A stretch of DNA of 63,271 nucleotides from positions 1-63,271 of the forward strand of contig JAGCFP010000089.1 of the NCBI GenBank assembly GCA_017650045.1, given 5' to 3'. The stretch is from Bacteroidaceae bacterium. Its GTDB lineage: Bacteria > Bacteroidota > Bacteroidia > Bacteroidales > Bacteroidaceae. This document shows positions 1 to 63,271 of this stretch, in pieces (the stretch's first letter is position 1; each line of letters begins with the position of its first letter). The notes below the pieces were generated by a model that saw only the letters and a list, made by a program, of their open reading frames with translations, was not told the DNA's origin and searched no databases. Position numbers and translations under genes: made by a program.

Positions 1-25
1 CTGTGAAGTGTGAAGACTAAAAAAG
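1..25. repeat. Partial end of an inverted-repeat element
   Basis: Bases 3-25 match the right arm of the element at 3031-3256 at about 20 of 23 positions (shared core GTGAAGTGTGAAG followed by TAAAA). The window appears to begin inside another copy. The rest of that copy lies outside, so its size cannot be judged. Confidence 0.5.
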
Positions 26-146
26 AATTTGCTATAAAAATACCTACAGATGCTTAAATAAGGAAAGGCTCTTATTACTTAGCGATGCATTTTACAAATA
101 ATGATGCGCATTTCTTTGGAATAGGCTTGAATTCCTTGAAGAAAAG

Positions 147-178
147 TTTGATTATCTTGCAGAATAATTGTATATTTG
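147..178 (+). promoter_or_regulatory. Promoter of the first TPR regulator gene
   Basis: TTTG at 147-150 and TATATTTG at 171-178 are separated by 20 bases, the exact form of the Bacteroidetes primary sigma promoter (TTTG, 19-21 bases, TAnnTTTG). The start codon follows at 200, giving a leader of roughly 15 bases. Confidence 0.7.
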
Positions 179-199
179 TAACAATATATATAATTGTAA

Positions 200-1906
200 A
201 TGAAGAAGGTACTACTGCCCATAATCGCCTCATTACTATTGATCTGCTCATGTCATCGCAGGCCTGTTTACCCGCCTCAGTTCTATGTGGCAGACAGCTT
301 GGCCTCTGTGCAGCCCGATAGTGCCATTGCACTGCTGGAAGCCCTGAAAGCAGACAGCCCTCAGTGGGACAAGGCCACGCAGATGTACCATAACCTCCTT
401 ACCGTCAAGGCTCGTGACAAAGCCTATATCACCCACACTTCCGATAGCCTTATGCTCTCCGTGCTGAACTACTATGAACATGGAGGGGATAAACAATTAT
501 TGCCTGAAGCCTATTACTATATGGGTCGCACATACCGTGATATGAACGATGCACCCCGTGCTTTGGAATATTATCAGAAAGCCGTTGATATGATGCCAGG
601 GGAGGAACATCTTAAAATTAAGACCAAGGTATATGCTCAAATTGGATCTTTGTTCTTATATCAGAGATTGTATGATAAAGCCATGAGTGCATTTAAGAAT
701 TCATATCAGTGTGATTCAATACTTAAAGATACAGTTGGTATCATATACAACCTGCGAGATATGGCTCTCTGCTATGCCAATACAAATCGGAATGAAATAG
801 GCATAGAATATTTAAAACAAGCTATTGGTTATGCAGAAAACATAAAGAATGAAAGGATGAGCCTGATAGCAAGCTCGCAGTTAGCCAGTTTGTATTTGCA
901 GAGAGGCGACTATGAGTTGGCTTACGATGCAATCAAGCCTTCATTAAATAATATAAATACTGCCAATGTCAGTAGTGTTTATTCTATTGTGGCTTCTGTA
1001 CATCAGCACCTCAACCATAGAGATTCTGCATCCTATTATTATAATAAATTGTTGGTTTATGGAGATACCTATGCCAAGGCAGAAGCTTACTTCCAATTGG
1101 CAAAAATGTCAATAGAAAACTCGAAAGATTCAGAAGTTGTTTCTTTGTTGGATAATTATTATAAACAAGCGGACGCTCGAAAGTCTTTAACAGCAACAGA
1201 GACTGTTGCCCAGATGAACTCTCTTTATAATTATCAGCTGTATGTAGACAGAGCCAATAAGGCAATAACTGATCAGAAGAATACACAATTATTAGTTTTG
1301 CTTCTGGGTATTTTGTTATTGTTTTTGGTTGCCCTTGGGGTATTACTTTATATGCGCTTCTCATATAACCATAAGCAAAAGTCTCTGGAGTTAGCAAAAG
1401 CAAAATTGGAACAAGAAAACCTTCAGAAATTGATTAGTGATCATATTAATACCATCGAACAGCTAAAGACGGACCAAATAGGTCAGTCTATCAATATTGA
1501 TCAGCTTAATAGTATAATAAAGGAAAAGGAGTTGCTTATAAGCCAATATAGAAACCAGTCAATAGAAATATCCAATCGTTATTTCAAGGAAACATCATGG
1601 TATAAGGAAATAATGAACAGATCTATTGATGTGAAGAATCCAAAGTTGTTGAAACCTTTTACAGAGAAAGAGCAGGCAGAGCTTAAGCATGAAGTTTTCA
1701 ATATATATTCCTCATACATTGATCAGTTAAAAGCGAATCATCCAGAGTTGGATGATGACAAATTGCTGTTGCTATGCCTTGATGCCTTGAAGTTAAAGGG
1801 ACTTTCCATGGCGTTGTGTTTTGGCTTTACGGATCCGCATGTCATATATACTCGTAAAGCTCGATTAAGAGAAGAATTGGGTTTTGATGCTGATATTGTT
1901 ACATAA
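200..1906 (+). CDS. Membrane-anchored TPR regulator (lipoprotein-type signal, C-terminal HTH-like end)
   Basis: This 568-residue protein starts with a short hydrophobic signal ending in Cys18, consistent with a lipoprotein signal or N-terminal anchor. TPR-like helices cover about residues 30-340 (for example YYMGRTYRDMNDAPRALEYY). A membrane helix lies near 364-386, a charged coiled coil near 392-455, and a C-terminal helical segment (DDKLLLLCLDALKLKGLS) resembles the LuxR-like helix-turn-helix end of Bacteroidetes TPR regulators, although it is divergent. It is paralogous to the protein at 50214-51962. The first 400 bases are GC-richer than the remainder. The architecture suggests a periplasmic sensor with a cytoplasmic output, but the signal and targets are unknown. 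Confidence 0.75.
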   Translation: MKKVLLPIIASLLLICSCHRRPVYPPQFYVADSLASVQPDSAIALLEALKADSPQWDKATQMYHNLLTVKARDKAYITHTSDSLMLSVLNYYEHGGDKQLLPEAYYYMGRTYRDMNDAPRALEYYQKAVDMMPGEEHLKIKTKVYAQIGSLFLYQRLYDKAMSAFKNSYQCDSILKDTVGIIYNLRDMALCYANTNRNEIGIEYLKQAIGYAENIKNERMSLIASSQLASLYLQRGDYELAYDAIKPSLNNINTANVSSVYSIVASVHQHLNHRDSASYYYNKLLVYGDTYAKAEAYFQLAKMSIENSKDSEVVSLLDNYYKQADARKSLTATETVAQMNSLYNYQLYVDRANKAITDQKNTQLLVLLLGILLLFLVALGVLLYMRFSYNHKQKSLELAKAKLEQENLQKLISDHINTIEQLKTDQIGQSINIDQLNSIIKEKELLISQYRNQSIEISNRYFKETSWYKEIMNRSIDVKNPKLLKPFTEKEQAELKHEVFNIYSSYIDQLKANHPELDDDKLLLLCLDALKLKGLSMALCFGFTDPHVIYTRKARLREELGFDADIVT

Positions 1907-1964
1907 TTTTTATCACACATGCTGATAATCATGATGTTTTGAAAGCCATTTGTTACATTATTCT

Positions 1965-1996
1965 TTTGATGTTATTGTATATTTCTTCTATCTTTG
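1965..1996 (+). promoter_or_regulatory. Promoter of the 266-residue lipoprotein gene
   Basis: TTTG at 1965-1968 and TATCTTTG at 1989-1996 are separated by 20 bases, a canonical Bacteroidetes promoter. The downstream gene starts at 2023, so it is transcribed independently of the preceding TPR gene. Confidence 0.7.
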
Positions 1997-2022
1997 CAAC
2001 AAGAACCAACATCTAAACGGAT

Positions 2023-2823
2023 ATGAAAAAGAATACATTTTTATTATGTGCGTTAATCTTTCTGTCACTTTTACCCTCATGCAGCAGTGACGAGATAACT
2101 GATGAAATCTCTACCAGATCAGACATATCAGTTTACGATTTGATGAGAATAGGTGAAGGCAAATTCTATTATTATAGTGGCTTTACTTCTGAAACAACAT
2201 TTTTCTTGAAGAAAGAGAAAGATGACTGGGTAGAAACCAAACTTGATGAAGAACCAGAGGTTGAATATACTGAAGAAGAGTTGCAGGATGGTATATTGGA
2301 TGGTCACCTTAGTAGGGATTATTTTCGTATCTTCCCTTATGGAAGAATGATGCATCCAGGCCATTTCTGGTTTGATGGTGGAAAAGTATATAGTGATTAT
2401 ACTGAAATGACAGCTTATTATATAGATTGGCAAAATGCAGACTTTAATTACGCTGAGATATTGCCATTCCTTGACTATATACGCACTATCACAGAAAAGA
2501 GTTCTGACATCTTTAAGTCAGAGTATTGGTTCTCTATGCTAAACCACATAGAGATCAGTGAAGGTAATGTCCTTAACATGTCTTTCAGCGAGCATCCCTT
2601 ACGCTTAGGCCGAGGAGCAGATTACAATTATGTGCTTGAATATGCGGATGAGACGAAACTTGTCATCCGAATTGAGTTCAAAGAAACTCGATTAGGGTGT
2701 GATGCCGTTAGACTGATCTATAAGGCTATCTCTCAGAGACCAAAATACTACAAGAACTTCAATTCTAAGGAAGAAGCCAAGCAGTTCATAGACGATATTC
2801 TGTCAAAGCTTAAAGAAGAATAA
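2023..2823 (+). CDS. Hypothetical lipoprotein, 266 aa
   Basis: A signal peptide ends in the lipobox LLPSC with Cys20, followed by the acidic run SSDE, like the surface-export signal of Bacteroidetes lipoproteins. The mature part is rich in Asp, Glu, Tyr and Phe and has no domain I recognise. It has its own promoter and a strong terminator, so it is a single-gene unit. It lies just after the TPR regulator in the same orientation, which would fit a regulator-target relationship, but that is only inferred from position. Confidence 0.7.
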   Translation: MKKNTFLLCALIFLSLLPSCSSDEITDEISTRSDISVYDLMRIGEGKFYYYSGFTSETTFFLKKEKDDWVETKLDEEPEVEYTEEELQDGILDGHLSRDYFRIFPYGRMMHPGHFWFDGGKVYSDYTEMTAYYIDWQNADFNYAEILPFLDYIRTITEKSSDIFKSEYWFSMLNHIEISEGNVLNMSFSEHPLRLGRGADYNYVLEYADETKLVIRIEFKETRLGCDAVRLIYKAISQRPKYYKNFNSKEEAKQFIDDILSKLKEE

Positions 2824-2849
2824 AAACTGTGCAGGTGATGTGCAGAGAT

Positions 2850-2897
2850 TTTCCAAGCTATGGGCACTGTGCCCATAGCTTGGAAATTTTATTTTTC
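2850..2897 (+). terminator. Rho-independent terminator of the lipoprotein gene
   Basis: A perfect inverted repeat of about 17 bases (2850-2866 and 2870-2886, core CCAAGCTATGGGCA) with a very short loop is followed by TTTTATTTTTCT. It lies 27 bases after the stop codon at 2823. Confidence 0.85.
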
Positions 2898-2990
2898 TAG
2901 TTAGGAAAATTTTTTTTGCTAACTAGGAAAAAAAATTCTAACGTAAAAAAACTATTTTCTGTGCACATGAAAATCTTTTTTCTGTGCACA
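2897..2990. repeat. AT-rich spacer with an inverted and a direct repeat
   Basis: CTAGTTAG (2897-2904) and CTAACTAG (2919-2926) form an 8-base inverted repeat. TTTTCTGTGCACA occurs twice (2955-2967 and 2978-2990), 23 bases apart start to start, about two helical turns, each containing the palindrome TGTGCACA. No gene is evident. The function is unknown. Confidence 0.5.
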
Positions 2991-3030
2991 CACGTAAACC
3001 ATAGTTTTGCCGTTTTTCATACCTCACTCT

Positions 3031-3256
3031 CTATTTTACCCTTCACACTTCACAGAAGACGCTTAAACGTCAGATTACCAGAATATAACGAGTGTGAAGT
3101 GTTGCGTTTGACTCTTCACAACACTTCACACTTCTTAGATTATGATTGCCCTGATGTGTGAAGAGTGGTGAAGTGTTAGCAAGCACTCTTCACGCAAGTT
3201 AATGTATGATATATATAGATTAATAGGCTCTCCGTGAAGTGTGAAGGGTAAAATAG
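3031..3256. mobile_element. MITE-like element with perfect 23-base terminal inverted repeats
   Basis: Bases 3031-3053 (beginning CTATTTTACCC) are the exact reverse complement of 3234-3256. Inside are further nested inverted repeats of the same sequence type, notably a 14-base pair at 3091-3104 and 3119-3132 (core AGTGTGAAGTGTTG). There is no open frame that looks genuine and no obvious target-site duplication. Size, terminal repeats and lack of coding are those of a miniature inverted-repeat element. The alternative is a non-mobile palindromic repeat. Confidence 0.6.
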
Positions 3257-3301
3257 TAAGTGGGCTGTAATTTCTATTCTGGATTTCGGGGAATATGGGA
3301 A

Positions 3302-3793
3302 TCAGAGCTTTTGAAACTCACTCTCAAAATTGGGGGTGAAAATACCCTTACCTATATTGGCCCGGATTTCATCAAGCGACCAGAAACGACCACCATCCAG
3401 CTCATCACTGGGATGTATATCTCCATCATAGGTAGTGCGGAATACGAAGACCAACTCACGTTCGATGGCAGACTCGAATACATAGTGCATCAGCGAGGTA
3501 GGGGTATAATTGGTAATGCCCAACTCTTCTTGGACTTCACGTCGCAAAGCCATCTCTACATTTTCTCCTAAATCTACATGCCCTCCACAAGCAGTGTCCC
3601 ACTTTCCTGGCTGTATGTCTTTCCAATCAGGACGCTTTTGCAAGTAGAGCTCGCCTTTGGAATTGTACACATGCAGATGCACTACAGGATGCAACAGTTT
3701 GCTTCCATTGTGGCATTCACCACGCGTGGCACTTCCTATAATGTTGCCCTCTTCGTCGCAGAGAGGGAAAAGCTCGTTTGAATTATCTTTCAT
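3302..3793 (-). CDS. NUDIX hydrolase
   Basis: This 163-residue protein carries a complete NUDIX box: G71, then E77 and REVQEELGI at 85-93, matching GX5EX7REUXEEXGU. The remainder (VVHLHVYNSKGELYLQKR, then PGKWDTACGGHVDLGEN) resembles the YfcD/isopentenyl-diphosphate-isomerase-like branch of small NUDIX enzymes. Such enzymes hydrolyse nucleoside-diphosphate-linked compounds in the cytoplasm. The substrate cannot be read from sequence. It is a single gene whose upstream side holds structured repeat copy A, and no clear TAnnTTTG box was found for it. Confidence 0.88.
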   Translation of the reverse strand: MKDNSNELFPLCDEEGNIIGSATRGECHNGSKLLHPVVHLHVYNSKGELYLQKRPDWKDIQPGKWDTACGGHVDLGENVEMALRREVQEELGITNYTPTSLMHYVFESAIERELVFVFRTTYDGDIHPSDELDGGRFWSLDEIRANIGKGIFTPNFESEFQKL

Positions 3794-3822
3794 AAAATCT
3801 ATTATTAAGTTACTATTCTTTT

Positions 3823-3996
3823 TTCTTTTGCACGATCAAAAGAAAAAGAATCAAAAAGAAAAATCGCCGACAGCATTTTTTCCACTAAAAATCACTCACG
3901 TTTTCCTAAAACGCAAAAACTCGCTTCGCTCTACAGTTTGCGTTTTTATACGGAAAACTTTCCCGATTTTCTTAACGCTCCAAAAATGAGGTCGGA
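3823..3996. repeat. Structured intergenic repeat, copy A
   Basis: This 174-base element opens with CTTTTG...CAAAAG, a small hairpin, then GAATCAAA and CGCCGAC. A long imperfect stem follows: CCGAC (3867-3871) with GTCGG (3991-3995), AAAATC with GATTTT (3965-3970), GTTTTCC (3900-3906) with GGAAAAC (3952-3958), and AAAACGCAAA (3908-3917) with TTTGCGTTTT (3937-3946). The apical loop carries CGCTTCG. Copy B at 6866-7043 has the same blocks and the same pairing plan with different stem sequences. Confidence 0.7.
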
Positions 3997-4022
3997 CAAT
4001 AACGATGTTCAATGCTCAATGC

Positions 4023-5252
4023 TCAGGGAATGAGCAACGAGCTGTCGCCATAACTCAGAAAACGGAAATCGTGACTCAAGGCATAGTCGTAGATGGTATG
4101 CCAATCACCCTTTACAAAGGCTGAAACCAGCAACAGCAAAGTACTTTGAGGCTGATGGAAGTTGGTAATCATCTGCTTTACGATGCGATACTGATAGCCA
4201 GGGGCAATGATGATTTGCGTACTGGTATGCAGCGTTTCCATGCCATGACGATCCAGATATGCAGCTACAGCCTTCAGCGCCTCTACTGAGGAGATTTGTG
4301 CAGCGGATTCTGGCAATTCATAGGGTTGCCACTGTTTCACCTTAAGAGCTTCTTCCTCTTGTTCTGGGTGTAGCAACAGCGCTACGCCAATGTGATAGAG
4401 CGACTCCAAGGTACGTACGGAGGTGGTACCCACAGCGATGGCTTGTCCTCCATGATCTATGAGTTTTTTGAGGGTACTTCGTGCCACAGATATCCATTCC
4501 GTGTGCATCTCATGTCCCTCTATCTCTTCACTCTTCACAGGCTTGAATGTACCAGCTCCTACATGCAGCGTCAATTCTTCCAGTTCCACGCCTTTGTCCT
4601 TCAAGGCATCCAGAACTCTCGTGGTGAAGTGCAGTCCTGCAGTAGGTGCAGCCACAGAGCCTTTAATCTTAGAATACACTGTTTGGTAGGTCACCTTATC
4701 ACTTTCTTGTGTTTCTCTATTTAAATAAGGTGGGATAGGCAATTCGCCAAAAACCTCTAAGATATCAGCAAAGGTCACAGAGGCATCATCCCAACGGAAA
4801 CCTATCCAATGGCTGGTGCCTACCGCCTCTCCACGCTCTGCACTGAGGGTGATGGCATGACCTTTTATCGTCATCTGGCGCTGCAGCACTTCACCCTTCC
4901 ACTTCTTGAGGTTGCCCACCAAGCAAAGCCATGCAGCGTGTTCCGTCTGTTGGAAATTCTGCGCATAGTCGGCTGGTTCGATGGGCTCCAAGCAGAATAC
5001 CTCTATCAACGCTCCTGTAGCCTTGCGGAAGTGCAGGCGGGCCTGAATGACTTTCGTATTATTGAAAACCATCAGTTCTCCTGTCTCTATGTAGTTTGGC
5101 AATGAGGTAAATACATCCTCGGTAACTTCCCCATGCTTGTAGAGCAGCAGTTTGGAATGGTCGCGCTTTGGCAGTGGAAACTTCGCTATACGTTCATCTG
5201 GCAGCGGATAGTTGTAATCGCTGATTTTAATATGTCTTGGATCTTGATTCAT
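4023..5252 (-). CDS. queA: S-adenosylmethionine:tRNA ribosyltransferase-isomerase QueA
   Basis: QueA transfers and rearranges the ribosyl group of S-adenosylmethionine onto 7-aminomethyl-7-deazaguanine in tRNA, making epoxyqueuosine. Family blocks are plain: an N-terminal YPLPDERIAKFPLPKRDHSKLL, then VFNNTKVIQARL, GSVAAPTAGLHFT, LHVGAGTFKPV and HEMHTEW, and a C-terminal ITNFHQPQSTLLLLVSAF. At 409 residues it is longer than the roughly 350 of many QueA proteins, with extra sequence in the middle and near residue 290. Immediately after the stop codon lies a short tandem repeat (TTGAGCA units, 4009-4024). Confidence 0.95.
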   Translation of the reverse strand: MNQDPRHIKISDYNYPLPDERIAKFPLPKRDHSKLLLYKHGEVTEDVFTSLPNYIETGELMVFNNTKVIQARLHFRKATGALIEVFCLEPIEPADYAQNFQQTEHAAWLCLVGNLKKWKGEVLQRQMTIKGHAITLSAERGEAVGTSHWIGFRWDDASVTFADILEVFGELPIPPYLNRETQESDKVTYQTVYSKIKGSVAAPTAGLHFTTRVLDALKDKGVELEELTLHVGAGTFKPVKSEEIEGHEMHTEWISVARSTLKKLIDHGGQAIAVGTTSVRTLESLYHIGVALLLHPEQEEEALKVKQWQPYELPESAAQISSVEALKAVAAYLDRHGMETLHTSTQIIIAPGYQYRIVKQMITNFHQPQSTLLLLVSAFVKGDWHTIYDYALSHDFRFLSYGDSSLLIP

Positions 5253-5266
5253 ATTCTTGTTTACAA

Positions 5267-5291
5267 GAAACGCACCATAAAGGTGCGTTTC
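5267..5291 (-). terminator. Hairpin after the small membrane protein genes
   Basis: GAAACGCACC (5267-5276) and GGTGCGTTTC (5282-5291) form a perfect 10-base stem with a 5-base loop, six bases beyond the stop of the 34-residue gene on the minus strand. The following T-run is weak, so termination is likely but not certain. Confidence 0.5.
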
Positions 5292-5296
5292 ACTTG

Positions 5297-5401
5297 TTAT
5301 TTTTTATTAGCTTTCATTTCTTTCTTCTCCTGAATATAGAAGTAAATGAAGCCAACAATAGCAATGACAGATACCAAAACTGACATAATAATTGCTCCCA
5401 T
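5297..5401 (-). CDS. Small single-helix membrane protein, 34 aa
   Basis: The frame encodes a 34-residue protein beginning MGAIIMSVLVSVIAIVGF, one transmembrane helix followed by a lysine-rich tail (EKKEMKANKK). The start is chosen because AAGGAGG lies at proper distance and because the ATG overlaps the stop of the upstream gene as TAATG, a translational-coupling arrangement. A longer reading frame to 5497 exists but its extra residues overlap the upstream gene out of frame. Small proteins of this look next to DUF6722 genes occur in Bacteroides as I recall. The function is unknown. Confidence 0.65.
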   Translation of the reverse strand: MGAIIMSVLVSVIAIVGFIYFYIQEKKEMKANKK

Positions 5402-5592
5402 TATTTTACCTCCTTTTCTTTTATATCTCGGAGAAACCATAGGCCAAGTCCGAGGGTTAATATTATTGCACAAGATACGATAATATAAACTATCCATCTC
5501 TCTTGTATATCACTAAACACAGATGCCAAAAGTACTGCTGTGACCAGATATTTGGCTACATCCATAAGCCATTTTCCAAACTCGTGTTTCAT
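5401..5592 (-). CDS. DUF6722-type small membrane protein
   Basis: This 63-residue protein begins MKHEFGKWLMDVAKYLVTAV and has two transmembrane helices (about residues 13-26 and 33-53) with a charged C-terminus. It matches the pattern I know for DUF6722 of Bacteroidetes (xxFGKWxxDxAKYxxTAxxLxxxFSDI). Its stop overlaps the start of the 34-residue gene, so the two are expressed together. A TATCTTTG box upstream at 5636-5643 can drive the pair. Function unknown. Confidence 0.75.
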   Translation of the reverse strand: MKHEFGKWLMDVAKYLVTAVLLASVFSDIQERWIVYIIVSCAIILTLGLGLWFLRDIKEKEVK

Positions 5593-5635
5593 TGATGTTT
5601 GTTTTTTACAATTAGTAATTAATGTATATCGACTG

Positions 5636-5643
5636 CAAAGATA
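5636..5643 (-). promoter_or_regulatory. -7 box for the DUF6722 pair
   Basis: CAAAGATA on the plus strand reads TATCTTTG on the minus strand, matching TAnnTTTG, 43 bases upstream of the DUF6722 start. No clear TTTG partner is visible. It is divergent to the box at 5705. Confidence 0.45.
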
Positions 5644-5704
5644 GTGCTTTATTTTTGATTTGAAAAAAAACTAGCATGGTATTTTATATGCGTAAAGTTT
5701 GCAC

Positions 5705-5712
5705 TATCTTTG
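5705..5712 (+). promoter_or_regulatory. -7 box for the DUF2027-Smr gene
   Basis: TATCTTTG lies 23 bases upstream of the ATG at 5736. The -33 position reads ATTT rather than TTTG, so the promoter is partial. Confidence 0.5.
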
Positions 5713-5735
5713 TGGCAAATAACATTAGAATAAAT

Positions 5736-6857
5736 ATGAAGATAGGAGATAAAGTCAGATTTTTGAGCGAAGTTGGTGGTGGCACCATCGTGGGTTTTCA
5801 AGGTAAGGATATTGCATTGGTGGAAGATGCAGATGGCTTTGCTATCCCCATGCAGGTGCGTGATATTGTGGCCATAGAAACGGATGAGTACAACATGCCA
5901 AGTGCTGCAGAGAAACAACGCAGACAAGCAGAACGCGAAGACCAGCTGAAGGCAAAACAGTCGCAACCAGCTGCCCCATACAGGGGGGTAGCAGCTCCTC
6001 AGCAATCCTCCACATCACCAAAGACAGGGGTGCAGAAACCTCAGGAAATCAAGGGTGGTGATGTGCTGAATGTCTATCTGGCTTTCGTGCCTGTGGATAT
6101 GAAGGCCATGAGTACGACCAACTTTGAGACCTATCTGATAAACGATAGTAACTTCTACCTCTATTATACCTATCTTGCTGGTGAGAATGGTTCTTGGAGT
6201 GCCCGCTCTCATGGGGTGCTGGAACCAAACACCAAGTTCTTCATTGAGGAATTCGACAAGGCGAGCTTGAACGACTTACAGCGTGTCTGTGTGCAACTGG
6301 TGGCTTTCAAGGATGGCAAGGCTTTTGCTCTGAAACCTGCGTGCAGCGTGGAATTACGCATCGATGTGGTGAAATTCTATAAGGTGCATACATTCAAGGA
6401 TACCGACTTTTTTGAGGAACCTGCCTTGATTTACGACTTGGTGCGTGATGATGTGCCAGTGCGTCAGATGATGGTTAGTGCTCAGGAGATAGAGCAGGCG
6501 TTGAAGGAGAAAGCGCGTGAAGAAAGTAAGTCGTTCGACCAGAAGCATGTCAAGGTGCGTAAAGGGATCAATTCCGAGATTGTGGAGGTGGACTTGCATG
6601 CTTCCTCATTGCTCGACACGATGGCAGGTATGGATAATGGCGACATCCTGAACTACCAACTTTCCAAGTTCCGTGAGGTGATGGAGCAGTATAAGACGAA
6701 GAAAGGACAGCGCATTGTCTTCATTCATGGAAAGGGTGAGGGGGTGCTTCGAAAAGCGGTGCTTCAAGAACTGCGCCAGAAGTATCCTACATGCAGTCAT
6801 CAAGATGCGTCATTCCAACAATATGGCTTTGGGGCAACGATGGTGATAGTGCATTAA
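5736..6857 (+). CDS. DUF2027 and Smr-domain protein
   Basis: This 373-residue protein starts [16 protein letters not shown] with a small SH3-like KOW-type beta segment, followed by a charged Gln/Pro-rich linker (about residues 65-115), a DUF2027 domain (VYLAFVPVD...[11 protein letters not shown]) and a C-terminal Smr domain. The Smr signatures are [12 protein letters not shown] and [16 protein letters not shown]. Smr domains bind or nick nucleic acid, and this combination is typical of Bacteroidetes. The start at 5736 is preferred over the in-frame ATG at 5676 because the promoter box at 5705 lies between them and homologues begin with MKIGD. Confidence 0.88.
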
Positions 6858-6865
6858 TTATTCAT

Positions 6866-7043
6866 TTCTTTTGCTCGTGCAAAAGAAACGAATCAAAGAA
6901 AACACGCCGACTGCACTTCCACAGCTAAAATAAAGCACTTTTCTCCTAAGCACTGCAAGACGACCGCTTCGCGCTCTTATTGGTGCAGTGCTTTTAACGG
7001 ATAAAAGTCCTTTATTTTTATACGCTGTTCCAGTGATGTCGGA
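6866..7043. repeat. Structured intergenic repeat, copy B
   Basis: This 178-base copy repeats the layout of copy A: a CTTTTG...CAAAAG hairpin, GAATCAAA, CGCCGAC, then paired segments CCGAC (6907-6911) with GTCGG (7038-7042), AAAATAAAG (6927-6935) with CTTTATTTT (7010-7018), ACTTTTCTCC (6937-6946) with GGATAAAAGT (6999-7008, one mismatch), and AAGCACTGCA (6948-6957) with TGCAGTGCTT (6984-6993), and the loop CGCTTCG. It fills the space between the convergent Smr and hemW genes and could serve as a terminator for both. Confidence 0.7.
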
Positions 7044-7044
7044 A

Positions 7045-8178
7045 TTAATCTGAGATTGATAGTAAATCGGAAATGATACTATCTGAGATAAAGAGACCGC
7101 TTTCAGTAAAATGGAGACGGTTCTCTGTTATTAAGAGGCAATTCCTGTCGATGTAAGGTTTGGCCATTTCTAACAGGTAACGAAAGAGTTTTTCGCCAAA
7201 TTGCTGCCTTAGTTTGGTAAGCTCGATGCCTTTAGCAGTGCGAAGCCCTGTCATCACGAACTCATTGTAGCGCGTAGGCAAGTCTAGTATTTCCCGTTCG
7301 AAGACAGGCGTTCCTTCAGCGATGCCTTGAATGTATCTTTCCAAGTCTGCCACATTCCACTGACGGGAAATACCATCGTAGGAGTGTGCTGAGGCTCCGC
7401 ATCCTAAATAAGGGATGTCTTCCCAATAGGAGGAATTATGGCGAGAATGATAGCCTGGCAAACAGAAATTGGATATCTCGTAATGCTCAAAGCCAGCTGA
7501 TTTCAATGTATCCATAAGCATCTTGAAGAAAAGCAGACTTTGTTCCTCTTCAACTTCCTGAATCTGCTGCTTCTCACGAAGTTTCCAGAGGGCAGTACCT
7601 TCTTCATAGGTGAGTGAATAGGCAGAAATATGCTGCACTCCCAAGGCAACTGCTTGTTCCAAATCGTACTGCCATTGAACTTCTGTTTCTCCAGGTAATC
7701 CATAAATCAGATCTATGCTTATATTATGAAATCCTGCATCCTGACAGCGTTTCACGGCACTGATAGCTTCCTCTGCAGTGTGTCTGCGATTCAGCAGTTT
7801 TAGTGAATCATCATTGAAAGTCTGAATGCCAATGCTGAGACGATTGACGGGAAGAGTGGCGAGCATCTTTACATAGTGTTCTGTCAGGTCGTCAGGATTA
7901 GCCTCTATGGTGATTTCCTCACAAGTCCCTAAACCATACACTTTTCCAATTTCGCTAAAAAGCTTTTCCAATTCTGTCCGTTGAAGCAGTGAAGGGGTTC
8001 CACCTCCCAGATAAATGGTCTTAACTGCTTCCCCCTTCAGATATTCCTTCCGTTGCCTCAGTTCTCGACACAAAACACCCACATACGCCCCACGATATTT
8101 CAAGAGCGTGGAAGAGTAGAAATTGCAATAGATACAGCGTTTCTTGCAGAAGGGGATATGTAGGTAAATGCCTGCCAT
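7045..8178 (-). CDS. hemW: Radical SAM protein HemW
   Basis: The N-terminus MAGIYLHIPFCKKRCIYC contains the CxxxCxxC cluster motif (Cys11, 15, 18), preceded by the HIPFC sequence of the HemW/HemN class. YLGGGTPSLL is the SAM-binding GGGTP motif, and SIGIQTFND and RRHTAEEA are also family blocks. The length of 377 residues and the absence of the longer HemN N-terminus point to HemW, a heme chaperone, rather than to coproporphyrinogen dehydrogenase HemN. It is followed upstream by the DUF6266 gene 7 bases away, so the two probably share a transcript. Confidence 0.92.
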   Translation of the reverse strand: MAGIYLHIPFCKKRCIYCNFYSSTLLKYRGAYVGVLCRELRQRKEYLKGEAVKTIYLGGGTPSLLQRTELEKLFSEIGKVYGLGTCEEITIEANPDDLTEHYVKMLATLPVNRLSIGIQTFNDDSLKLLNRRHTAEEAISAVKRCQDAGFHNISIDLIYGLPGETEVQWQYDLEQAVALGVQHISAYSLTYEEGTALWKLREKQQIQEVEEEQSLLFFKMLMDTLKSAGFEHYEISNFCLPGYHSRHNSSYWEDIPYLGCGASAHSYDGISRQWNVADLERYIQGIAEGTPVFEREILDLPTRYNEFVMTGLRTAKGIELTKLRQQFGEKLFRYLLEMAKPYIDRNCLLITENRLHFTESGLFISDSIISDLLSISD

Positions 8179-8185
8179 GTGTTGA

Positions 8186-8824
8186 TTAAGGATTTGAGAT
8201 TAAGAAAAGAGGTTGGCTGCATGATACTTCTTCGTAATTCTCACGTCTGAAAGCTAAGTAAAAAACTAAGTCTTTAGTATTCCAACCTGACTTCAAAGGT
8301 ATTTTTCCCCCGCAGTCGGCTCTTCTCGATCCGTCAAGCAGGTAGATACTCGTTTTTTGTACTTTGTGGTGGATGAAGAACATTGCTACGTCTGAAGGTT
8401 CTGCATTCCCAATGCCGCTGTTGTCATCCCAAGTCAGCAGCAACATTCCCTCTTCTTCTTTTAGGGAAATGTTTGGAGCAGGTAGCAGGGTGCCCAAGGA
8501 CACCATGATGCGCTGGTAGTTCAGCAGGTAGTCACCGTCCACTTCTTTTATTGCATGGTGTAGTAAGTAAGACATGGCTGCATTGTAGGCAGTGTGTTGC
8601 TGTGCTAATACTTTATATCCTATGTTAAAGAAAGGTATGGCCGACAAAATGAACTCGTTGACTAATGCAAACTTCTTACGTTGCTTCATTTGTCCTTCCG
8701 ACCGTTTATCATGATGGCTGGCAGGTGCAGCTCTAAGAAAGTTCTTTCCGTTTCTACGGTAGCCTATCACACCGCCTAATTGACCTTCTACATCTCCTAA
8801 AATACCTTTTTTTATTCTTGCCAT
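8186..8824 (-). CDS. DUF6266 family protein
   Basis: The 212-residue protein starts MARIKKGILGDVEGQLGGVIGYRRNGKNFLR, the opening of the DUF6266 family (short basic N-terminus, GxLGxxxGxxG). The rest looks like a beta-sandwich, with DAMLLLTWDDNSG-like strands in the middle. The start at 8824 is chosen over one at 8887 because of this conserved opening and because TACCTTCG, a TAnnTTYG box, lies at 8851-8858 on the minus strand. The gene is directly upstream of hemW. No function is known to me. Confidence 0.75.
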   Translation of the reverse strand: MARIKKGILGDVEGQLGGVIGYRRNGKNFLRAAPASHHDKRSEGQMKQRKKFALVNEFILSAIPFFNIGYKVLAQQHTAYNAAMSYLLHHAIKEVDGDYLLNYQRIMVSLGTLLPAPNISLKEEEGMLLLTWDDNSGIGNAEPSDVAMFFIHHKVQKTSIYLLDGSRRADCGGKIPLKSGWNTKDLVFYLAFRRENYEEVSCSQPLFLISNP

Positions 8825-9026
8825 GAATATTTGAGTTAAGTAATACGTTACGAAGGTAGGGAAAAAATATGATACTTCTAACATCATCCTAATAAAAAAC
8901 GTTATTCATTCGGTATTTTTATGGTTTTTAGACGTTAAATAGATACTATTAGCGTATAAATAGCGAATAAATAACAATATATTACCCTATTTTATTGCTT
9001 TGTTATTCATTAGATATTCTTTTATT

Positions 9027-9056
9027 TTTGTGTCTGAAAAAAACTTCTTATTTTTG
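9027..9056 (+). promoter_or_regulatory. Promoter of the type III restriction-modification operon
   Basis: TTTG at 9027-9030 and TATTTTTG at 9049-9056 with 18 bases between them, ending 23 bases before the res start. The spacing is slightly short of the usual 19-21. The rest of 8825-9079 is AT-rich and I see no gene in it. Confidence 0.55.
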
Positions 9057-9079
9057 CAATTAATTACAAATTCTGAGAC

Positions 9080-11932
9080 ATGTTTTATAAACTCATTGAA
9101 AAAAAACGGGACGAATGGTTTGCTTCTGAGGAATGTACCGTTAAAGAACTGCTAAAATTTATAATAATGCGGGGGATGATGCGTGATGCTCAGTTGGAAG
9201 CTATAAAGACATATCTCTTTTTGAAAATTGCATGTAGGAACAAACCTCTGTGGGAATTGTTCTTAAACGGCATGTTTAATGACATGAATGTTGAGGAATT
9301 AGAACTAACAGAGAATGTACGGCAGATTTTTAACAACAATAAGGCTGCAATAGCTCTTTTTCAATATGCTCGTCTGAAGGATAAAAAAGGCAAACAGCTT
9401 GCTCCTGAATTGGAGTCATATATCAAGCAGCATGCAGACGAGATAGATTTTGAGGCTGCTTTCAAAAAGATATTCTATGGTGTCAGCTATACAGATTATC
9501 TGTTCAGCCTACCTATGGGTGCTGGCAAAACTTATTTGATGGCTGCATATATCTATCTTGATTTGTACTTTGCACAAAATGAACCAAACAACCCTTGTTT
9601 TGCCCATAATTTTATGGTGATGGCTCCATCTGGTCTGAAATCCTCGATAGTGCCCAGCTTGAAGCATATCAAGGAGTTTGACCCCTCATGGATTATCCCA
9701 GAGCCTACAGCCACTCAGTTAAGACGTCTGATTAAGTTTGAGATCCTTGACGAGCAAAAGACTGCCAATAAAAGCAACCAGATCAAGAATCCCAATGCTC
9801 AGAAAATCAACAACCACCAGCCTTTAGAGGACTTGATGGGATTGGTGGCTATTACCAATGCTGAGAAAGTTATATTGGATCGTTACAATACAGATCAAGA
9901 CCCTTCGCTCTTCACAGAAGAAGAATTAAAGAAAATCGAACTGGCTAATGAGTTGCGTGATATCATTGGTGTATTGCCTAATCTTGCTATTTATATTGAC
10001 GAGGTACATCACGCAGCTGATGGAGAAATCAAGTTAAGACAGGTAATAACTAGCGAATGGACAAAGAAGAATATGTTTAACTCTGTTCTCGGCTTCTCTG
10101 GTACACCTTACTTAGAGAGTGCAGAACGATTAAACTTTTCAGAAGAGTTCTCCATCAAGAACACAGATCTGGCCAATGTTGTTTATTACTATCCATTGAT
10201 TGAGGGTATTGACAACTTCCTGAAGAATCCTGATGTTAAGTTTACGGATAATAACACGGAAACAATTGTCACTAATGGCGTTAAAGAATTCCTCGAAAAG
10301 TATGGTGATTTGGTTTATGCGAACGGCACTTGTGCAAAGTTGGCCATCTATTGTGGTCAGATAGAGACTTTGGAGGAAATCATTTATCCGTTGGTAGCAG
10401 AAATAGTTTCATCATACGGACTGAATCCCACCGATGTCATTCTGAAATATCATGGTGGTAACAAAGAATACCCGCAGCCTGAAGGTTCAAAAACGGCATT
10501 TGCATCGTTAGATACAACCTTATCCAAGATAAAGATCATACTGCTTGTTCAGATTGGTAAGGAGGGATGGGACTGCAAGAGCCTGACAGGTGTTATACTA
10601 CCACAGAAAGGCGTATGCCCTACGAACATGGTGCTGCAAACGAGTTGCCGATGCCTGCGCCAAGTGGTAAAGAATAGTAAGGAAACGGCACTTATTTGGC
10701 TCAACAAGTTTAATGCCGATAAGCTGAATCGCCAGTTAGAGCAACAGCAGAATATCACGTTGAAAGAGTTCAGCAACAAGTCTTCTTCTGGTTCGAAAAT
10801 GATTGAGCGTTTCTCTCGTATGGAACACATGAAAGTGCCTCCCATTGACTTCTATCAGCTAAAAGTCAGCTACGAAACACTCATCATAGATGATGCCAAC
10901 AATCCTGCAAAGCGACTCCAAGATGACCGTGTGCTGGCCCTTTCGGACATCTCTTTGGTACATCAGCAGGATATGGAGGGCAAGGAGATTAAGACTTATG
11001 AGCAGGAAAATGAAGAGAATGTAAGAACGTCATTCCGCTGGTGGTTACAACAGATAGCAAAAGAGAGTTTTGGTACATTGACGGTATCAGACCTCAAATC
11101 GTGCGAGAAGGAATTAAAAGACATCTTCGCTAAGATTACAACAGAGAAAGATGATGCCACTATTGAGAACAACAAGTTTAATCATCAGCGCATACGTTCT
11201 TTGATCCGTCAGGCATTTGCACCTATACGTGATTTCAAAGTGACGGAAGAGGTGGTGCCAGAGCAAGCTAATCTCTTACAGATTGAGAAATTCATTTCGC
11301 CAGTTGAGAATAGTGAAAAGTTCTATCCTGATCAGCAATCAGTCAATGAGATAATAACATGGGATGCAAAACCACCTCAGCAGGAGTTAACCCCAGAGCA
11401 AAAGGCCAAAATAGAAGAACTGAAAGCTATGGGCGTAGATGTCTCAGCACTCCTTAAGCCCAAGACTGATCCTTATCCAGAAAGAAATCAGACTTATCAT
11501 TACCTTCCTTATCGCTTTGATAGTGGACTGGAGATGCGTTTCCTTTCAGAAGAAATACTTCCACTCATCAAGGATAAGGACCTCGAAGTATATTTCAATG
11601 GTGACGATACGCTAACAGAGTTCAAAATAAACTGCTATGCGAAGTCGGGTAATAAATGGCAGTACAGAGGTAAATATGTGCCTGACTTCCTGCTGATTAG
11701 TCGCAATGCGGCCAAACAAATAGACAAAGTTATCATCATCGAGACCAAAGGTGAAGGCTTTGCTGCAAAGTTCAAGGATCGTCTTGACTTCATGCAGAAT
11801 GAGTTCGTTCAGAAGAATAATGATGCTTTCGGATACAAACGCTTCGACTTCCTTTATCTGGAAGATACGCTCTCTGCAGAACAGCGTAGGAAGAAGACCA
11901 TCCAGGCAATCAATGACTTTTTTAACATGTAA
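9080..11932 (+). CDS. Type III restriction enzyme, Res subunit
   Basis: This 950-residue protein is a superfamily 2 helicase fused to a nuclease. Visible motifs are Walker A GAGKT (147-151), DEVHH (307-311), FSGTP (339-343), GKEGWDCKSLTGVILP (motif V region) and LQTSCRCLRQV (motif VI). The C-terminus carries a PD-(D/E)xK site: PDFLLISR with Asp869 and IIIETKGEG with Glu888 and Lys890. Res of type III systems translocates or diffuses from an unmethylated site and cleaves nearby when two sites are engaged. The gene is followed after 12 bases by its methyltransferase. All motifs are intact, so it is probably active. Confidence 0.9.
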   Translation: MFYKLIEKKRDEWFASEECTVKELLKFIIMRGMMRDAQLEAIKTYLFLKIACRNKPLWELFLNGMFNDMNVEELELTENVRQIFNNNKAAIALFQYARLKDKKGKQLAPELESYIKQHADEIDFEAAFKKIFYGVSYTDYLFSLPMGAGKTYLMAAYIYLDLYFAQNEPNNPCFAHNFMVMAPSGLKSSIVPSLKHIKEFDPSWIIPEPTATQLRRLIKFEILDEQKTANKSNQIKNPNAQKINNHQPLEDLMGLVAITNAEKVILDRYNTDQDPSLFTEEELKKIELANELRDIIGVLPNLAIYIDEVHHAADGEIKLRQVITSEWTKKNMFNSVLGFSGTPYLESAERLNFSEEFSIKNTDLANVVYYYPLIEGIDNFLKNPDVKFTDNNTETIVTNGVKEFLEKYGDLVYANGTCAKLAIYCGQIETLEEIIYPLVAEIVSSYGLNPTDVILKYHGGNKEYPQPEGSKTAFASLDTTLSKIKIILLVQIGKEGWDCKSLTGVILPQKGVCPTNMVLQTSCRCLRQVVKNSKETALIWLNKFNADKLNRQLEQQQNITLKEFSNKSSSGSKMIERFSRMEHMKVPPIDFYQLKVSYETLIIDDANNPAKRLQDDRVLALSDISLVHQQDMEGKEIKTYEQENEENVRTSFRWWLQQIAKESFGTLTVSDLKSCEKELKDIFAKITTEKDDATIENNKFNHQRIRSLIRQAFAPIRDFKVTEEVVPEQANLLQIEKFISPVENSEKFYPDQQSVNEIITWDAKPPQQELTPEQKAKIEELKAMGVDVSALLKPKTDPYPERNQTYHYLPYRFDSGLEMRFLSEEILPLIKDKDLEVYFNGDDTLTEFKINCYAKSGNKWQYRGKYVPDFLLISRNAAKQIDKVIIIETKGEGFAAKFKDRLDFMQNEFVQKNNDAFGYKRFDFLYLEDTLSAEQRRKKTIQAINDFFNM

Positions 11933-11944
11933 ACAAATAAAGCT

Positions 11945-13837
11945 ATGGCTATAAAATACGTCCCCTATTTCCCTAACACGCTTGAAGGACAGGCGATATT
12001 AGACAACTTTGTGCGTACAAAGCGAGTGCTCCGTTATCGAGACAACGACCAAGTAATAGACCGCATACAACGAGGTATGTCCCTCTATGAGATGGAGCTG
12101 AAAGAGCAAATTGGCAAGAATCCCAATCATAATATGGTCATACGAGGCGAGTGCCTTTCTGCTTGTGCTTATCTGAGGGATAAGGGAATCTTTGTAGATC
12201 TCATTTATGTGGATCCTCCTTTTGCAAGTGGTGCCGATTATGCCAAAAAGGTATATATACGTCGTAATCCGAAGGTCGCTGCAGCCATAGCTCAGGCAGA
12301 AAGCGAACTTGACATTGAGGAACTGAAAGCTTTTGAGGAAAAGATGTATGGTGATGTATGGGACAAAGAGCGTTACCTCAATTGGATGTACGAGAACTTG
12401 ATGGCAATGAAGAGCATCATGAGCGACGAGGCCAGCATCTATGTGCATCTGGATTATCACATAGGACACTATGTAAAGATTCTGATGGATGAAATATTTG
12501 GGGAAGACAATTTTAGAAATGAAATAATTTGGCATTATACGAACAAGATGAGTGGAACAACAAGCCCTCATGATTTTGTGTGTGAACATGATACGATTTT
12601 CCGTTATACTAAAAATTCAGAATACTTGTATAATGTAATTACAGAAATAAGAGACGAACCTGTAAAGCAGAGCAAACGAGTAAAAGTTGACGGAAAAAAT
12701 ATGCGTGCTCGCGACGAAGAAGGGAATATCATATATGAGATTTCAACAGAAAAGAAAGTTAAAGATGTATGGGAGATCCCTTATATTGCTTCAACAGATT
12801 CACAGCGTGTTGACTATTCCACTCAGAAACCAGAGGCCCTGTTAGAGCGAATCATCAAAGCCAGTTCCAATGAAGGTATGCTTGTTGCAGACTTCTTTGG
12901 AGGTAGCGGTGTGACTGCCGCAGTTGCTAATAAGTTAGGACGTAACTTTATCCATTGCGATATTGGCATTAATAGCATGCAAACCGCGAGAGACAGATTG
13001 CTGGCAGATAAAGCAGAATTTGAGGTACTGGAAATAAAGGACGGCGTTTCGCTCTATCGCAATCCTGTTCAGACGATGGATAAGCTCAAAAGCCTTATTC
13101 AAGGCTTGCGAAATGAAGATGCATTAGATAAATTCTGGGAAGGCAGCATCGTTGATACCAAATATGGCATGATGCCCGTCTATCTGCCTAATCTGATGGA
13201 TAGTAGTACCCGTCTGCTTGATAAGGTACTGATGAATCGTATAATCCGTGAGGCTTTACCTGATCTCCCTGCCGACACCCAGCGCGTCATCGTATATTAT
13301 ATCGACATTACGGATAAGCAAGAAATAGAGCATTTCATCAAAGAGGAGAACAATCAGACCACAATCGAGATTGAACTGCGAGATCTGAAGCAGGTGCTTG
13401 ATGAAGTAGTAGTAGAAGATGAAGCCGAATGGGAAGTCTCAGAAACACATGATGCCCTTTGGACTGGATGGAAGGTGGAAATCAAGAGTTTCCACAGTGA
13501 CTGTGTTCTCCGCAAGATAGAAGAAGTAAACCTGAAAGCCCAGCAACAAGTGCTACAGCAGAAGGCTAAGGGCAAAGAAAAGGAGTTCAAACCTATCGTC
13601 ATTAGCGATGAGGGATTAGAAACCATCGAATGGATCAGCCTCGACAGTACCAATGCAGACAAACAGGCTCCCTGGCAAAGTGATACAGAAATCAAGATAG
13701 ACCGTCTGGGCTATGTTATCCGCAATGGTGTGAAGACCCAAGACTTCTGGGATGCCATCATCAAGTGTGACAGCAAACCCCTCCGCATGAAGATTCGCAA
13801 TATCTGTGGGGATGAAACAACCTATATTATTAAATAG
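11945..13837 (+). CDS. Type III DNA methyltransferase, Mod subunit
   Basis: This 630-residue amino-methyltransferase has the beta order of motifs: DPPF (90-93) before the SAM site DFFGGSGVTAA (316-326). The DPPF motif indicates N6-adenine or N4-cytosine methylation, and type III enzymes usually make N6-methyladenine. The target-recognition region lies between them (about residues 180-280) and is encoded by a visibly more AT-rich stretch (about 12500-12790) than the flanks. A long C-terminal part (370-630) with a Lys/Gln-rich helix follows. It is the specificity and modification partner of the upstream Res, with order res-mod rather than the more usual mod-res. Confidence 0.9.
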   Translation: MAIKYVPYFPNTLEGQAILDNFVRTKRVLRYRDNDQVIDRIQRGMSLYEMELKEQIGKNPNHNMVIRGECLSACAYLRDKGIFVDLIYVDPPFASGADYAKKVYIRRNPKVAAAIAQAESELDIEELKAFEEKMYGDVWDKERYLNWMYENLMAMKSIMSDEASIYVHLDYHIGHYVKILMDEIFGEDNFRNEIIWHYTNKMSGTTSPHDFVCEHDTIFRYTKNSEYLYNVITEIRDEPVKQSKRVKVDGKNMRARDEEGNIIYEISTEKKVKDVWEIPYIASTDSQRVDYSTQKPEALLERIIKASSNEGMLVADFFGGSGVTAAVANKLGRNFIHCDIGINSMQTARDRLLADKAEFEVLEIKDGVSLYRNPVQTMDKLKSLIQGLRNEDALDKFWEGSIVDTKYGMMPVYLPNLMDSSTRLLDKVLMNRIIREALPDLPADTQRVIVYYIDITDKQEIEHFIKEENNQTTIEIELRDLKQVLDEVVVEDEAEWEVSETHDALWTGWKVEIKSFHSDCVLRKIEEVNLKAQQQVLQQKAKGKEKEFKPIVISDEGLETIEWISLDSTNADKQAPWQSDTEIKIDRLGYVIRNGVKTQDFWDAIIKCDSKPLRMKIRNICGDETTYIIK

Positions 13838-13883
13838 ATTTCAAAAAGATATAAATGTTAGTAGAACTTTCAATTATTATTCA

Positions 13884-13891
13884 TATTTTTG
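13884..13891 (+). promoter_or_regulatory. -7 box for the ATPase/HNH pair
   Basis: TATTTTTG lies 17 bases before the ATG at 13908 and after the mod stop at 13837, suggesting that the Septu-like pair has its own start of transcription. The -33 region reads CTTTC rather than TTTG. Confidence 0.45.
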
Positions 13892-13907
13892 TCAGAAAAG
13901 AATAGTC

Positions 13908-15296
13908 ATGGGTAATACTGTATATTTGCGTCAATTGAAGATAAAGGACTATAAATCCTTTTGTGGAGAAAATATATTTAACTTTGCTGTAAAAGGGAAA
14001 AATAATAAATATAGATTGCCACAGTGTATTGTTTTCTTGGGTGACAATGGTACAGGGAAAACAAATCTTTTAAAAGTCATAGCTAATTTAGTACCAGAAA
14101 AGGTAAGTGTAAAAGATTTGCCAAATAATCCTGCTATACCTGATCTCTATGTCACATTGGAAATACATAAGGAAGGAGAAATGCAAAAAGAGAAGAAAGT
14201 GATGTATCGTCCTCATGTTATTGATAGATATAAAGGTGACTATAGTAATGAAATGAGTTTTGTAGTCTATCATGGGAATGTTAGAAAGATGTCAAAGCAA
14301 GAATTTTCTACACTTAATTCTACAGAAGGAGAAACAATTATTGATGGAAAGAAGTTCTTATTAAGTACAGATGCACATCTTGCTTATTCTGGTTCTACTA
14401 ATAGTGTTGAGTGGGATGTTCCAGAATTGGAGGAGTTGAATCTGTTTGCCTATGGAGTCAATCGTTTTTCTGATACCAAAAGGAATCTTAAATCAGAGAA
14501 TGTTGTTGAAACATTGTTTTTTAATGGGAGACCCTTAATTAATTTTGAAGAGTGGTTATTGCAGTTGGAAATCGCCAAGAAAGATAAGTCTCAAAAAAAC
14601 AGAGCAAATAGTAGGATCAATAAGATAAAAGACATACTTAAAAGATCAAGATTATTTCCAGAGATTTCGGATTATGTGGTGTCCTTTGATGATGATTTGA
14701 ATTCGAGTGTTAGGTTTAGGACTCCTAATGGAGACTTTCATATTAATGAGCTAGGATATGGATATCAATGCATGTTATCATGGGTGTTTGATTTCATAAA
14801 GAAGATGTTTGATAAGTATCCAGATTCAGAGGACCCTTTATCAGAGCCTGCCGTACTATTGATTGATGAATTGGATTTACATTTGCATCCTCAATGGCAA
14901 CGACACGTTTTGAAAGATTTGTGTCAGCTTTTTCCTAAAACACAAATAATAGTGACAACTCATAGCCCTTTGATTATACAATCAGCAGATAGTATGAATC
15001 TTTATATATTAAGAAATGAAGGTGGGGTGACAAATGTCACTTCTTATGACTATCAGACATTTCAAGGTTGGAGTATAGAGGAAATATTGAGTGAATTAAT
15101 GGAGCTGAATACCAATCTTAGAAGTGATGAGTACCAAAAACTTAGAGATGAGTTTGAGCATGCAATGAATACGGAAGATGTAAATAATGGTATTAAGATT
15201 TATGAAAAGTTGAAGAAAATGCTTCACCCATCTAGTGAAGAAAGAACAATCTTGGATTTGGACATAGCACAGTTGAAAGGAACGATAAATGATTAA
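13908..15296 (+). CDS. ABC/AAA-type ATPase, PtuA-like (Septu defence)
   Basis: This 462-residue ATPase starts MGNTVYLRQLKIKDYKSF. It has Walker A GDNGTGKT (45-52), Walker B VLLIDELDLHLHPQW with Asp320-Glu321, and the switch histidine in VTTHSPLI (His352), the pattern of overcoming-lysogenization/RecF-like ABC ATPases. Its gene overlaps by 8 bases a downstream HNH nuclease gene, the PtuA-PtuB arrangement of the Septu anti-phage system. The start at 13908 is preferred over one at 13806 because the latter would overlap mod and precede the promoter box. AT content is higher than in the flanking genes, consistent with separate acquisition. An alternative is another ATPase/nuclease defence pair. 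Confidence 0.75.
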   Translation: MGNTVYLRQLKIKDYKSFCGENIFNFAVKGKNNKYRLPQCIVFLGDNGTGKTNLLKVIANLVPEKVSVKDLPNNPAIPDLYVTLEIHKEGEMQKEKKVMYRPHVIDRYKGDYSNEMSFVVYHGNVRKMSKQEFSTLNSTEGETIIDGKKFLLSTDAHLAYSGSTNSVEWDVPELEELNLFAYGVNRFSDTKRNLKSENVVETLFFNGRPLINFEEWLLQLEIAKKDKSQKNRANSRINKIKDILKRSRLFPEISDYVVSFDDDLNSSVRFRTPNGDFHINELGYGYQCMLSWVFDFIKKMFDKYPDSEDPLSEPAVLLIDELDLHLHPQWQRHVLKDLCQLFPKTQIIVTTHSPLIIQSADSMNLYILRNEGGVTNVTSYDYQTFQGWSIEEILSELMELNTNLRSDEYQKLRDEFEHAMNTEDVNNGIKIYEKLKKMLHPSSEERTILDLDIAQLKGTIND

Positions 15297-16023
15297 ACTA
15301 ACACTTCCTGATAAGCCACGGGAATTAACAGAAGAAATGCAGAAGTCTCTAACAGAGAACTTTAAAGCTAATCCGAAATCCAGAGTGTGGGATAAAGATT
15401 GGATTAAAAGACCGTTGCTTGAAATGACAAATGGAAAATGTGCATACTCTGAGATGATGTTGAATGAAGAGGGGAAGTGGGCTCAGATAGAACATATTCA
15501 TCCAAAGAGTAAATATCCCGATGAAGTGGTTGAATGGGGAAACTTAGTGCCTTGTAGTAATGTTTGTAATGCTAAGAAAGGAAAACTTGATACGAAGAAG
15601 ATACCCATTGTTAATCCATTGATTGATAATCCAAAGGATTATTTTTTTATTGTGAATGGTAGATTATGTGTGAAAGATCCTAAGTGTAAGAAAGCGATAA
15701 ATACTTTAGAGTATTGTGATTTAAATAATATTAGCCAGTTTAGAAAAATAAGAATAAGATTGGAGAACAATTTCCGTAATCGTTTGACTGAAATCTGCGA
15801 TAATGTTGTAAAAGATAGTACATATTGGGCAGTAAAGTTGAAATTGTTAATGGAGAGTTGTGGCAGGAAACATGCTTATTCTTCAACATTGTCAACATGT
15901 GTTCTTTATGATGAACATTACCTTAAAATAAAGAAATTCCTTATTGATGAAAAAATATGGAATACTGATTATGATACTTTTGAAAAAGAAATGTTATTTT
16001 GCGCATTGCCTAAACCAATGTAG
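15289..16023 (+). CDS. HNH endonuclease, PtuB-like (Septu defence)
   Basis: This 244-residue protein carries an HNH site: GKCAYSEMML (Cys51), IEHIHPKSKYP (His69), EWGNLVP (Asn85) and CSNVCNAKKGK (Cys89, Cys93, Asn94). The spacing and the words EHxxPKSxYPxxVxEWGNLxP are those of the nuclease family found in Septu PtuB and in the effectors of some retrons (TIGR02646-like). Its start lies inside the end of the ATPase gene (ATGATTAA), implying coupled translation. In Septu the nuclease is held by the ATPase and degrades DNA on phage infection. No reverse transcriptase is near, so this is not a retron. Confidence 0.8.
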   Translation: MIKLTLPDKPRELTEEMQKSLTENFKANPKSRVWDKDWIKRPLLEMTNGKCAYSEMMLNEEGKWAQIEHIHPKSKYPDEVVEWGNLVPCSNVCNAKKGKLDTKKIPIVNPLIDNPKDYFFIVNGRLCVKDPKCKKAINTLEYCDLNNISQFRKIRIRLENNFRNRLTEICDNVVKDSTYWAVKLKLLMESCGRKHAYSSTLSTCVLYDEHYLKIKKFLIDEKIWNTDYDTFEKEMLFCALPKPM

Positions 16024-16084
16024 ATAGCATATTGGGAAGAATGAATGATGCTAAGAATAGCGAAAAGATATTTGCACAAAAATG

Positions 16085-16092
16085 TATCTTTG
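16085..16092 (+). promoter_or_regulatory. -7 box of the beta-galactosidase gene
   Basis: TATCTTTG ends 20 bases before the ATG at 16113. The only TTTG nearby (16071-16074) is too close to be the -33 element, so the promoter is partial. Confidence 0.45.
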
Positions 16093-16112
16093 TCAAAACA
16101 AAATAACTAACT

Positions 16113-19100
16113 ATGAAGACACAGTTGCTTACTATCGCCTTGAGTGCTTTATGTCTGACACTCAATGCTCAAAAGAATGAATGGCAAGACCCGCAGGTAA
16201 ATGCGGTGAATCGTTTGCCAATGCATACCCATTTCTTTGCATACGAAAACCAGTCGCGTGCCGATGGTGGAGAGATGGAAGCAAGTTCCAATTTCATGAC
16301 ACTGAACGGTACGTGGAAGTTCCATTGGGTAAAGGATGCAGACCAACGGCCGATGGATTTCTACCAAGTGGGTTACAACGATGGCGGCTGGGACAAAATG
16401 CCTGTGCCAGGTGTATGGGAACTCAACGGCTATGGAGATCCTCTGTATGTGAATATTGGCTATGCATGGATGAATCAGTTTACGAGCAATCCGCCTGAGA
16501 TACCTGTCAAGAATAACCATGTAGGCTCTTACCGCAAGGAAATCACAGTACCTGCCAGTTGGAATGGCAAGCAGATTATTGCCCACTTTGGCTCTGTGAC
16601 AAGTAACATCTATCTGTGGGTGAATGGCCGTTTCGTGGGATACAGCGAGGACAGCAAACTGGAGTGTGAGTTTGATCTCACGCCTTACTTGAAGGTGGGG
16701 CAAAAGAACCTTATCGCTTTCCAAGTGTTCCGCTGGTGCGATGGCACTTATTTGGAGGACCAGGATTTCTTCCGCTTCTGCGGCGTAGGACGCGACTGCT
16801 ATCTCTATGCCCGTAACAAGATGCATATCAGTGACATCCGCATTACTCCTGATTTGGACGCACAGTATAAGGATGGTACGCTGGATATCAAATTGCAAAC
16901 GGTGGGCAGTGGTAACATTGATCTGGAGCTTCTGGATGCCAGTGGTAAGAGCGTGGCCAATCAAACTGTGAAGGCTGCTGCTGCTCAAAATGTGAAGTTG
17001 GCCGTGAGCAACCCAAGCAAGTGGACTGCCGAGACACCTTATTTATATACATTGCGAGCTAAATTGATGCAAGGCACTAAGGTGCTGGAGGTAATTCCTA
17101 TAAAGGTGGGCTTCCGCAAGATCGAGATCAAGGATGCTCAGGTATTGGTAAACGGCCAACCAGTGCTCTTCAAGGGTGCCGACCGTCATGAACTGGATCC
17201 AGATGGTGGCTATGTGGTATCTAAGGAACGCATGCTGCAGGATATTCAGATTATGAAGAAGTTCAACCTTAATGCTGTGCGTACTTGTCACTATCCAGAT
17301 GATAGCTATTGGTATGACCTGTGTGATCAGTATGGTATCTACATGGTGGCTGAGGCTAACATCGAGAGTCATGGTATGGGTTATGGCGAGGCTACACTTG
17401 CTAAGCGTGCTGATTTTAAGAAGGCGCACATGGAGCGCGACCAGCGCAATGTGCAGCGCAACTTCAATCATCCGAGCATCATCTTCTGGTCGCTTGGAAA
17501 TGAGGCCGGCTATGGCGAGAACTTCGAGGAGACTTATAAGTGGACAAAAGCAGAAGATCCCAGTCGCCCTGTGCAGTATGAGCGTGCGGGTTATGAGGGT
17601 TTGTCGGACATCTATTGCCCGATGTACCTGAGTCCTGATGGGGCTGTGAGATACAGCGAGGATGCAACCAAGAACAAGCCGCTGATTCAATGTGAGTATG
17701 CTCATGCTATGGGCAACTCTGAGGGTGGTTTCAAGGAGTATTGGGAGATTATCCGCAAGTATCCGAAATATCAGGGTGGCTTTATCTGGGATTTCGTGGA
17801 TCAATCTATTCGCTGGACAGGCAAGAACGGTAAGATGATCTATGCTTATGGTGGTGATTTCAATAAGTTTGATGCCAGTGATCAAAACTTCTGTGATAAT
17901 GGTTTGATCAGTCCCGACCGCGTGCCTAATCCGCACATGTATGAGGTAGGCTATTATTATCAGAACATCTGGACCAAGGCAGTGGATATTGATAAAGGCC
18001 TTGTGAGCATCTATAATGAGAACTTCTTCCGTGACCTTTCTGCTTACTATCTGGAGTGGACCGTGATGCACAATGGCGAGCCTCAGCGTAGTGGACGGGT
18101 AGAAGATTTGAAGGTAGGACCACAGCAGACGGTGGAAATCACTCTGCCAATCGGTGGGCATTGTCAGCATTGCGAGTGGCTGCTTAATGTATCCTATAAA
18201 CTGAAGAATGCAGAAGGTTTGCTTCCTGCTGGTTTTGAGGTTGCAAAGGACCAGTTGGTTATGAATCCATTCCAAGGTGTTTCGATGGACTTCCACCATG
18301 TGGAGGCTGTAAATATGGACGTGGAAACTCCGACTGTTTGGGATAATGATCGCCGTTACCTTATTGTAGAGAACAACGACTTCCGCATGGAGTTCAGTCG
18401 TCAGACGGGATTCTTGGTAAAATATGCACTGAATGGTCAGGATATCCTGAAAGAAGGAGAGGCTCTGACACCGAACTTCTGGCGTGCTCCAACTGACAAT
18501 GATTTCGGTGCTCGTCTGCAGACACGCTATGCTGTCTGGAAGAATCCAACGTTGAAACTGACCTCTCTGAATCAGAAGACGAATGACGATGGTATGGTAG
18601 TGGTGGAAGCAGCTTATGAGATACCTGAAGTGCAAGGCAAGTTAGATATGACTTACATTATAAATAATGTGGGTGCCGTGAAAATCACACAGAAGCTGAC
18701 TGCAGACAAAGAGGCAAATATTTCTGATTTCTTCCGTTTTGGTATGCAACTTCCTATGCCTCGAAGCTTCGAGAACATTGAATATTGGGGACGCGGACCT
18801 GTGGAGAACTACATAGATCGTAAGGACAATGCATTGATAGGCATATATAACCAGACGGTGACAGAGCAGTTCTATCCATATATCCGTCCGCAGGAAACAG
18901 GTACGAAGACCGATATCCGTTGGTGGCACATGACTGACGCTACCGGACGTGGTATTGAGGTGGTTTCTGAAGAACCGTTCTCAGCATCAGCCCTCCACTA
19001 TACGATTGAATCTCTTGATGAGGGAGTGGCTAAGCATCAGATGCACTCTCCAGAAGTGGAAGAGGCTGATCTGACGAACTTACTCATAGACAAAGTGCAG

Positions 19101-19226
19101 ATGGGACTGGGGTGTATCACCAGTTGGGGAACTTTACCACTGGAACAGTATCGCCTGCCATTCCAGGACTATGAATTCACGTTCATCATCAGTCCGTTGA
19201 GCCATCCACAGTATCATGGAATGTAA
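16113..19226 (+). CDS. Secreted GH2 beta-galactosidase
   Basis: This 1037-residue enzyme of the LacZ type hydrolyses terminal beta-galactosides. A signal peptide (about residues 1-19, ending LTLNAQ) sends it to the periplasm. The order is jelly-roll sugar-binding domain, Ig-like domain, TIM barrel, second Ig-like domain, and C-terminal small-chain domain. IIFWSLGNEAGYG carries the acid/base glutamate and PLIQCEYAHAMGNSEGG the nucleophile glutamate. Length and motif order match E. coli LacZ. It stands alone, with its own -7 box and a terminator, and is not inside a visible Sus-type locus. Confidence 0.93.
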   Translation: MKTQLLTIALSALCLTLNAQKNEWQDPQVNAVNRLPMHTHFFAYENQSRADGGEMEASSNFMTLNGTWKFHWVKDADQRPMDFYQVGYNDGGWDKMPVPGVWELNGYGDPLYVNIGYAWMNQFTSNPPEIPVKNNHVGSYRKEITVPASWNGKQIIAHFGSVTSNIYLWVNGRFVGYSEDSKLECEFDLTPYLKVGQKNLIAFQVFRWCDGTYLEDQDFFRFCGVGRDCYLYARNKMHISDIRITPDLDAQYKDGTLDIKLQTVGSGNIDLELLDASGKSVANQTVKAAAAQNVKLAVSNPSKWTAETPYLYTLRAKLMQGTKVLEVIPIKVGFRKIEIKDAQVLVNGQPVLFKGADRHELDPDGGYVVSKERMLQDIQIMKKFNLNAVRTCHYPDDSYWYDLCDQYGIYMVAEANIESHGMGYGEATLAKRADFKKAHMERDQRNVQRNFNHPSIIFWSLGNEAGYGENFEETYKWTKAEDPSRPVQYERAGYEGLSDIYCPMYLSPDGAVRYSEDATKNKPLIQCEYAHAMGNSEGGFKEYWEIIRKYPKYQGGFIWDFVDQSIRWTGKNGKMIYAYGGDFNKFDASDQNFCDNGLISPDRVPNPHMYEVGYYYQNIWTKAVDIDKGLVSIYNENFFRDLSAYYLEWTVMHNGEPQRSGRVEDLKVGPQQTVEITLPIGGHCQHCEWLLNVSYKLKNAEGLLPAGFEVAKDQLVMNPFQGVSMDFHHVEAVNMDVETPTVWDNDRRYLIVENNDFRMEFSRQTGFLVKYALNGQDILKEGEALTPNFWRAPTDNDFGARLQTRYAVWKNPTLKLTSLNQKTNDDGMVVVEAAYEIPEVQGKLDMTYIINNVGAVKITQKLTADKEANISDFFRFGMQLPMPRSFENIEYWGRGPVENYIDRKDNALIGIYNQTVTEQFYPYIRPQETGTKTDIRWWHMTDATGRGIEVVSEEPFSASALHYTIESLDEGVAKHQMHSPEVEEADLTNLLIDKVQMGLGCITSWGTLPLEQYRLPFQDYEFTFIISPLSHPQYHGM

Positions 19227-19240
19227 TTTCAGGAAATGAA

Positions 19241-19283
19241 AAAGGCGTTTGGCATATCAGAAATGCTGGCAAACGCCTTTTTT
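19241..19283 (+). terminator. Terminator of the beta-galactosidase gene
   Basis: AAAGGCGTTTG (19241-19251) pairs with CAAACGCCTTT (19270-19280), followed by TTT. It begins 14 bases after the stop codon. Confidence 0.8.
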
Positions 19284-19315
19284 CTTACTGTATTTTTAAT
19301 AAAAAGGAGTAAAGG

Positions 19316-19347
19316 TTTGCATTTGTGGCAGATAATAGTTAACTTCG
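19316..19347 (+). promoter_or_regulatory. Promoter of the EF-G paralogue gene
   Basis: TTTG at 19316-19319 and TAACTTCG at 19340-19347 are separated by 20 bases. The -7 box has C in place of the second-last T, a common variant. The leader to the ATG at 19390 is about 35 bases. Confidence 0.55.
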
Positions 19348-19389
19348 GGCGCTCAATTTTATAGCATTCACTTTAAATCATATAAGTTC

Positions 19390-21546
19390 ATGAAAGTTTA
19401 TCAAACAAACGAGATCAAGAACATTGCCCTGCTTGGAAACTCAGGCGCGGGTAAGACCACCCTCACAGAGGCGCTGCTCTTTGAGAGTGGTATCATTAGA
19501 CGTCGTGGTAAAGTAACGACCAAGAACACAGTCAGCGATTATTTCCCCGTGGAGCAGGAATATGGTTATTCCGTATTCTCAACTGTTTTCCATGTAGAAA
19601 ACAATGGTAAGAAACTGAATATTATCGACTGCCCAGGAAGTGATGACTTCGTAGGTGCTGCAGTGACTGCCATGAATGTGACGGATGCTGCCATGTTGCT
19701 CATCAATGGTGCAGTTGGTCCTGAAGTTGGAACGCAGAATCAGTTCCGCTATACAGATGCATTGAAGAAACCTGTGATTTTCGTAGTTAACAAGCTTGAC
19801 AGTGAGAACTGCGATTTTGATCAGGTATTGGAGAAACTGAAGGAGACTTATGGATCTAAGGTTGTTCCTGTACAGTATCCTATTAATCCAGGTGCCAACT
19901 ATAATGCCATGATTGATGTACTGAAGATGAAGAAGTACTCATGGGGTGAAGAAGGTGGTGCTCCTACAATAGAGGATATCCCTGCTGGTGAGATGGCAAA
20001 GGCTGAAGAATGGCATAATACGTTGATTGAAGCTGCCGCTGAGCATGATGATGCTTTGATGGAGAAGTTCTTTGATACGATGGAGCTTTCTGAGGAAGAG
20101 GCTGTGGAAGGTATCCGTAAGGGTCTGGCATCTCGTGGCATGTTCCCTGTTTGCTGCGTTTGCGCAGGTAAGGATATGGGTGTTCATCGCCTCATGGAAT
20201 TCCTTGGGGATGTGGTTCCACTCGTGAGCGATATGCCTGCTGTGAAGAATACACATGGTGAGGAAATCACTCCTGATCCAAACGCTCCAACCTCATTGTA
20301 TTTCTTCAAGACTGGTGTGGAGCCTCATATTGGTGAGGTGCAGTACTTCAAGGTGATGAGTGGTACAGTACGCGAGGGTGATGACCTGACTAATGCCGAC
20401 CGTGGTTCTAAGGAGCGCATCGGCCAGTTGTTCTCTTGTGCTGGTTCTATTCGTGATAAGGTGGAAGCTATGGCTGCTGGTGATATCGGCTGTACAGTGA
20501 AGCTGAAAGATGTGCATCTGGGCAATACACTGAATGGCAAGGATGTGGATAATCGTTTTGACTTTATCAAGTATCCTAATTCTAAGTATTCTCGTGCCAT
20601 CCGTCCAACTAATGAGGCTGAGATGGAGAAGATGATGACACTGCTCAACCGTATGCATGAGGAAGATCCAACGTGGGTTATCGACCAGTCTAAGGAATTG
20701 CGTCAGACCATCGTTAATGGACAGGGTGAGTTCCACCTTCGTACGTTAAAGTGGCGTTTAGAGAATAACGAGAAACTGTCTATCGTTTATGATGAGCCTC
20801 GTATTCCTTATCGTGAGACTATCACAAAGGCTGCCCGTGCAGATTATCGCCACAAGAAGCAATCAGGTGGTGCTGGTCAGTTCGGTGAGGTTCACTTGAT
20901 TGTAGAACCTTATACCGAAGGTATGCCAGAACCTGATACTTATCGTTTCGGTGGTCAGGAATATAAGATCAATGTGAAGGGTAAAGAAGAGATTCCATTG
21001 GAGTGGGGAGGTAAGGTCGTCTTCATTAACGCTGTGGTTGGTGGTGCTATTGATGCCCGCTTCATGCCTGCTATCCTGAAGGGTATCATGTCTCGTATGG
21101 AACAAGGTCCGCTGACAGGCTCTTATGCTCGTGATGTACGCGTCATCGTTTATGATGGTAAGATGCACCCAGTGGATTCTAATGAAATCTCCTTCATGTT
21201 GGCTGGTAGAAATGCCTTCAGTACTGCATTCCGCGAGGCAGGTCCTAAGATCCTGGAGCCTGTATATGATGTAGAAGTGTTGGTTCCTGCCGACTATATG
21301 GGTGATGTGATGAGCGACTTGCAGGGTCGTCGTGCCATGATTATGGGTATGGATAGCGATTCTGGTTTCCAGAAATTGGTGGCTAAGGTGCCATTGAAGG
21401 AAATGTCTTCTTATTCAACCGCATTGAGCTCTCTGACAGGTGGTCGCGCTTCTTTCAACATGAAGTTTGCAAGCTATGAGCTGGTACCAACCGATGTTCA
21501 GAATAAGTTGATTAAGGAATTCGAGGAGAAAGAACAGGAAGAGTAA
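19390..21546 (+). CDS. fusA2: Elongation factor G paralogue (EF-G2-like)
   Basis: This 718-residue protein has all five EF-G domains. The P-loop GNSGAGKT (16-23) and the NKLD motif are intact, but switch II reads DCPGSDDF (80-87), with Ser84 where active translational GTPases have the catalytic histidine of DTPGH. Switch I (QEYGYSVFS) also lacks the usual RGIT sequence. Bacteroides species carry a second EF-G reported to promote translocation without GTP hydrolysis and to help gut colonisation. These changes, and the neighbourhood with rprXY and rpsF-rpsR-rplI, suggest that paralogue. A standard EF-G gene should exist elsewhere in the genome. Confidence 0.85.
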   Translation: MKVYQTNEIKNIALLGNSGAGKTTLTEALLFESGIIRRRGKVTTKNTVSDYFPVEQEYGYSVFSTVFHVENNGKKLNIIDCPGSDDFVGAAVTAMNVTDAAMLLINGAVGPEVGTQNQFRYTDALKKPVIFVVNKLDSENCDFDQVLEKLKETYGSKVVPVQYPINPGANYNAMIDVLKMKKYSWGEEGGAPTIEDIPAGEMAKAEEWHNTLIEAAAEHDDALMEKFFDTMELSEEEAVEGIRKGLASRGMFPVCCVCAGKDMGVHRLMEFLGDVVPLVSDMPAVKNTHGEEITPDPNAPTSLYFFKTGVEPHIGEVQYFKVMSGTVREGDDLTNADRGSKERIGQLFSCAGSIRDKVEAMAAGDIGCTVKLKDVHLGNTLNGKDVDNRFDFIKYPNSKYSRAIRPTNEAEMEKMMTLLNRMHEEDPTWVIDQSKELRQTIVNGQGEFHLRTLKWRLENNEKLSIVYDEPRIPYRETITKAARADYRHKKQSGGAGQFGEVHLIVEPYTEGMPEPDTYRFGGQEYKINVKGKEEIPLEWGGKVVFINAVVGGAIDARFMPAILKGIMSRMEQGPLTGSYARDVRVIVYDGKMHPVDSNEISFMLAGRNAFSTAFREAGPKILEPVYDVEVLVPADYMGDVMSDLQGRRAMIMGMDSDSGFQKLVAKVPLKEMSSYSTALSSLTGGRASFNMKFASYELVPTDVQNKLIKEFEEKEQEE

Positions 21547-21575
21547 TCTTTCTTATCCAGAAATCTGTTTATAAA

Positions 21576-21609
21576 GTCGCTGCCGTAGGCTTATGCTTAT
21601 GGCAGCGAT
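21576..21609 (+). terminator. Terminator of the EF-G paralogue gene
   Basis: GTCGCTGCCGTAGGC pairs with GCTTATGGCAGCGAT around a TTAT loop, with two G-U pairs. A T-rich stretch follows. It lies 30 bases after the stop codon. Confidence 0.75.
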
Positions 21610-21693
21610 TTCTATTATGTGCTAATAAAATGAAAAAACACTTTATTTCTTAAAAAAATAGCGCAAAAAGCTAAATTGTAAATTTATTTTAGT

Positions 21694-21701
21694 TATTTTT
21701 G
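21694..21701 (+). promoter_or_regulatory. -7 box of rprXY
   Basis: TATTTTTG lies 22 bases before the rprX start. The -33 position has no TTTG (CTAA region), so the promoter may need an activator or be weak. Confidence 0.45.
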
Positions 21702-21723
21702 CTTCAAGATTTAACAATTTAAG

Positions 21724-23262
21724 ATGAAAAAGAGAACGATTTGGATATTGGGTATTGTGATGGGGGCTTCTTTCCTTATCTTGCTCTTTCTGCAAATCAG
21801 TTATATAGAGGAGATGGCTAAGATGCGCAATGAGCAGTTTGACGAATCTGTTAAGCGCGCATTAATGTCGGTCTCAAAGGATGTGGAAGCAGAGGAGATG
21901 GAGAGATGGCTTCGAGAAGATCTCTCTTCTGCAGAGAAGAATGGATGGACAGACTCTCAGAACAGACAGTCTTCTCAGAGTTATATCACTGCTCCGGATG
22001 GCTCTAAAATAGAATTGAGGCCGTTCTCAGGAGTACAACAGGATTTCCCCAGTGGGGTAGTGATATCACGAAACCATGGTGCAAGGACTATTCCACAGAC
22101 TTCAAGGACAATGGCAGATATGTTGAAAAACCGTTACCTTTATCAGAAAGGCTTGATGGAGGAAGTGGTTTGGGAGATGATATACTATGCCAGCGACCGT
22201 CCGCTCTATGAACGTGTGAACTATGTAAATTTAGATCAGTATCTGAAGTCGGGATTGGCTGACAATGGTATTAATCTGACTTACCATTTCAAATTGGTGG
22301 ATGCAGACGGAAGGGAATTATACCGTTGCTCTGACTATACGGATGAAGGAAGTAAGAATGCGTATTCCCAGCCGTTGTTCCTAAATGATCCGCCAGCAAG
22401 GATAAGTACATTGCAAGTACATTTTCCTGGTAAGTCGAATTACATCTTCGATTCTGTGAGTTTCATGATTCCGTCTGTCATCTTTACGGTGGTATTGCTG
22501 GTGACTTTCATCTTTACCATCTATACGATCTTCAGACAGAAGAAATTGACGGAGATGAAGAACGACTTCATTAACAATATGACTCATGAGTTTAAGACAC
22601 CTATTTCAACGATCTCGTTGGCTGCTCAGATGCTCAACGATCCTTCTGTGTCGAAATCGCCAGCGATGTTCCAGCATGTGTCTGGTATCATAAATGATGA
22701 GACGAAACGCTTGAGGTTCCAAGTGGAGAAGGTGTTGCAGATGTCTATGTTCGACAGACAGAAAGCCACGTTGAAGATGAAGGAAGTGGATGCCAATGAG
22801 CTGATTTATGGGGTGGTAAATACCTTCCATCTGAAAGTGGAGAAATTTGGTGGTGAGATAGAGACAGAATTGGATGCAGATAATCCATTCATCTTTGTGG
22901 ATGAAATGCATATCACGAATGTAATATTCAATCTGATGGATAATGCTGTGAAATACCGCAATCCAGAGGTTGCCCTCCGATTAAAGGTACGTACGTGGAA
23001 TGAGTCTGACAGATTGCTGATATCCATTCAAGACAATGGTATTGGCATTAAAAAAGAAGACTTGAAAAAGATATTTGAGAAGTTCTATCGAGTACATACA
23101 GGGAATGTGCATGATGTGAAGGGCTTCGGATTGGGACTGGCTTATGTGAAGAAAATCATTACTGATCATAAGGGAACAATTAAGGCGGAAAGTGAACTGA
23201 ATGAAGGAACGAAATTCATCATTTCTTTACCGCTAGTTAAGGATTCTGATATTACTAACTAA
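21724..23262 (+). CDS. rprX: Sensor histidine kinase RprX
   Basis: This 512-residue kinase has an N-terminal helix (about 6-25), a periplasmic sensor region (about 26-245), a second helix (SVIFTVVLLVTFIFTIYTIF region), then a HisKA domain with MTHEFKTP (His288) and an ATPase domain with N box NVIFNLMDNAVKY, G1 DNGIGIKKED, F box FEKFYRV and G2 GFGLGLAYV. The N-terminus MKKRTIWILGIVMGASFL and the partner gene 13 bases downstream fit RprX of Bacteroides, which was found through altered tetracycline-resistance expression. Its natural signal is not visible in the sequence. Confidence 0.88.
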   Translation: MKKRTIWILGIVMGASFLILLFLQISYIEEMAKMRNEQFDESVKRALMSVSKDVEAEEMERWLREDLSSAEKNGWTDSQNRQSSQSYITAPDGSKIELRPFSGVQQDFPSGVVISRNHGARTIPQTSRTMADMLKNRYLYQKGLMEEVVWEMIYYASDRPLYERVNYVNLDQYLKSGLADNGINLTYHFKLVDADGRELYRCSDYTDEGSKNAYSQPLFLNDPPARISTLQVHFPGKSNYIFDSVSFMIPSVIFTVVLLVTFIFTIYTIFRQKKLTEMKNDFINNMTHEFKTPISTISLAAQMLNDPSVSKSPAMFQHVSGIINDETKRLRFQVEKVLQMSMFDRQKATLKMKEVDANELIYGVVNTFHLKVEKFGGEIETELDADNPFIFVDEMHITNVIFNLMDNAVKYRNPEVALRLKVRTWNESDRLLISIQDNGIGIKKEDLKKIFEKFYRVHTGNVHDVKGFGLGLAYVKKIITDHKGTIKAESELNEGTKFIISLPLVKDSDITN

Positions 23263-23275
23263 AAACAATAGAATT

Positions 23276-23977
23276 ATGGAAGAGAAATTGCGTATCCTAT
23301 TGTGCGAAGATGACGAAAATCTTGGCATGCTTTTGAGAGAGTACTTGCAAGCTAAAGGCTATGCTGCAGAGTTGTATCCTGATGGAGATGCCGGTTATAA
23401 GGCATTCCTGAAGAATAAGTATGATATTTGTGTGTTCGATGTGATGATGCCAAAGAAGGATGGATTCACATTGGCACAGGAAGTACGTGCTGCTAATTCA
23501 GAGATTCCTATTATATTCCTGACTGCAAAGACATTGAAGGATGATATTCTGGAAGGCTTTAAAATTGGGGCCGATGATTATATCACCAAGCCTTTCAGTA
23601 TGGAGGAACTGACATTCAGAATTGAAGCTATACTTCGTCGTGTACGTGGAAAGAAGAATAAGGAGAGCAGCGTTTATAAGATTGGAAAGTTTACCTTCGA
23701 TACCCAGAAGCAGATCCTGTCATTGGGAGAGAAACAGACGAAACTTACGACGAAGGAATCTGAACTTCTGAGTTTACTCTGTGCGCATGCCAATGAAATC
23801 TTACAGCGTGATTTTGCCTTGAAGACTATTTGGATAGATGACAACTACTTCAATGCCCGTAGCATGGATGTTTATATCACGAAACTGCGCAAGCATCTGA
23901 AGGAAGATGATACCATTGAGATTATCAATATCCACGGAAAAGGCTATAAGCTGATTACGCCAGAGAAGGAAGTCTGA
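23276..23977 (+). CDS. rprY: OmpR-family response regulator RprY
   Basis: This 233-residue regulator has a receiver domain with acidic pair Asp12-Asp13, phosphoacceptor Asp55 (FDVMMPKKDG), a conserved Thr in FLTAKT and Lys in ITKPF. A C-terminal winged helix follows (KLTTKESELLSLL, ARSMDVYITKLRKHL, IINIHGKGYKL), so it binds DNA when phosphorylated by RprX. It is cotranscribed with rprX and followed by a strong terminator. Confidence 0.9.
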   Translation: MEEKLRILLCEDDENLGMLLREYLQAKGYAAELYPDGDAGYKAFLKNKYDICVFDVMMPKKDGFTLAQEVRAANSEIPIIFLTAKTLKDDILEGFKIGADDYITKPFSMEELTFRIEAILRRVRGKKNKESSVYKIGKFTFDTQKQILSLGEKQTKLTTKESELLSLLCAHANEILQRDFALKTIWIDDNYFNARSMDVYITKLRKHLKEDDTIEIINIHGKGYKLITPEKEV

Positions 23978-23994
23978 AAAAGGTTATGAAAAAA

Positions 23995-24032
23995 GAAGAG
24001 GGGGATAATCAACGATCCCCCTCTTCCTTTTA
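23995..24032 (+). terminator. Terminator of rprXY
   Basis: GAAGAGGGGGAT (23995-24006) pairs perfectly with ATCCCCCTCTTC (24015-24026), followed by CTTTT. It begins 18 bases after the rprY stop and also faces the end of the small minus-strand gene. Confidence 0.9.
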
Positions 24033-24049
24033 ATGTTGTTTGTTGGCAA

Positions 24050-24214
24050 TTAGTCAACGTATTTCTTATTCAGCCAAATGTGCAGAATGAGACCAATGAT
24101 CATTACTCCTACAGAACCAAACAGAATGACGTTATTGTTGACATTTCCAGTAAACTCGCAAGCAACGAGTACAATTGCTGCCAAGATAATCAATAATACA
24201 CCTAAATGTTTCAT
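24050..24214 (-). CDS. Small membrane protein, 54 aa
   Basis: Read on the minus strand, 24214 to 24050 is an open frame of 54 residues: MKHLGVLLIILAAIVLVACE, a polar turn (FTGNVNNN), a second helix (VILFGSVGVMIIGLILHIW) and the basic end LNKKYVD. Two membrane helices with a short loop and a KK tail are typical of small conserved Bacteroidetes membrane proteins. It lies between the rprXY terminator and the rpsF promoter. The Cys19 could suggest a lipobox (LVAC), but the second helix argues against a lipoprotein. Function unknown. Confidence 0.65.
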   Translation of the reverse strand: MKHLGVLLIILAAIVLVACEFTGNVNNNVILFGSVGVMIIGLILHIWLNKKYVD

Positions 24215-24387
24215 CTTATAAATATTTTTAATTGTTATTATTATAATCTCTCTAGCTAAATCAATTACAAAGAAAGTTATAATTATTCAATGAAAGAAAT
24301 TATTTTGCGAAAAAATGCTCCTTGACCCCTAAATTTCTTTTATAGATGGTATTTGCGTCATGTTTTTGATAAATAAACATGGAGAAG

Positions 24388-24419
24388 TTTGGTGGAACTA
24401 AATAAAAACTCTATCTTTG
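24388..24419 (+). promoter_or_regulatory. Promoter of rpsF-rpsR-rplI
   Basis: TTTG (24388-24391), 20 bases, TATCTTTG (24412-24419), the canonical Bacteroidetes form. The leader to the rpsF ATG at 24464 is about 38 bases, long enough for ribosomal-protein autoregulation, although I see no defined structure. Confidence 0.75.
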
Positions 24420-24463
24420 CACCGCAATTTTTAAAACATATTTTAATTTTATTACAAGTAAGT

Positions 24464-24808
24464 ATGAATAAGTACGAAACCGTTTTCATTTTAACTCCCG
24501 TTTTGTCTGATGATCAGATGAAGGAAGCGGTAGAAAAATTCAAAGGCATCCTTACAGATGATGGTGCCAAGATTGTGAATGAAGAAGGCTGGGGACTGAG
24601 AAAGTTGGCTTATCCTATCCAGAAGAAGTCAACGGGTTTCTATCAGCTGATTGAGTTTGAGGCAGAGCCTACTACGATTGCTAAGTTAGAGGTTAACTTT
24701 CGTCGCGATGAGCGCGTTCTTCGTTTCTTGACTTTCCGTCAGGATAAGTTCGCTGCTGAGTATGCAGAAAAGAGAAGAAATTTGAAATCAAGTAAAAAGG
24801 AGGATTAA
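24464..24808 (+). CDS. rpsF: 30S ribosomal protein S6
   Basis: This 114-residue protein has the S6 pattern: [36 protein letters not shown] and [13 protein letters not shown]6 binds 16S rRNA together with S18, encoded next. The start at 24464 is chosen because homologues begin MNxYETVFI and the promoter -7 box at 24412-24419 lies downstream of the earlier ATG at 24389. The stop is 2 bases before rpsR, and its last codons hold the rpsR Shine-Dalgarno (AAGGAGG). Confidence 0.97.
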
Positions 24809-24810
24809 TT

Positions 24811-25083
24811 ATGGCACAGCAAGTTCAATCAGAAATCAGATATTTAACACCACCTTCAGTAGATGTTAAGAAGAAAAAGTATTGCCGTTTCAAGAAAGCC
24901 GGTATCAAGTATATTGATTACAAGGATCCTGAGTTCTTGAAGAAGTTCCTCAATGAGCAGGGCAAGATTCTGCCTCGTCGTATTACCGGTACTTCTCTGA
25001 AGTTCCAGCGTCGTGTTGCTCAAGCAGTAAAGCGTGCACGCCATTTGGCATTGCTTCCTTATGTAACAGATATGATGAAATAA
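24811..25083 (+). CDS. rpsR: 30S ribosomal protein S18
   Basis: This 90-residue protein contains the S18 core: [22 protein letters not shown]-type helix, [19 protein letters not shown] and [14 protein letters not shown]. It forms a heterodimer with S6 in the small-subunit platform. A good Shine-Dalgarno lies upstream, unusual in this phylum but common for ribosomal genes in operons. The next gene follows after 18 bases with its own GAGGAGG. No ssb gene interrupts the operon, as is usual in Bacteroidetes. Confidence 0.97.
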
Positions 25084-25101
25084 TTTAGAGGAGGAGATAG
25101 T

Positions 25102-25551
25102 ATGCAAGTTATTTTGAAAGAAGACGTAGCCAATTTGGGTTACAAAGACGATATTGTTAATGTAAAGCCTGGTTATGGCCGCAACTACCTTATCCCAACA
25201 GGTAAAGCTGTCATCGCAACGGAGTCTGCAAAGAAAGTTTTGGCAGAGAATCTGAGACAACGTGCTCATAAACTGGAGAAAATCAAGAATGACGCTTCTG
25301 CATTGGCAGAGAAGCTGAAGGATGTGGCTTTGGTTATTTCTACGAAAGTTAGTCCTACTGGTTCTATCTATGGTTCAGTAAGCAATATCCAGATTGCTGA
25401 TGAGTTGGCAAAGTTAGGCTTCGAGATTGATCGTAAGTCTATCAACGTAGAAGACGTTAAGGCTGTGGGCAACTATGTAGCAAAGGTGAAGTTGCACAAG
25501 GAGGTTTCTGCAGAGATTCCTTTCGAGGTAGTAGCAGAAGAGGATAAATAA
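25102..25551 (+). CDS. rplI: 50S ribosomal protein L9
   Basis: This 149-residue protein has the L9 N-domain [32 protein letters not shown], the long connecting helix ([24 protein letters not shown]) and the C-domain ([30 protein letters not shown]). It binds 23S rRNA near the L1 stalk. It is the last gene of the operon, followed by a strong bidirectional terminator. Confidence 0.97.
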
Positions 25552-25574
25552 TTATCTGAGTGATATTAAAAGTC

Positions 25575-25608
25575 AAGGGGCTGTCTCAAAAACAGCCCCT
25601 TCTTTTTT
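25575..25608. terminator. Terminator shared by rplI and the convergent lipoprotein gene
   Basis: AAGGGGCTGT (25575-25584) and ACAGCCCCTT (25592-25601) form a 10-base stem, followed by CTTTTTTA on the plus strand and preceded by a A/T-rich stretch useful on the minus strand. Confidence 0.85.
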
Positions 25609-25831
25609 ACTTACTTTTAGCAGCTTCAGCAGCAGCTCTCGATGCTTGCTCTGCCGCTCTTTCTGCCTGTAGAATGTCAAGCGCTTCTTGTTCTGCTTGC
25701 TTGAGCGCTTCCAAAGAGTCTTGCAGACGGATAGAATCGGCTGCAGACGTTTGCTTTACACTGGTTCCATTACCGCATGCTACAAAAGAGAGGGCAATGA
25801 ACGTAAAGGCAATGAATAACAAATTCTTCAT
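25607..25831 (-). CDS. Small coiled-coil lipoprotein, 74 aa
   Basis: A signal peptide ends in the lipobox SFVAC (Cys19). The mature 56 residues form one long Glu/Ala/Gln-rich helix (DSIRLQDSLEALKQAEQEAL, then AERAAEQASRAAAEAAKSK) resembling a short Lpp-like or coiled-coil spacer protein. There is no acidic export signal after the cysteine, so it may face the periplasm. It ends in a run of Ala-rich repeats. Its terminator is shared with rplI. It lies downstream of the acyl-CoA synthetase gene on the same strand (20-base gap). Function unknown. Confidence 0.7.
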   Translation of the reverse strand: MKNLLFIAFTFIALSFVACGNGTSVKQTSAADSIRLQDSLEALKQAEQEALDILQAERAAEQASRAAAEAAKSK

Positions 25832-25851
25832 CTTATAGGGTTTTTAGTTTA

Positions 25852-27525
25852 TTAATCTGTTACACTGTTGTATAAGTAACGTTTGATACTTCGTTTAGGA
25901 GTCTTTTCAAATTCTGTGGGGAAGATTTGAATCCGACTGACTTTCTCATAACTTCCAACACTCTTATTCAAGGTGTTGAGGTTCTCATCCATGATGGTTT
26001 TCAAACTCTCTGGAGTATTTAAACCAACCGAATCAAGTGCTTCAAAATCAGGATATACCAATGCTATCAGTTTCTTGTTGCATACCACGACAAGACTTTC
26101 TTGAACAAAGGGGAGATTATTAAGTCGAGACTCTATTTCCTCAGGGAAGATGTTCTGTCCATTGGAACCAAGAATCATGGTTTTGCTCCTTCCACGAAGA
26201 TAAATGTTCTTATGTTCATCGATATGCCCTAAATCGCCAGTGCGCAGCCATCCATCATCACTAAATGCTTCCTTAGTTGCAGCTTCATTCTTGTAATATC
26301 CTTTCATTACGTTCTCTCCCCTCACTTCAAGTTCGCCAATACCAGTGATAGGATCGGGATTGGAAATACGGGCTTCCAAGAAATCTTCAAGGAGTCGTCC
26401 TGATGAGGTGGAAACAAACTTATCCCAATACTGATGGCTGATAAGCGGAGCACACTCTGTCATGCCATATCCCACGGTAAATGGGAATTTAATCTTATAG
26501 AAAAAGTCTTCCACTTCAGGATTAAGGGAAGCCCCGCCAATAATCACTTCTTTGAAGCGCCCTCCCAATGCATCTATTAATCTTTTCCTGATTTGCGCAT
26601 AGATCTGTGCATTCAGCATAGGGATGCTAAGGGCCATTTTCATACCTCTTTTATTAATAAGGGGCAGAATGGTATTCTTATAGATCTTCTCAATCACAAG
26701 TGGTACAGTGATGATAATGTTGGGCTTAACTTCTTCAAATGCTGTGAGTAGAATTTTAGGAGAAGGAGTCTTTCCTAACAAAGTCACGTGCGTACCTACT
26801 GCAATGGCTGTAAGGAAATCGAATGCACAACCATACATGTGGGCAAGAGGAAGGAAAGACAGCACATTTTCATGCTTGCGTAATAATGCTGAGCGTATGC
26901 CATAAACCACATTGGCAGCCAGATTGTTGCCTGTTAGCATGACGCCTTTACTAAATCCAGTAGTACCAGATGTATAGTTGATAAGCATTACCTTATCATT
27001 ATCGAGATCGGTGTATGTGACATCTTCTTTTTGGAATCCTTGAGGATAAGTATTCTCCATTTGACTATCCATGTACCCCATGAAATGCTGGATAGTTTCT
27101 CCATCTCGCTGGTATAAACAACGAAAGTCTGTAAGAGAAAACGCACCTCTAATATCGGTTAGTTTGCTTTCTTCAAGGCGTTCCCAAATCGCATCACTGG
27201 TAAATAAGAAAGAGGATTCAGAATGGTTGATGATGTAATGCACATCACTAGGGTTAAAGTCCTGCAATATAGGAACCACGATGGCACCATAAGTGACTGT
27301 TGCCAAGAAAGAGATACACCAACGGGTGTTGTTTTTTCCGATAATGGCTACTTTATCGCCTCTACGTAGTTGGCAATGCTTGAAAAGAAGATGAATGCGT
27401 GCAATTTCACTGGCTACTTCTCCATAAGTGAAGGTGTTGTTTTCTCCATAGTCGGTCAGACATTTCAAATCCCAGTTTTCACGAAAGCTTTTCTCGTATA
27501 GTTTGATAAAATTCTCTTGAACCAT
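25852..27525 (-). CDS. AMP-dependent long-chain acyl-CoA synthetase
   Basis: This 557-residue adenylate-forming enzyme has the AMP-binding P-loop YTSGTTGFSKGVML, the A5 motif GYGMTECAPL, and TGDLGHIDEH with GRSKTMI downstream. It activates fatty acids to acyl-AMP and then to CoA thioesters (or in some relatives to acyl-ACP). It is cytoplasmic or membrane-associated. The C-terminal domain is short and ends KRSIKRYLY, with the catalytic lysine region FEKTPKRSIKR. It is divergently transcribed from mtaB, with facing promoter boxes 21 bases apart. Confidence 0.88.
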   Translation of the reverse strand: MVQENFIKLYEKSFRENWDLKCLTDYGENNTFTYGEVASEIARIHLLFKHCQLRRGDKVAIIGKNNTRWCISFLATVTYGAIVVPILQDFNPSDVHYIINHSESSFLFTSDAIWERLEESKLTDIRGAFSLTDFRCLYQRDGETIQHFMGYMDSQMENTYPQGFQKEDVTYTDLDNDKVMLINYTSGTTGFSKGVMLTGNNLAANVVYGIRSALLRKHENVLSFLPLAHMYGCAFDFLTAIAVGTHVTLLGKTPSPKILLTAFEEVKPNIIITVPLVIEKIYKNTILPLINKRGMKMALSIPMLNAQIYAQIRKRLIDALGGRFKEVIIGGASLNPEVEDFFYKIKFPFTVGYGMTECAPLISHQYWDKFVSTSSGRLLEDFLEARISNPDPITGIGELEVRGENVMKGYYKNEAATKEAFSDDGWLRTGDLGHIDEHKNIYLRGRSKTMILGSNGQNIFPEEIESRLNNLPFVQESLVVVCNKKLIALVYPDFEALDSVGLNTPESLKTIMDENLNTLNKSVGSYEKVSRIQIFPTEFEKTPKRSIKRYLYNSVTD

Positions 27526-27548
27526 TGCACAATTCTCTTAATTTGGTG

Positions 27549-27585
27549 CAAAAATAGGAAAAATCCTTTTATTATTGTATTTTTG
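27549..27585. promoter_or_regulatory. Divergent -7 boxes of the acyl-CoA synthetase and mtaB genes
   Basis: On the minus strand TATTTTTG (plus-strand CAAAAATA, 27549-27556) serves the synthetase. On the plus strand TATTTTTG (27578-27585) serves mtaB. Their -33 regions must overlap the opposite promoter, so the two transcription units may compete. Confidence 0.5.
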
Positions 27586-27608
27586 CACTGAAAATGTGAA
27601 GTAGTGAT

Positions 27609-28925
27609 ATGACAGACCATCAGCTATTGGCAGGTAAAAAAGCCGTTTATTATACTTTAGGTTGCAAATTGAACTTTTCTGAGACCTCCACCATCTCACA
27701 GCTATTATGTGACGCTGGTGTGACAACGGTTGCTGAAGGCGATGAGGCTGATATCTGTGTGGTGAATACCTGTTCTGTGACCGAAGTAGCAGATAGGAAA
27801 TGTCGTCAGATCATTCACAGATTAGTGAAAGAGCATCCTAAGGCTTTCGTGGTGGTCATGGGATGTTATGCACAGCTGAAGCCAGAAGTCGTCTCCAAGA
27901 TTAAAGGTGTGGATGTGGTATTGGGAGCAGAACAGAAGAAAGATATTCTTCATTATCTGGGAGATCTGAAGAAAACGACACATGGCGCGCATTTTACTTC
28001 CCGTTTACAAGATATCCGTACTTTTAGTCCGTCATGTTCGCATGGCGATCGTACGCGCTATTTCTTAAAGGTCCAAGACGGATGCGACTATTATTGCACC
28101 TATTGTACTATTCCAATGGCTCGTGGGCGCAGTCGGAATGGCAGTATAGAGTCAATGGTGGAGCAAGCAAGGAAAGTGGCAGAAGAGGGCGGCAAAGAGA
28201 TTGTTATTACTGGTGTCAATATAGGCGATTTTGGCAAAACCACACGAGAGAGTTTTTACGACCTCGTGAGGGCGTTGGATGAAGTGGAGGGCATAGAGCG
28301 TTACCGTATCTCTTCCATCGAACCTAATCTGTTGACGGATGACATTATCAAATTTGTGGCTAATTCCAAACGCTTTATGCCTCATTTCCATATCCCTTTG
28401 CAATCGGGAAGTGATGTAGTGTTACGTCTGATGAAACGTCGGTATAATCGCGACCTCTTCGCGCATAAAGTGGAGGTAATTAAGGAATTAATACCGCATT
28501 GCTTCATCGGCGTAGATGTAATGGTGGGAAATAGAGGAGAGACGCCTGAGTATTTTGAGGATGCATATCATTTCATCGAAGGACTGGATGTGACGAAGTT
28601 GCATGTCTTCAGTTATTCTGAACGTCCTGGAACTATGGCGCTGAAGATTCCATACGTGGTTTCTCCCGATGTGAAGCATGAACGTAGTGAGCGTATGATT
28701 CGGCTCTCAGATGAAAAGACACATGATTTCTATCAAAAACATATTGGGAAGGTTCTTCCAGTGTTGTTGGAACATAGTAAATCCGACCATGTGATGCATG
28801 GCTTTACTCCTAATTATATTAAGGTGGAGGTGGCTTGTAATGGTTCATTCGACAATGTGGTGGTACCTGTTCTATTGGGTGATTTTACGGAAGATGGCAC
28901 AGCTTTAAAGGGAACAATGCTATGA
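27609..28925 (+). CDS. mtaB: tRNA t6A37 methylthiotransferase MtaB
   Basis: This 438-residue radical SAM methylthiotransferase adds a methylthio group at C2 of N6-threonylcarbamoyladenosine 37. The N-terminal UPF0004 domain carries three cysteines (LGCKLNFSE, VNTCSVTEVAD, VMGCYAQLKP) for one iron-sulfur cluster. DGCDYYCTYCTIP is the CxxxCxxC radical SAM site. A TRAM-like C-terminus follows. The combination LGCKxNxxE and TCxVTxxADxK distinguishes MtaB from MiaB and RimO. The stop overlaps the next gene as ATGA. Confidence 0.93.
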   Translation: MTDHQLLAGKKAVYYTLGCKLNFSETSTISQLLCDAGVTTVAEGDEADICVVNTCSVTEVADRKCRQIIHRLVKEHPKAFVVVMGCYAQLKPEVVSKIKGVDVVLGAEQKKDILHYLGDLKKTTHGAHFTSRLQDIRTFSPSCSHGDRTRYFLKVQDGCDYYCTYCTIPMARGRSRNGSIESMVEQARKVAEEGGKEIVITGVNIGDFGKTTRESFYDLVRALDEVEGIERYRISSIEPNLLTDDIIKFVANSKRFMPHFHIPLQSGSDVVLRLMKRRYNRDLFAHKVEVIKELIPHCFIGVDVMVGNRGETPEYFEDAYHFIEGLDVTKLHVFSYSERPGTMALKIPYVVSPDVKHERSERMIRLSDEKTHDFYQKHIGKVLPVLLEHSKSDHVMHGFTPNYIKVEVACNGSFDNVVVPVLLGDFTEDGTALKGTML

Positions 28926-29830
28926 TTTCAAGACTGATATACTATCTGACATATGCGGGCATGTGGTTATTGGCACAGTTGCCCTTCTCCGCTCTTTACG
29001 TATTGTCTGATGTCTTGGCATTCTTGGCACATCGGGTAGTAAGGTATCGTCTGAAAGTTGTGAGAACCAATCTGAAGCGTTCTTTTCCAGAAAAATCAGA
29101 AACGGAATTAAGAGAAATCGAACGGAGGTTTTACCATTATATCTGCGATTATTTGGTAGAAGAAGTCAAAACACTGTCCATGTCCAAAGAAGAGATAGAA
29201 CGCCGCATGGTCTTTATGAAATCAGAGGAACTTCTTGACATGATGGACAAGCATGGTGGTGTCATTTTGCTCGTTCCACATTATGCTAATTTCGAATGGA
29301 TTACACGCTTGGGTACCCTTTTAAAACCAGGAGATATAGGGCTGCAGGTTTATAAACCCCTACACAATAAGCACTTGGACGAGATGTTCAAACGCATCCG
29401 TTCTCGTTTTGGTGCGGTGAACGTACCTAAACATTCCACGGCCAAAGAGATGATTAAACTTTATCGCTCGAAGCAGCATTTTGTGTTAGGACTGATTACA
29501 GATCAATCGCCCAATATGAATGAAGCGCATTATTGGACCACCTTCTTAAATCAAGATACGGTGTTTATGGATGGTGCCGAGCGCTTGGCAAGAATGATGG
29601 ATATCCCCGTGTTTTATTGTGAATTGACACGTAAATCGAGAGGCTATTGTCAAGTGGATTTTGAACTTATCACAGACGCTTCTAAACAGACGGCTGATGG
29701 TGAGATAATGGAGGAATTTGCAAGGCGATTGGAACAAACGATTCGGTGTGATCCGCCTTATTGGTTCTGGTCTCATCGGCGTTGGAAACTTACGCGCGAG
29801 CAAGTCGCAAAATTCCATAAACAATTATAG
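28922..29830 (+). CDS. Lysophospholipid/lipid A acyltransferase (LpxL/HtrB family)
   Basis: This 302-residue membrane-anchored enzyme starts with a hydrophobic segment (YLTYAGMWLLAQLPFSALYVL) and contains the family block VPHYANFEW (H-x4-E, catalytic His) and LGLITDQSPN. It would add a secondary acyl chain to lipid A or a related acceptor on the cytoplasmic face of the inner membrane. The C-terminus ends PYWFWSHRRWK, typical of HtrB-like proteins. It overlaps mtaB by 4 bases and precedes a glycosyltransferase by 1 base, an envelope-linked operon. Confidence 0.87.
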   Translation: MISRLIYYLTYAGMWLLAQLPFSALYVLSDVLAFLAHRVVRYRLKVVRTNLKRSFPEKSETELREIERRFYHYICDYLVEEVKTLSMSKEEIERRMVFMKSEELLDMMDKHGGVILLVPHYANFEWITRLGTLLKPGDIGLQVYKPLHNKHLDEMFKRIRSRFGAVNVPKHSTAKEMIKLYRSKQHFVLGLITDQSPNMNEAHYWTTFLNQDTVFMDGAERLARMMDIPVFYCELTRKSRGYCQVDFELITDASKQTADGEIMEEFARRLEQTIRCDPPYWFWSHRRWKLTREQVAKFHKQL

Positions 29831-29831
29831 G

Positions 29832-30848
29832 ATGGATAAGGTAGCGGTTGTCATATTGAATTGGAATGGAAGCAAGTTGCTGGAGCAGTTCTTGCCTTCC
29901 GTAGTGAACTATTCTGAACAGGATGGTGGGGTGGTTTATGTTGCCGACAATGCATCCTCGGATAATTCTCTCCAGTTAGTAAAAAATATTTTTCCAACTA
30001 CCAAAATAATTTCTCTGTCTCAGAATTATGGTTTTGCAGAAGGGTATAATCAAGCTTTGAAGGAGGTGGAAGCAGAGTATGTGGTACTTCTGAATTCAGA
30101 TGTGGAAGTCACCCCTCATTGGTTGCTCCCTTTGATTGATTTTATGGATACTCATCCTGATGTGGCAGCTTGCCAACCAAAATTGAGAAGTTGGTTCCAG
30201 AAAGATGCCTTCGAATATGCTGGTGCATGTGGTGGTTTCATCGATTTTCTGGGATACCCTTATTGTCGGGGCCGTATTATGAGTGCTGTGGAGAATGATA
30301 AGGGGCAGTATGACGATATTGCACCAGTATGTTGGGCAACGGGCGCTGCTCTCTTTATCCGTTTGGCGGATTATAGGAATGCTGGCGGACTTGATGGGAA
30401 TTTCTTTGCACACATGGAAGAAGTGGATTTGTGTTGGCGACTCTGGTCCTCCGGAAAGGAAGTCTATTGTGTACCTTCAAGTGTGGTCTATCATGTAGGT
30501 GGAGGCACATTACAAAAAGAGAATCCGCGCAAGACTTTCTTGAATTTCAGGAATAATCTTCTGATGCTTTATAAGAACCTGCCATCCGAGGTACTACCTC
30601 GTGTACTGATAATCCGTGTATTTCTTGACTATGTGGCTGCTCTGAGTTTTTTGTTGAAAGGCGAATGGCGCAGTGCATGGATGGTGGCAAAAGCTCGTCG
30701 CGCATTTAAGAAGATGCGCAAGGATTATGCATCTTACAGAGCTGAGAATACGAATCCTATGCCTGTGAGATTACCATTCTTTCATGAAAGAGGTAGTATT
30801 CTCTGGAGCTATTATGTAAAAGGAGTAAGGAGGTATCTGGATTTATGA
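29832..30848 (+). CDS. Family 2 glycosyltransferase
   Basis: This 338-residue GT-A fold enzyme begins [17 protein letters not shown], has [10 protein letters not shown] for the nucleotide part, LNSDVEV as the DxD-like metal site and [20 protein letters not shown] as the acceptor/catalytic block of the rhamnosyltransferase-like GT2 group. It probably adds a sugar to a lipid-linked or surface glycan. ATG 29832 is chosen since the earlier in-frame ATG at 29718 lies within the acyltransferase gene. Its end overlaps the end of miaA by 6 bases on the opposite strand. Confidence 0.87.
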
Positions 30849-31757
30849 TGCTTCCGTTTCATGTAAAGCATCATCTATATATTTGAAGATAGCTTCTTTC
30901 TCATCTGGATGAAACCATCTGATTTCACTGTCATGTTTGAACCATGTCAGTTGCTTACGGGCATAGGTACGTGTATTAACCTTTATTTTCTCAACGGCAT
31001 ATTCTAATGTCCACACTCCATCGAGATAATGAAAGAGTTCTTTATAGGCAACGGTGTTAAGCGAATTAAGTTCTCGTTGGGGATATACACTGAGCGCTTC
31101 TTCCACTAATCCATTCTCTATCATACTGTCCACACGTAGATTGATGCGGTTGTACAGCTCTTCTCTCGGACGTGTCAGTCCTATTTTTATCATACGGAAA
31201 GGACGCTCTTTCTTTGGATGAGTCCTGAAGGAGGTATAGGTTTGTCCTGTTTGGTAGCAAATCTCCAACGCATGAATGATTCGCTTGGGGTTCTTGCGGT
31301 CAACAATCTGGTAATACTCTGGATCGAGAAGCTTCAATTCCTGACAGAGACTTTCCAATCCCTGTTCATGGTATTTCTGTTGCATCATCTCACGGGTTTC
31401 CTGTTCGATGGTAGGAATGAGGTCTATTCCTTTACAGATAGCGTCCACATACATCATTGAACCACCTGTAAGGATGACGGTTTCATGTTTCTGGAATAAT
31501 ACATCCAGGACTTTCAGTGCGTCTTCCTCATATTGTGCAGCACTGTAGTAATCTGTCAGTTGTAAAGTCCCGATAAAATAATGCTTAACGCGTTCTAATT
31601 GTTCAGGAGTAGGTGCCGCAGTGCCTATGGGGAGATTGGCATAAATTTGCCTTGAATCAGCAGAAACGATATCCGTGTGAAATCGTTCAGCCAATTCAAG
31701 GCTTAAATCTGTCTTTCCTACACCAGTAGGTCCGATGAGAACGATGAGTGTTTGCAT
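30843..31757 (-). CDS. miaA: tRNA dimethylallyltransferase MiaA
   Basis: This 304-residue enzyme transfers the dimethylallyl group to A37 of tRNAs reading UNN codons. It shows the P-loop GPTGVGKT (9-16), the [14 protein letters not shown] block, [12 protein letters not shown], and the C-terminal [13 protein letters not shown] and [14 protein letters not shown]. It is the last gene of the minus-strand run starting at lpxD, with a 17-base gap from the upstream gene. Confidence 0.95.
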
Positions 31758-31774
31758 GCTTTTAATGAGGAAAC

Positions 31775-32335
31775 TTAATAAATGTCGCTTCCATCAAAAG
31801 CATCACTAGGCAAATCGTCTAATCCTTCAAAACCTTCACGGTCAATTTCATCAGCATCATAGTCCTGGTCACCATAGAAATCTTCTCCTAATTCAGAAGA
31901 TGCTGTCTTCTTTTCGAACTCTTCAAAGTCCATCTGCTGTTTTGGTGCTTCGCCTCTACTCTTCGTACACTTTGGCTCAGAAAGGTCTTTACCCGTAATG
32001 ATCTCACTAAGCTGGGCAAACAGACAGCGATCGGTCATGTAATCAAAGACATAGATGAGTTTCTGTTTTTCATCTTCCACTAATTCGCTGATTCTGGTTT
32101 TTGCCATCAACCAAGAATCATTCTCGGAATTAGTGTCCATCTCCTCTAAGGTGATCTCTGTTTCCTTTTCCCAATCTTCATTGCAAATGAAGAATGAAGC
32201 TAATTGCTTCTCATCATAGTCACATGCTTGGCAAATGGCTTTATGAAGGTCATAAAACTTAGCTTCAGAGTCTATTTGGATCTCTCTCTTGAAGTCGTCA
32301 ACTTCATCTGAAATAAATGTAAATCTGTAAATCAT
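31775..32335 (-). CDS. Plasmid pRiA4b ORF-3-like protein
   Basis: This 186-residue acidic protein begins [22 protein letters not shown] and continues with [24 protein letters not shown], the pattern of the pRiA4b ORF-3 family (also called IS1096 TnpR-like). Its C-terminal third is strongly acidic ([21 protein letters not shown]) and probably disordered. Its function is not established. It lies between lpxA and miaA in the same direction with short gaps, so it is part of the lpx operon. Confidence 0.8.
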
Positions 32336-32347
32336 GTTTTCCTAAGA

Positions 32348-33118
32348 TTAAATGATTCCACGTGCGGAGTTACGTATGAACTCCACAATATAATTGATTT
32401 CTGGTGTTTTAGGGAACTCCGCATCTATAATCTTGAGTGCATCAGTCGTATTATGTCCACTCTGGTAGATGGTACGATAGGCGTTATGTATCAAGTCAAT
32501 CGTTTCTTTTGAGTATCCACGACGGCGTAAACCTACGATGTTAATGCCTGCATAGCAGATAGGTTCACGAGCAGCGACAATAAATGGAGGAATGTCCTTA
32601 CTGCTGCGGCATCCGCCTTGTACCATGATATACCCGCCGATGTGGCAGAACTGATGAATAAGCACACAAGCGCTGATGATGGCATTGTCATCTACCACCA
32701 CTTCGCCTGCAAACTTCGTAGAATTGCCAATGATACAACCACTACCAACGACACAGTCATGCGCCACGTGCATATTCTCCATCAGGAGATTATTGCTTCC
32801 AACGATGGTCTTGCCTTTTGAAGCAGTGCCACGGCTGATGGTCACATTTTCACGGATACTGTTATTGTCACCAATGATAGCCAAGGTGTCTTCTCCATGA
32901 AATTTCAAATCTTGAGGAATGGTGCTAATACTACTTCCTGGAAAGAAGGTGTTTCCATTACCGATTCTTGCTCCATAATGGATGGACACATTGTTCATGA
33001 GTACATTGTTGTCTCCTATTTCCACATTCTTGTCAATGAAGCAGAAAGGTCCGATCTTGCAGTTTTCCCCAATCTTAGCTTCTGGGTGTATGTATGCTAA
33101 ATTACTGATTTCACTCAT
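32348..33118 (-). CDS. lpxA: UDP-N-acetylglucosamine O-acyltransferase LpxA
   Basis: LpxA catalyses the first step of lipid A synthesis, moving a hydroxyacyl chain from ACP to UDP-GlcNAc. The 256-residue protein shows the left-handed beta-helix hexapeptide repeats from residue 8 (AYIHPEAKIGENCKIGPF...), the catalytic histidine in NLLMENMHVAHDC, and the C-terminal LRRRGYSKETIDLIHNAYR helix bundle. It follows lpxC by 22 bases, where most members of this phylum would still have the FabZ domain of LpxC before it. Confidence 0.95.
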   Translation of the reverse strand: MSEISNLAYIHPEAKIGENCKIGPFCFIDKNVEIGDNNVLMNNVSIHYGARIGNGNTFFPGSSISTIPQDLKFHGEDTLAIIGDNNSIRENVTISRGTASKGKTIVGSNNLLMENMHVAHDCVVGSGCIIGNSTKFAGEVVVDDNAIISACVLIHQFCHIGGYIMVQGGCRSSKDIPPFIVAAREPICYAGINIVGLRRRGYSKETIDLIHNAYRTIYQSGHNTTDALKIIDAEFPKTPEINYIVEFIRNSARGII

Positions 33119-33140
33119 AGATAGTAAAGTTTAAGTATTT

Positions 33141-34052
33141 CTATTGTTTTAAAAGTTCGTTACGCATCAGACGTGCGAACTTGTTGTTTATCGTATGTCC
33201 TGGACGCGTGGCGATAATATGTCCCTTGATGGGCTTACCGATCAAAGCCATATCACCAATAACGTCGAGTAATTTATGTCGGGCACATTCATTCGACCAT
33301 ACCAATGGCTTATGCATGATATATCCTAAACGTGTGGCATCCATGTGAGGAACACGCATGATATCTGCCAACTTGTTATAGCGTTCTTGGGTCATCTGGC
33401 GCTCGTAAATCACGATGGCATTGTCCAAGTCACCACCTCTGATAAGTCCAGCATTCAATAAAGGCTCAATTTCCCTTACGAAGACAAAAGTACGCGCTTG
33501 TGAGATCTCCTCTTCGAAATGGCTCATATCATCCAATGTGGCATACTGATTAGGTAGGATAACAGAGTCATAGGATATCAAGGTTGTTATACTGAATTTG
33601 TCGTCAGGATACATCACGATACTGGCACCAGTTTCTTCATCCTTATATTCCATCCTATGTTTAATCTCAAAGAAATCTTTTTCAGCATTTTGTTCTTTGA
33701 TGCCTACACGATTGATGCCTTGGATGAAAAACTTGGAACTACCGTCAAGGATAGGGAATTCAGGACCATTTACCTCTATGAGGCAATTATCGATTCCCAA
33801 AGCAAAAAGAGCTGCCATTCCATGTTCTATCGTGCTTACTTTCACTCCGTCCTTAACAAGCACAGTGCCACGGGTAGTTTCTGCCACATTATCAGCATAA
33901 GCATCAATAATGGGTTGCCCTTCAATGTCAACACGCTTGATTTTATAGCCGAAGTTCTCAGGAGCAGGAGAGAATGTAACAGTCAGGTTCAGACCTGTAT
34001 GCAATCCCTTACCGCTAAGAGAAAAACTCTCTTTCAGTGTCTGTTGTTTCAT
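33141..34052 (-). CDS. lpxC: UDP-3-O-acyl-GlcNAc deacetylase LpxC, without a FabZ domain
   Basis: This is the zinc-dependent deacetylase that commits the cell to lipid A synthesis. SFSLSGKGLHTG opens the protein, STIEHGMAAL holds zinc ligand His77, and ARHKLLDVIGDMALIG carries the second His and Asp. The protein ends at residue 303 with HTINNKFARLMRNELLKQ and a stop. In most Bacteroidetes that sequence continues into a 3-hydroxyacyl-ACP dehydratase (FabZ) domain giving about 460 residues. Only 22 bases separate the stop from lpxA, so the FabZ part is deleted, not merely out of frame. Confidence 0.93.
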   Translation of the reverse strand: MKQQTLKESFSLSGKGLHTGLNLTVTFSPAPENFGYKIKRVDIEGQPIIDAYADNVAETTRGTVLVKDGVKVSTIEHGMAALFALGIDNCLIEVNGPEFPILDGSSKFFIQGINRVGIKEQNAEKDFFEIKHRMEYKDEETGASIVMYPDDKFSITTLISYDSVILPNQYATLDDMSHFEEEISQARTFVFVREIEPLLNAGLIRGGDLDNAIVIYERQMTQERYNKLADIMRVPHMDATRLGYIMHKPLVWSNECARHKLLDVIGDMALIGKPIKGHIIATRPGHTINNKFARLMRNELLKQ

Positions 34053-34058
34053 GAAGAA

Positions 34059-35099
34059 TTATTTATTAAGTTGTTTTTTTAGTTCTTCCAATTCTTTTCG
34101 TAGAGCACTAAGTTCCTTGTGCATCTCAGGAAGTCGCTGGGTTAAAGCCACGTTCCTGAAGAAGGTCCTTTTCTCTACAGGGGGAGCCCCAATGAGTTGC
34201 TTGTTGTCTTCAATGTTGAATGGGGCTCCAGTTTGTGCTCCCAGTTCTACATGATTCCCTACATGGATATGTCCACCAACTCCAACTTGTCCACCAAACA
34301 TACACCATTCTCCAATCTTGGCAGAACCGGCAATACCCACTTGAGCAGCCATAACAGTATGAGAACCAATCTCATCGTTATGTGCTATCTGAATCAGATT
34401 ATCGAGCTTCACGCCTTTATGTATGATGGTGGCTCCCATAGTGGCACGGTCTACACAGGTATTGGCACCGATTTCCACATCATCTTCTATGATCACGATA
34501 CCAATTTGAGGAATCTTGTCATATCCATGAGGGGTAGGAGCAAAACCAAAACCATCTGCACCAATCACAGCACCAGCATGTAATGTAACGCGATTGCCTA
34601 TCTTGCAGTCATGATACACATTTGCAGAAAAATAAAGCGTACAGTTGTCACCTACTTTAACTCCATCACCTATGCAAACATGTGGATAAATCTGGGTGTT
34701 ATTGCCAATTTCCGCGTGCTCTCCAATGACAGCAAACGGACCAATATACACGTTCTCCCCGATCTTAGCAGTAGAGGCAATAGAAGCCAATGGATCAATG
34801 CCTTGCTTTTTTGGTTTACTCTGCTCATAAAGCATTAAGAGCTTAGCTAAAGACTCATAGGCATTATCCACCTTGATTAAGGTGGTATGGACTTCTTTCT
34901 CTGGAACAAAATCTTTATTGACTAAAACAATAGAAGATTCAGTTTCATAAAGATATGGGGTATATTTAGGGTTGGAGAGGAATGAAAGTGCTCCAGGAGT
35001 ACCTTCTTCAATCTTGGCAAAGGTATGCACACTGGCATTCTCATCTCCTACGATTTCTCCTTGTAGGAATTGGGCTATTTGTTTGGCAGAAAACTCCAT
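34059..35099 (-). CDS. lpxD: UDP-3-O-acylglucosamine N-acyltransferase LpxD
   Basis: LpxD adds the second acyl chain to UDP-3-O-acylglucosamine. The 346-residue protein has an N-terminal uridine-binding domain ([20 protein letters not shown]), hexapeptide beta-helix repeats from about residue 105, the catalytic His in [12 protein letters not shown], and a C-terminal helix ([18 protein letters not shown]). It heads the lpxD-lpxC-lpxA run; lpxC follows after 6 bases. Confidence 0.95.
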
Positions 35100-35125
35100 T
35101 TTCTCACTTAGTTTAATTATTGAAG

Positions 35126-35133
35126 CAAATGTA
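35126..35133 (-). promoter_or_regulatory. -7 box of the lpxD operon
   Basis: Plus-strand CAAATGTA reads TACATTTG on the minus strand (TAnnTTTG), 26 bases before the lpxD start. No TTTG partner is evident upstream. Confidence 0.4.
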
Positions 35134-35192
35134 GCTATTTTTCCTTAGATAAGCATTATTCTTTGGATATAAATAACGGGAAAACTTACTAT

Positions 35193-36014
35193 TTAAAGTG
35201 TTTTTAGAATATTTGACATTTGAATCTGCAAATCTGTAGCAGCATTTCGTGCTCCTTCAGCAAAGTTTATGGTTTTATCAGCATAGATGATACCACGGCT
35301 GGAATTGACGATAAGGCCACATTGCGCATTCATTCCATACTTGCAAACTTCTTCCAATGAACCACCTTGTGCACCAACGCCAGGGACAAGCAGGAAGTGA
35401 TGAGGGGCAATCTTTCGGATAGCTTCGAATGCTTTTCCTTGAGTAGCACCAACCACATACATCATCTGCTCGTCATTGGCCCATGCTTGTGATTCTTTCA
35501 ACACTCTCTCAAACAACTTCTCTCCTTGGGCGTCTTCCATAAATTGGAAGTTACGAGATCCTTTATTGCTAGTTAGTGCCAAAAGAATGACCCATTTCTC
35601 AGGGTAATTTAAGAATGGAGTTACACTGTCTTCACCCATGTAAGGCGCAACAGTCAGAGCATCAATATCCATTTCTTCAAAGAAACTGCGGGCATACATG
35701 GCAGAAGTGTTGCCAATATCACCACGTTTGGCATCTGCAATGATAAACTGGTCAGGATAGAATTTCTTAATGTACTTCACCGTTTTTTCAAAAGCAATCC
35801 ATCCCTTCACTCCCATACATTCATAGAATGCAAGGTTAGGCTTGTAGGCGATGCAGAGATCGGCCGTTGCATCAATGATGGCTTTATTGAAAGTAAAGAT
35901 AGGATCATCTTCTTGCAGAAGACATTCTGGTATTTTCTTGATGTCAGTATCTAAACCCACACAGAGGAAAGAACCTTTGCGTTTGATATTTTCAAATAAT
36001 GTTTCTTTATTCAT
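35193..36014 (-). CDS. pyrF: Orotidine 5'-phosphate decarboxylase
   Basis: This 273-residue enzyme decarboxylates OMP to UMP, the last step of de novo pyrimidine synthesis. The catalytic block [19 protein letters not shown] and an opening of [14 protein letters not shown] mark the type 2 (longer) family. [13 protein letters not shown] and [13 protein letters not shown] are further family blocks. It follows the DUF4153 gene by 5 bases and forms the end of the purM-prfA-DUF4153-pyrF run. Confidence 0.95.
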
Positions 36015-36019
36015 AACTT

Positions 36020-37717
36020 TTATTTATTAAGATTCTTCTTGAAGATTATACCATTGAATTGCAGTATTTCTCTTTTGCAATCATATAAGACGTCATTTGC
36101 AACAATCAGAAAACCGTCATCTTGAATGGTAAAGATTTGTTTTTGTTTATCGAGGCATGAGGCGAACTCACTACATGGCATGCTGAAAGTGTGGCTCTTA
36201 AGGGTAAAGGTCAGGCTATCCCTTTGAAATACCACATTATCAATATCACCCATCTCAAAATAGGCCAATTCATCATAGCCTTGTGGAATACTTATCGGAT
36301 GCTCTTTAAGTAAGCCAGATACTTCCACATCATAGGGGACTTCCTCTGTCTCTGTAGTGACGTCTCCGACATCTTTTATTGATTTATGGTATGTCCATAC
36401 ACTATCAGCTACCAAATGACCTCTGACGCTGTTCCCGTAATTGTCACTTAGATAGTCTAATTTGTTGTTAAGATGGATCTTACTTTCAGGAAGGGCATCT
36501 ACCCATGCTCTATAAGCCTCCTTATTCATAGGAAGCTTCTCTCCAGAAGATGTCAATGCCTCTTCAATTTCTTGCAGCATTATCCGTTTGGTGATGGAGG
36601 TGAAACTCCAAGGACCTATGGATGTAAGGAAAAACAAAAGGCAGAAAGAAGCAGGGATCCACCAGATGCGACGGGAGTTTATAACGAATAGAGTGAAACA
36701 AACCACATAGCACCACACGTTGAATAAAAGTAAGTAAAGTCTGTCAATACTGATGCCATAATCTGTAATGCGACGGTAAATTCCTATGGACATCAAGACC
36801 AACAGGGGGATGACCATGATGGGGAGCCAACGCATCAACAGACGTTCAAAATCGTTTTTGTTCGGATGGAATTGCTGTGGATAAACCATAAAGATAACTG
36901 ACAGCATTCCGAACATTAAGAAGGAGGTCAGCCAAGAAACCCACCCGTTAGGTAACTCCCACCTTATAAGAATGATTACTGCATAAAGGTAGAGGGTTAT
37001 TAGGTAGCACATCAGCAGTGGAACAAACAGGAAATAGATGACTCCTTTATAAAACTTAGATAGATTCGGAACGCTATTGTCTTGTTTGTCCTGCCCTTTT
37101 GGGATTCTTAATAGGAAGAGAATGGGAGCGATGAATGTCAGGCAAAGGGTTGCCGCACTGGCATAAGCTTCCTCTGGAACAGCCCATCCAAATAGCTGAC
37201 GGAATGATTCGAAAAGCAGGGCAATACCTCCAGTCAGTAATAAACCTATGATCCAGGCAATCACAGCAGATGCAAAAAGTTTCATGCTGAAACGCCAAAA
37301 GGGAACATCACTCTTCTGGTAGTAGAAGGAAAGAGTAAAAATGGAAACTACGATACAAAAGATACAGGCCACAGGAAGATACCAGTCGGCGATTTCTAAT
37401 TCTTCAAGGTGATTGGTAAGGTAACCGCAATAAGCCAACCATCCTACAAGTACCAAGGCTTCCATCACATCGCCTCTGAGTTTATGCCTTACCTCTTCAT
37501 TCAACAGGTGGAAAGATAGTGCCATCAAGGCTGCTGTAGGAAGGTATAGCAGTCCGAAGAAAACGATTTTTTCTTCAGGATATTCCCAACCCGTCTGAAT
37601 CAGGACCAGTATGAAGATGGTCAGCATGACAATGAATGCCAAAGCCAAAGGAAATCGTTTGCAAAGTGCGACCGATTTCTCTCCAAATTTGACGATTGAC
37701 TCTTTATTCATTACCAT
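36020..37717 (-). CDS. DUF4153 multi-pass membrane protein
   Basis: This 565-residue protein has about ten hydrophobic helices in its first 380 residues (for example [20 protein letters not shown] and [19 protein letters not shown]), then a soluble C-terminal half with beta-rich sequence. The layout matches DUF4153, a Bacteroidetes membrane family without a known function. The start could be the first ATG or the one two codons later (MNKES). It is placed between prfA and pyrF with short gaps, so its expression is linked to nucleotide and translation genes. Confidence 0.75.
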
Positions 37718-37729
37718 GATAACAATAGA

Positions 37730-38839
37730 TTACAGCTCGCTTTCCTTTAACCTCTCTGCATTCTCAGCCACTATCAGGTGGTCAATGCAGTCCTGAATGT
37801 TACCATCCATAAAAGCGGCCAGATTATAGATGGTATAGTTGATACGATGGTCCGTGATGCGTCCCTGAGGATAATTATACGTACGGATCTTGGCACTGCG
37901 ATCACCTGTCGATACCATCGTCTTGCGCTTTTGGGCAATGTCATCCATGTACTTTTGATGTTCCTTGTCATAGATGAAGGTACGCAGTCGTGCCAAAGCA
38001 CGTTCCTTATTCTTGGGTTGGTCGCGCGTTTCAGTACACTCAATAAGGATCTCCTCTACAGTTCCTGTATTTGGATTCTTCCAGTTGTATCTTAATCGAA
38101 CACCCGACTCCACCTTATTTACATTCTGACCACCAGCACCACTGCTTCGGAACGTATCCCAACGAATTTCGCCCTCATTGATATTCACCTCAAAGGGATC
38201 GGCCTCAGGAAGCACTGCCACAGAGGCTGCAGAAGTATGGACGCGTCCTTGTGTCTCTGTCACAGGTACACGCTGTACACGATGTACGCCACTCTCATAT
38301 TTCAGGGTACCATAAACTCCTTCTCCTGTAACGGAGCAAATCACCTCCTTGAAACCACCCACAGCACCTTCGCTGGAACTGGAGACCTCAAACTTCCAAC
38401 CTTTCATTTCGCAATATTTGGAGTACATGCGGAATAAGTCGCCAGCAAAGAGGGCTGCTTCATCACCCCCCGTGCCACCACGGATTTCCAAAATCGCATT
38501 ACGACTATCGGTTGGATCTGAAGGAATAAGCATCAATTTTATCTTCTCTTCCAAGGCAGGTTGCTTTTCTTGATTGGCAGCCAACTCATCGCGAGCCATT
38601 TCTTTCATTTCTGGGTCTTCCTCATTCACAAGGATATCCTTGGCTTCCTCAATACCTTGGAGCACCTGCATGTATTCCTTACGCGCTTTCATCAAATTGC
38701 TAAGGTCTTTATACTCCCTTGTCAACTTGACGTAGCGTTGTTGATCGGCTATCACGCTGGGGTCAGTGATGAGTGTAGAAACTTCCTCAAAGCGAGGAAG
38801 CAGGCCATTGAGTTTTTCCAAAAGGTTTGTCTCCGCCAT
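37730..38839 (-). CDS. prfA: Peptide chain release factor 1
   Basis: RF1 recognises UAA and UAG and triggers peptide release. The 369-residue protein has the GGQ motif in SSGAGGQNVNKVESGVRL and the PxT recognition tripeptide as PVT in RVPVTETQGRVHTSA. ITDHRINYTIYNL is the conserved C-terminal block. It follows purM after 2 bases. Confidence 0.96.
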   Translation of the reverse strand: MAETNLLEKLNGLLPRFEEVSTLITDPSVIADQQRYVKLTREYKDLSNLMKARKEYMQVLQGIEEAKDILVNEEDPEMKEMARDELAANQEKQPALEEKIKLMLIPSDPTDSRNAILEIRGGTGGDEAALFAGDLFRMYSKYCEMKGWKFEVSSSSEGAVGGFKEVICSVTGEGVYGTLKYESGVHRVQRVPVTETQGRVHTSAASVAVLPEADPFEVNINEGEIRWDTFRSSGAGGQNVNKVESGVRLRYNWKNPNTGTVEEILIECTETRDQPKNKERALARLRTFIYDKEHQKYMDDIAQKRKTMVSTGDRSAKIRTYNYPQGRITDHRINYTIYNLAAFMDGNIQDCIDHLIVAENAERLKESEL

Positions 38840-38841
38840 AC

Positions 38842-40020
38842 TTATCTTTGGTATTCAAACTTTCCGAACTCACTTTCAATCACCAGACCTTCCCAATCGC
38901 TCTTTTCCACACGTCCAACGATCTGTGCATCAATGCCGAAACTCTGACTGATTTCAATCACTCGCTCAGCATACTCTGGAGCGAGGTACACTTCCATACG
39001 GTGGCCCATGTTGAACACCTTGTACATCTCCTGCCAGTCGGTCCCACTTTGTTCCTTGATGACGCGGAAGAGTGGAGGTATGGGGAAGAGGTTGTCTTTT
39101 ACAACTTTGCAACCATCGGGCATAAAGTGCAGGATCTTTGTCTGAGCACCTCCTGAACAATGTATCATGCCATGTACCTTAGGACGCATCTCGTCGAGAA
39201 GTTGTTTGATGACAGGTGCATAAGTACGGGTAGGGGAGAGTACCAGCTTACCAGCATCCAGAGGGGAGCCTTCTACGTCGTCAGTAAGTTTCAATGCACC
39301 ACTGTAAACCAGTTCCTCTGGGACTGCTTTGTCGTAGCTCTCAGGATACTTCTCTGCCAGATACTTGGAGAATACATCATGGCGAGCACTGGTTAGACCA
39401 TTACTGCCCATTCCACCATTATATTCTTTTTCATAGGTAGCTTTGCCATACGAAGCCATACCCACAATGACATCCCCAGCTTGAATATTGGCATTATTGA
39501 TTACATCACTCCTTCTCATGCGGCAAGTCACCGTGGTATCTACGATGATGGTACGCACTAAGTCGCCCACATCAGCAGTTTCGCCACCAGTTGCATAGAC
39601 GCCAACCCCCATCTCTCTTAACTCAGCCAGCAGTTCGTCAGTATTGTTGATGATGGCGGAGATTACTTCGCCTGGAATCAACAACTTATTACGTCCGATG
39701 GTGCTTGAAACCAGAATGTTATCTACAGCACCTACGCAAAGTAAGTCGTCTATATTCATGATGAGAGAATCTTGGGCAATGCCTTTCCATACAGAGAGGT
39801 CGCCCGTCTCTTTCCAATACAGGTAAGCTAAGCTCGACTTGGTGCCTGCTCCGTCAGCATGCATGATATTGCAATATTCAGGATCACCTCCCAGTATATC
39901 GGGAATCACCTTGCAAAAAGCTTTAGGGAAGAGCCCCTTGTCAATATTCTTGATGGCGTTATGTACATCTTCTTTTGATGCACTCACACCTCTCATCATG
40001 TATCTTTGGTTGTTACTCAT
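38842..40020 (-). CDS. purM: Phosphoribosylaminoimidazole synthetase (AIR synthase) PurM
   Basis: PurM closes the imidazole ring in purine synthesis (FGAM to AIR, using ATP). The 392-residue protein has the AIRS fold blocks YATGGETADVGDLV, MASYGKATYEKEYNGGMGSNGLT and MIHCSGGAQTKIL. It belongs to the longer Bacteroidetes variant with an N-terminal YMMRGVSASKEDVHNA. It heads the purM-prfA-DUF4153-pyrF run, 32 bases after lemA. Confidence 0.92.
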   Translation of the reverse strand: MSNNQRYMMRGVSASKEDVHNAIKNIDKGLFPKAFCKVIPDILGGDPEYCNIMHADGAGTKSSLAYLYWKETGDLSVWKGIAQDSLIMNIDDLLCVGAVDNILVSSTIGRNKLLIPGEVISAIINNTDELLAELREMGVGVYATGGETADVGDLVRTIIVDTTVTCRMRRSDVINNANIQAGDVIVGMASYGKATYEKEYNGGMGSNGLTSARHDVFSKYLAEKYPESYDKAVPEELVYSGALKLTDDVEGSPLDAGKLVLSPTRTYAPVIKQLLDEMRPKVHGMIHCSGGAQTKILHFMPDGCKVVKDNLFPIPPLFRVIKEQSGTDWQEMYKVFNMGHRMEVYLAPEYAERVIEISQSFGIDAQIVGRVEKSDWEGLVIESEFGKFEYQR

Positions 40021-40052
40021 CTCTTACAAACGATTGAAATTCACCATTCTTT

Positions 40053-40634
40053 TTAGAACTGAATAGTAGGTGCCACCTCTGCCCCTTGGGCTGCTTCGAA
40101 GTACGCACGCTGACTGAATCCAAGCATCCCTGCGAAGATGTTCTTAGGGAATGTGCGGATAGTCGTATTGTAGGTACGGGCCTCATCGTTGTAGTTCTTA
40201 CGTGCCACGCTGATGCGGTTTTCTGTACCTTCCAGTTGTGCCTGCAGTTCCATGAATTGCTCACTGGCTTTGAGGTCAGGATAGTTTTCTGCCACAGCGA
40301 TCAGACGGCTTAATGCTGAAGTGACTTCACCTTGTGCAGCTTGAAATTCCTGCAACTTCTCAGGCGTCAGATTGGTTGGATCCACAGTGATAGAGGTTGC
40401 CTTACTACGTGCATTCACTACAGCCTCAAAAGTGCTCTGTTCATGCTCTGCATAACCCTTAACAGTATTTACTAAGTTCGGAATCAGGTCAGCACGACGC
40501 TGATACTGAGTCTCTACATTTGCCCATGCAGTGTTAACGCCTTCATCCAGGCCCACCATACCGTTGTACACACTGATACCCCACATCACGATGAGGGCAA
40601 TCACTACAATAATTCCAATTAATGCTTTTTTCAT
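40053..40634 (-). CDS. LemA family protein
   Basis: This 193-residue protein has one N-terminal membrane helix (LIGIIVVIALIVMWGISVY) and the LemA helical bundle: YNGMVGLDEGVNTAWANVETQYQRRADLIPNLV, then AVAENYPDLKASEQFMELQAQLEGTENRISVARKNYND. LemA proteins form membrane-associated scaffolds, and are usually encoded beside TPM-domain or peptidase proteins, as here (TPM gene 31 bases upstream). The exact role is not established. Confidence 0.93.
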   Translation of the reverse strand: MKKALIGIIVVIALIVMWGISVYNGMVGLDEGVNTAWANVETQYQRRADLIPNLVNTVKGYAEHEQSTFEAVVNARSKATSITVDPTNLTPEKLQEFQAAQGEVTSALSRLIAVAENYPDLKASEQFMELQAQLEGTENRISVARKNYNDEARTYNTTIRTFPKNIFAGMLGFSQRAYFEAAQGAEVAPTIQF

Positions 40635-40665
40635 ATCTTCAAATTTTAAATTATAATTCTATGTT

Positions 40666-41583
40666 TCAGAAGTGCGATCCGGCACCGCCGCCACCGCCCA
40701 TTCCACCGCCGAAGCTACCTCCGAAGCCGCCACCGCCTCCGAAGCCGCCTCCACCAAAACTGCCACCACCGAAGATCACAGGGCCACTTCCGCCTCCTCG
40801 ACCATGATAGTCCTGGTCATAGGAGTTCTCTCGTTTCACCACTTGTTGCCCGCAGTGCGTGCAGAGGTAGGTCACATCTTTAGCGATGATACCACCACGC
40901 CGATAAGCGATACGGCTGGTAATGCGTTTCAGTTCATGTTTCCCACAGTGAGGACATTTGCTGGCTCTGTAGGCAGCCAACCATGCGAAGAAGAAGATAA
41001 TGGCCAGGATACCAACCATGATACATAAGAATCCGATGAGTGCACCTACATCATCATCTTCTTCCGTGTCATTCTCCATGCTGCCATCTAAGCGTGTGCA
41101 AATGGCCTTCATGCCAGCCATCATTCCGTCGTCCCATTTGTTATCACGCAGATAAGGCAACATCTGTTGTGTCTGAATGCGCTTACAGATGGCATCGGGC
41201 AACTCTCCTTCCAGTCCATAGCCTGTATAGAATTGTACACAGCGTTGGTCAATGACGAGTAACACCACCAGTCCATTGTCCTTTCCACTCTTTCCAACCC
41301 CCCAACTGTTAAGCAGTTCATGGCAGAAATCGAAACAATCCACCTCCCCAATACTTGGGACGGCAGCCACTACGGTTTCAATGCCAGTTTGCTGTTCCAA
41401 TGCATAAAGCCAGGTGTTGATGCTATCGCAAGCCTGTTGTGAAAGAATGCCCGATGGGTTGCAGACATACTGGGTCCGATCGGCAATATGCACTTTAGGC
41501 AGATTGTCGGGCGTAAAGATTTCTTGAGCTTGCAAACCTATTGTGATAAGGCAGAATGTCAAGTATGCCAGTAGTCGTTTCAT
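40666..41583 (-). CDS. TPM-domain (YgcG-like) membrane protein with glycine-rich tail
   Basis: A signal peptide (about 1-19) is followed by a TPM domain (VCNPSGILSQQACDSINTWLYALEQQTGIETVV, then DNGLVVLLVIDQRCVQFYTGYGLEG). One membrane helix lies near 190-208, then a zinc-ribbon-like segment with two CxxC pairs (CPHCGKHE, LCTHCGQQ), and a C-terminal tail of almost only Gly, Phe and Ser. TPM proteins have been linked to membrane protein quality control or photosystem repair in other organisms. With LemA it forms a common two-gene unit. Confidence 0.85.
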   Translation of the reverse strand: MKRLLAYLTFCLITIGLQAQEIFTPDNLPKVHIADRTQYVCNPSGILSQQACDSINTWLYALEQQTGIETVVAAVPSIGEVDCFDFCHELLNSWGVGKSGKDNGLVVLLVIDQRCVQFYTGYGLEGELPDAICKRIQTQQMLPYLRDNKWDDGMMAGMKAICTRLDGSMENDTEEDDDVGALIGFLCIMVGILAIIFFFAWLAAYRASKCPHCGKHELKRITSRIAYRRGGIIAKDVTYLCTHCGQQVVKRENSYDQDYHGRGGGSGPVIFGGGSFGGGGFGGGGGFGGSFGGGMGGGGGAGSHF

Positions 41584-41601
41584 GCTTTCTTAATTATGTT
41601 G

Positions 41602-41609
41602 CAAAGATA
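41602..41609 (-). promoter_or_regulatory. -7 box of the TPM-lemA unit
   Basis: Plus-strand CAAAGATA reads TATCTTTG on the minus strand, 19 bases before the TPM start codon. Confidence 0.5.
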
Positions 41610-41665
41610 CACATTATTTTTAATATAATGCAATGGTGTTGTTTTTACTGCACTCAACCTTGGCT

Positions 41666-41681
41666 TAATCCCATGGGATTA
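41666..41681. promoter_or_regulatory. Perfect 16-base palindrome
   Basis: TAATCCCATGGGATTA lies in the 109-base gap between the hydrolase gene (upstream on the minus strand) and the TPM gene, about 57 bases upstream of the TPM -7 box. It has no loop, so it looks more like a protein-binding site than a terminator. Confidence 0.35.
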
Positions 41682-41692
41682 CGATTGCTGTT

Positions 41693-42646
41693 TTAGTGCA
41701 GGTATTTCCAACAGAAGTTTACCACTCGTACGGCATATTCTTCAGGGTAGGTATAGAAAGACATGGCATGTTCTACGCCAGGAGTTAACCACAGTTCTTT
41801 GGGTTGAGGCTTGGCATCATAGAGGGTATGGACCATGTGTGTAGGCACATAGCGGTCTTTGTCTCCATGGATAAAGAAGATTGGCTTCTCGCTATTCCTC
41901 ACTTTCTTGACAGCATCAGCTTCTCCGAAGCTCCAGCCATAGCGGATTTTGCATAGCAGACTGGTTGTGTACATCAGGGGAAACTCAGAAAGTCCAAACG
42001 ATGCTTTGAGCTCATTGGCAAACTCGTCCCATACACTGGTATAGCCACAATCATCCACGAAAGCTTCCATCTGAGGTATATCTTCACCAGCTAAGACCAT
42101 GGTCATAAAACCTCCCATGGAAATTCCATGTACCACCTGACGGGTCTTATTCCCAAAAATCACATCAGCTATCTGGCTCCAGCGTTTGATGTCTATACAA
42201 TCTTTCCATCCCATTTGGATAACTTCTCCGTCGCTCTCCCCATGGGCTTGCATATCAGGAAGTAGAAGATTATAACCCATCAGATGGTGGTAAATGTATC
42301 CAATAGGGAGCATACGGATGGCTCTGTCAGTATATCCATGTAGCAGTAGGGCTGTCTTTGCTGTGGATTTAGGCGCACGGACATAGAATGCATGCAGTTG
42401 TCGCCCGTCATCTGTGGTGATAAAGGTGTCTTTCAGCGCTTCATGAGTTTGCAAACTGTCAATCCAAGAAATGGTATGAGGATAATCCTTGCGTATCCTG
42501 GCGAGAGAACCTTCCAAGTCCCTTCCTTTACCATAGGTAGGCTTTAAAGCCATGTCGAGCATGGTAAAACTGCCGATAATCAGTACCCCCACGATAATCG
42601 CGAGCAGACCGACCAGACTATATCTGATGATTTTCCCAGTTCTCAA
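41693..42646 (-). CDS. Membrane-anchored alpha/beta hydrolase
   Basis: This 317-residue protein has an N-terminal helix (YSLVGLLAIIVGVLIIGSF), then an alpha/beta hydrolase: ALLLHGYTD (oxyanion strand), LLPDMQAHGESDG, the nucleophile elbow GISMGG with its serine, IFFIHGDKDRYVP with the aspartate, and LTPGVEHAMSF with the catalytic histidine. It probably cleaves an ester or amide outside the cytoplasm. The substrate is unknown. Its gene follows aroE by 28 bases. Confidence 0.85.
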   Translation of the reverse strand: MRTGKIIRYSLVGLLAIIVGVLIIGSFTMLDMALKPTYGKGRDLEGSLARIRKDYPHTISWIDSLQTHEALKDTFITTDDGRQLHAFYVRAPKSTAKTALLLHGYTDRAIRMLPIGYIYHHLMGYNLLLPDMQAHGESDGEVIQMGWKDCIDIKRWSQIADVIFGNKTRQVVHGISMGGFMTMVLAGEDIPQMEAFVDDCGYTSVWDEFANELKASFGLSEFPLMYTTSLLCKIRYGWSFGEADAVKKVRNSEKPIFFIHGDKDRYVPTHMVHTLYDAKPQPKELWLTPGVEHAMSFYTYPEEYAVRVVNFCWKYLH

Positions 42647-42674
42647 TGCTCCCTTTCAATTTTCGATACCTAAT

Positions 42675-43421
42675 TTACATTTGCCAGATGCCCCAAGACT
42701 CGAAAGCCTGAAGTAGCAGCATCTCCAGCCCGTTCTTAACTGTTGCACCTTGCTCAGCCCCTTTCTTCATAAAGAGGGTTTCATCCGGATTATAAAGCAG
42801 ATCGTAAAGCAGATGGTCTGGAGTCAGGCATTCATAAGGGATGTCAGGACAGTAGTCCACATTTGGATACATGCCCACAGGCGTGCAGTTCACTATGACC
42901 AGATGTTCAGCCATTATTTCAGGAGTCAGTTCATCGTAAGTCAGCAGGTTAGGCCCTTTTTTTGTACGGGAAACGAAGGTACTTTCCACTCCTAAATCTT
43001 CTAAGCCACAGAACACGGCCTTGCTTGCTCCACCTGTACCCAGAATCAAAGCCTTCTTATGTTGTGGTTTCAAATAAGGTTCGATGGAATGGCTGAAACC
43101 TAAGATGTCAGAGTTATAGCCAATCAACTGCACCTTTTTCCCTTCACGGATGATTTTGATGACATTCACGGCGCCTATACGTTTGGCAGTAGCAGGATCC
43201 AGTCCATTCAGATAAGGTATCACTTGCTCCTTGTAAGGGATGGTGACATTCATTCCACAAAGATTGGGGTTACCATCAATGATGCGCTTGAAGGCAGCGA
43301 TGTCTTCAATCTCAAAATTGACGTACTCTGCATCAATATTCTCTGATGCAAATTTCTCATTGAAGTAGTTCCGTGAGAACGAGTGCTTCAATGGATAACC
43401 TATTAATCCGTACTTGTCCAT
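42675..43421 (-). CDS. aroE: Shikimate dehydrogenase
   Basis: AroE reduces 3-dehydroshikimate with NADPH. The 248-residue protein has the substrate block IGYPLKHSFSRNYFN, NVTIPYKEQVIP with the catalytic lysine, GAVNVI, the nucleotide motif LGTGGASKAV, and NCTPVGM. Start 43421 is the first ATG (MDKYGLIGYPL). The reading frame extends 8 codons further to a TTG at 43445 just after menG, which is less likely. It follows menG in an aromatic and menaquinone-related run. Confidence 0.93.
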   Translation of the reverse strand: MDKYGLIGYPLKHSFSRNYFNEKFASENIDAEYVNFEIEDIAAFKRIIDGNPNLCGMNVTIPYKEQVIPYLNGLDPATAKRIGAVNVIKIIREGKKVQLIGYNSDILGFSHSIEPYLKPQHKKALILGTGGASKAVFCGLEDLGVESTFVSRTKKGPNLLTYDELTPEIMAEHLVIVNCTPVGMYPNVDYCPDIPYECLTPDHLLYDLLYNPDETLFMKKGAEQGATVKNGLEMLLLQAFESWGIWQM

Positions 43422-43448
43422 TTCTTTTGTTTCAGTTAAGGTCAAAAA

Positions 43449-44183
43449 CTATTTTGTTGCTGTATATAGCGTACAAATGCCGAAAGTCAATGGCTCGTAT
43501 TCCACCTCATTAAAGCCGGCTCTGTTGATTATCTCTGCCATTTGCTCTCCTTGCGGACAGGCCTCAATACTTTGTGGCAAATAGGTGTAGGCACTGTCAT
43601 CTTTCGAGATCAGCTTGCCTATCAAGGGCATTGCCGTTTTGGAATAAAAACGATAGAGCTGCTTCATAGGGAAGCGGGTAGGAGAGGAAAGCTCCAGTAT
43701 CACCAATTGTCCTCCTTGTTTCATCACTCTATGCATCTCTTCTAAGCCTTTGTCCAGCCCATCGAAGTTGCGTACCCCGAAAGCCACGGTTATGGCATCG
43801 AAGCTATCTGCTTCAAAGCTGAGGGCTGTACAGTCTTCCCGTTTGAAACGAATGACTGCATCCAGTCCTGCCAGCTTCACTTTCTCACGCCCTACAGCCA
43901 TCATCCCTTCCGAAATATCGATGCCGATAATTTCTTGAGGCTTTATTAGCCGAGAAGCCAAGATGGCAAAGTCGCCTGTCCCAGTTGCCACATCCAAGAT
44001 GTGCTTGGGATGATAAGCCTGCAACTTCTTGATGGCCTTGCGTCGCCAGAGCCTGTCAATACCTATAGACAACGTCAGGTTCAGTTGGTCGTAAGAGTGA
44101 GCGATATGGTCGAACATTTCTTCTACCTGCTCGCTCTTATGCCTGTCCTGGTCGTAAGGCTTTATCAGCTCTTGGTCGTACAT
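43449..44183 (-). CDS. menG: Demethylmenaquinone methyltransferase
   Basis: This 244-residue SAM-dependent methyltransferase of the UbiE/MenG type catalyses the last step of menaquinone synthesis. [13 protein letters not shown], the SAM motif [11 protein letters not shown], and the family block [24 protein letters not shown] are visible, as is [13 protein letters not shown]. It follows purC by 8 bases and precedes aroE. Confidence 0.93.
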
Positions 44184-44191
44184 CTTAAAAA

Positions 44192-45133
44192 TTACAAAGC
44201 ACTAACCACATTCTTCTGAATGCGTCCCAAGACATTGTCTTCAGCCTCCGCTTTCTGGAACTGTTCCCCAGTGATGTGCTCGTAAAGCACAATGTAGCGG
44301 TCGCTGATAGATGCCACTATCTCGTCAGTCATCTCAGGTACTTGTTGACCAGCCTTGCCTTGGAATCCGTTATCCATCAACCACTCGCGTACAAACTCCT
44401 TGCTGAGTTGCTTCTGAGGCTCACCCTTAGCAAACTTCTCTTCATAACCATCAGCATAGAAGTAGCGGCTGCTGTCAGGGGTATGGATTTCGTCCATCAG
44501 ATAGATGGTACCCTCATGCTTGCCAAACTCATACTTGGTATCTACCAGTATCAAGCCGCGCTTGGCAGCGATTTCAGTACCACGCTTGAAGAGTGCAAGG
44601 GTATATCTTTCCAACAAGGCATATTCTTCAGGGGTGGCGAGTCCTTTGGCCAGAATCTCTTCCTTGGAGATATCGGCATCGTGCTCACCAATTTCAGCCT
44701 TGGTGGTGGGAGTGATGATCGGTTCTGGGAATTTCTGGTTTTCCTTCATCCCCTCAGGCAACTTCACACCACAGATCTCACGCACGCCGCTCTTGTATGC
44801 ACGCCATGCACTGCCGCAAAGATAACCACGCACAATCATTTCCAAAGGGAATCCCTCGCACATCACACCTACAGTCACCATAGGATCAGGAGAACTGACC
44901 TTCCAATTGGGGCAGATGTCGGTTGTGGCATCCAGGAACTTCGCTGCAATCTGGTTCAGTACCTGTCCCTTGAAAGGAATGCCCTTAGGCAGAATCACAT
45001 CAAAAGCGGAAATACGGTCAGTGGCTACCATGACCAACTTCTCATCATTGATGTTGTACACATCGCGTACTTTTCCATGATATATACTTTTCTGTCCAGG
45101 AAAGTTGAAGTCTGTTCTTGTTATTGCTTTCAT
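44192..45133 (-). CDS. purC: SAICAR synthase PurC
   Basis: PurC joins aspartate to CAIR in purine synthesis. The 313-residue protein shows the ATP-binding opening [32 protein letters not shown], the SAICAR block [46 protein letters not shown]. This is the longer Bacteroidetes/eukaryote-like version, not the roughly 240-residue proteobacterial form. It follows phoH by 4 bases. Confidence 0.95.
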
Positions 45134-45137
45134 AGCT

Positions 45138-46145
45138 TTATAAAGTTTGATTATTAGTTTCTTTCTCTGTCTCTTTCTCTGCTTTCAGACGCTCACGTTC
45201 CTCCTTGCGCTCCTTGTCGTACTTATCGTAAGCCTCCACGATGTGTTCCACCAACTTATGTCTTACGATGTCTTTCTTGTTCATCTCCACCACACTGATG
45301 CCCTTGACGCCTTTGAGTATATGCAAGGCTTGGATCAGGCCTGAAGTCTGAGATGGGGGAAGGTCGATCTGCGTGATGTCACCAGTCACAAACATCTTAG
45401 TATTCATACCCATACGGGTGAGGAACATCTTGATCTGTTGGGTACTGGTGTTCTGCGCCTCGTCCAAAATCACTACAGCATCGTTCAGTGTACGACCACG
45501 CATAAAAGCCAATGGGGCTATCTGGATGATGTTGTTTTCCATATATTCCTGCAACTTGGCAGCAGGGATCATGTCTTGCAAGGCATCATACAGTGGTTGC
45601 AGATAGGGGTCTATCTTCTCCTTCATGTCGCCAGGGAGGAAACCCAGTTTCTCGCCAGCTTCCACGGCAGGGCGACTCAGGATAATCTTCTTTATCTCCT
45701 TGTTTTTCAAGGCACGGACGGCAAGGGCAATGGCTGTGTAAGTCTTTCCAGAACCTGCAGGACCGATGGCAAATACCAGATCACTCTTCTTGAAAGCCTC
45801 CACCAGCTTCAGTTGATTCTCACTACGAGGTATGATGGGTTTACCTGTCACACTGAAAACGATGACATGTCCCGATTTCTCTGCTTGAGGGGCATTACCC
45901 TTGATGATGTCGATAATCACCTCTTCTTTCAGCGAGTTGAACTCCGCACAATATTTCTCCAGCTTGATGATATTCTCTTCAAAGGCAGCCATCTCCTCCT
46001 CATCGCCCAGCACCTTGATGACATTCCCACGTGCGATGATGCGCAACTTCGGATAAAGTGCCTTGATCAGTTGCATATTCGTGTTGTTCACCCCATAGAA
46101 AATGATGGGATCCACGTCTTCCAATATGATAACCTTCTCTATCAT
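45138..46145 (-). CDS. phoH: PhoH family ATPase
   Basis: This 335-residue protein has the PhoH core: Walker [16 protein letters not shown], the block [30 protein letters not shown], and Walker [11 protein letters not shown], followed by [24 protein letters not shown]. It is a cytoplasmic helicase-like ATPase often coexpressed with ybeY-type RNA genes, but here it is placed before purC. The C-terminus is a charged helix ([16 protein letters not shown]). Confidence 0.92.
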
Positions 46146-46171
46146 TCAGCCTTTTTAGATAAAAATAATCA

Positions 46172-46179
46172 CAAAGATA
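46172..46179 (-). promoter_or_regulatory. -7 box of the phoH-purC-menG-aroE run
   Basis: Plus-strand CAAAGATA reads TATCTTTG on the minus strand, 27 bases before the phoH start. No TTTG partner was seen. Confidence 0.45.
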
Positions 46180-46211
46180 GTGAAACCTTTGCTCATTTCC
46201 ATCATCTGGAC

Positions 46212-46856
46212 TTATTTTTTTGATATGATTTGTACAGATGCACCATCGCCAGTCTTTTTCACTTCTAGGCAGACGGGTTGCAAGGTGTGGTTTTCGATGT
46301 CGAATAACCAATTTGGGTTAATGGCTACTCCGTTGATACGCGTTTCAAAATGCACATGCTCCGTAGTGGCACGTCCTGTGCGTCCTTCCAGGGCGATGGG
46401 TTGCCCTGCTCTTACCGTATCCCCACATTCCACAAGGTTCTTGGAGTTGTGGCTATAGACCGTTTCCATCCCAAAAGGATGGCGCACCACGATGACGTTG
46501 CCATAGCCGCCATAGTTGCGTGACAGGCGCACCACGCCATTGAAAGCGCTGCGCACCGTATCATTGGCAAAGGTCTTGATATCCACCCCAGAATGATCGG
46601 TATTGTCTCTGTGCCAGTCGGATATCAGGTTACATCCAGGCAGAGGAAAACAGAAGCCAAGTTTCAGCAGGTCGTCAGAGCAGATGTTGAACTTACTTCT
46701 CCCTTCGAACAATCCAGGGGTAGAGGCGCTCACATAGCTCACCTCGCTCTCACTGAATCCTTGAGCACTGCTTTCTGTGACTTGAAACAGAAGGCAAAGC
46801 ATGCAGACGATACCTGTAACTAACTGGCTTCTCAATATCTTGTAATTCATTGTCAT
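46212..46856 (-). CDS. M23 family metallopeptidase
   Basis: A signal peptide (ending near ESSAQG, residue 32) precedes a lysostaphin-type M23 domain: DHSGVDI with the first zinc His and Asp, VIVVRHPFGMETVYSHNSK, and EHVHFETRING with the HxH pair. It probably cuts peptidoglycan cross-links in the periplasm. The family's usual GPHLHFE block reads TEHVHFE here, with the zinc-binding HxH retained. The start overlaps the stop of the B3/4 gene as ATGA, so they are translated together. Confidence 0.88.
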   Translation of the reverse strand: MTMNYKILRSQLVTGIVCMLCLLFQVTESSAQGFSESEVSYVSASTPGLFEGRSKFNICSDDLLKLGFCFPLPGCNLISDWHRDNTDHSGVDIKTFANDTVRSAFNGVVRLSRNYGGYGNVIVVRHPFGMETVYSHNSKNLVECGDTVRAGQPIALEGRTGRATTEHVHFETRINGVAINPNWLFDIENHTLQPVCLEVKKTGDGASVQIISKK

Positions 46857-47536
46857 TCAAATTTAAATAAGCGCACTTCCGACCCACTGGCATACTTTGT
46901 AAGCAACGTGGCAGTAAAGTCCGCAGCCTCTTGCAACCCCTCTTCACCACTGTAACCGTTGATCACAGCCAATATGTGCGTCGTTTCCAGCGTCATCTTC
47001 GTACGCTCATGGTCGCTGGTGGGCGTACCTACACCTCCGATGGCATCCCTATATACAGGCAGTCCTTCAATGTTTAACATCCCACGGCCTATGCCTTCAT
47101 AGGGTTCCTCTGCTTTTCCCACGCCTAATATCAGCACGTTCCCTTGGAACTTGTCCGCATCGAAACCTCCAATGGAATAGCCCGACTTCATCGATACCAG
47201 GTTAATGATATCCACCAATGTATCTATCTGATAAAGTTTCAGTCCTCTCAATACCCTGCGACAAAGCGCCTCTCCTGATGGACGGTAGCGGCTGGGATCT
47301 TTTCCACAACGGCGATAAGCTTCGCGTGTCGCAGCGATGGAAGGCAGCAACTTAATGTCATCTACAGTATAATGTGCTTTCAGCTCCTCAGAATAGGCAT
47401 CTATCTCCTGCCACAATCCTTCGCAGTAAGGTGTGTTTACCACCTTAGCCTCCACAGCAATACCCTTGAAGGCAGGACAATAATGCTTGAATTCTTCAGA
47501 AACCTTTATGTTCAATTCACAATTCACAATTTTCAA
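46853..47536 (-). CDS. B3/4 domain protein (PheT-like fold)
   Basis: This protein of up to 227 residues has the B3/4 fold of phenylalanyl-tRNA synthetase beta: SEEFKHYCPAFKGIAVEAKV, YRRCGKDPSRYRPSGEALCRR, LVDIINLVSMKSGYSIGGFD. Stand-alone B3/4 proteins may edit misacylated tRNAs. The gene has no ATG near its start. The candidates are TTG at 47536, GTG at 47527 and TTG at 47515, all inside a heptamer repeat. The last gives MNIKVSEEF, the most natural N-terminus. Coordinates give the longest frame. Confidence 0.82.
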   Translation of the reverse strand: MKIVNCELNIKVSEEFKHYCPAFKGIAVEAKVVNTPYCEGLWQEIDAYSEELKAHYTVDDIKLLPSIAATREAYRRCGKDPSRYRPSGEALCRRVLRGLKLYQIDTLVDIINLVSMKSGYSIGGFDADKFQGNVLILGVGKAEEPYEGIGRGMLNIEGLPVYRDAIGGVGTPTSDHERTKMTLETTHILAVINGYSGEEGLQEAADFTATLLTKYASGSEVRLFKFE

Positions 47537-47647
47537 TTACAACTTCGTTGTGATTATTAGCTGTACCTCGGCAAATTAAAGCAAGCTTTATTGCTCTCGG
47601 TTTGCATAATAATACTCAATTTTCAATTTTCAATTCTCAATTCTCAA
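47510..47647. repeat. Heptamer repeat tracts flanking an intergenic hairpin
   Basis: On the minus strand TTGAAAA/TTGAGAA units run four and a half times (47615-47647) at the end of pgeF, and TTGAAAA/TTGTGAA units run about four times (47510-47537) at the start of the B3/4 gene. Between them lies a palindromic stretch around AAGCAAGCTTTATT (47580-47593), flanked by CTCGGCAAA and CTCGGTTTGC. This sort of TTGARAA tract is common in Bacteroidales intergenic DNA. Confidence 0.65.
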
Positions 47648-48448
47648 CATGATCCCCGTCAGCGCCCTTCCAGACTCTTGTCCCATGCGTCGCGCAGAGA
47701 AATAATCCTGATAGCGCAGATAAGTACAGATACCAGCCAGCTCTATCTGATTGTCAGGAATGCCGAACTCCTTGAACTGCATACGGTTAGCTATCCACAG
47801 GTTGATGTGGTACTTATGGCTGTTGCGCTTCCATTCCGAGATGCGTTCCATAGGGAAACCATGATTGGCAAACTCCAGATACACTTCATCACCCACTTCC
47901 AGTCCTGCCAGAGAAATACCAGGTCCCATACAGGCAATGACATCCTTACCCTCAGTGCCATAAAGCTCATGCATCTTCTCCAGCGTTTGCTTGGCGATGC
48001 GCTTCACTGTGCCCCTCCATCCGGCATGCGAACTGGCGATTACCCCATGCGTCTTGTCATAGAACAACAATGGAATACAATCGGCAGTCGTCACACACAG
48101 ACAGACGCCTTTTTCCGTAGTGATCAGGGCATCCTTACCATCCACCATCTGCAGGCGCTCCTCTTCACTGGCATTAAGATACTCCTCGCCAATGACGGCT
48201 ATCTCCGTGTTATGTACCTGATGGGGGATTACCAGCAGTGCTGGTCGTTCTGGAAGTGCACTGCAGAGCTTTTCCAGATTCTGTTTGATACATTCAGGGT
48301 CGTCATTCCCATAAATACCTAAATTGAATGAAGAATAACTACCCTTACTTACGCCACCGTGACGAGTGGTGGTAAAATTACAAAGCTCTGGGTGTGCTGA
48401 AAGCAGCTTAAACGCCTGTACGCTATTATCTTCAGTTAGTGCTATCAT
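47630..48448 (-). CDS. pgeF: Peptidoglycan editing factor PgeF (YfiH/DUF152 family)
   Basis: This 272-residue protein has the multicopper-oxidase-like YfiH block: TTRHGGVSKGSYSSFNLG, CVTTADCIPLLFYDK with the metal Cys, and ASSHAGWRGTVKRIA with the metal His. PgeF removes wrongly inserted L-serine from peptidoglycan precursors; older annotations call it laccase or polyphenol oxidase. The last five residues (LRIEN) and the stop are encoded by the TTGAGAA heptamer tract, so the 3' end has been modified by the repeat. Confidence 0.9.
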   Translation of the reverse strand: MIALTEDNSVQAFKLLSAHPELCNFTTTRHGGVSKGSYSSFNLGIYGNDDPECIKQNLEKLCSALPERPALLVIPHQVHNTEIAVIGEEYLNASEEERLQMVDGKDALITTEKGVCLCVTTADCIPLLFYDKTHGVIASSHAGWRGTVKRIAKQTLEKMHELYGTEGKDVIACMGPGISLAGLEVGDEVYLEFANHGFPMERISEWKRNSHKYHINLWIANRMQFKEFGIPDNQIELAGICTYLRYQDYFSARRMGQESGRALTGIMLRIEN

Positions 48449-48470
48449 GATGTATTAGTAAAATTCGGTG

Positions 48471-48478
48471 CAAAAATA
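48471..48478 (-). promoter_or_regulatory. -7 box of pgeF
   Basis: Plus-strand CAAAAATA reads TATTTTTG on the minus strand, 22 bases before the pgeF start. Confidence 0.45.
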
Positions 48479-48508
48479 ATGAATATTTTTAAAAAGAGGT
48501 ATATCTTG

Positions 48509-48540
48509 TTTGATAGATGTTGCAAAACGTTGTATTTTTG
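48509..48540 (+). promoter_or_regulatory. Promoter of the EamA transporter gene, giving a leaderless transcript
   Basis: TTTG (48509-48512), 20 bases, TATTTTTG (48533-48540). The ATG at 48550 follows only 9 bases after the -7 box, about where transcription should begin, so the mRNA should have almost no leader. Confidence 0.65.
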
Positions 48541-48549
48541 CACCCTGTT

Positions 48550-49446
48550 ATGTTATATTTGGCGTTTTTATCAGCGGTACTGCTTGGCATCTATGACACT
48601 TTTCGCAAGCAATCATTGAAGGATAACGCGGTACTTCCCGTGCTTTTCCTCAATACGTTTTTCCTCAGTCTGATGTTCCTGCCGTTCATCCTGATTTCCC
48701 GTCTCTCACCGCAGTCGCTGGAGGGAAGCATCTTCTTCGTGCCTCAGGCGGGGTGGGAGGTACATCGCTATATCCTGTTGAAATCGTGCATCGTGTTGTC
48801 TTCATGGATTTTCGGCTATTTTGCCACCAAGCACCTGCCCCTTACCATCATAGGTCCCATCAATGCCACACGTCCCGTCATGGTACTTATAGGCGCCCTG
48901 CTGCTGTTTGGTGAGCGATTGAACCTTTACCAATGGATTGGTGTCACCTTGGCTATTCTCTCTTTCTTCCTACTCAGTCGTTCAGGAAAGAAAGAAGGCA
49001 TCGATTTCAAGCATAATCGTTGGATCTTCCTCATGGTCATGGCGGCTGTGATGGGGGCCGTCAGCGGACTCTATGACAAGTACCTCATGAAGCAGTTCCC
49101 TCCCATGCTGGTACAGTCGTGGTACAATGTCTATCAGGTCTTCATCATGTGCCCCATCATCCTGTTGCTCTGGTATCCGCAGCGTAAGAAAAATACGCCT
49201 TTTCAGTGGAAGTGGACCATTCCCTGCATCTCGCTTTTCCTTGGTGCCGCCGATTTTGCCTACTTCTATGCCTTGAGCTATCCCGATGCCATGATTTCTG
49301 TCATTTCCATGATCAGGCGAGGCAGTGTGGTGGTTTCTTTCGCTTGTGGAGCGCTGATTTTCCATGAAAAGAACCTGCGGAGTAAAGTTGTTGACCTCAT
49401 TTTAGTATTAATTGGAATGTTCTTCCTATATTTGGGGTCGAAATAG
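48550..49446 (+). CDS. EamA/DMT-family transporter
   Basis: This 298-residue protein has about ten membrane helices and an internal two-fold repeat (for example KHLPLTIIGPINATRPVMVLIGALLLFGE and SYPDAMISVISMIRRGSVVVSFACGALIFHEK), the drug/metabolite exporter pattern. The substrate is unknown. The start is placed at 48550 (MLYLAFLSAVLLG) rather than 48517, because 48517 lies inside the promoter. It is followed by a DUF3256 gene after 44 bases and may be cotranscribed. Confidence 0.82.
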   Translation: MLYLAFLSAVLLGIYDTFRKQSLKDNAVLPVLFLNTFFLSLMFLPFILISRLSPQSLEGSIFFVPQAGWEVHRYILLKSCIVLSSWIFGYFATKHLPLTIIGPINATRPVMVLIGALLLFGERLNLYQWIGVTLAILSFFLLSRSGKKEGIDFKHNRWIFLMVMAAVMGAVSGLYDKYLMKQFPPMLVQSWYNVYQVFIMCPIILLLWYPQRKKNTPFQWKWTIPCISLFLGAADFAYFYALSYPDAMISVISMIRRGSVVVSFACGALIFHEKNLRSKVVDLILVLIGMFFLYLGSK

Positions 49447-49490
49447 GCTCATGGTTTAGAATTTAGAGTTAAGAGTTTAGAGAAAAGCGT

Positions 49491-50135
49491 ATGAAGTTTT
49501 ATTGGAAGCTATTGTTTTATGTGGGTGTTTTGTGCACGACTGTCTGTGCTGAGGCTCAGCAGGCACGCGATTATTTCACCTCCATGCCCGACTCGGTGTT
49601 GCCTTTGCTTACAGAGGTGAACCGTGCCGATTGTATCGACTTTCTCGACAGTCACATGAAGGCTGAGGTAACCAATCGTTTCAATAATAAGTCGGAAATG
49701 ACACGTCTGACGACGGACTTTATCGAGATGCAATTCTCTCCTTCCTCTGTCTGGCAGATGAAGGTGCTTCCTCTAGCCGATGCACAGGTGGTTTGTACCG
49801 TTTCCACGGTCAGTGCTCCAGCAGCCGATAGCCATTTACGTTTCTATGATGATGATTGGAAAGAGCTCCCTGTAAGTCGTTTCATCGATGCCCTTCCTGT
49901 GCTCGATGATTTCTTCACCGCCCTTCCGGATAGCGTGAATCCTAATCGTTACCAGACTTATCGCAGTAGGGTGGACATGTTGCTGATGAAGGCTGACCTT
50001 TCCCCCGATTCCCAGACCCTTACCTTCACTTTCACCACGCCTGCTACCCTTGATCGTGAGGCAGCCGACTTCCTGAAGCCCTATCTTCGTGAAGAAATCG
50101 TGTATCAGTGGCGTGAAGGTCAATTTGTACACTAG
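49491..50135 (+). CDS. DUF3256 family periplasmic protein
   Basis: This 214-residue protein has a signal peptide (about residues 1-22, ending VCAEAQQ) and the DUF3256 pattern ARDYFTSMPDSVLPLLTEVNRADCIDFLDS, KSEMTRLTTDFIEMQFS. The predicted fold is mixed, as in Bacteroidetes proteins of this family with no known role. The stop codon TAG (50133-50135) lies in the centre of the palindrome TGTACACTAGTGTACA. Confidence 0.85.
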   Translation: MKFYWKLLFYVGVLCTTVCAEAQQARDYFTSMPDSVLPLLTEVNRADCIDFLDSHMKAEVTNRFNNKSEMTRLTTDFIEMQFSPSSVWQMKVLPLADAQVVCTVSTVSAPAADSHLRFYDDDWKELPVSRFIDALPVLDDFFTALPDSVNPNRYQTYRSRVDMLLMKADLSPDSQTLTFTFTTPATLDREAADFLKPYLREEIVYQWREGQFVH

Positions 50136-50141
50136 TGTACA
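50126..50141. promoter_or_regulatory. Operator-like palindrome TGTACACTAGTGTACA, site 1
   Basis: This perfect 16-base palindrome occurs again at 60005-60020. It lies 20 bases upstream of the TTTG of the TPR regulator promoter, where an activator would bind. It coincides with the end of the DUF3256 coding region. The binding protein is unknown. Confidence 0.55.
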
Positions 50142-50161
50142 TCGTTTCTGACCACTAATTA

Positions 50162-50193
50162 TTTGCTAGCATCGTCATAAAGTCCTATTTTTG
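50162..50193 (+). promoter_or_regulatory. Promoter of the second TPR regulator gene
   Basis: TTTG (50162-50165), 20 bases, TATTTTTG (50186-50193), then the ATG at 50214 after 20 bases. Canonical spacing. Confidence 0.75.
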
Positions 50194-50213
50194 TCGCAGT
50201 AAATGATGATGCA

Positions 50214-51962
50214 ATGAAAAGCCTTTCTACCACCCTCTGTGTGATATGCTGCATGATGCTTTCCACCATGCTCGCTTTGACTGCGTGCCATCGTCATATC
50301 AGTTATCCCAAGGAGCTGAAGGTCGCAGATAGTCTGGCGAATGTGAATCCAGAGGAGGCCATTACCCTGCTTCAAGGACAGGCGCATGCCATGACGTCTG
50401 CTCCACTTGCCACACAGATGTATTACCGCTTGCTTTGCATCAAGGCCAATGACAAGGCCTATATCCCTCATACCACAGACACACTGATACTTCCTGTGCT
50501 GCATTATTATGAGAAAGGAGGTGACCCTTCGTTGCTGAGTATGGCCTATTACTATGCCGGACGAGTTTACCGTGATTTGAATGATGCTCCACAGGCTTTG
50601 GATTATTTCCAAAAAGGCTTGCAGGCACAGGTCGATGGCGATGACTCTATGGGGGCTGTGCTCTATGCCCAGATGGGTGAGATCTTCTTTTACCAGTCGC
50701 TATATGAAGAGGCGCAGAATATGTATCAGGAAGCATACAGGCTTGACTCCATCGCTGCAGATACCATTGGTATGATCTTTGATTTGCGCGACATGGCTTT
50801 CACCTATCGCATGCAGTCGCAGTATGACGAGGCACTACCTTTGTTGCTACAAGCAGAAACAATGGCACAAGCCATCGATGACGAGGAGATGGTGGGACTT
50901 GTAGCATCGCAGTTGGCAGGACTCTATAACCGCATTGGACAATATGAGCAGGCTTTGGAGCAAATCTCGCTAGCCTTAGAGCATGTGGGCGCAGTGGATC
51001 TTCAGAGTACATACGATGTCTATGCCAATATCCTGCTGAATACAGGAAAGTTGGCGGAAGCTGAAGGCCTTTTCGAGCAGCTGACGCATGCAGACGATCA
51101 GAATATTCGCCTCGATGCCTATGATGGTTTAGCCACGATAGCTGCCAACAGGAAGCAGGTAGAGGATTATTCCCATTATTTCCGTCAGTATAAGGCCGTC
51201 AACGATTCCATTCAGCGTGTGGCAGCCACAACGTCCGTCAGTAGGATGAATGCCCTCTATAATTACCAACTCAGGGAAAGAGAGAATGCTGAACTCAGGG
51301 AGAAAAACCAGCAGAATCAGATCCTGTTGATATCGTTACTCTCCGTGTTCTTGTTGGTTGCTGTGGCCTCATGGACCTACTTCCGTCATCGTCGCATGCA
51401 GATGCAGTATCGTTTGGAACAGTTGCAGCGCTTACAGGCAGAACAATATCGCCAGAGTGATGAGTTTATCAAATCCAACCAGCGTGAGATTCTGAAACTT
51501 CAGGCTCAGCTTGAGGAAAGCAGTCTTCAGAATAAGGAAATGGCCCAACGATTAGAGGCACAGAAAGAGCAGTTAGAACGCTCCAACCGCTTGGCAGAGA
51601 TGAAGATAGAGCAGCGCGAGCAGATCAAGAAAGCCATCCAAGAATCCTCAGTGATGGCACATCTGCAAGAACTTGTGGCCAGTGGCCAGCATATCCATCC
51701 AGAAGACATCACTGAAGTCTTGAACCTGCTCCATGATATATGCCCAGATTTCTTGTCTGCCTTAGATCAATTGGGCGAACTCAATGAACTGGAATACCAG
51801 GTAAGTCTGCTGTTGAAACTCGGTATCTCTCCCGCCTCTATTTCCCAGTTGGTACTTCGTGAAAAGACCACCATCTCTGCTGTTCGTAGGCGATTATATA
51901 AGAAAATCACAGGGCAGAATGGTACCCCAAGTGATTGGGATGAGATTATCCTTTCGCTGTAA
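50214..51962 (+). CDS. Membrane-anchored TPR regulator with C-terminal HTH
   Basis: This 582-residue protein has a signal ending in the lipobox LTAC (Cys25), about eight TPR-like repeats over residues 40-350 (YYAGRVYRDLNDAPQALDYFQKGL is one), a membrane helix near 367-389, a long coiled coil (about 395-475) and a C-terminal helix-turn-helix: ELEYQVSLLLKLGISPASIS, with TTISAVRRRLYKKITG as the recognition part. It is paralogous to the protein at 200-1906. The layout suggests a signal sensed in the periplasm and passed to DNA. It faces the DUF4249/TonB genes tail to tail with no base between the stops. Those genes and the palindrome-linked lipoproteins are candidate targets. Confidence 0.8.
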   Translation: MKSLSTTLCVICCMMLSTMLALTACHRHISYPKELKVADSLANVNPEEAITLLQGQAHAMTSAPLATQMYYRLLCIKANDKAYIPHTTDTLILPVLHYYEKGGDPSLLSMAYYYAGRVYRDLNDAPQALDYFQKGLQAQVDGDDSMGAVLYAQMGEIFFYQSLYEEAQNMYQEAYRLDSIAADTIGMIFDLRDMAFTYRMQSQYDEALPLLLQAETMAQAIDDEEMVGLVASQLAGLYNRIGQYEQALEQISLALEHVGAVDLQSTYDVYANILLNTGKLAEAEGLFEQLTHADDQNIRLDAYDGLATIAANRKQVEDYSHYFRQYKAVNDSIQRVAATTSVSRMNALYNYQLRERENAELREKNQQNQILLISLLSVFLLVAVASWTYFRHRRMQMQYRLEQLQRLQAEQYRQSDEFIKSNQREILKLQAQLEESSLQNKEMAQRLEAQKEQLERSNRLAEMKIEQREQIKKAIQESSVMAHLQELVASGQHIHPEDITEVLNLLHDICPDFLSALDQLGELNELEYQVSLLLKLGISPASISQLVLREKTTISAVRRRLYKKITGQNGTPSDWDEIILSL

Positions 51963-53102
51963 TCAGTCCCCATATTCCACAAAATGCCTGTCATAGCTTA
52001 GGGCTCCAAGGATGCCCCAGCCATTCTGAACGTTGCTGTAGATTTGTACGGGTTCCGAGAAGGCATCTTTCTCAGACACCTGATAGATCTGTACTGACTT
52101 TAGGTAGAGGTAAAGTTCCTTAGAGATGGCCTGTAGCTCTACCATTACTTCTGGGTCGCGCCACAAAGCCTCGATTATCTCCTCATCTGTCGTACCATTT
52201 GGAACCATGGGACTGTCAACTGTGAACGTATAATCCCTGCCCTGCATCAGTGAGTTATCGAATACATTGGAGAAGAAGGCAGGCCAACCTCCAAAGTTAG
52301 CCGTGATACGGCTGTCCAAAAACAGTTCGTCGGTTGAGAAGTATACATCCTGCATGGTGTAGTAATAATATGCAGTTGAGGACCATCCGTCACCCTCCCA
52401 AGTCTGGGAACTTTTATTGTATCTCACACCCCTCACACGTAGGCGATAGTATTTTTCTCCAGCGGTGTCTGTGATACGGCACGTCAAGCGCATCACGGTA
52501 TCAGTTTCGAAACTAAGGTTTCCCTGATACCTGTACGGATTCTCTGGCACCCGTTCATGGCTTACTATCTCTATCTTTGGTTTGGCAGGCACGGTGGTCT
52601 CGGCATAAGCTATTTGAGGAGGGGAGACCTTTTCCGAAATAACCTTTCCCGAAGAAGCATCAAAGTCCACAACACCTCCCCCCATGGGCCTTGTTATGGC
52701 AGCCACCTCTATATGGTCGCCTGCCTTGGGCACATAGTCGCTTGTGTAGCATTTCGAATCATCGTTCCAAAACATTGTGAAACTCTGGCCGTTTACTTTT
52801 ACTTCCACATTTGCCGAAGCAATGAGGTTTTTTCTATAGTAGTCGTTCTGCTGATAGTCCAGCGTGTTGTCGTTCTTCACGAACTTTTGTTCCTTGTAGT
52901 CATAGTAGGCCACACCGGGGGTCTTGTTGATGGGATAGGCATGACTTAGATACACCTTTAGCGGTGTGCCCTCTACGGCTATGGCATCTATGGTCATGTC
53001 GTTGGCCTGCTCTTCCTGTGTGTTCACAAAGTCGAGGGTACGTTCACAGGCACTGCCCATCAGTGCCAAGATGCAAAGTATGATGTAATGTTTTGCTTTC
53101 AT
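51963..53102 (-). CDS. DUF4249 lipoprotein, copy 1
   Basis: This 379-residue lipoprotein has the lipobox GSAC (Cys19) and a DUF4249 body with Ig-like strands (AIAVEGTPLKVYLSHAYPINKTPGV; VRGVRYNKSSQTWEG). Its C-terminal segment (YSNVQNGWGILGALSYDRHF) is nearly the same as in the copy at 55848. DUF4249 proteins stand beside TonB-dependent receptors in Bacteroidetes and probably serve as their outer-membrane partner. Start 53102 is chosen over 53156 because the latter overlaps the receptor gene and lacks a signal. It follows the receptor by 5 bases. Confidence 0.85.
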   Translation of the reverse strand: MKAKHYIILCILALMGSACERTLDFVNTQEEQANDMTIDAIAVEGTPLKVYLSHAYPINKTPGVAYYDYKEQKFVKNDNTLDYQQNDYYRKNLIASANVEVKVNGQSFTMFWNDDSKCYTSDYVPKAGDHIEVAAITRPMGGGVVDFDASSGKVISEKVSPPQIAYAETTVPAKPKIEIVSHERVPENPYRYQGNLSFETDTVMRLTCRITDTAGEKYYRLRVRGVRYNKSSQTWEGDGWSSTAYYYYTMQDVYFSTDELFLDSRITANFGGWPAFFSNVFDNSLMQGRDYTFTVDSPMVPNGTTDEEIIEALWRDPEVMVELQAISKELYLYLKSVQIYQVSEKDAFSEPVQIYSNVQNGWGILGALSYDRHFVEYGD

Positions 53103-53107
53103 ATCTT

Positions 53108-55741
53108 TCAGAGTTTTAAAGTCAGACTTAATGAGGGCATGATGGGGAACATGCATACGCCTTTCAGTACGCGGCGGTTTTTCTCGTAGCCCCAGTAAAC
53201 GGTAGAGATATTCTGCTGGTTGTAGAGGTTATAGATACCAATATCGCAGATCATCTCTCCTATGCCGATGCTGCCGTGATGCGTCAGGCTGATGTCCAGG
53301 CGGTGAACGGCGGGCATCACGTAGCTGTTGCGCTGCCCGTAGGTGTTGGTGCGCACCAGGTGCTGCACGTAGGTATTTTCGTAGTAGCCCGATGTGGAAC
53401 TATTGTAGGCGGGATTCAGTTCATAGTCCATAGTCTGGTTGTCGCTCTCAGGTCTGTAGTTATTGAACTCATCAGGTATGGGACTGATGATGGTAGTAGA
53501 TGCAAAGGAAGCCCTGCGCCCACTCTGGTAGGTCCATGCCGCAGAGAAGTCCCAGTTCTTGCTCAGTCGCTGTGTGATGCTGATGTTGAAGTTGTGCCTG
53601 CGGTCGCCAGGGGCGTAGAATTCATGCCCAGCATTCAGCTCCATGCCAGGACGGTTGAAGGTACGTAGCGACTTGCTCCATGTGTAGCTCACTTGCCCCG
53701 TAGTGTTTCCTGTAGTCTTCTGTGCCAATAGTTCCACGCCGTAAGCCTTGCCCTCGCCTTGTGCAATCATCTTCTCCCAGTGTGTTTCATTGAAGAACGT
53801 GCTTCCTTCCCTGTAGTCCACCACACCGTCCAGCCACTTGTAGTAGCCCTCCACAGAGAACTGCAGCCCATTCCGCAGTTCGTGGTTCAGGCCTACGGAG
53901 AGCTGGTCAGACATGCCTAAGTCCATCTCCTTGCTCAGAGGTATCCAGATATCTGACGGGCTGGTGAGGCTTCCACTGCTCAGCAGGAAGATGCCCTGTG
54001 ACATGCGGGCATACGAGGCCTTCAGCGATAAGCCCTTTGCCAGCATGGCTCGCAACGACACACGTGGTTCCAAAGCCAGGCGACTCTTGCCATCAGTACT
54101 GTAGCCTTGCAGGCGCAGGCCTAAGTTGGCCCTGAGGAATTCGCCAAGTTTCCAGTCATCCTCAGCGTAGGCTGCATAGGTCTTCAGGCTCCGCTTGTCA
54201 GCGAGAAGGTTATGACGCTCCATTTCCGTGATCTTATAACGGTCGTCGCCCAGTCCCACGTTCCACACGATGTCCAAGCTGTGGGCCGTTTTTTGATAGT
54301 TCTTATAGTATGCCTCCACCTCTGGTGAAAGCTCCATAGAGCCTACCTGCACGCCTGCATGCACCTCGTGACGGTCTTGCTGACGGTAGGTCAGTTCCAG
54401 CTTGGCTCCTAAATCGTTTACCTTCGAGCGGTAAGTGGTGCTGTTCTCCACATCAGTGCGCGAATAGAGTTCTGCGCCTTCAGGTCCGTGCCCCCACTGG
54501 TCAAACCCCAACTTGTTATACATGTCGTTGATGTAGCCTAACTCATAGTCGTAGCCGCTGTAGCTCACCCTTGCATCCAGGTGTAGGGCATTACTGAACT
54601 CATGGGTATAGGTCAGTCCTCCAAGCAAGTTGTTCCAGTGGTTGGTAGTACGACTAGAATTTATGTTATCCACGATGTTTCCTTGATAGACGTCGTAAAT
54701 ATTTTTAGTAAGATAATATTCAAAGTGCTGTACACTCTCCTGCGGAGTAGCGTTGTTCACATCGTGCCCCAGATAGAAAACGCCTGTCAGCTTGTCCTTT
54801 TCCGTGAAACGGTGTACTAACTTGGCGTTCATGTCATAGTAACGCATGTGGCTATAGGCATTCATCTGCCCGGGGTTGTCGTATATCACCTCTTCCAGCA
54901 TCGGTTTCACGATGGCTCCGAAATACGACATGCGGGCAGCTATATTATAGGAGGTGTGCCCTTTCCAGATAGGCCCTTCGGCTTGCAGGCGCGAAGCCAA
55001 CATGCCCGCAGTGACAGATAGGCGGTGACGCTCCGCATCGCCCTCCTGCAAGCTGATGTCCACGATGCTTGACAGTCGGCTGCCGAATCGTGCGGGAAAG
55101 GCTCCCTTGTAGAGCACCACATCGTCCACTACGTCGGCATTGATGGCCGAGGTGAAGCCCTGCAGGTGCTCAGGGTTGTAGAGCGTGATGCCGTCTATGG
55201 CAAACAGATTCTGGTCCTGCTCACCACCACGAACGTATATGCCAGCCCGTCCCTCACCGCTGCTCTGCACGCCTGGCAGGCGTTGGAGCGACTTCAGCAC
55301 ATCCGCCTCGCCAAGCAGCACGGGCATCTTCCTGATCTGCTCCGCGCTCACGGCTATGGCGCTCATCTGAGAGCTCTGTACGCCAAAGTTGTGGCGCGTG
55401 CCATAGACCTGCACCTCGCCGAGGCTCTGCGTGTCCTGCCTGAGCTGGATGTCCAACTGCTGGTTTTGCGTCAGCGTGAGGTTTCTGGTCTCGCTGACAT
55501 AGCCCACGTAGCTGAACACTATCTCCAGCGCTCGATTACTGGGTAGAGTCAGGGTGTACTGACCAGAAGCATTGGTTGTGGTACCTGTACGTCGCTGTGT
55601 ATGATACACGGTCACGCCCGCTAATGGCTCTCCCGATGTGGCATCAGTTACCTGTCCGCTAAGTACCACGTTCTGGGCACTGAGAGAAAAGCATAATAAG
55701 CTGAACAATGCTGTAATATAGCTGCGTCTTAGCATTTTCAT
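53108..55741 (-). CDS. TonB-dependent receptor with N-terminal carboxypeptidase-like domain, copy 1
   Basis: This 877-residue outer-membrane transporter has a signal peptide (ending SLSAQ, about residue 22), a CarboxypepD-like regulatory domain (VVLSGQVTDATSGEPLAGVTV, about 24-105), a plug domain (MSAIAVSAEQIRKMPVLLGE, IYVRGGEQDQN, LQGFTSAINADVVDDVVLYKG) and a beta barrel ending SLTLKL. The ligand is unknown. There is no TonB box I can be sure of. It is paired with the DUF4249 gene 5 bases downstream, has its own promoter, and is about half identical to the receptor at 56984, by eye. Confidence 0.92.
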   Translation of the reverse strand: MKMLRRSYITALFSLLCFSLSAQNVVLSGQVTDATSGEPLAGVTVYHTQRRTGTTTNASGQYTLTLPSNRALEIVFSYVGYVSETRNLTLTQNQQLDIQLRQDTQSLGEVQVYGTRHNFGVQSSQMSAIAVSAEQIRKMPVLLGEADVLKSLQRLPGVQSSGEGRAGIYVRGGEQDQNLFAIDGITLYNPEHLQGFTSAINADVVDDVVLYKGAFPARFGSRLSSIVDISLQEGDAERHRLSVTAGMLASRLQAEGPIWKGHTSYNIAARMSYFGAIVKPMLEEVIYDNPGQMNAYSHMRYYDMNAKLVHRFTEKDKLTGVFYLGHDVNNATPQESVQHFEYYLTKNIYDVYQGNIVDNINSSRTTNHWNNLLGGLTYTHEFSNALHLDARVSYSGYDYELGYINDMYNKLGFDQWGHGPEGAELYSRTDVENSTTYRSKVNDLGAKLELTYRQQDRHEVHAGVQVGSMELSPEVEAYYKNYQKTAHSLDIVWNVGLGDDRYKITEMERHNLLADKRSLKTYAAYAEDDWKLGEFLRANLGLRLQGYSTDGKSRLALEPRVSLRAMLAKGLSLKASYARMSQGIFLLSSGSLTSPSDIWIPLSKEMDLGMSDQLSVGLNHELRNGLQFSVEGYYKWLDGVVDYREGSTFFNETHWEKMIAQGEGKAYGVELLAQKTTGNTTGQVSYTWSKSLRTFNRPGMELNAGHEFYAPGDRRHNFNISITQRLSKNWDFSAAWTYQSGRRASFASTTIISPIPDEFNNYRPESDNQTMDYELNPAYNSSTSGYYENTYVQHLVRTNTYGQRNSYVMPAVHRLDISLTHHGSIGIGEMICDIGIYNLYNQQNISTVYWGYEKNRRVLKGVCMFPIMPSLSLTLKL

Positions 55742-55777
55742 ATCGATTATATAAAAGATTTTTAGTTACTTCTTTTG

Positions 55778-55811
55778 CAAATATAAAGTTTCTTTTTCAA
55801 TTAAATGCAAA
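55778..55811 (-). promoter_or_regulatory. Promoter of receptor/DUF4249 pair 1
   Basis: Plus-strand CAAATATA (55778-55785) reads TATATTTG on the minus strand. CAAA at 55808-55811 would be its TTTG, 22 bases away. The start codon lies 36 bases downstream. Confidence 0.55.
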
Positions 55812-55847
55812 AATCCTGAAACCTTGCATGCATTAACATAATAAAAA

Positions 55848-56978
55848 TTATTCCCCATATTCCACAAAATGCCTGTCATAGCTTAGTGCACCAAGGATGC
55901 CCCAACCATTCTGCACGTTGCTGTAGATCTGTACAGGCTCCGAGAAGGCATCAGTTTCTGTGTTACGATATAACTCTATAGATTTCAAGTAGTGGTAGAA
56001 TTCTGGCGAGATAGCTTGTAGCTCTACCATCACCTGACTAGGTAACTCGGGCACTTCTGATGCCTTATGTAAATATCTTGTCCAATAATACTCCTGATCA
56101 CTCTTCGAATAATAGGAATACCAATGGGCATTTGGTTTTGGACTATCGATGGTGAACGTATGCTGAGAACCTTTGAACAAAGTGTTATCGAAAACATTGC
56201 TGAAAAAAGCAGGCCATCCTCCGAATCCATTCGTCAGTCGATTGTCCACAAAGAGTTCATCCTCAGAGAAATAAACATCTTGCATTAGATAATGCACATA
56301 ATCGCCTATCTCATTATAATGGGTATAACCATCCAGTCCCTTTTCCACCCCTCTGATTCTGAGTCGATAGTATTGTCCGCTGCCTGTATCACTGATACGG
56401 CAAGTGAGGCGCATAATAGTGTCTGTGGTATAGGTCAGTTCATTCATGTTACGGTAGGGATTTTCGTCCAGTACCTCATGACGAGTGATTTCTATTCGTG
56501 GCTTGGCAGGAACGGTTGTTTCTGCACTTACCACTCTGGAACCTATTACTTTGTCGTCCCAACTTAGCTCCTTGTAAACTGCTGTAATCTCTATGTGGTC
56601 ATTTACTTGAGGTGCATAATTGCTGACATAAGAAATGCTGGCACTATCAAGTGCCAATGTATAAGTTTGCTGTCCGTTCACTTCGGCTGTTACTTCTGCA
56701 TCAAAAACTGCTGTTTTCTTATAGTAGTCCCAAGTCTGATAGTCTGTGATGAGATTGTTTTTCGCGAAAATGGCATCTGTCCCTATGTAAGTCAGAGGCG
56801 TTTTCCCTATGGGGTACGAACGGTTTAGATACACCCTTAATGGCGTACCTTCCACAGCTACAGCATTGATGACCAGATTATTTTCAGCCTCTACTGAGGG
56901 ACTTTCAAATTCGACCTCCTTCTCACATGCTGTAAATACCAGCAGTGAAGACAGGAAAAATAGTATCTTTGCTTTCAT
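55848..56978 (-). CDS. DUF4249 lipoprotein, copy 2
   Basis: This 376-residue lipoprotein has the lipobox FTAC (Cys18) followed by EKEVEFE, acidic as in surface-exported lipoproteins. The body (INAVAVEGTPLRVYLNRSYPIGKTPLTY; LRIRGVEKGLDG) parallels copy 1, and the last 26 residues are nearly identical. The nucleotide sequences at the 3' ends are also very close (51963-52080 and 55848-55960), suggesting recent duplication or gene conversion. It is 5 bases after its receptor gene. Confidence 0.85.
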   Translation of the reverse strand: MKAKILFFLSSLLVFTACEKEVEFESPSVEAENNLVINAVAVEGTPLRVYLNRSYPIGKTPLTYIGTDAIFAKNNLITDYQTWDYYKKTAVFDAEVTAEVNGQQTYTLALDSASISYVSNYAPQVNDHIEITAVYKELSWDDKVIGSRVVSAETTVPAKPRIEITRHEVLDENPYRNMNELTYTTDTIMRLTCRISDTGSGQYYRLRIRGVEKGLDGYTHYNEIGDYVHYLMQDVYFSEDELFVDNRLTNGFGGWPAFFSNVFDNTLFKGSQHTFTIDSPKPNAHWYSYYSKSDQEYYWTRYLHKASEVPELPSQVMVELQAISPEFYHYLKSIELYRNTETDAFSEPVQIYSNVQNGWGILGALSYDRHFVEYGE

Positions 56979-56983
56979 AATCG

Positions 56984-59428
56984 TTAGAGTTTAAGGGTTA
57001 GACTGATGTAAGGCATAATGGGGAATAGGCACACACCCTTCAAAGCTGGGCGGTTTGACGTGTAGCCCCAATAGACAGACGACAGGTTTTGCCTGTTATA
57101 CAGGTTGTAGATACCTACGTCACAGATCATCTCGCCAATACCGATGCTTCCATGATGGCTAAAGCTGATATCCAGACGATGGACAGCAGGTAACTGGTAA
57201 CTGTTGCGCTGGCGATAGGTATCCATACGTATTACGTTCCCGATATGTGAATTCTCATAATAGGTTTCTGTATCAAATCGCAAGGCTGGGTTTTCCTCAT
57301 AGACGTCATCACCTTGAGTGATGAGAGGAAAACCATCATTGTATGCATTGAACTCATCGAGTACGGCTCCACTCATGGTTGTGGTGGCAATATTGGCACG
57401 CCTTCCACTTTGGAATGTCCATGTGGCGGAGAAGTCCCAGTTCTTGCTTAAGCGCTGAATGATGTTTATATTGAAATTGTGCCTGCGATCACCTGATGCA
57501 TAAAACTCTCTACCTGCGTTTATTACCATACCAGGACGGTCGAAGGTGCGGAGCGACTTTGCCCATGTGTAACTGACTTGTCCACGAGTGTTTCCGATGG
57601 ATTTCTGTGCTAAGAACTCCACGCCATACGCCTTGCCTTTGCCTTGTGCCACCAGTTCATTCCAGTTTTTAGCAGAGGCAAAAGAAGTTCCTTCGCGATA
57701 ATCCACCAGATTGTCTAACCATTTATAATAGCCTTCCAAAGAAAGCTGGATTCCATTGTCAAAGTCTTTGTAAATACCCACTGACGTCTGGTCAGATTTG
57801 CCAGGTTTCATATCTTTGTTCAGTGGCATCCATACTTCTGAAGGATTGATCAGGCTTCCACTTGTAAGCAGGAACATCCCTTGAGACATACGGGCATAGG
57901 CAAGTTTTAGCGACAATCCCTTAGCCATCAGCAGGCGCAAGGAAGCACGTGGCTCCATTTGCAGGTGCGACTTACTATCTGCGTTGTAGCCTTGCAGTCG
58001 TAAGCCTGCGTTCAGCTCCAGCCTGCTGGTCAGGTTCCAATCTTCACTGATATATGCAGCGAAAGAAGTAACTGAACCTTTACCTGAAACTTGGTTATTT
58101 AGCTTACTCTCCCTTTCTGTATAGTCTTCTTCATACAAGTGCCTTCCCCATATAATTAACGACTCATCGTTCACACGTTTCGTCAGGTTATAAAAGTCGT
58201 AGTTTATTTCCGGATTCAGATCCTGCAGATTAGCTTGTAAACCCATATGAACCTCATGTATGTCTTGATGCTTCCATACAAGGTCAAGTTTGCCAGCCCA
58301 ATCATTTACTCTTGAAGCGTAATTGTTTGAATGTTCTGTTAACTCAGAATTATCGAGTTCTGCACCTTCCCTTCCATGTCCTGATACATCGATTTCTACT
58401 ACTCGACTTGAAGAAGAGTTGGTACCTAACTTATAGTCGTAGTTGCTGTAACTGAGTCCCATATTCAGTTTCCATGAAGAGGAAAGTTGATGTTCGTAGG
58501 CCAATCCTCCCAATAGGTTGTCCCAACTGTTGGTGCGTTGACTAAAATCAGTTACATCTCTGTAACCTGTAGTCTTACCATTGCTAACGTAATAACCTAA
58601 TGATTTATCAAATATTGAAATATCATAATATGTTAACTTCCTACTGGACTCATTGGGGGTGGCATTGTTAACATCATGCCCCATATAGAACACTGCATTA
58701 AGCTTCGCTTTTTCGCTGAAACGATGTGTCAGTTTGGCGTTAATGTCGTGATAGCGCATGTGCGCAAACTCATTCATCTGCCCAGGGTTATCATACACCA
58801 CTTCCTCCAACAATGGGCGCACGATGGCATTGAAGTAGCTTAAACGGGCACCTATATTAAAGGAGGTGTGACCCTTCCATAGCGGACCTTCTACCTGAAT
58901 GCGTGAGGCCAGCATACCTACTGTGACAGAGGCATGGTATTTTTCCATATCGCCCTCGCGTAAGAAAATGTCGATGACGCTGGATAGGCGACTGCCAAAT
59001 TGAGAAGGGAAGGCACCCTTATAAAGAACTACATCGTCCATCAAGTCGGGATTGATGGCAGAAGTGAAGCCCTGCAAGTGTTCAGGGTTATAGAGAGGGA
59101 TGCCATCAAGTAAAAAGAGGTTCTGGTCATAGTCGCCTCCGCGCACATAGATACCTGCACGTCCCTCGCCACCACTTTGCACACCAGGCAGCATCTGGAG
59201 CGATTTCAGTACGTCTGCCTCACCCATCAGGGCAGGCATCTTCCGTATCTGATCCGCGCTCACAGCTATGGCACTCATCTGGATGCTCTTGGCTCCGAAG
59301 TGGTGCCTTTGGGCAGTAACTTCCACTTCATGCAAGACGGAATCTCTTGCGATATCCTGCCCACTAAGGGGCATGCTCAGTACAGTGAGCAGCCCCAACA
59401 AAGCGTAACAATATCTAACCTTCATCAT
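56984..59428 (-). CDS. TonB-dependent receptor without the regulatory domain, copy 2
   Basis: This 814-residue receptor has a signal peptide (ending SMPLSGQ, residue 24), then at once the plug (VEVTAQRHHFGAKSIQMSAIAVSADQIRKMPALMGEADV, IYVRGGDYDQNLF, LQGFTSAINPDLMDDVVLYKG) and a barrel ending PYISLTLKL. It lacks the carboxypeptidase-like N-terminal domain present in copy 1. The two plugs are nearly identical, while outer barrel loops differ (for example residues 300-420), implying different ligands. It belongs to the operon begun by the BACON-like lipoprotein gene at 59911. Confidence 0.92.
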   Translation of the reverse strand: MMKVRYCYALLGLLTVLSMPLSGQDIARDSVLHEVEVTAQRHHFGAKSIQMSAIAVSADQIRKMPALMGEADVLKSLQMLPGVQSGGEGRAGIYVRGGDYDQNLFLLDGIPLYNPEHLQGFTSAINPDLMDDVVLYKGAFPSQFGSRLSSVIDIFLREGDMEKYHASVTVGMLASRIQVEGPLWKGHTSFNIGARLSYFNAIVRPLLEEVVYDNPGQMNEFAHMRYHDINAKLTHRFSEKAKLNAVFYMGHDVNNATPNESSRKLTYYDISIFDKSLGYYVSNGKTTGYRDVTDFSQRTNSWDNLLGGLAYEHQLSSSWKLNMGLSYSNYDYKLGTNSSSSRVVEIDVSGHGREGAELDNSELTEHSNNYASRVNDWAGKLDLVWKHQDIHEVHMGLQANLQDLNPEINYDFYNLTKRVNDESLIIWGRHLYEEDYTERESKLNNQVSGKGSVTSFAAYISEDWNLTSRLELNAGLRLQGYNADSKSHLQMEPRASLRLLMAKGLSLKLAYARMSQGMFLLTSGSLINPSEVWMPLNKDMKPGKSDQTSVGIYKDFDNGIQLSLEGYYKWLDNLVDYREGTSFASAKNWNELVAQGKGKAYGVEFLAQKSIGNTRGQVSYTWAKSLRTFDRPGMVINAGREFYASGDRRHNFNINIIQRLSKNWDFSATWTFQSGRRANIATTTMSGAVLDEFNAYNDGFPLITQGDDVYEENPALRFDTETYYENSHIGNVIRMDTYRQRNSYQLPAVHRLDISFSHHGSIGIGEMICDVGIYNLYNRQNLSSVYWGYTSNRPALKGVCLFPIMPYISLTLKL

Positions 59429-59470
59429 AATTTAATTATATATTGCATGAGAAACATTCTACCATGAAAA

Positions 59471-59911
59471 TTATTGTGGTTTGGCACCAGCTTGGGTAAT
59501 TACGACGGCATTCCCCCCAGAAATCCCCGATTTACCAATAATAATGCCTGGTATTGAAATAGCCGTGACTCCAATAAGACCTTGTCTTTTGTCGCTGCCT
59601 GTGTTTTCTTTCACAGTCACATGATACGTCAGGTATTCCTTACCTGACTGCTCAGGAACACTTAAAGAAATCCACTCACTTCCATTAATGACCTGACAGT
59701 TTGCCTTGACGTTCGTGTGGATAATCAAATCCAATATTTGCGCTTCCGCACTGATCTCAAAGCCGTGTTTTTCAATCTCGAAAAAGCCGCTAGTGATTGA
59801 GTTTACTTCAGGTGCAGGTTCATCCTTATCATCGCTGCAAGCGCTAAGGCCGAGTGTCATTATTGCTATCATGAAGAGCAATATAGCTCCAAGAAATCTC
59901 TGTGTTTTCAT
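59471..59911 (-). CDS. BACON-like lipoprotein, 146 aa
   Basis: A signal with lipobox LSAC (Cys25) is followed by SDDKDEP, the acidic surface-export signal. The body is a short BACON-like Ig domain: IHTNVKANCQVINGSEWISLSVPE, VTVKENTGSDKRQGLIGVT and a closing VITQAGAKPQ. BACON domains are carbohydrate or mucin binding or serve as spacers in surface lipoproteins. It lies directly upstream of the second receptor gene (42-base gap) and is probably cotranscribed with it, as a surface accessory. Confidence 0.75.
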   Translation of the reverse strand: MKTQRFLGAILLFMIAIMTLGLSACSDDKDEPAPEVNSITSGFFEIEKHGFEISAEAQILDLIIHTNVKANCQVINGSEWISLSVPEQSGKEYLTYHVTVKENTGSDKRQGLIGVTAISIPGIIIGKSGISGGNAVVITQAGAKPQ

Positions 59912-59940
59912 GATTCTGTTAATTTTGGTTATCGTTTTTG

Positions 59941-59948
59941 CAAATATA
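59941..59948 (-). promoter_or_regulatory. -7 box of the BACON lipoprotein-receptor operon
   Basis: Plus-strand CAAATATA reads TATATTTG on the minus strand, 30 bases before the lipoprotein start. The expected TTTG position is not occupied, which would fit a regulated promoter with the adjacent half-sites at 59980-59997. Confidence 0.55.
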
Positions 59949-59979
59949 GAAGCCTTAAAACATTAATTCCTTATTTTGG

Positions 59980-60020
59980 AGTGTACAAATAGTGTACTTT
60001 TTTTTGTACACTAGTGTACA
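59980..60020. promoter_or_regulatory. Operator-like cluster with TGTACACTAGTGTACA, site 2
   Basis: Two half-sites AGTGTAC (59980-59986 and 59991-59997) are followed by the full palindrome at 60005-60020. The cluster sits between the divergent promoters of the BACON-receptor operon (minus) and the KGEKGRDHRD lipoprotein genes (plus). The full palindrome is identical to site 1 at 50126. Confidence 0.6.
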
Positions 60021-60123
60021 AATTATAGGAGGTGAATCTCGTTTTTAACGATGAAATGGGCGTTTTTGGCGCAATTGATTATTCGGGCGCCCTATAGATA
60101 TTGGTTTTGTAGAACTAAACATC

Positions 60124-60131
60124 TATATTTG
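60124..60131 (+). promoter_or_regulatory. -7 box of the KGEKGRDHRD lipoprotein genes
   Basis: TATATTTG lies 20 bases before the ATG at 60152. TTTG at 60106-60109 is only 14 bases away, shorter than usual, so the promoter is suboptimal and may depend on an activator. Confidence 0.5.
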
Positions 60132-60151
60132 CATTATTAATATTTATTGCT

Positions 60152-60769
60152 ATGAAAACAAATGTCGTTTATCTGTTTGCAGTTTTTTTGGCTGTCTCCT
60201 TGCTTTCTTGTTCTGACGACTTGGATTATTTATTACCTATTGAGAAGGTTAATGTGGAGTATCGCGCTTTAAGGCCTTATGCCAATGGTAATGGACAGAC
60301 TGCAGATCACAAGGGAGAAAAGGGACGTGACCATCGTGATGATTTTACATATTATTATACTGCGGATTTTCACAATTATCCTTATCCAGAGATTCTTGAA
60401 ATTGGTAAACTTTATGCACTGAAACATGATCATGAGTCAAATCAGTGCATTCTTAAATTCTATTTTGGTTCCATGCCTATTCAAGATGTTATGGATTTTT
60501 ATGATAATCAGTATATACACATTAATTTCTATAGTTCAAAAGGCACTTGTCGTGACTATCTCATTTATCAATATGATTATAATCAGCATCAATTTAAAAC
60601 AGGACATCGGCTTTATAGAATTGGGGATCCTATCATAATACCAGGTTCTGTATGTGAACATTGCTCTTCTATTTTTGTTAGTTTATCCTCAAAAGAGGAA
60701 GAAGATTGGAAAGATCATTGTAGTTGGTATCAACCTTTTTTCTCTTTCACATATCATCACTGGAATTAA
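60152..60769 (+). CDS. KGEKGRDHRD-motif lipoprotein 1
   Basis: This 205-residue lipoprotein has a lipobox LLSC (Cys20) followed by SDDLDY, a surface-export signal. The segment RALRPYANGNGQ...KGEKGRDHRDDF, then LEIGKLYAL and LKFYFG, is shared with the next gene. The motif's alternating Lys/Arg/Asp/His could bind a metal or anion, but that is a guess. The C-terminal half has His and Cys residues (VCEHCSS, HCSW). I recognise no known domain. The second copy follows after 13 bases. Confidence 0.7.
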   Translation: MKTNVVYLFAVFLAVSLLSCSDDLDYLLPIEKVNVEYRALRPYANGNGQTADHKGEKGRDHRDDFTYYYTADFHNYPYPEILEIGKLYALKHDHESNQCILKFYFGSMPIQDVMDFYDNQYIHINFYSSKGTCRDYLIYQYDYNQHQFKTGHRLYRIGDPIIIPGSVCEHCSSIFVSLSSKEEEDWKDHCSWYQPFFSFTYHHWN

Positions 60770-60782
60770 TTGATAGAATACT

Positions 60783-61397
60783 ATGAAAACTAATATCGTT
60801 TATCTGTTTGCAGGACTCTTAGCTGTTACCTTGCTTTCCTGTTCTGAAGATTCAGAACCTCTGATCATGCAGGAAGAAGTGAGTACTCCAATGTTAGATT
60901 ATCAGACGCTTGCAGATGCACAGCGTGCATTGCGTCCCAGCGCCACAGCTCAGGAGGCAGAGTTGGGACAACCCGATAAAAAGGGGGAGAAGGGACGTGA
61001 CCATCGCGACTGGTTTGATGCTTTTGAGAATACTCGTATCAAGAACTTTGAGAAGGACATCACTCAACTAGAAATAGGGGATCTTTATGCCATTGATCCT
61101 GATGGGGTAAATCCGTACATTTTCAAATTCTATTTCCCTGAAAAATATAGGGATTATGCGAAGGAGGAATATGAAGGTATGTATCTTAGAGTCAGTCTAT
61201 ATTCTTATTGGGGGCAAATGGTTGAATATAACTTTTTCTCTACGAGTGATTTTTCATTAGATGATTCTTTTACTGTGCCAAGAAAATATGTGAGTGACTG
61301 GTATTACTTTGAATGTCATTATAATTATTACTCTTCGTGGCTTGATATAAGAGAAGTAAAAATCAATGACCTTGTTATCATCAAGGAGTGGCACTAA
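60783..61397 (+). CDS. KGEKGRDHRD-motif lipoprotein 2
   Basis: This 204-residue lipoprotein with lipobox LLSC (Cys20) and SEDSEP is a paralogue of the preceding protein. It shares MKTNIVYLFA, QRALRPS, KKGEKGRDHRDWF, LEIGDLYAI and FKFYFPE. The C-terminal half is aromatic-rich (YYFECHYNYYSSW) and ends VIIKEWH. A broken third copy at 62841 retains the same beginning and end. The gene seems part of a locally duplicating family with no known function. Confidence 0.7.
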   Translation: MKTNIVYLFAGLLAVTLLSCSEDSEPLIMQEEVSTPMLDYQTLADAQRALRPSATAQEAELGQPDKKGEKGRDHRDWFDAFENTRIKNFEKDITQLEIGDLYAIDPDGVNPYIFKFYFPEKYRDYAKEEYEGMYLRVSLYSYWGQMVEYNFFSTSDFSLDDSFTVPRKYVSDWYYFECHYNYYSSWLDIREVKINDLVIIKEWH

Positions 61398-61404
61398 TAT
61401 TCAA

Positions 61405-61443
61405 GGCTCCATAAGAGTCCACAAAATACAAGGAAAGACACTG
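61405..61443. repeat. Downstream repeat, copy 1
   Basis: The segment with ATAAGAGTC and GGAAAGACAC resembles 63174-63212 at about 30 of 39 positions. It follows the stop of lipoprotein 2 by 7 bases. Its recurrence after the broken third lipoprotein gene indicates that the duplicated unit included the 3' flank. Confidence 0.5.
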
Positions 61444-61509
61444 TGTTAAATAATGTTAAGGCGTGCAAGGTTTCATGATTCCATCATTTATATAGAACGA
61501 GAAACGATT

Positions 61510-61517
61510 TATTTTTG
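61510..61517 (+). promoter_or_regulatory. -7 box of the BACON-LRR gene
   Basis: TATTTTTG lies 21 bases before the ATG at 61539. The -33 position reads TTTA, so it is not a full match. Confidence 0.45.
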
Positions 61518-61538
61518 TTATTTAAAGACAGAAGAATT

Positions 61539-62819
61539 ATGAAAGCTAAATTTTTAATATGCATGATGCTGAGCACACTGATATGCTCATGCGGAGAAGA
61601 TGATGCGGTGTCTGTGCTTCCAGAAGAAGATAACGCTGAAGTATTCACGAAAATCACACTTCTTGATACTAATGAAGATACCTATTACTTCTCACGTGAG
61701 GGAGGGGAAATCACTGTGACGATTACTGCCGACGGGCCTTGGACCGCTACGTCCTCCCATGACTGGCTCAAAGTACAGCCTTCTTCTGGTGAGGCTGGCA
61801 CACATCTGCTTACCATCACTATACCCACATATGAGGCAGAAGATTCTAGATTTGCGGAGGTTCAGATAGGCAAGGATGCCAATAAGATGAGGCTGAAATT
61901 CTCTCAAGCGCCTGTGCCTGAAGTCCGTTCCCTGCATGACTATGAGCTCACGGCATCGCCTGTTCGCCTGACACTATATGTCTATCCAGAACTTGACTTC
62001 GAGATTACCTTGACAGAAGGGGCAGAGCAGTGGATAACTCCACTAAATACCCGTAGTAAGTGGGACTACTTCCATGAAAATACTACAGGCTTAAATTTTG
62101 AGATTAGCCCTAACGATACAGACCATCCACGTACAGGCACTGTGACGCTGAGCCGTGATGGCAGAGACTACAGCTTCACCGTGAGCCAGCACCACGATGA
62201 TGACCTACGTCCTGTACTGATGGAATTCTATCATGCCTTAGGCGGAGAACAATGGAAGTACAACCAAAACTGGGGTACGGATGCACCATTGAATGACTGG
62301 TCAGGATTAAGACTTGAAGATGGTCAGATAGTTGCTCTCCAGATGCATTACAACAATCTCAAAGGTGAGATTCCCGAAGTCATAGGACAGCTCAAAACTC
62401 TTCAAGAGTTTGATATTCTGGGGGATGAAGACGTGGTGGGCAAACTTCCCGAAAGCCTTGGAGAACTGCCCAACCTCCGAAGGATCCAGATTTCCTTTAA
62501 CAGCATCTCTGGAGCGATACCTGCCAGCTTAGGCAATGCTTCCAAGCTGGAAACCCTATGGTTATGCTATAACCAGCTCAGTGGTGAAATACCTGGAGAA
62601 CTCGGAGCACTCCCACTGGAAGGGTTGAACCTCACGGGCAATAATCTCACAGGCAATATCCCAGAGGGACTGACAAAGATGCACACCATCAATCGCCTCT
62701 TTTTAACAGAGAATCGTCTTAGTGGTACCATCTCCAGTACTGTGAACGCCTGGCTTTCAGGTATCAAAGAAGCCCAGATCAATCCTCAACAAGAGGGGTA
62801 TGGATTGTCCAGATGGTAA
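61539..62819 (+). CDS. BACON and leucine-rich-repeat surface lipoprotein
   Basis: This 426-residue lipoprotein has the lipobox ICSC (Cys18) followed by GEDD. Two BACON-like domains follow (about 45-135: DGPWTATSSHDWLKVQPSSGEAG; and 140-230: ITLTEGAEQWITPLN...FTVSQHHD). The C-terminal half has about six plant-type leucine-rich repeats (GEIPEVIGQLKTLQEF, GKLPESLGELPNLRRI, GAIPASLGNASKLETL, GEIPGELGALPLEGL). It is likely exposed on the surface for binding. Start 61539 is chosen over 61515 because the latter lacks a signal and lies at the promoter. Confidence 0.83.
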   Translation: MKAKFLICMMLSTLICSCGEDDAVSVLPEEDNAEVFTKITLLDTNEDTYYFSREGGEITVTITADGPWTATSSHDWLKVQPSSGEAGTHLLTITIPTYEAEDSRFAEVQIGKDANKMRLKFSQAPVPEVRSLHDYELTASPVRLTLYVYPELDFEITLTEGAEQWITPLNTRSKWDYFHENTTGLNFEISPNDTDHPRTGTVTLSRDGRDYSFTVSQHHDDDLRPVLMEFYHALGGEQWKYNQNWGTDAPLNDWSGLRLEDGQIVALQMHYNNLKGEIPEVIGQLKTLQEFDILGDEDVVGKLPESLGELPNLRRIQISFNSISGAIPASLGNASKLETLWLCYNQLSGEIPGELGALPLEGLNLTGNNLTGNIPEGLTKMHTINRLFLTENRLSGTISSTVNAWLSGIKEAQINPQQEGYGLSRW

Positions 62820-62840
62820 TGCATTACAAATATAACTACT

Positions 62841-62955
62841 ATGAAAAAACAATTGCACATTTGTTTGTAACTATATGGACTGTTTCGTTACTATCTTGTT
62901 CTGACTATAGTTCTGCCATTTAAAGACCTTTTCATCATCAAGGGTTTGCACTAAT
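62841..62955 (+). pseudogene. Remnant of a third KGEKGRDHRD-family lipoprotein gene
   Basis: Starting at ATG 62841 the frame is shifted by an A-tract of six. With one A more it would read MKKTIAHLFVTIWTV, then SLLSCSD, close to the signal peptides of the two upstream lipoproteins. About 40 bases after that the reading jumps to GACCTTTTCATCATCAAG..CACTAA, matching the last 30 bases of the 60783 gene at about 24 of 30 positions. The interior, including the KGEKGRDHRD motif, is deleted. It is thus a frameshifted and internally deleted copy. Confidence 0.7.
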
Positions 62956-62983
62956 GACTGAGAAATAAGAAAGCGACAGAAGT

Positions 62984-63013
62984 AAAATAGGCATGGAAGC
63001 ATGCCTATTTTTA
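62984..63013 (+). terminator. Terminator after the BACON-LRR gene and the remnant
   Basis: AAAATAGGCATG (62984-62995) pairs perfectly with CATGCCTATTTT (63000-63011) around GAAG, followed by TTATAA. A 12-base stem with an A/T-rich base can work on both strands. Confidence 0.8.
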
Positions 63014-63271
63014 TAAGTTAAGTTATATGTGTGTGTATGTATTTTTGAAATATATTGAAATGAAAGTAAATAGAAAGGGGACAACAAAAGCAGAAATGTT
63101 GGCAACCGGCTCAGTTGAGAGAGTAAACTAAAGTAGTACAACAGCAGTTATTAACAAATAATCATCAGACAACGGCGCTATAAGAGTCAACATAATACTG
63201 GAAAAGACACAGGTATTTCTTTTCATTTCAGTTTTTTTACATTTTTTGTGTGCATACATAGTAAAGACTAA
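63014..63271. other. Non-coding end of the window
   Basis: AT-rich DNA with no convincing gene. The open frame across 62938-63141 on the minus strand overlaps the terminator and has low-complexity sequence. The stretch holds the second copy of the downstream repeat (63174-63212) and ends in T-runs (63222-63250). Confidence 0.5.
63174..63212. repeat. Downstream repeat, copy 2
   Basis: Shares ATAAGAGTC, AATAC and AAAGACAC blocks with 61405-61443. It lies 219 bases after the end of the remnant gene, while copy 1 lies 7 bases after its gene, so about 210 bases have been inserted between. Confidence 0.45.

Follow-up and report, generated by a model that had tools for sequence, protein, structure and literature searches.

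Repeats A and B of the window (the whole stretch of 63,271 nucleotides from a Bacteroidaceae bacterium, contig JAGCFP010000089.1) are, in our judgement with somewhat better than an even chance, members of one family of structured intergenic repeats that spans the Bacteroidota and, as a non-autonomous element, changes its place within chromosomes. The hairpin-mobilised DNA element proposed among other possibilities in the initial annotation comes close to this reading. A folded single-stranded end would be recognised by an enzyme supplied in trans; inverted pairs of units would be the usual mobile form, and single units may be remnants or one-ended insertions. Folded DNA is probably the working molecule, by a narrow preference over RNA.

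Copy A is one complete unit (3815..3996, + strand), single and without a partner, found by covariance model (165.5 bits at 3817-3996, with A in the training set) and by blastn, which matches a copy on another contig of its own genome (E 8.8e-45). Its outer hairpin (3815..3851, +; arms ATTCTTTTTTCTTTTG and CAAAAGAAAAAGAAT, from fold and coordinates) is followed by a long tiered hairpin (3866..3995, +), delimited from the fold, pair counts over 14 copies and coordinates, with the tiers GCCGAC..GTCGG, GCATTTTT/AAAAATG, AAAATC/GATTTT, GTTTTCC/GGAAAAC and AAAACGCAAA/TTTGCGTTTT and the apical CTCGCTTCGCTC. CGAT in the outer loop (3833..3836, +) is complementary to ATCG downstream (3863..3866, +), a predicted pseudoknot assigned by complementarity and by comparing own with other loops. 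Copy B, likewise single and complete (6860..7043, +; 177.1 bits, B also being in the training set), starts 2 bp past the stop codon of a Smr-type gene and ends 1 bp short of the stop codon of a hemN-like gene (both gene names by eye). It has an outer hairpin (6860..6893, +; ATTCATTTCTTTTGC/GCAAAAGAAACGAAT, from the fold), a pseudoknot between CGTG (6876..6879, +), whose last base doubles as the closing base of that hairpin, and CACG (6903..6906, +; complementarity and loop test), and a long tiered hairpin (6906..7042, +; fold and coordinates) with stem sequences unlike those of A and an ACAGC/GCTGT tier.

The blocks described at the outset as shared by the two copies were located: in A CTTTTG..CAAAAG at 3825-3842, GAATCAAA at 3848-3855, CGCCGAC at 3865-3871, the apical CGCTTCG inside 3920-3931 and the closing GTCGGA at 3991-3996, and in B the corresponding blocks at 6868-6885, 6890-6898, 6905-6911, 6965-6971 and 7038-7043. 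The quoted stems are also present, AAAACGCAAA/TTTGCGTTTT and GTTTTCC/GGAAAAC in A and AAGCACTGCA/TGCAGTGCTT and ACTTTTCTCC/GGATAAAAGT in B, and they differ between the copies yet pair within each. The repeats are thus real, but their first-given limits fall short, since both start 6-8 bases further out (A at 3815, B at 6860). Both fold better than 200 of 200 dinucleotide shuffles (z -4.1 for A, -6.6 for B). The initial annotation had overlooked the pseudoknot, two of the tiers (GCATTTTT/AAAAATG and AAAATC/GATTTT) and the fact that copies at other places in the genome can lie in pairs.

The architecture is general: each unit is an outer hairpin plus a long tiered hairpin, with the outer loop complementary to the segment preceding the long hairpin. 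The pairing formed with a unit's own loop is longer than the average formed with loops taken from other units in 51/51 Bacteroides-type units, 22/23 units of the own genome and 40/44 other units, and the variable pair of the pseudoknot changes on both sides together (C-G 11, T-A 11, A-T 5, among 27 units). Three points here weigh against a mobile DNA element: the loop test is indecisive in relative G016 (only 14/25 units), one loop is common to 12 or more of the 23 units in the own genome, with a helix of only about 4 bp, and pseudoknots of the H type with an A-rich linker are familiar mainly from RNA. On the opposite strand the apical loop often reads C-GNA-G (by eye), a motif known from very stable mini-hairpins of DNA.

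The stems diverge in sequence but for the most part stay paired. Among 14 aligned copies 71 cells are changed on both sides, the covariation score is 0.377 against 0.132 for shuffles (reached by 0 of 500), and sliding the partner strand lowers the paired cells from 96.6% to 34-53%. Further copies with recurrent compensating changes, which the initial annotation had anticipated, therefore exist; stem decay without compensation, named there as the refuting outcome, is not the rule among aligned copies, although within-genome sets do contain many one-sided mismatches (24 A-C, 9 G-T and 41 other events, beside 31 two-sided events), so that arms do decay. Whole tiers are swapped between copies with both arms matched, and in three of six tier pairs one set of copies holds all four combinations; independent compensations are therefore fewer than the cell counts.

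Such reassortment with matched arms is also what would arise if pairing were kept by hairpin-templated repair, arm copied from arm, with nested exchange between copies and without selection on function. The lack of one-sided intermediates in aligned copies (0 of 107 changed, still paired cells, against 11/41 in a TPP control) fits this as well. Such repair would not obviously produce the pseudoknot, however, whose sides change together although they are not arms of one hairpin, nor does it sit well with end and linker motifs conserved phylum-wide, and we hold it to be improbable.

The same covariation could reflect a functional RNA of untranslated regions, serving as an insulator, a processing site or a stabiliser of mRNA 3′ ends; a pseudoknot near the stop codon would protect or punctuate transcripts, and the spread of the unit would be owed to usefulness or gene conversion. 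Among units whose nearest gene edge at the 5′ end is a stop codon, that codon lies between 30 bp of overlap and 12 bp of distance in 11/27 of the Bacteroides type, 5/8 in relative G297, 4/12 in the own genome and 7/27 others, but in 0/9 in G016. The + strand excess of A-C over G-T in within-genome sets (24 against 9 events, p 0.014) corresponds to G-U on the - strand and would fit RNA from the opposite strand, a point that also tells against a mobile DNA element. The initial suggestion of an RNA keeps some plausibility through these one-sided wobbles in the larger sets, but G-U intermediates are absent from the aligned copies: wobble types number 0/30, against 4/13 in TPP, where they do occur (Fisher p 0.006). 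Neither the RNA reading nor the terminator-like role first proposed is favored by the gene context, units being found between convergent, co-directional and divergent genes, among trp genes and immediately before start codons as well; moreover, 3 terminator-like sites in 3700-7200 (one inside B) compare with 2.6 expected. No Rfam family reaches its gathering score in the window, and in ten other loci only a trp leader, outside the units, does so. Over a unit, the closest approach to a gathering score is 40.2 of 41 bits, by an insect-flavivirus element (L096:3149-3254, - strand), which we attribute to chance resemblance between long hairpins. Choosing the strand from folding energy was dropped, since the opposite strand looked more stable but shuffles give a like difference (slightly exceeded by Bacteroides-type units, p 0.04, and not reached in G016, where the difference is smaller), which removes one argument for an RNA. 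We regard the functional RNA as possible, at well below even chance, and return to the mobile element.

In the own genome the covariance model returns 23 full-length copies, each scoring 122 bits or more, plus 4 cut by contig ends, bearing out the expectation of further copies; as 14 of the 23, A and B included, built the model, their scores are partly circular. With covariance models the family was detected in 24/61 related genomes and in 49/198 genomes of the order, the own genome being counted in both. It is present in several classes of one phylum, and an exact 41-nt core of the Bacteroides-type end occurs in Bacteroides luti, Winogradskyella and Tamlana, reaching Flavobacteriaceae. A viral origin was considered and rejected: an exact 18-mer occurs in 17 viral contigs, but without the surrounding hairpin and without a unit by model, and another pattern, of the type seen in the own genome, has 0 matches in viral contigs. 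One Bacteroides-type composite gave no match to plasmid and phage records; from this and the unit-free viral contigs the family is seemingly chromosomal. An excerpt of PMC12548429 includes one deletion primer that contains outer-hairpin sequence, beside BT1222; a description of this repeat family was not found in the open-licence library.

Units are arranged singly, as A and B are, in inverted pairs whose 3′ ends face each other, or in arrays where units alternate with genes. The own genome holds 7 inverted pairs with spacers of 18-141 bp, 2 of these 7 having a unit truncated at a contig end; G016 has 7 composites of 415-459 bp. Both outer ends of a composite are inverted unit copies, forming terminal inverted repeats like those of MITEs moved by a DDE transposase; A and B as single units are without them. 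The gap between queA and a NUDIX gene that holds copy A (3794..4022) measures 232 bp, queA stop codon counted, while it is 13-66 bp in 14/17 relatives that carry the two genes on the same strand, so copy A is most simply read as an insertion. Outside copy A the gap is about 50 bp, like the empty gaps of the relatives, and 58 relative loci contain no unit. Likewise, a B. luti composite with AbiEii and a DUF6922 protein as cargo has no counterpart at the corresponding place in relative G025. For copy B, among loci taken 1.5 kb to each side, the Smr-hemN neighbourhood is found only here and in relative G020, whose gap of about 776 bp is without a unit and does not show an empty site. These are comparisons between species, and the empty sites could in part be losses.

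The array form is that of relative G297, the own genome being arranged otherwise. Six similar units in one orientation bound five intervals, holding in order ATPase_2/DUF234; Fic; HTH_3 with Gp49; ATPase_2/DUF234 again; and AAA_14/DUF4143 with HigB and HTH_3, the genes running along the units in intervals 1-4 and against them in interval 5. Such repeats at gene ends, separating rows of toxin-antitoxin or defence-type genes in some relatives, may work somewhat like integron cassette sites. Each unit could accordingly be the recombination site of an integron-like system, in which an unrecognised recombinase, reading a folded strand, cuts out a gene together with its unit and inserts both. In line with this, 3 of the 6 array units start 4 bp past a stop codon and the two ATPase_2 intervals match at 98.96% identity along 1723 bp (query cut at unit ends), the match spanning from 11-28 bp past the preceding unit up to the following unit, though cassettes would be duplicated by homologous recombination between repeats as well. 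Defence-type cargo also lies between units in B. luti and G017, and B. luti has, relative to G025, an apparent extra segment of a putative ATPase-like frame plus a unit. Yet only 6/28 facing-unit intervals hold an ORF of at least 90 aa, attC R boxes (RYYYAAC/GTTRRRY) occur in 0/150 units (shuffles 0.1), and the integron integrase exceeds its cut-off in 1/12 element-bearing genomes (G279; G297 is outside the 12). We consider this unlikely. Still somewhat less likely is its extension to a second gene-cassette system of Bacteroidota, in which the pseudoknotted tiered repeat would replace attC and mark the 3′ edge of toxin-antitoxin or defence cassettes, cut and joined by an unrecognised recombinase reading one folded strand, the pairs and singles in core operons being escaped or empty sites.

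Against the preferred reading as a non-autonomous mobile element stands that our search found no mobilising enzyme: neither the Y1 transposase nor the group II maturase nor the integron integrase tracks the units across genomes. The Y1 transposase (RAYT/IS200) is over cut-off in only 5/24 unit-bearing genomes (G011, G012, G040, G042 and G048), and the own genome has one match, below cut-off. Group II maturase (GIIM) is found in 6/12 genomes and is absent in G000, G013, G016, G017, G028 and G279; in G163 an intron ORF lies about 370 bp before 2/3 units, in a neighbourhood that is a mosaic of several hairpin blocks. Nor did 27 composites show a target-site duplication, own and mismatched flanks sharing equally long strings (one of 2-3 bp would escape), and a non-exhaustive search of the intervals read, by eye and Pfam, recognised no full-length transposase-bearing relative.

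The repeats form a large family of structured interspersed elements in gut and marine Bacteroidota, unrecognised by Rfam in the loci scanned, and both their fold (a pseudoknot with a tiered hairpin) and their insertion history can be put to the test. The array form, if a true cassette system, would account for the shuffling of abortive-infection and toxin-antitoxin genes in the variable regions of Bacteroides-like genomes in the absence of a recognised integron integrase.

Several known systems resemble the family in part. Integron attC sites are folded sites after genes with conserved ends and a variable inner hairpin, in arrays that include toxin-antitoxin genes, and the units share these traits, with the toxin-antitoxin array in G297; they differ in the missing attC boxes, in an integrase not over cut-off in 11/12 genomes, and in inverted pairs and singles being the common form. 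Flavo-1 RNA (RF01705) weakly overlaps a single outer hairpin (L099:2159-2209); the match, at 20 bits, is far under the gathering score of 42 and was not recovered in a second scan of six loci. CGTC-tagged palindromes, reported from five phyla including Bacteroidetes in a portion of PMC3733652, are likewise interspersed and without a dedicated transposase, but are short and carry a tag that the units lack. The pneumococcal BOX and RUP and the enterobacterial RU are also modular structured intergenic repeats of MITE size, and such MITE-like repeats are proposed to be parasitic and non-autonomous (sections of PMC3049150; record of PMC2759123). BOX and RUP make target duplications, according to PMC3049150, whereas the family here has none detected in the 27 composites; it also differs from all three in exchanging tiers inside one hairpin and in spreading over several classes of one phylum. 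For REP, BIME and REPIN elements, an extract of PMC8266576 has TnpA-REP (RAYT) reading a folded single strand. Those units are 20-50 nt and ours about 180 nt, with a pseudoknotted outer hairpin, without a GTAG or CGTC tag on the long hairpin's 5′ side (0/124 anchored units; 26/150 have no anchor and were unscored), and with the sparse Y1 transposase described above, but both kinds are intergenic, occur in many copies, form hairpins and take an inverse two-unit form with a variable linker.

Copies A (3815–3996 of the window) and B (6860–7043) each contain all of the sequence blocks that the initial annotation named as shared, and each folds more stably than all 200 of its dinucleotide shuffles. 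Each unit begins at its 5′ side with an outer hairpin, which an A-rich linker separates from a short segment able to pair with the hairpin loop; a long tiered hairpin completes the unit. The long hairpin has a nearly constant mismatched step close to its foot (CTGCA versus TGAGG; A and B are each one base off), and its closing pair is CCGAC/GTCGG in this genome and GGC..GCC in a related subtype, the Bacteroides-type units. The window also holds a separate inverted-repeat family near A and B (CTTCACACTTCAC with TATTTTACCC; 1–26, 3025–3056 and 3231–3262), AT-rich short repeats (AATTCACAATTCACAATTTTCAATT; 47514–47649), and diverged long direct duplications about 3.9 kb apart (51961–59243; 72–80% identity).

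In the 2.27 Mb assembly, collecting genomic copies with a covariance model, as initially proposed, yielded 23 full-length units, plus four units each cut by a contig end. The model was trained on 14 copies from this genome, all of which recur among the 23; matches at E up to 1 numbered 43, and those beyond the full-length units are cut by contig ends, on the opposite strand of the outer hairpin, or weak.

The loop and the downstream segment pair to form a pseudoknot, with sides CGAT/ATCG in A, CGTG/CACG in B and GCAG/CTGC in two other copies of this genome, and CTTGAT/ATCAAG, CTTGAC/GTCAAG or CTTGAA/TTCAAG in Bacteroides-type units. We compared the helix length obtained with each unit's own loop to the mean with other units' loops, omitting one unit (L171) that gave no hairpin. 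The own loop gave the longer helix in 22 of 23 units of this genome (at least 12 of which have one common loop), 51/51 Bacteroides-type units and 40/44 others, and in only 14/25 units of relative G016, where loop types are few.

In the long hairpin of the 14 copies (36 pairs, 504 cells), 71 cells were changed on both sides, none on one side, and 17 were unpaired; the 96.6% paired, against 82.6% in shuffled copies and 34–53% with the partner slid, is biased upward since the structure came from the same alignment. One pair is U-G in 12 of the 14. The outer hairpin, pseudoknot and foot of 27 Bacteroides-type units (20 pairs, 540 cells) gave 36 two-sided, no one-sided and nine unpaired cells; five of the six pseudoknot pairs are invariant and the other changes on both sides (C-G in 11, T-A in 11, A-T in 5). 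As a control, TPP riboswitches (23 of 28 loci found across 25 genomes, paired by that family's structure) gave 30 two-sided and 11 one-sided cells; this control contrasts genomes rather than copies within one. Wobble types made up 0/30 in the repeat versus 4/13 in the control (Fisher p 0.006). The compensating stem changes described initially stand for the 14 copies, but in larger within-genome sets (common core stems; clusters of fewer than four units excluded) one-sided events (24 A-C, 9 G-T, 41 other mismatches) outnumber the 31 two-sided ones. The A-C excess (p 0.014) weakly favours the opposite strand; folding energy gave no pointer to it. Tiers reassort among copies while their arms stay matched, so copies exchange blocks, and the two-sided cells do not count as independent changes.

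This genome has seven inverted pairs whose 3′ ends face each other across 18–141 bp; in two of these pairs a contig end truncates one of the units. Another facing pair is separated by 924 bp with a 255-aa frame (L096:3310–4077) that has no Pfam or PADLOC match; the remaining units are single. Spacers (e.g. L100 4203–4318) show a recurrent second small hairpin repeat, GCAACATCGCTTCGCTCGTTGC, and a motif, GGCTGCGC. Sixteen sites, omitting two pairs at contig ends, comprise eight co-directional, five convergent, two divergent and one unclassed gene context. Pairs fill gaps adjoining trpB/trpE, trpD and trpF/trpA (named by eye from reading frames). On contigs C75 and C88 (L098, L099), composites, i.e. 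inverted pairs with spacer or cargo, part trp genes (by eye) at two junctions, with contig-end units at a third; a Bacteroid-trp leader (RF01692) lies upstream of trp genes at L099:3853–3991.

In G016, seven pairs form composites of 415–459 bp with partly conserved outer flanks. Sequences like AAATGATAATTTATCTTTG and like AAATGGGAATTTATATG tend toward opposite composite ends there (L108–L126), whatever the unit type inside; AAATGATAATTTATCTTTG resembles the Bacteroides -7 box, TAnnTTTG. Where the nearest gene edge is a stop, the unit 5′ end lies within 12 bp of it in 5/8 units of relative G297, 11/27 Bacteroides-type, 4/12 of this genome, 7/27 other and 0/9 G016 units.

Counting this genome, one model (R1; E up to 0.01) found units in 24 of 61 genomes and another (R2; E up to 1e-5, stricter filters) in 49 of 198 genomes of the order. 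An exact 18-mer, lacking in this genome's subtype, occurred in 6/395 genomes of the phylum (backward control, 0/395). An exact 41-mer gave 11 stretches, six from Bacteroides luti and one each from a Bacteroidia MAG, two Flavobacteriaceae assemblies, Winogradskyella flava and Tamlana fucoidanivorans. These five non-luti loci and three from genome G163 have conserved ends and divergent inner stems, and most have another conserved hairpin block 5′ of the unit. In G163, group II intron ORFs and domain V-like sequence (by eye) lie about 370 bp before two units (L197 8150–8579, L198 560–1013). An integron integrase match (463 bits, far above cut-off) occurs in another repeat-bearing genome (G279:C75:16115–17053; L212).

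Units are concentrated in regions of ~60–90 kb in B. luti and two relatives, G003 and G025. Among 28 stretches that separate facing units, six contain an ORF of at least 90 aa, and five of those six are from B. luti. Four family-scanned B. luti intervals encode AbiEii with DUF6922, a DUF7017 protein (PADLOC candidate PDC-M16B), Abi_2/AbiD and Fic, and in G017 the genes that come after three units in one orientation encode an AbiL-like ATPase, RloB/AbiLii together with an ATPase, and AbiD; these ORFs were picked for adjoining units in variable regions, and the defence genes named describe this selected set alone. On their outer side, units adjoin genes for, among others, AAA_14/DUF4143 and DUF234 ATPases, HU-HIG, Amidase_2, VapE and RhuM proteins. 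Six similar units in one orientation in G297 delimit five intervals with, in order, ATPase_2, Fic, HTH_3-Gp49, ATPase_2 and AAA_14-HigB-HTH_3, the last running opposite to the units. Across 1723 bp, the ATPase_2 intervals share 98.96% identity with each other.

Copy A lies in the 232-bp gap between queA and a NUDIX gene. Among 29 queA loci read in relatives, 18 have a NUDIX gene next to queA, and in 17 the two genes share a strand; the gap in these 17 is 13–66 bp in 14 and 144, 754 and 796 bp in the rest; the covariance model found no unit in 58 relative loci from two gene searches. The B. luti composite with AbiEii and DUF6922 genes is missing at the matching place in G025, as is ~100 bp to its left. 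No target duplication was detectable at composites.

The fold and distribution of the family rest on good support and are unexpected. By a narrow preference, we read its units as mobile elements that fold and are non-autonomous, akin to REPINs or MITEs. In at least one relative, the units are arranged like an integron cassette array; for the REPIN, MITE and integron families alike, however, they fail some of the defining tests.
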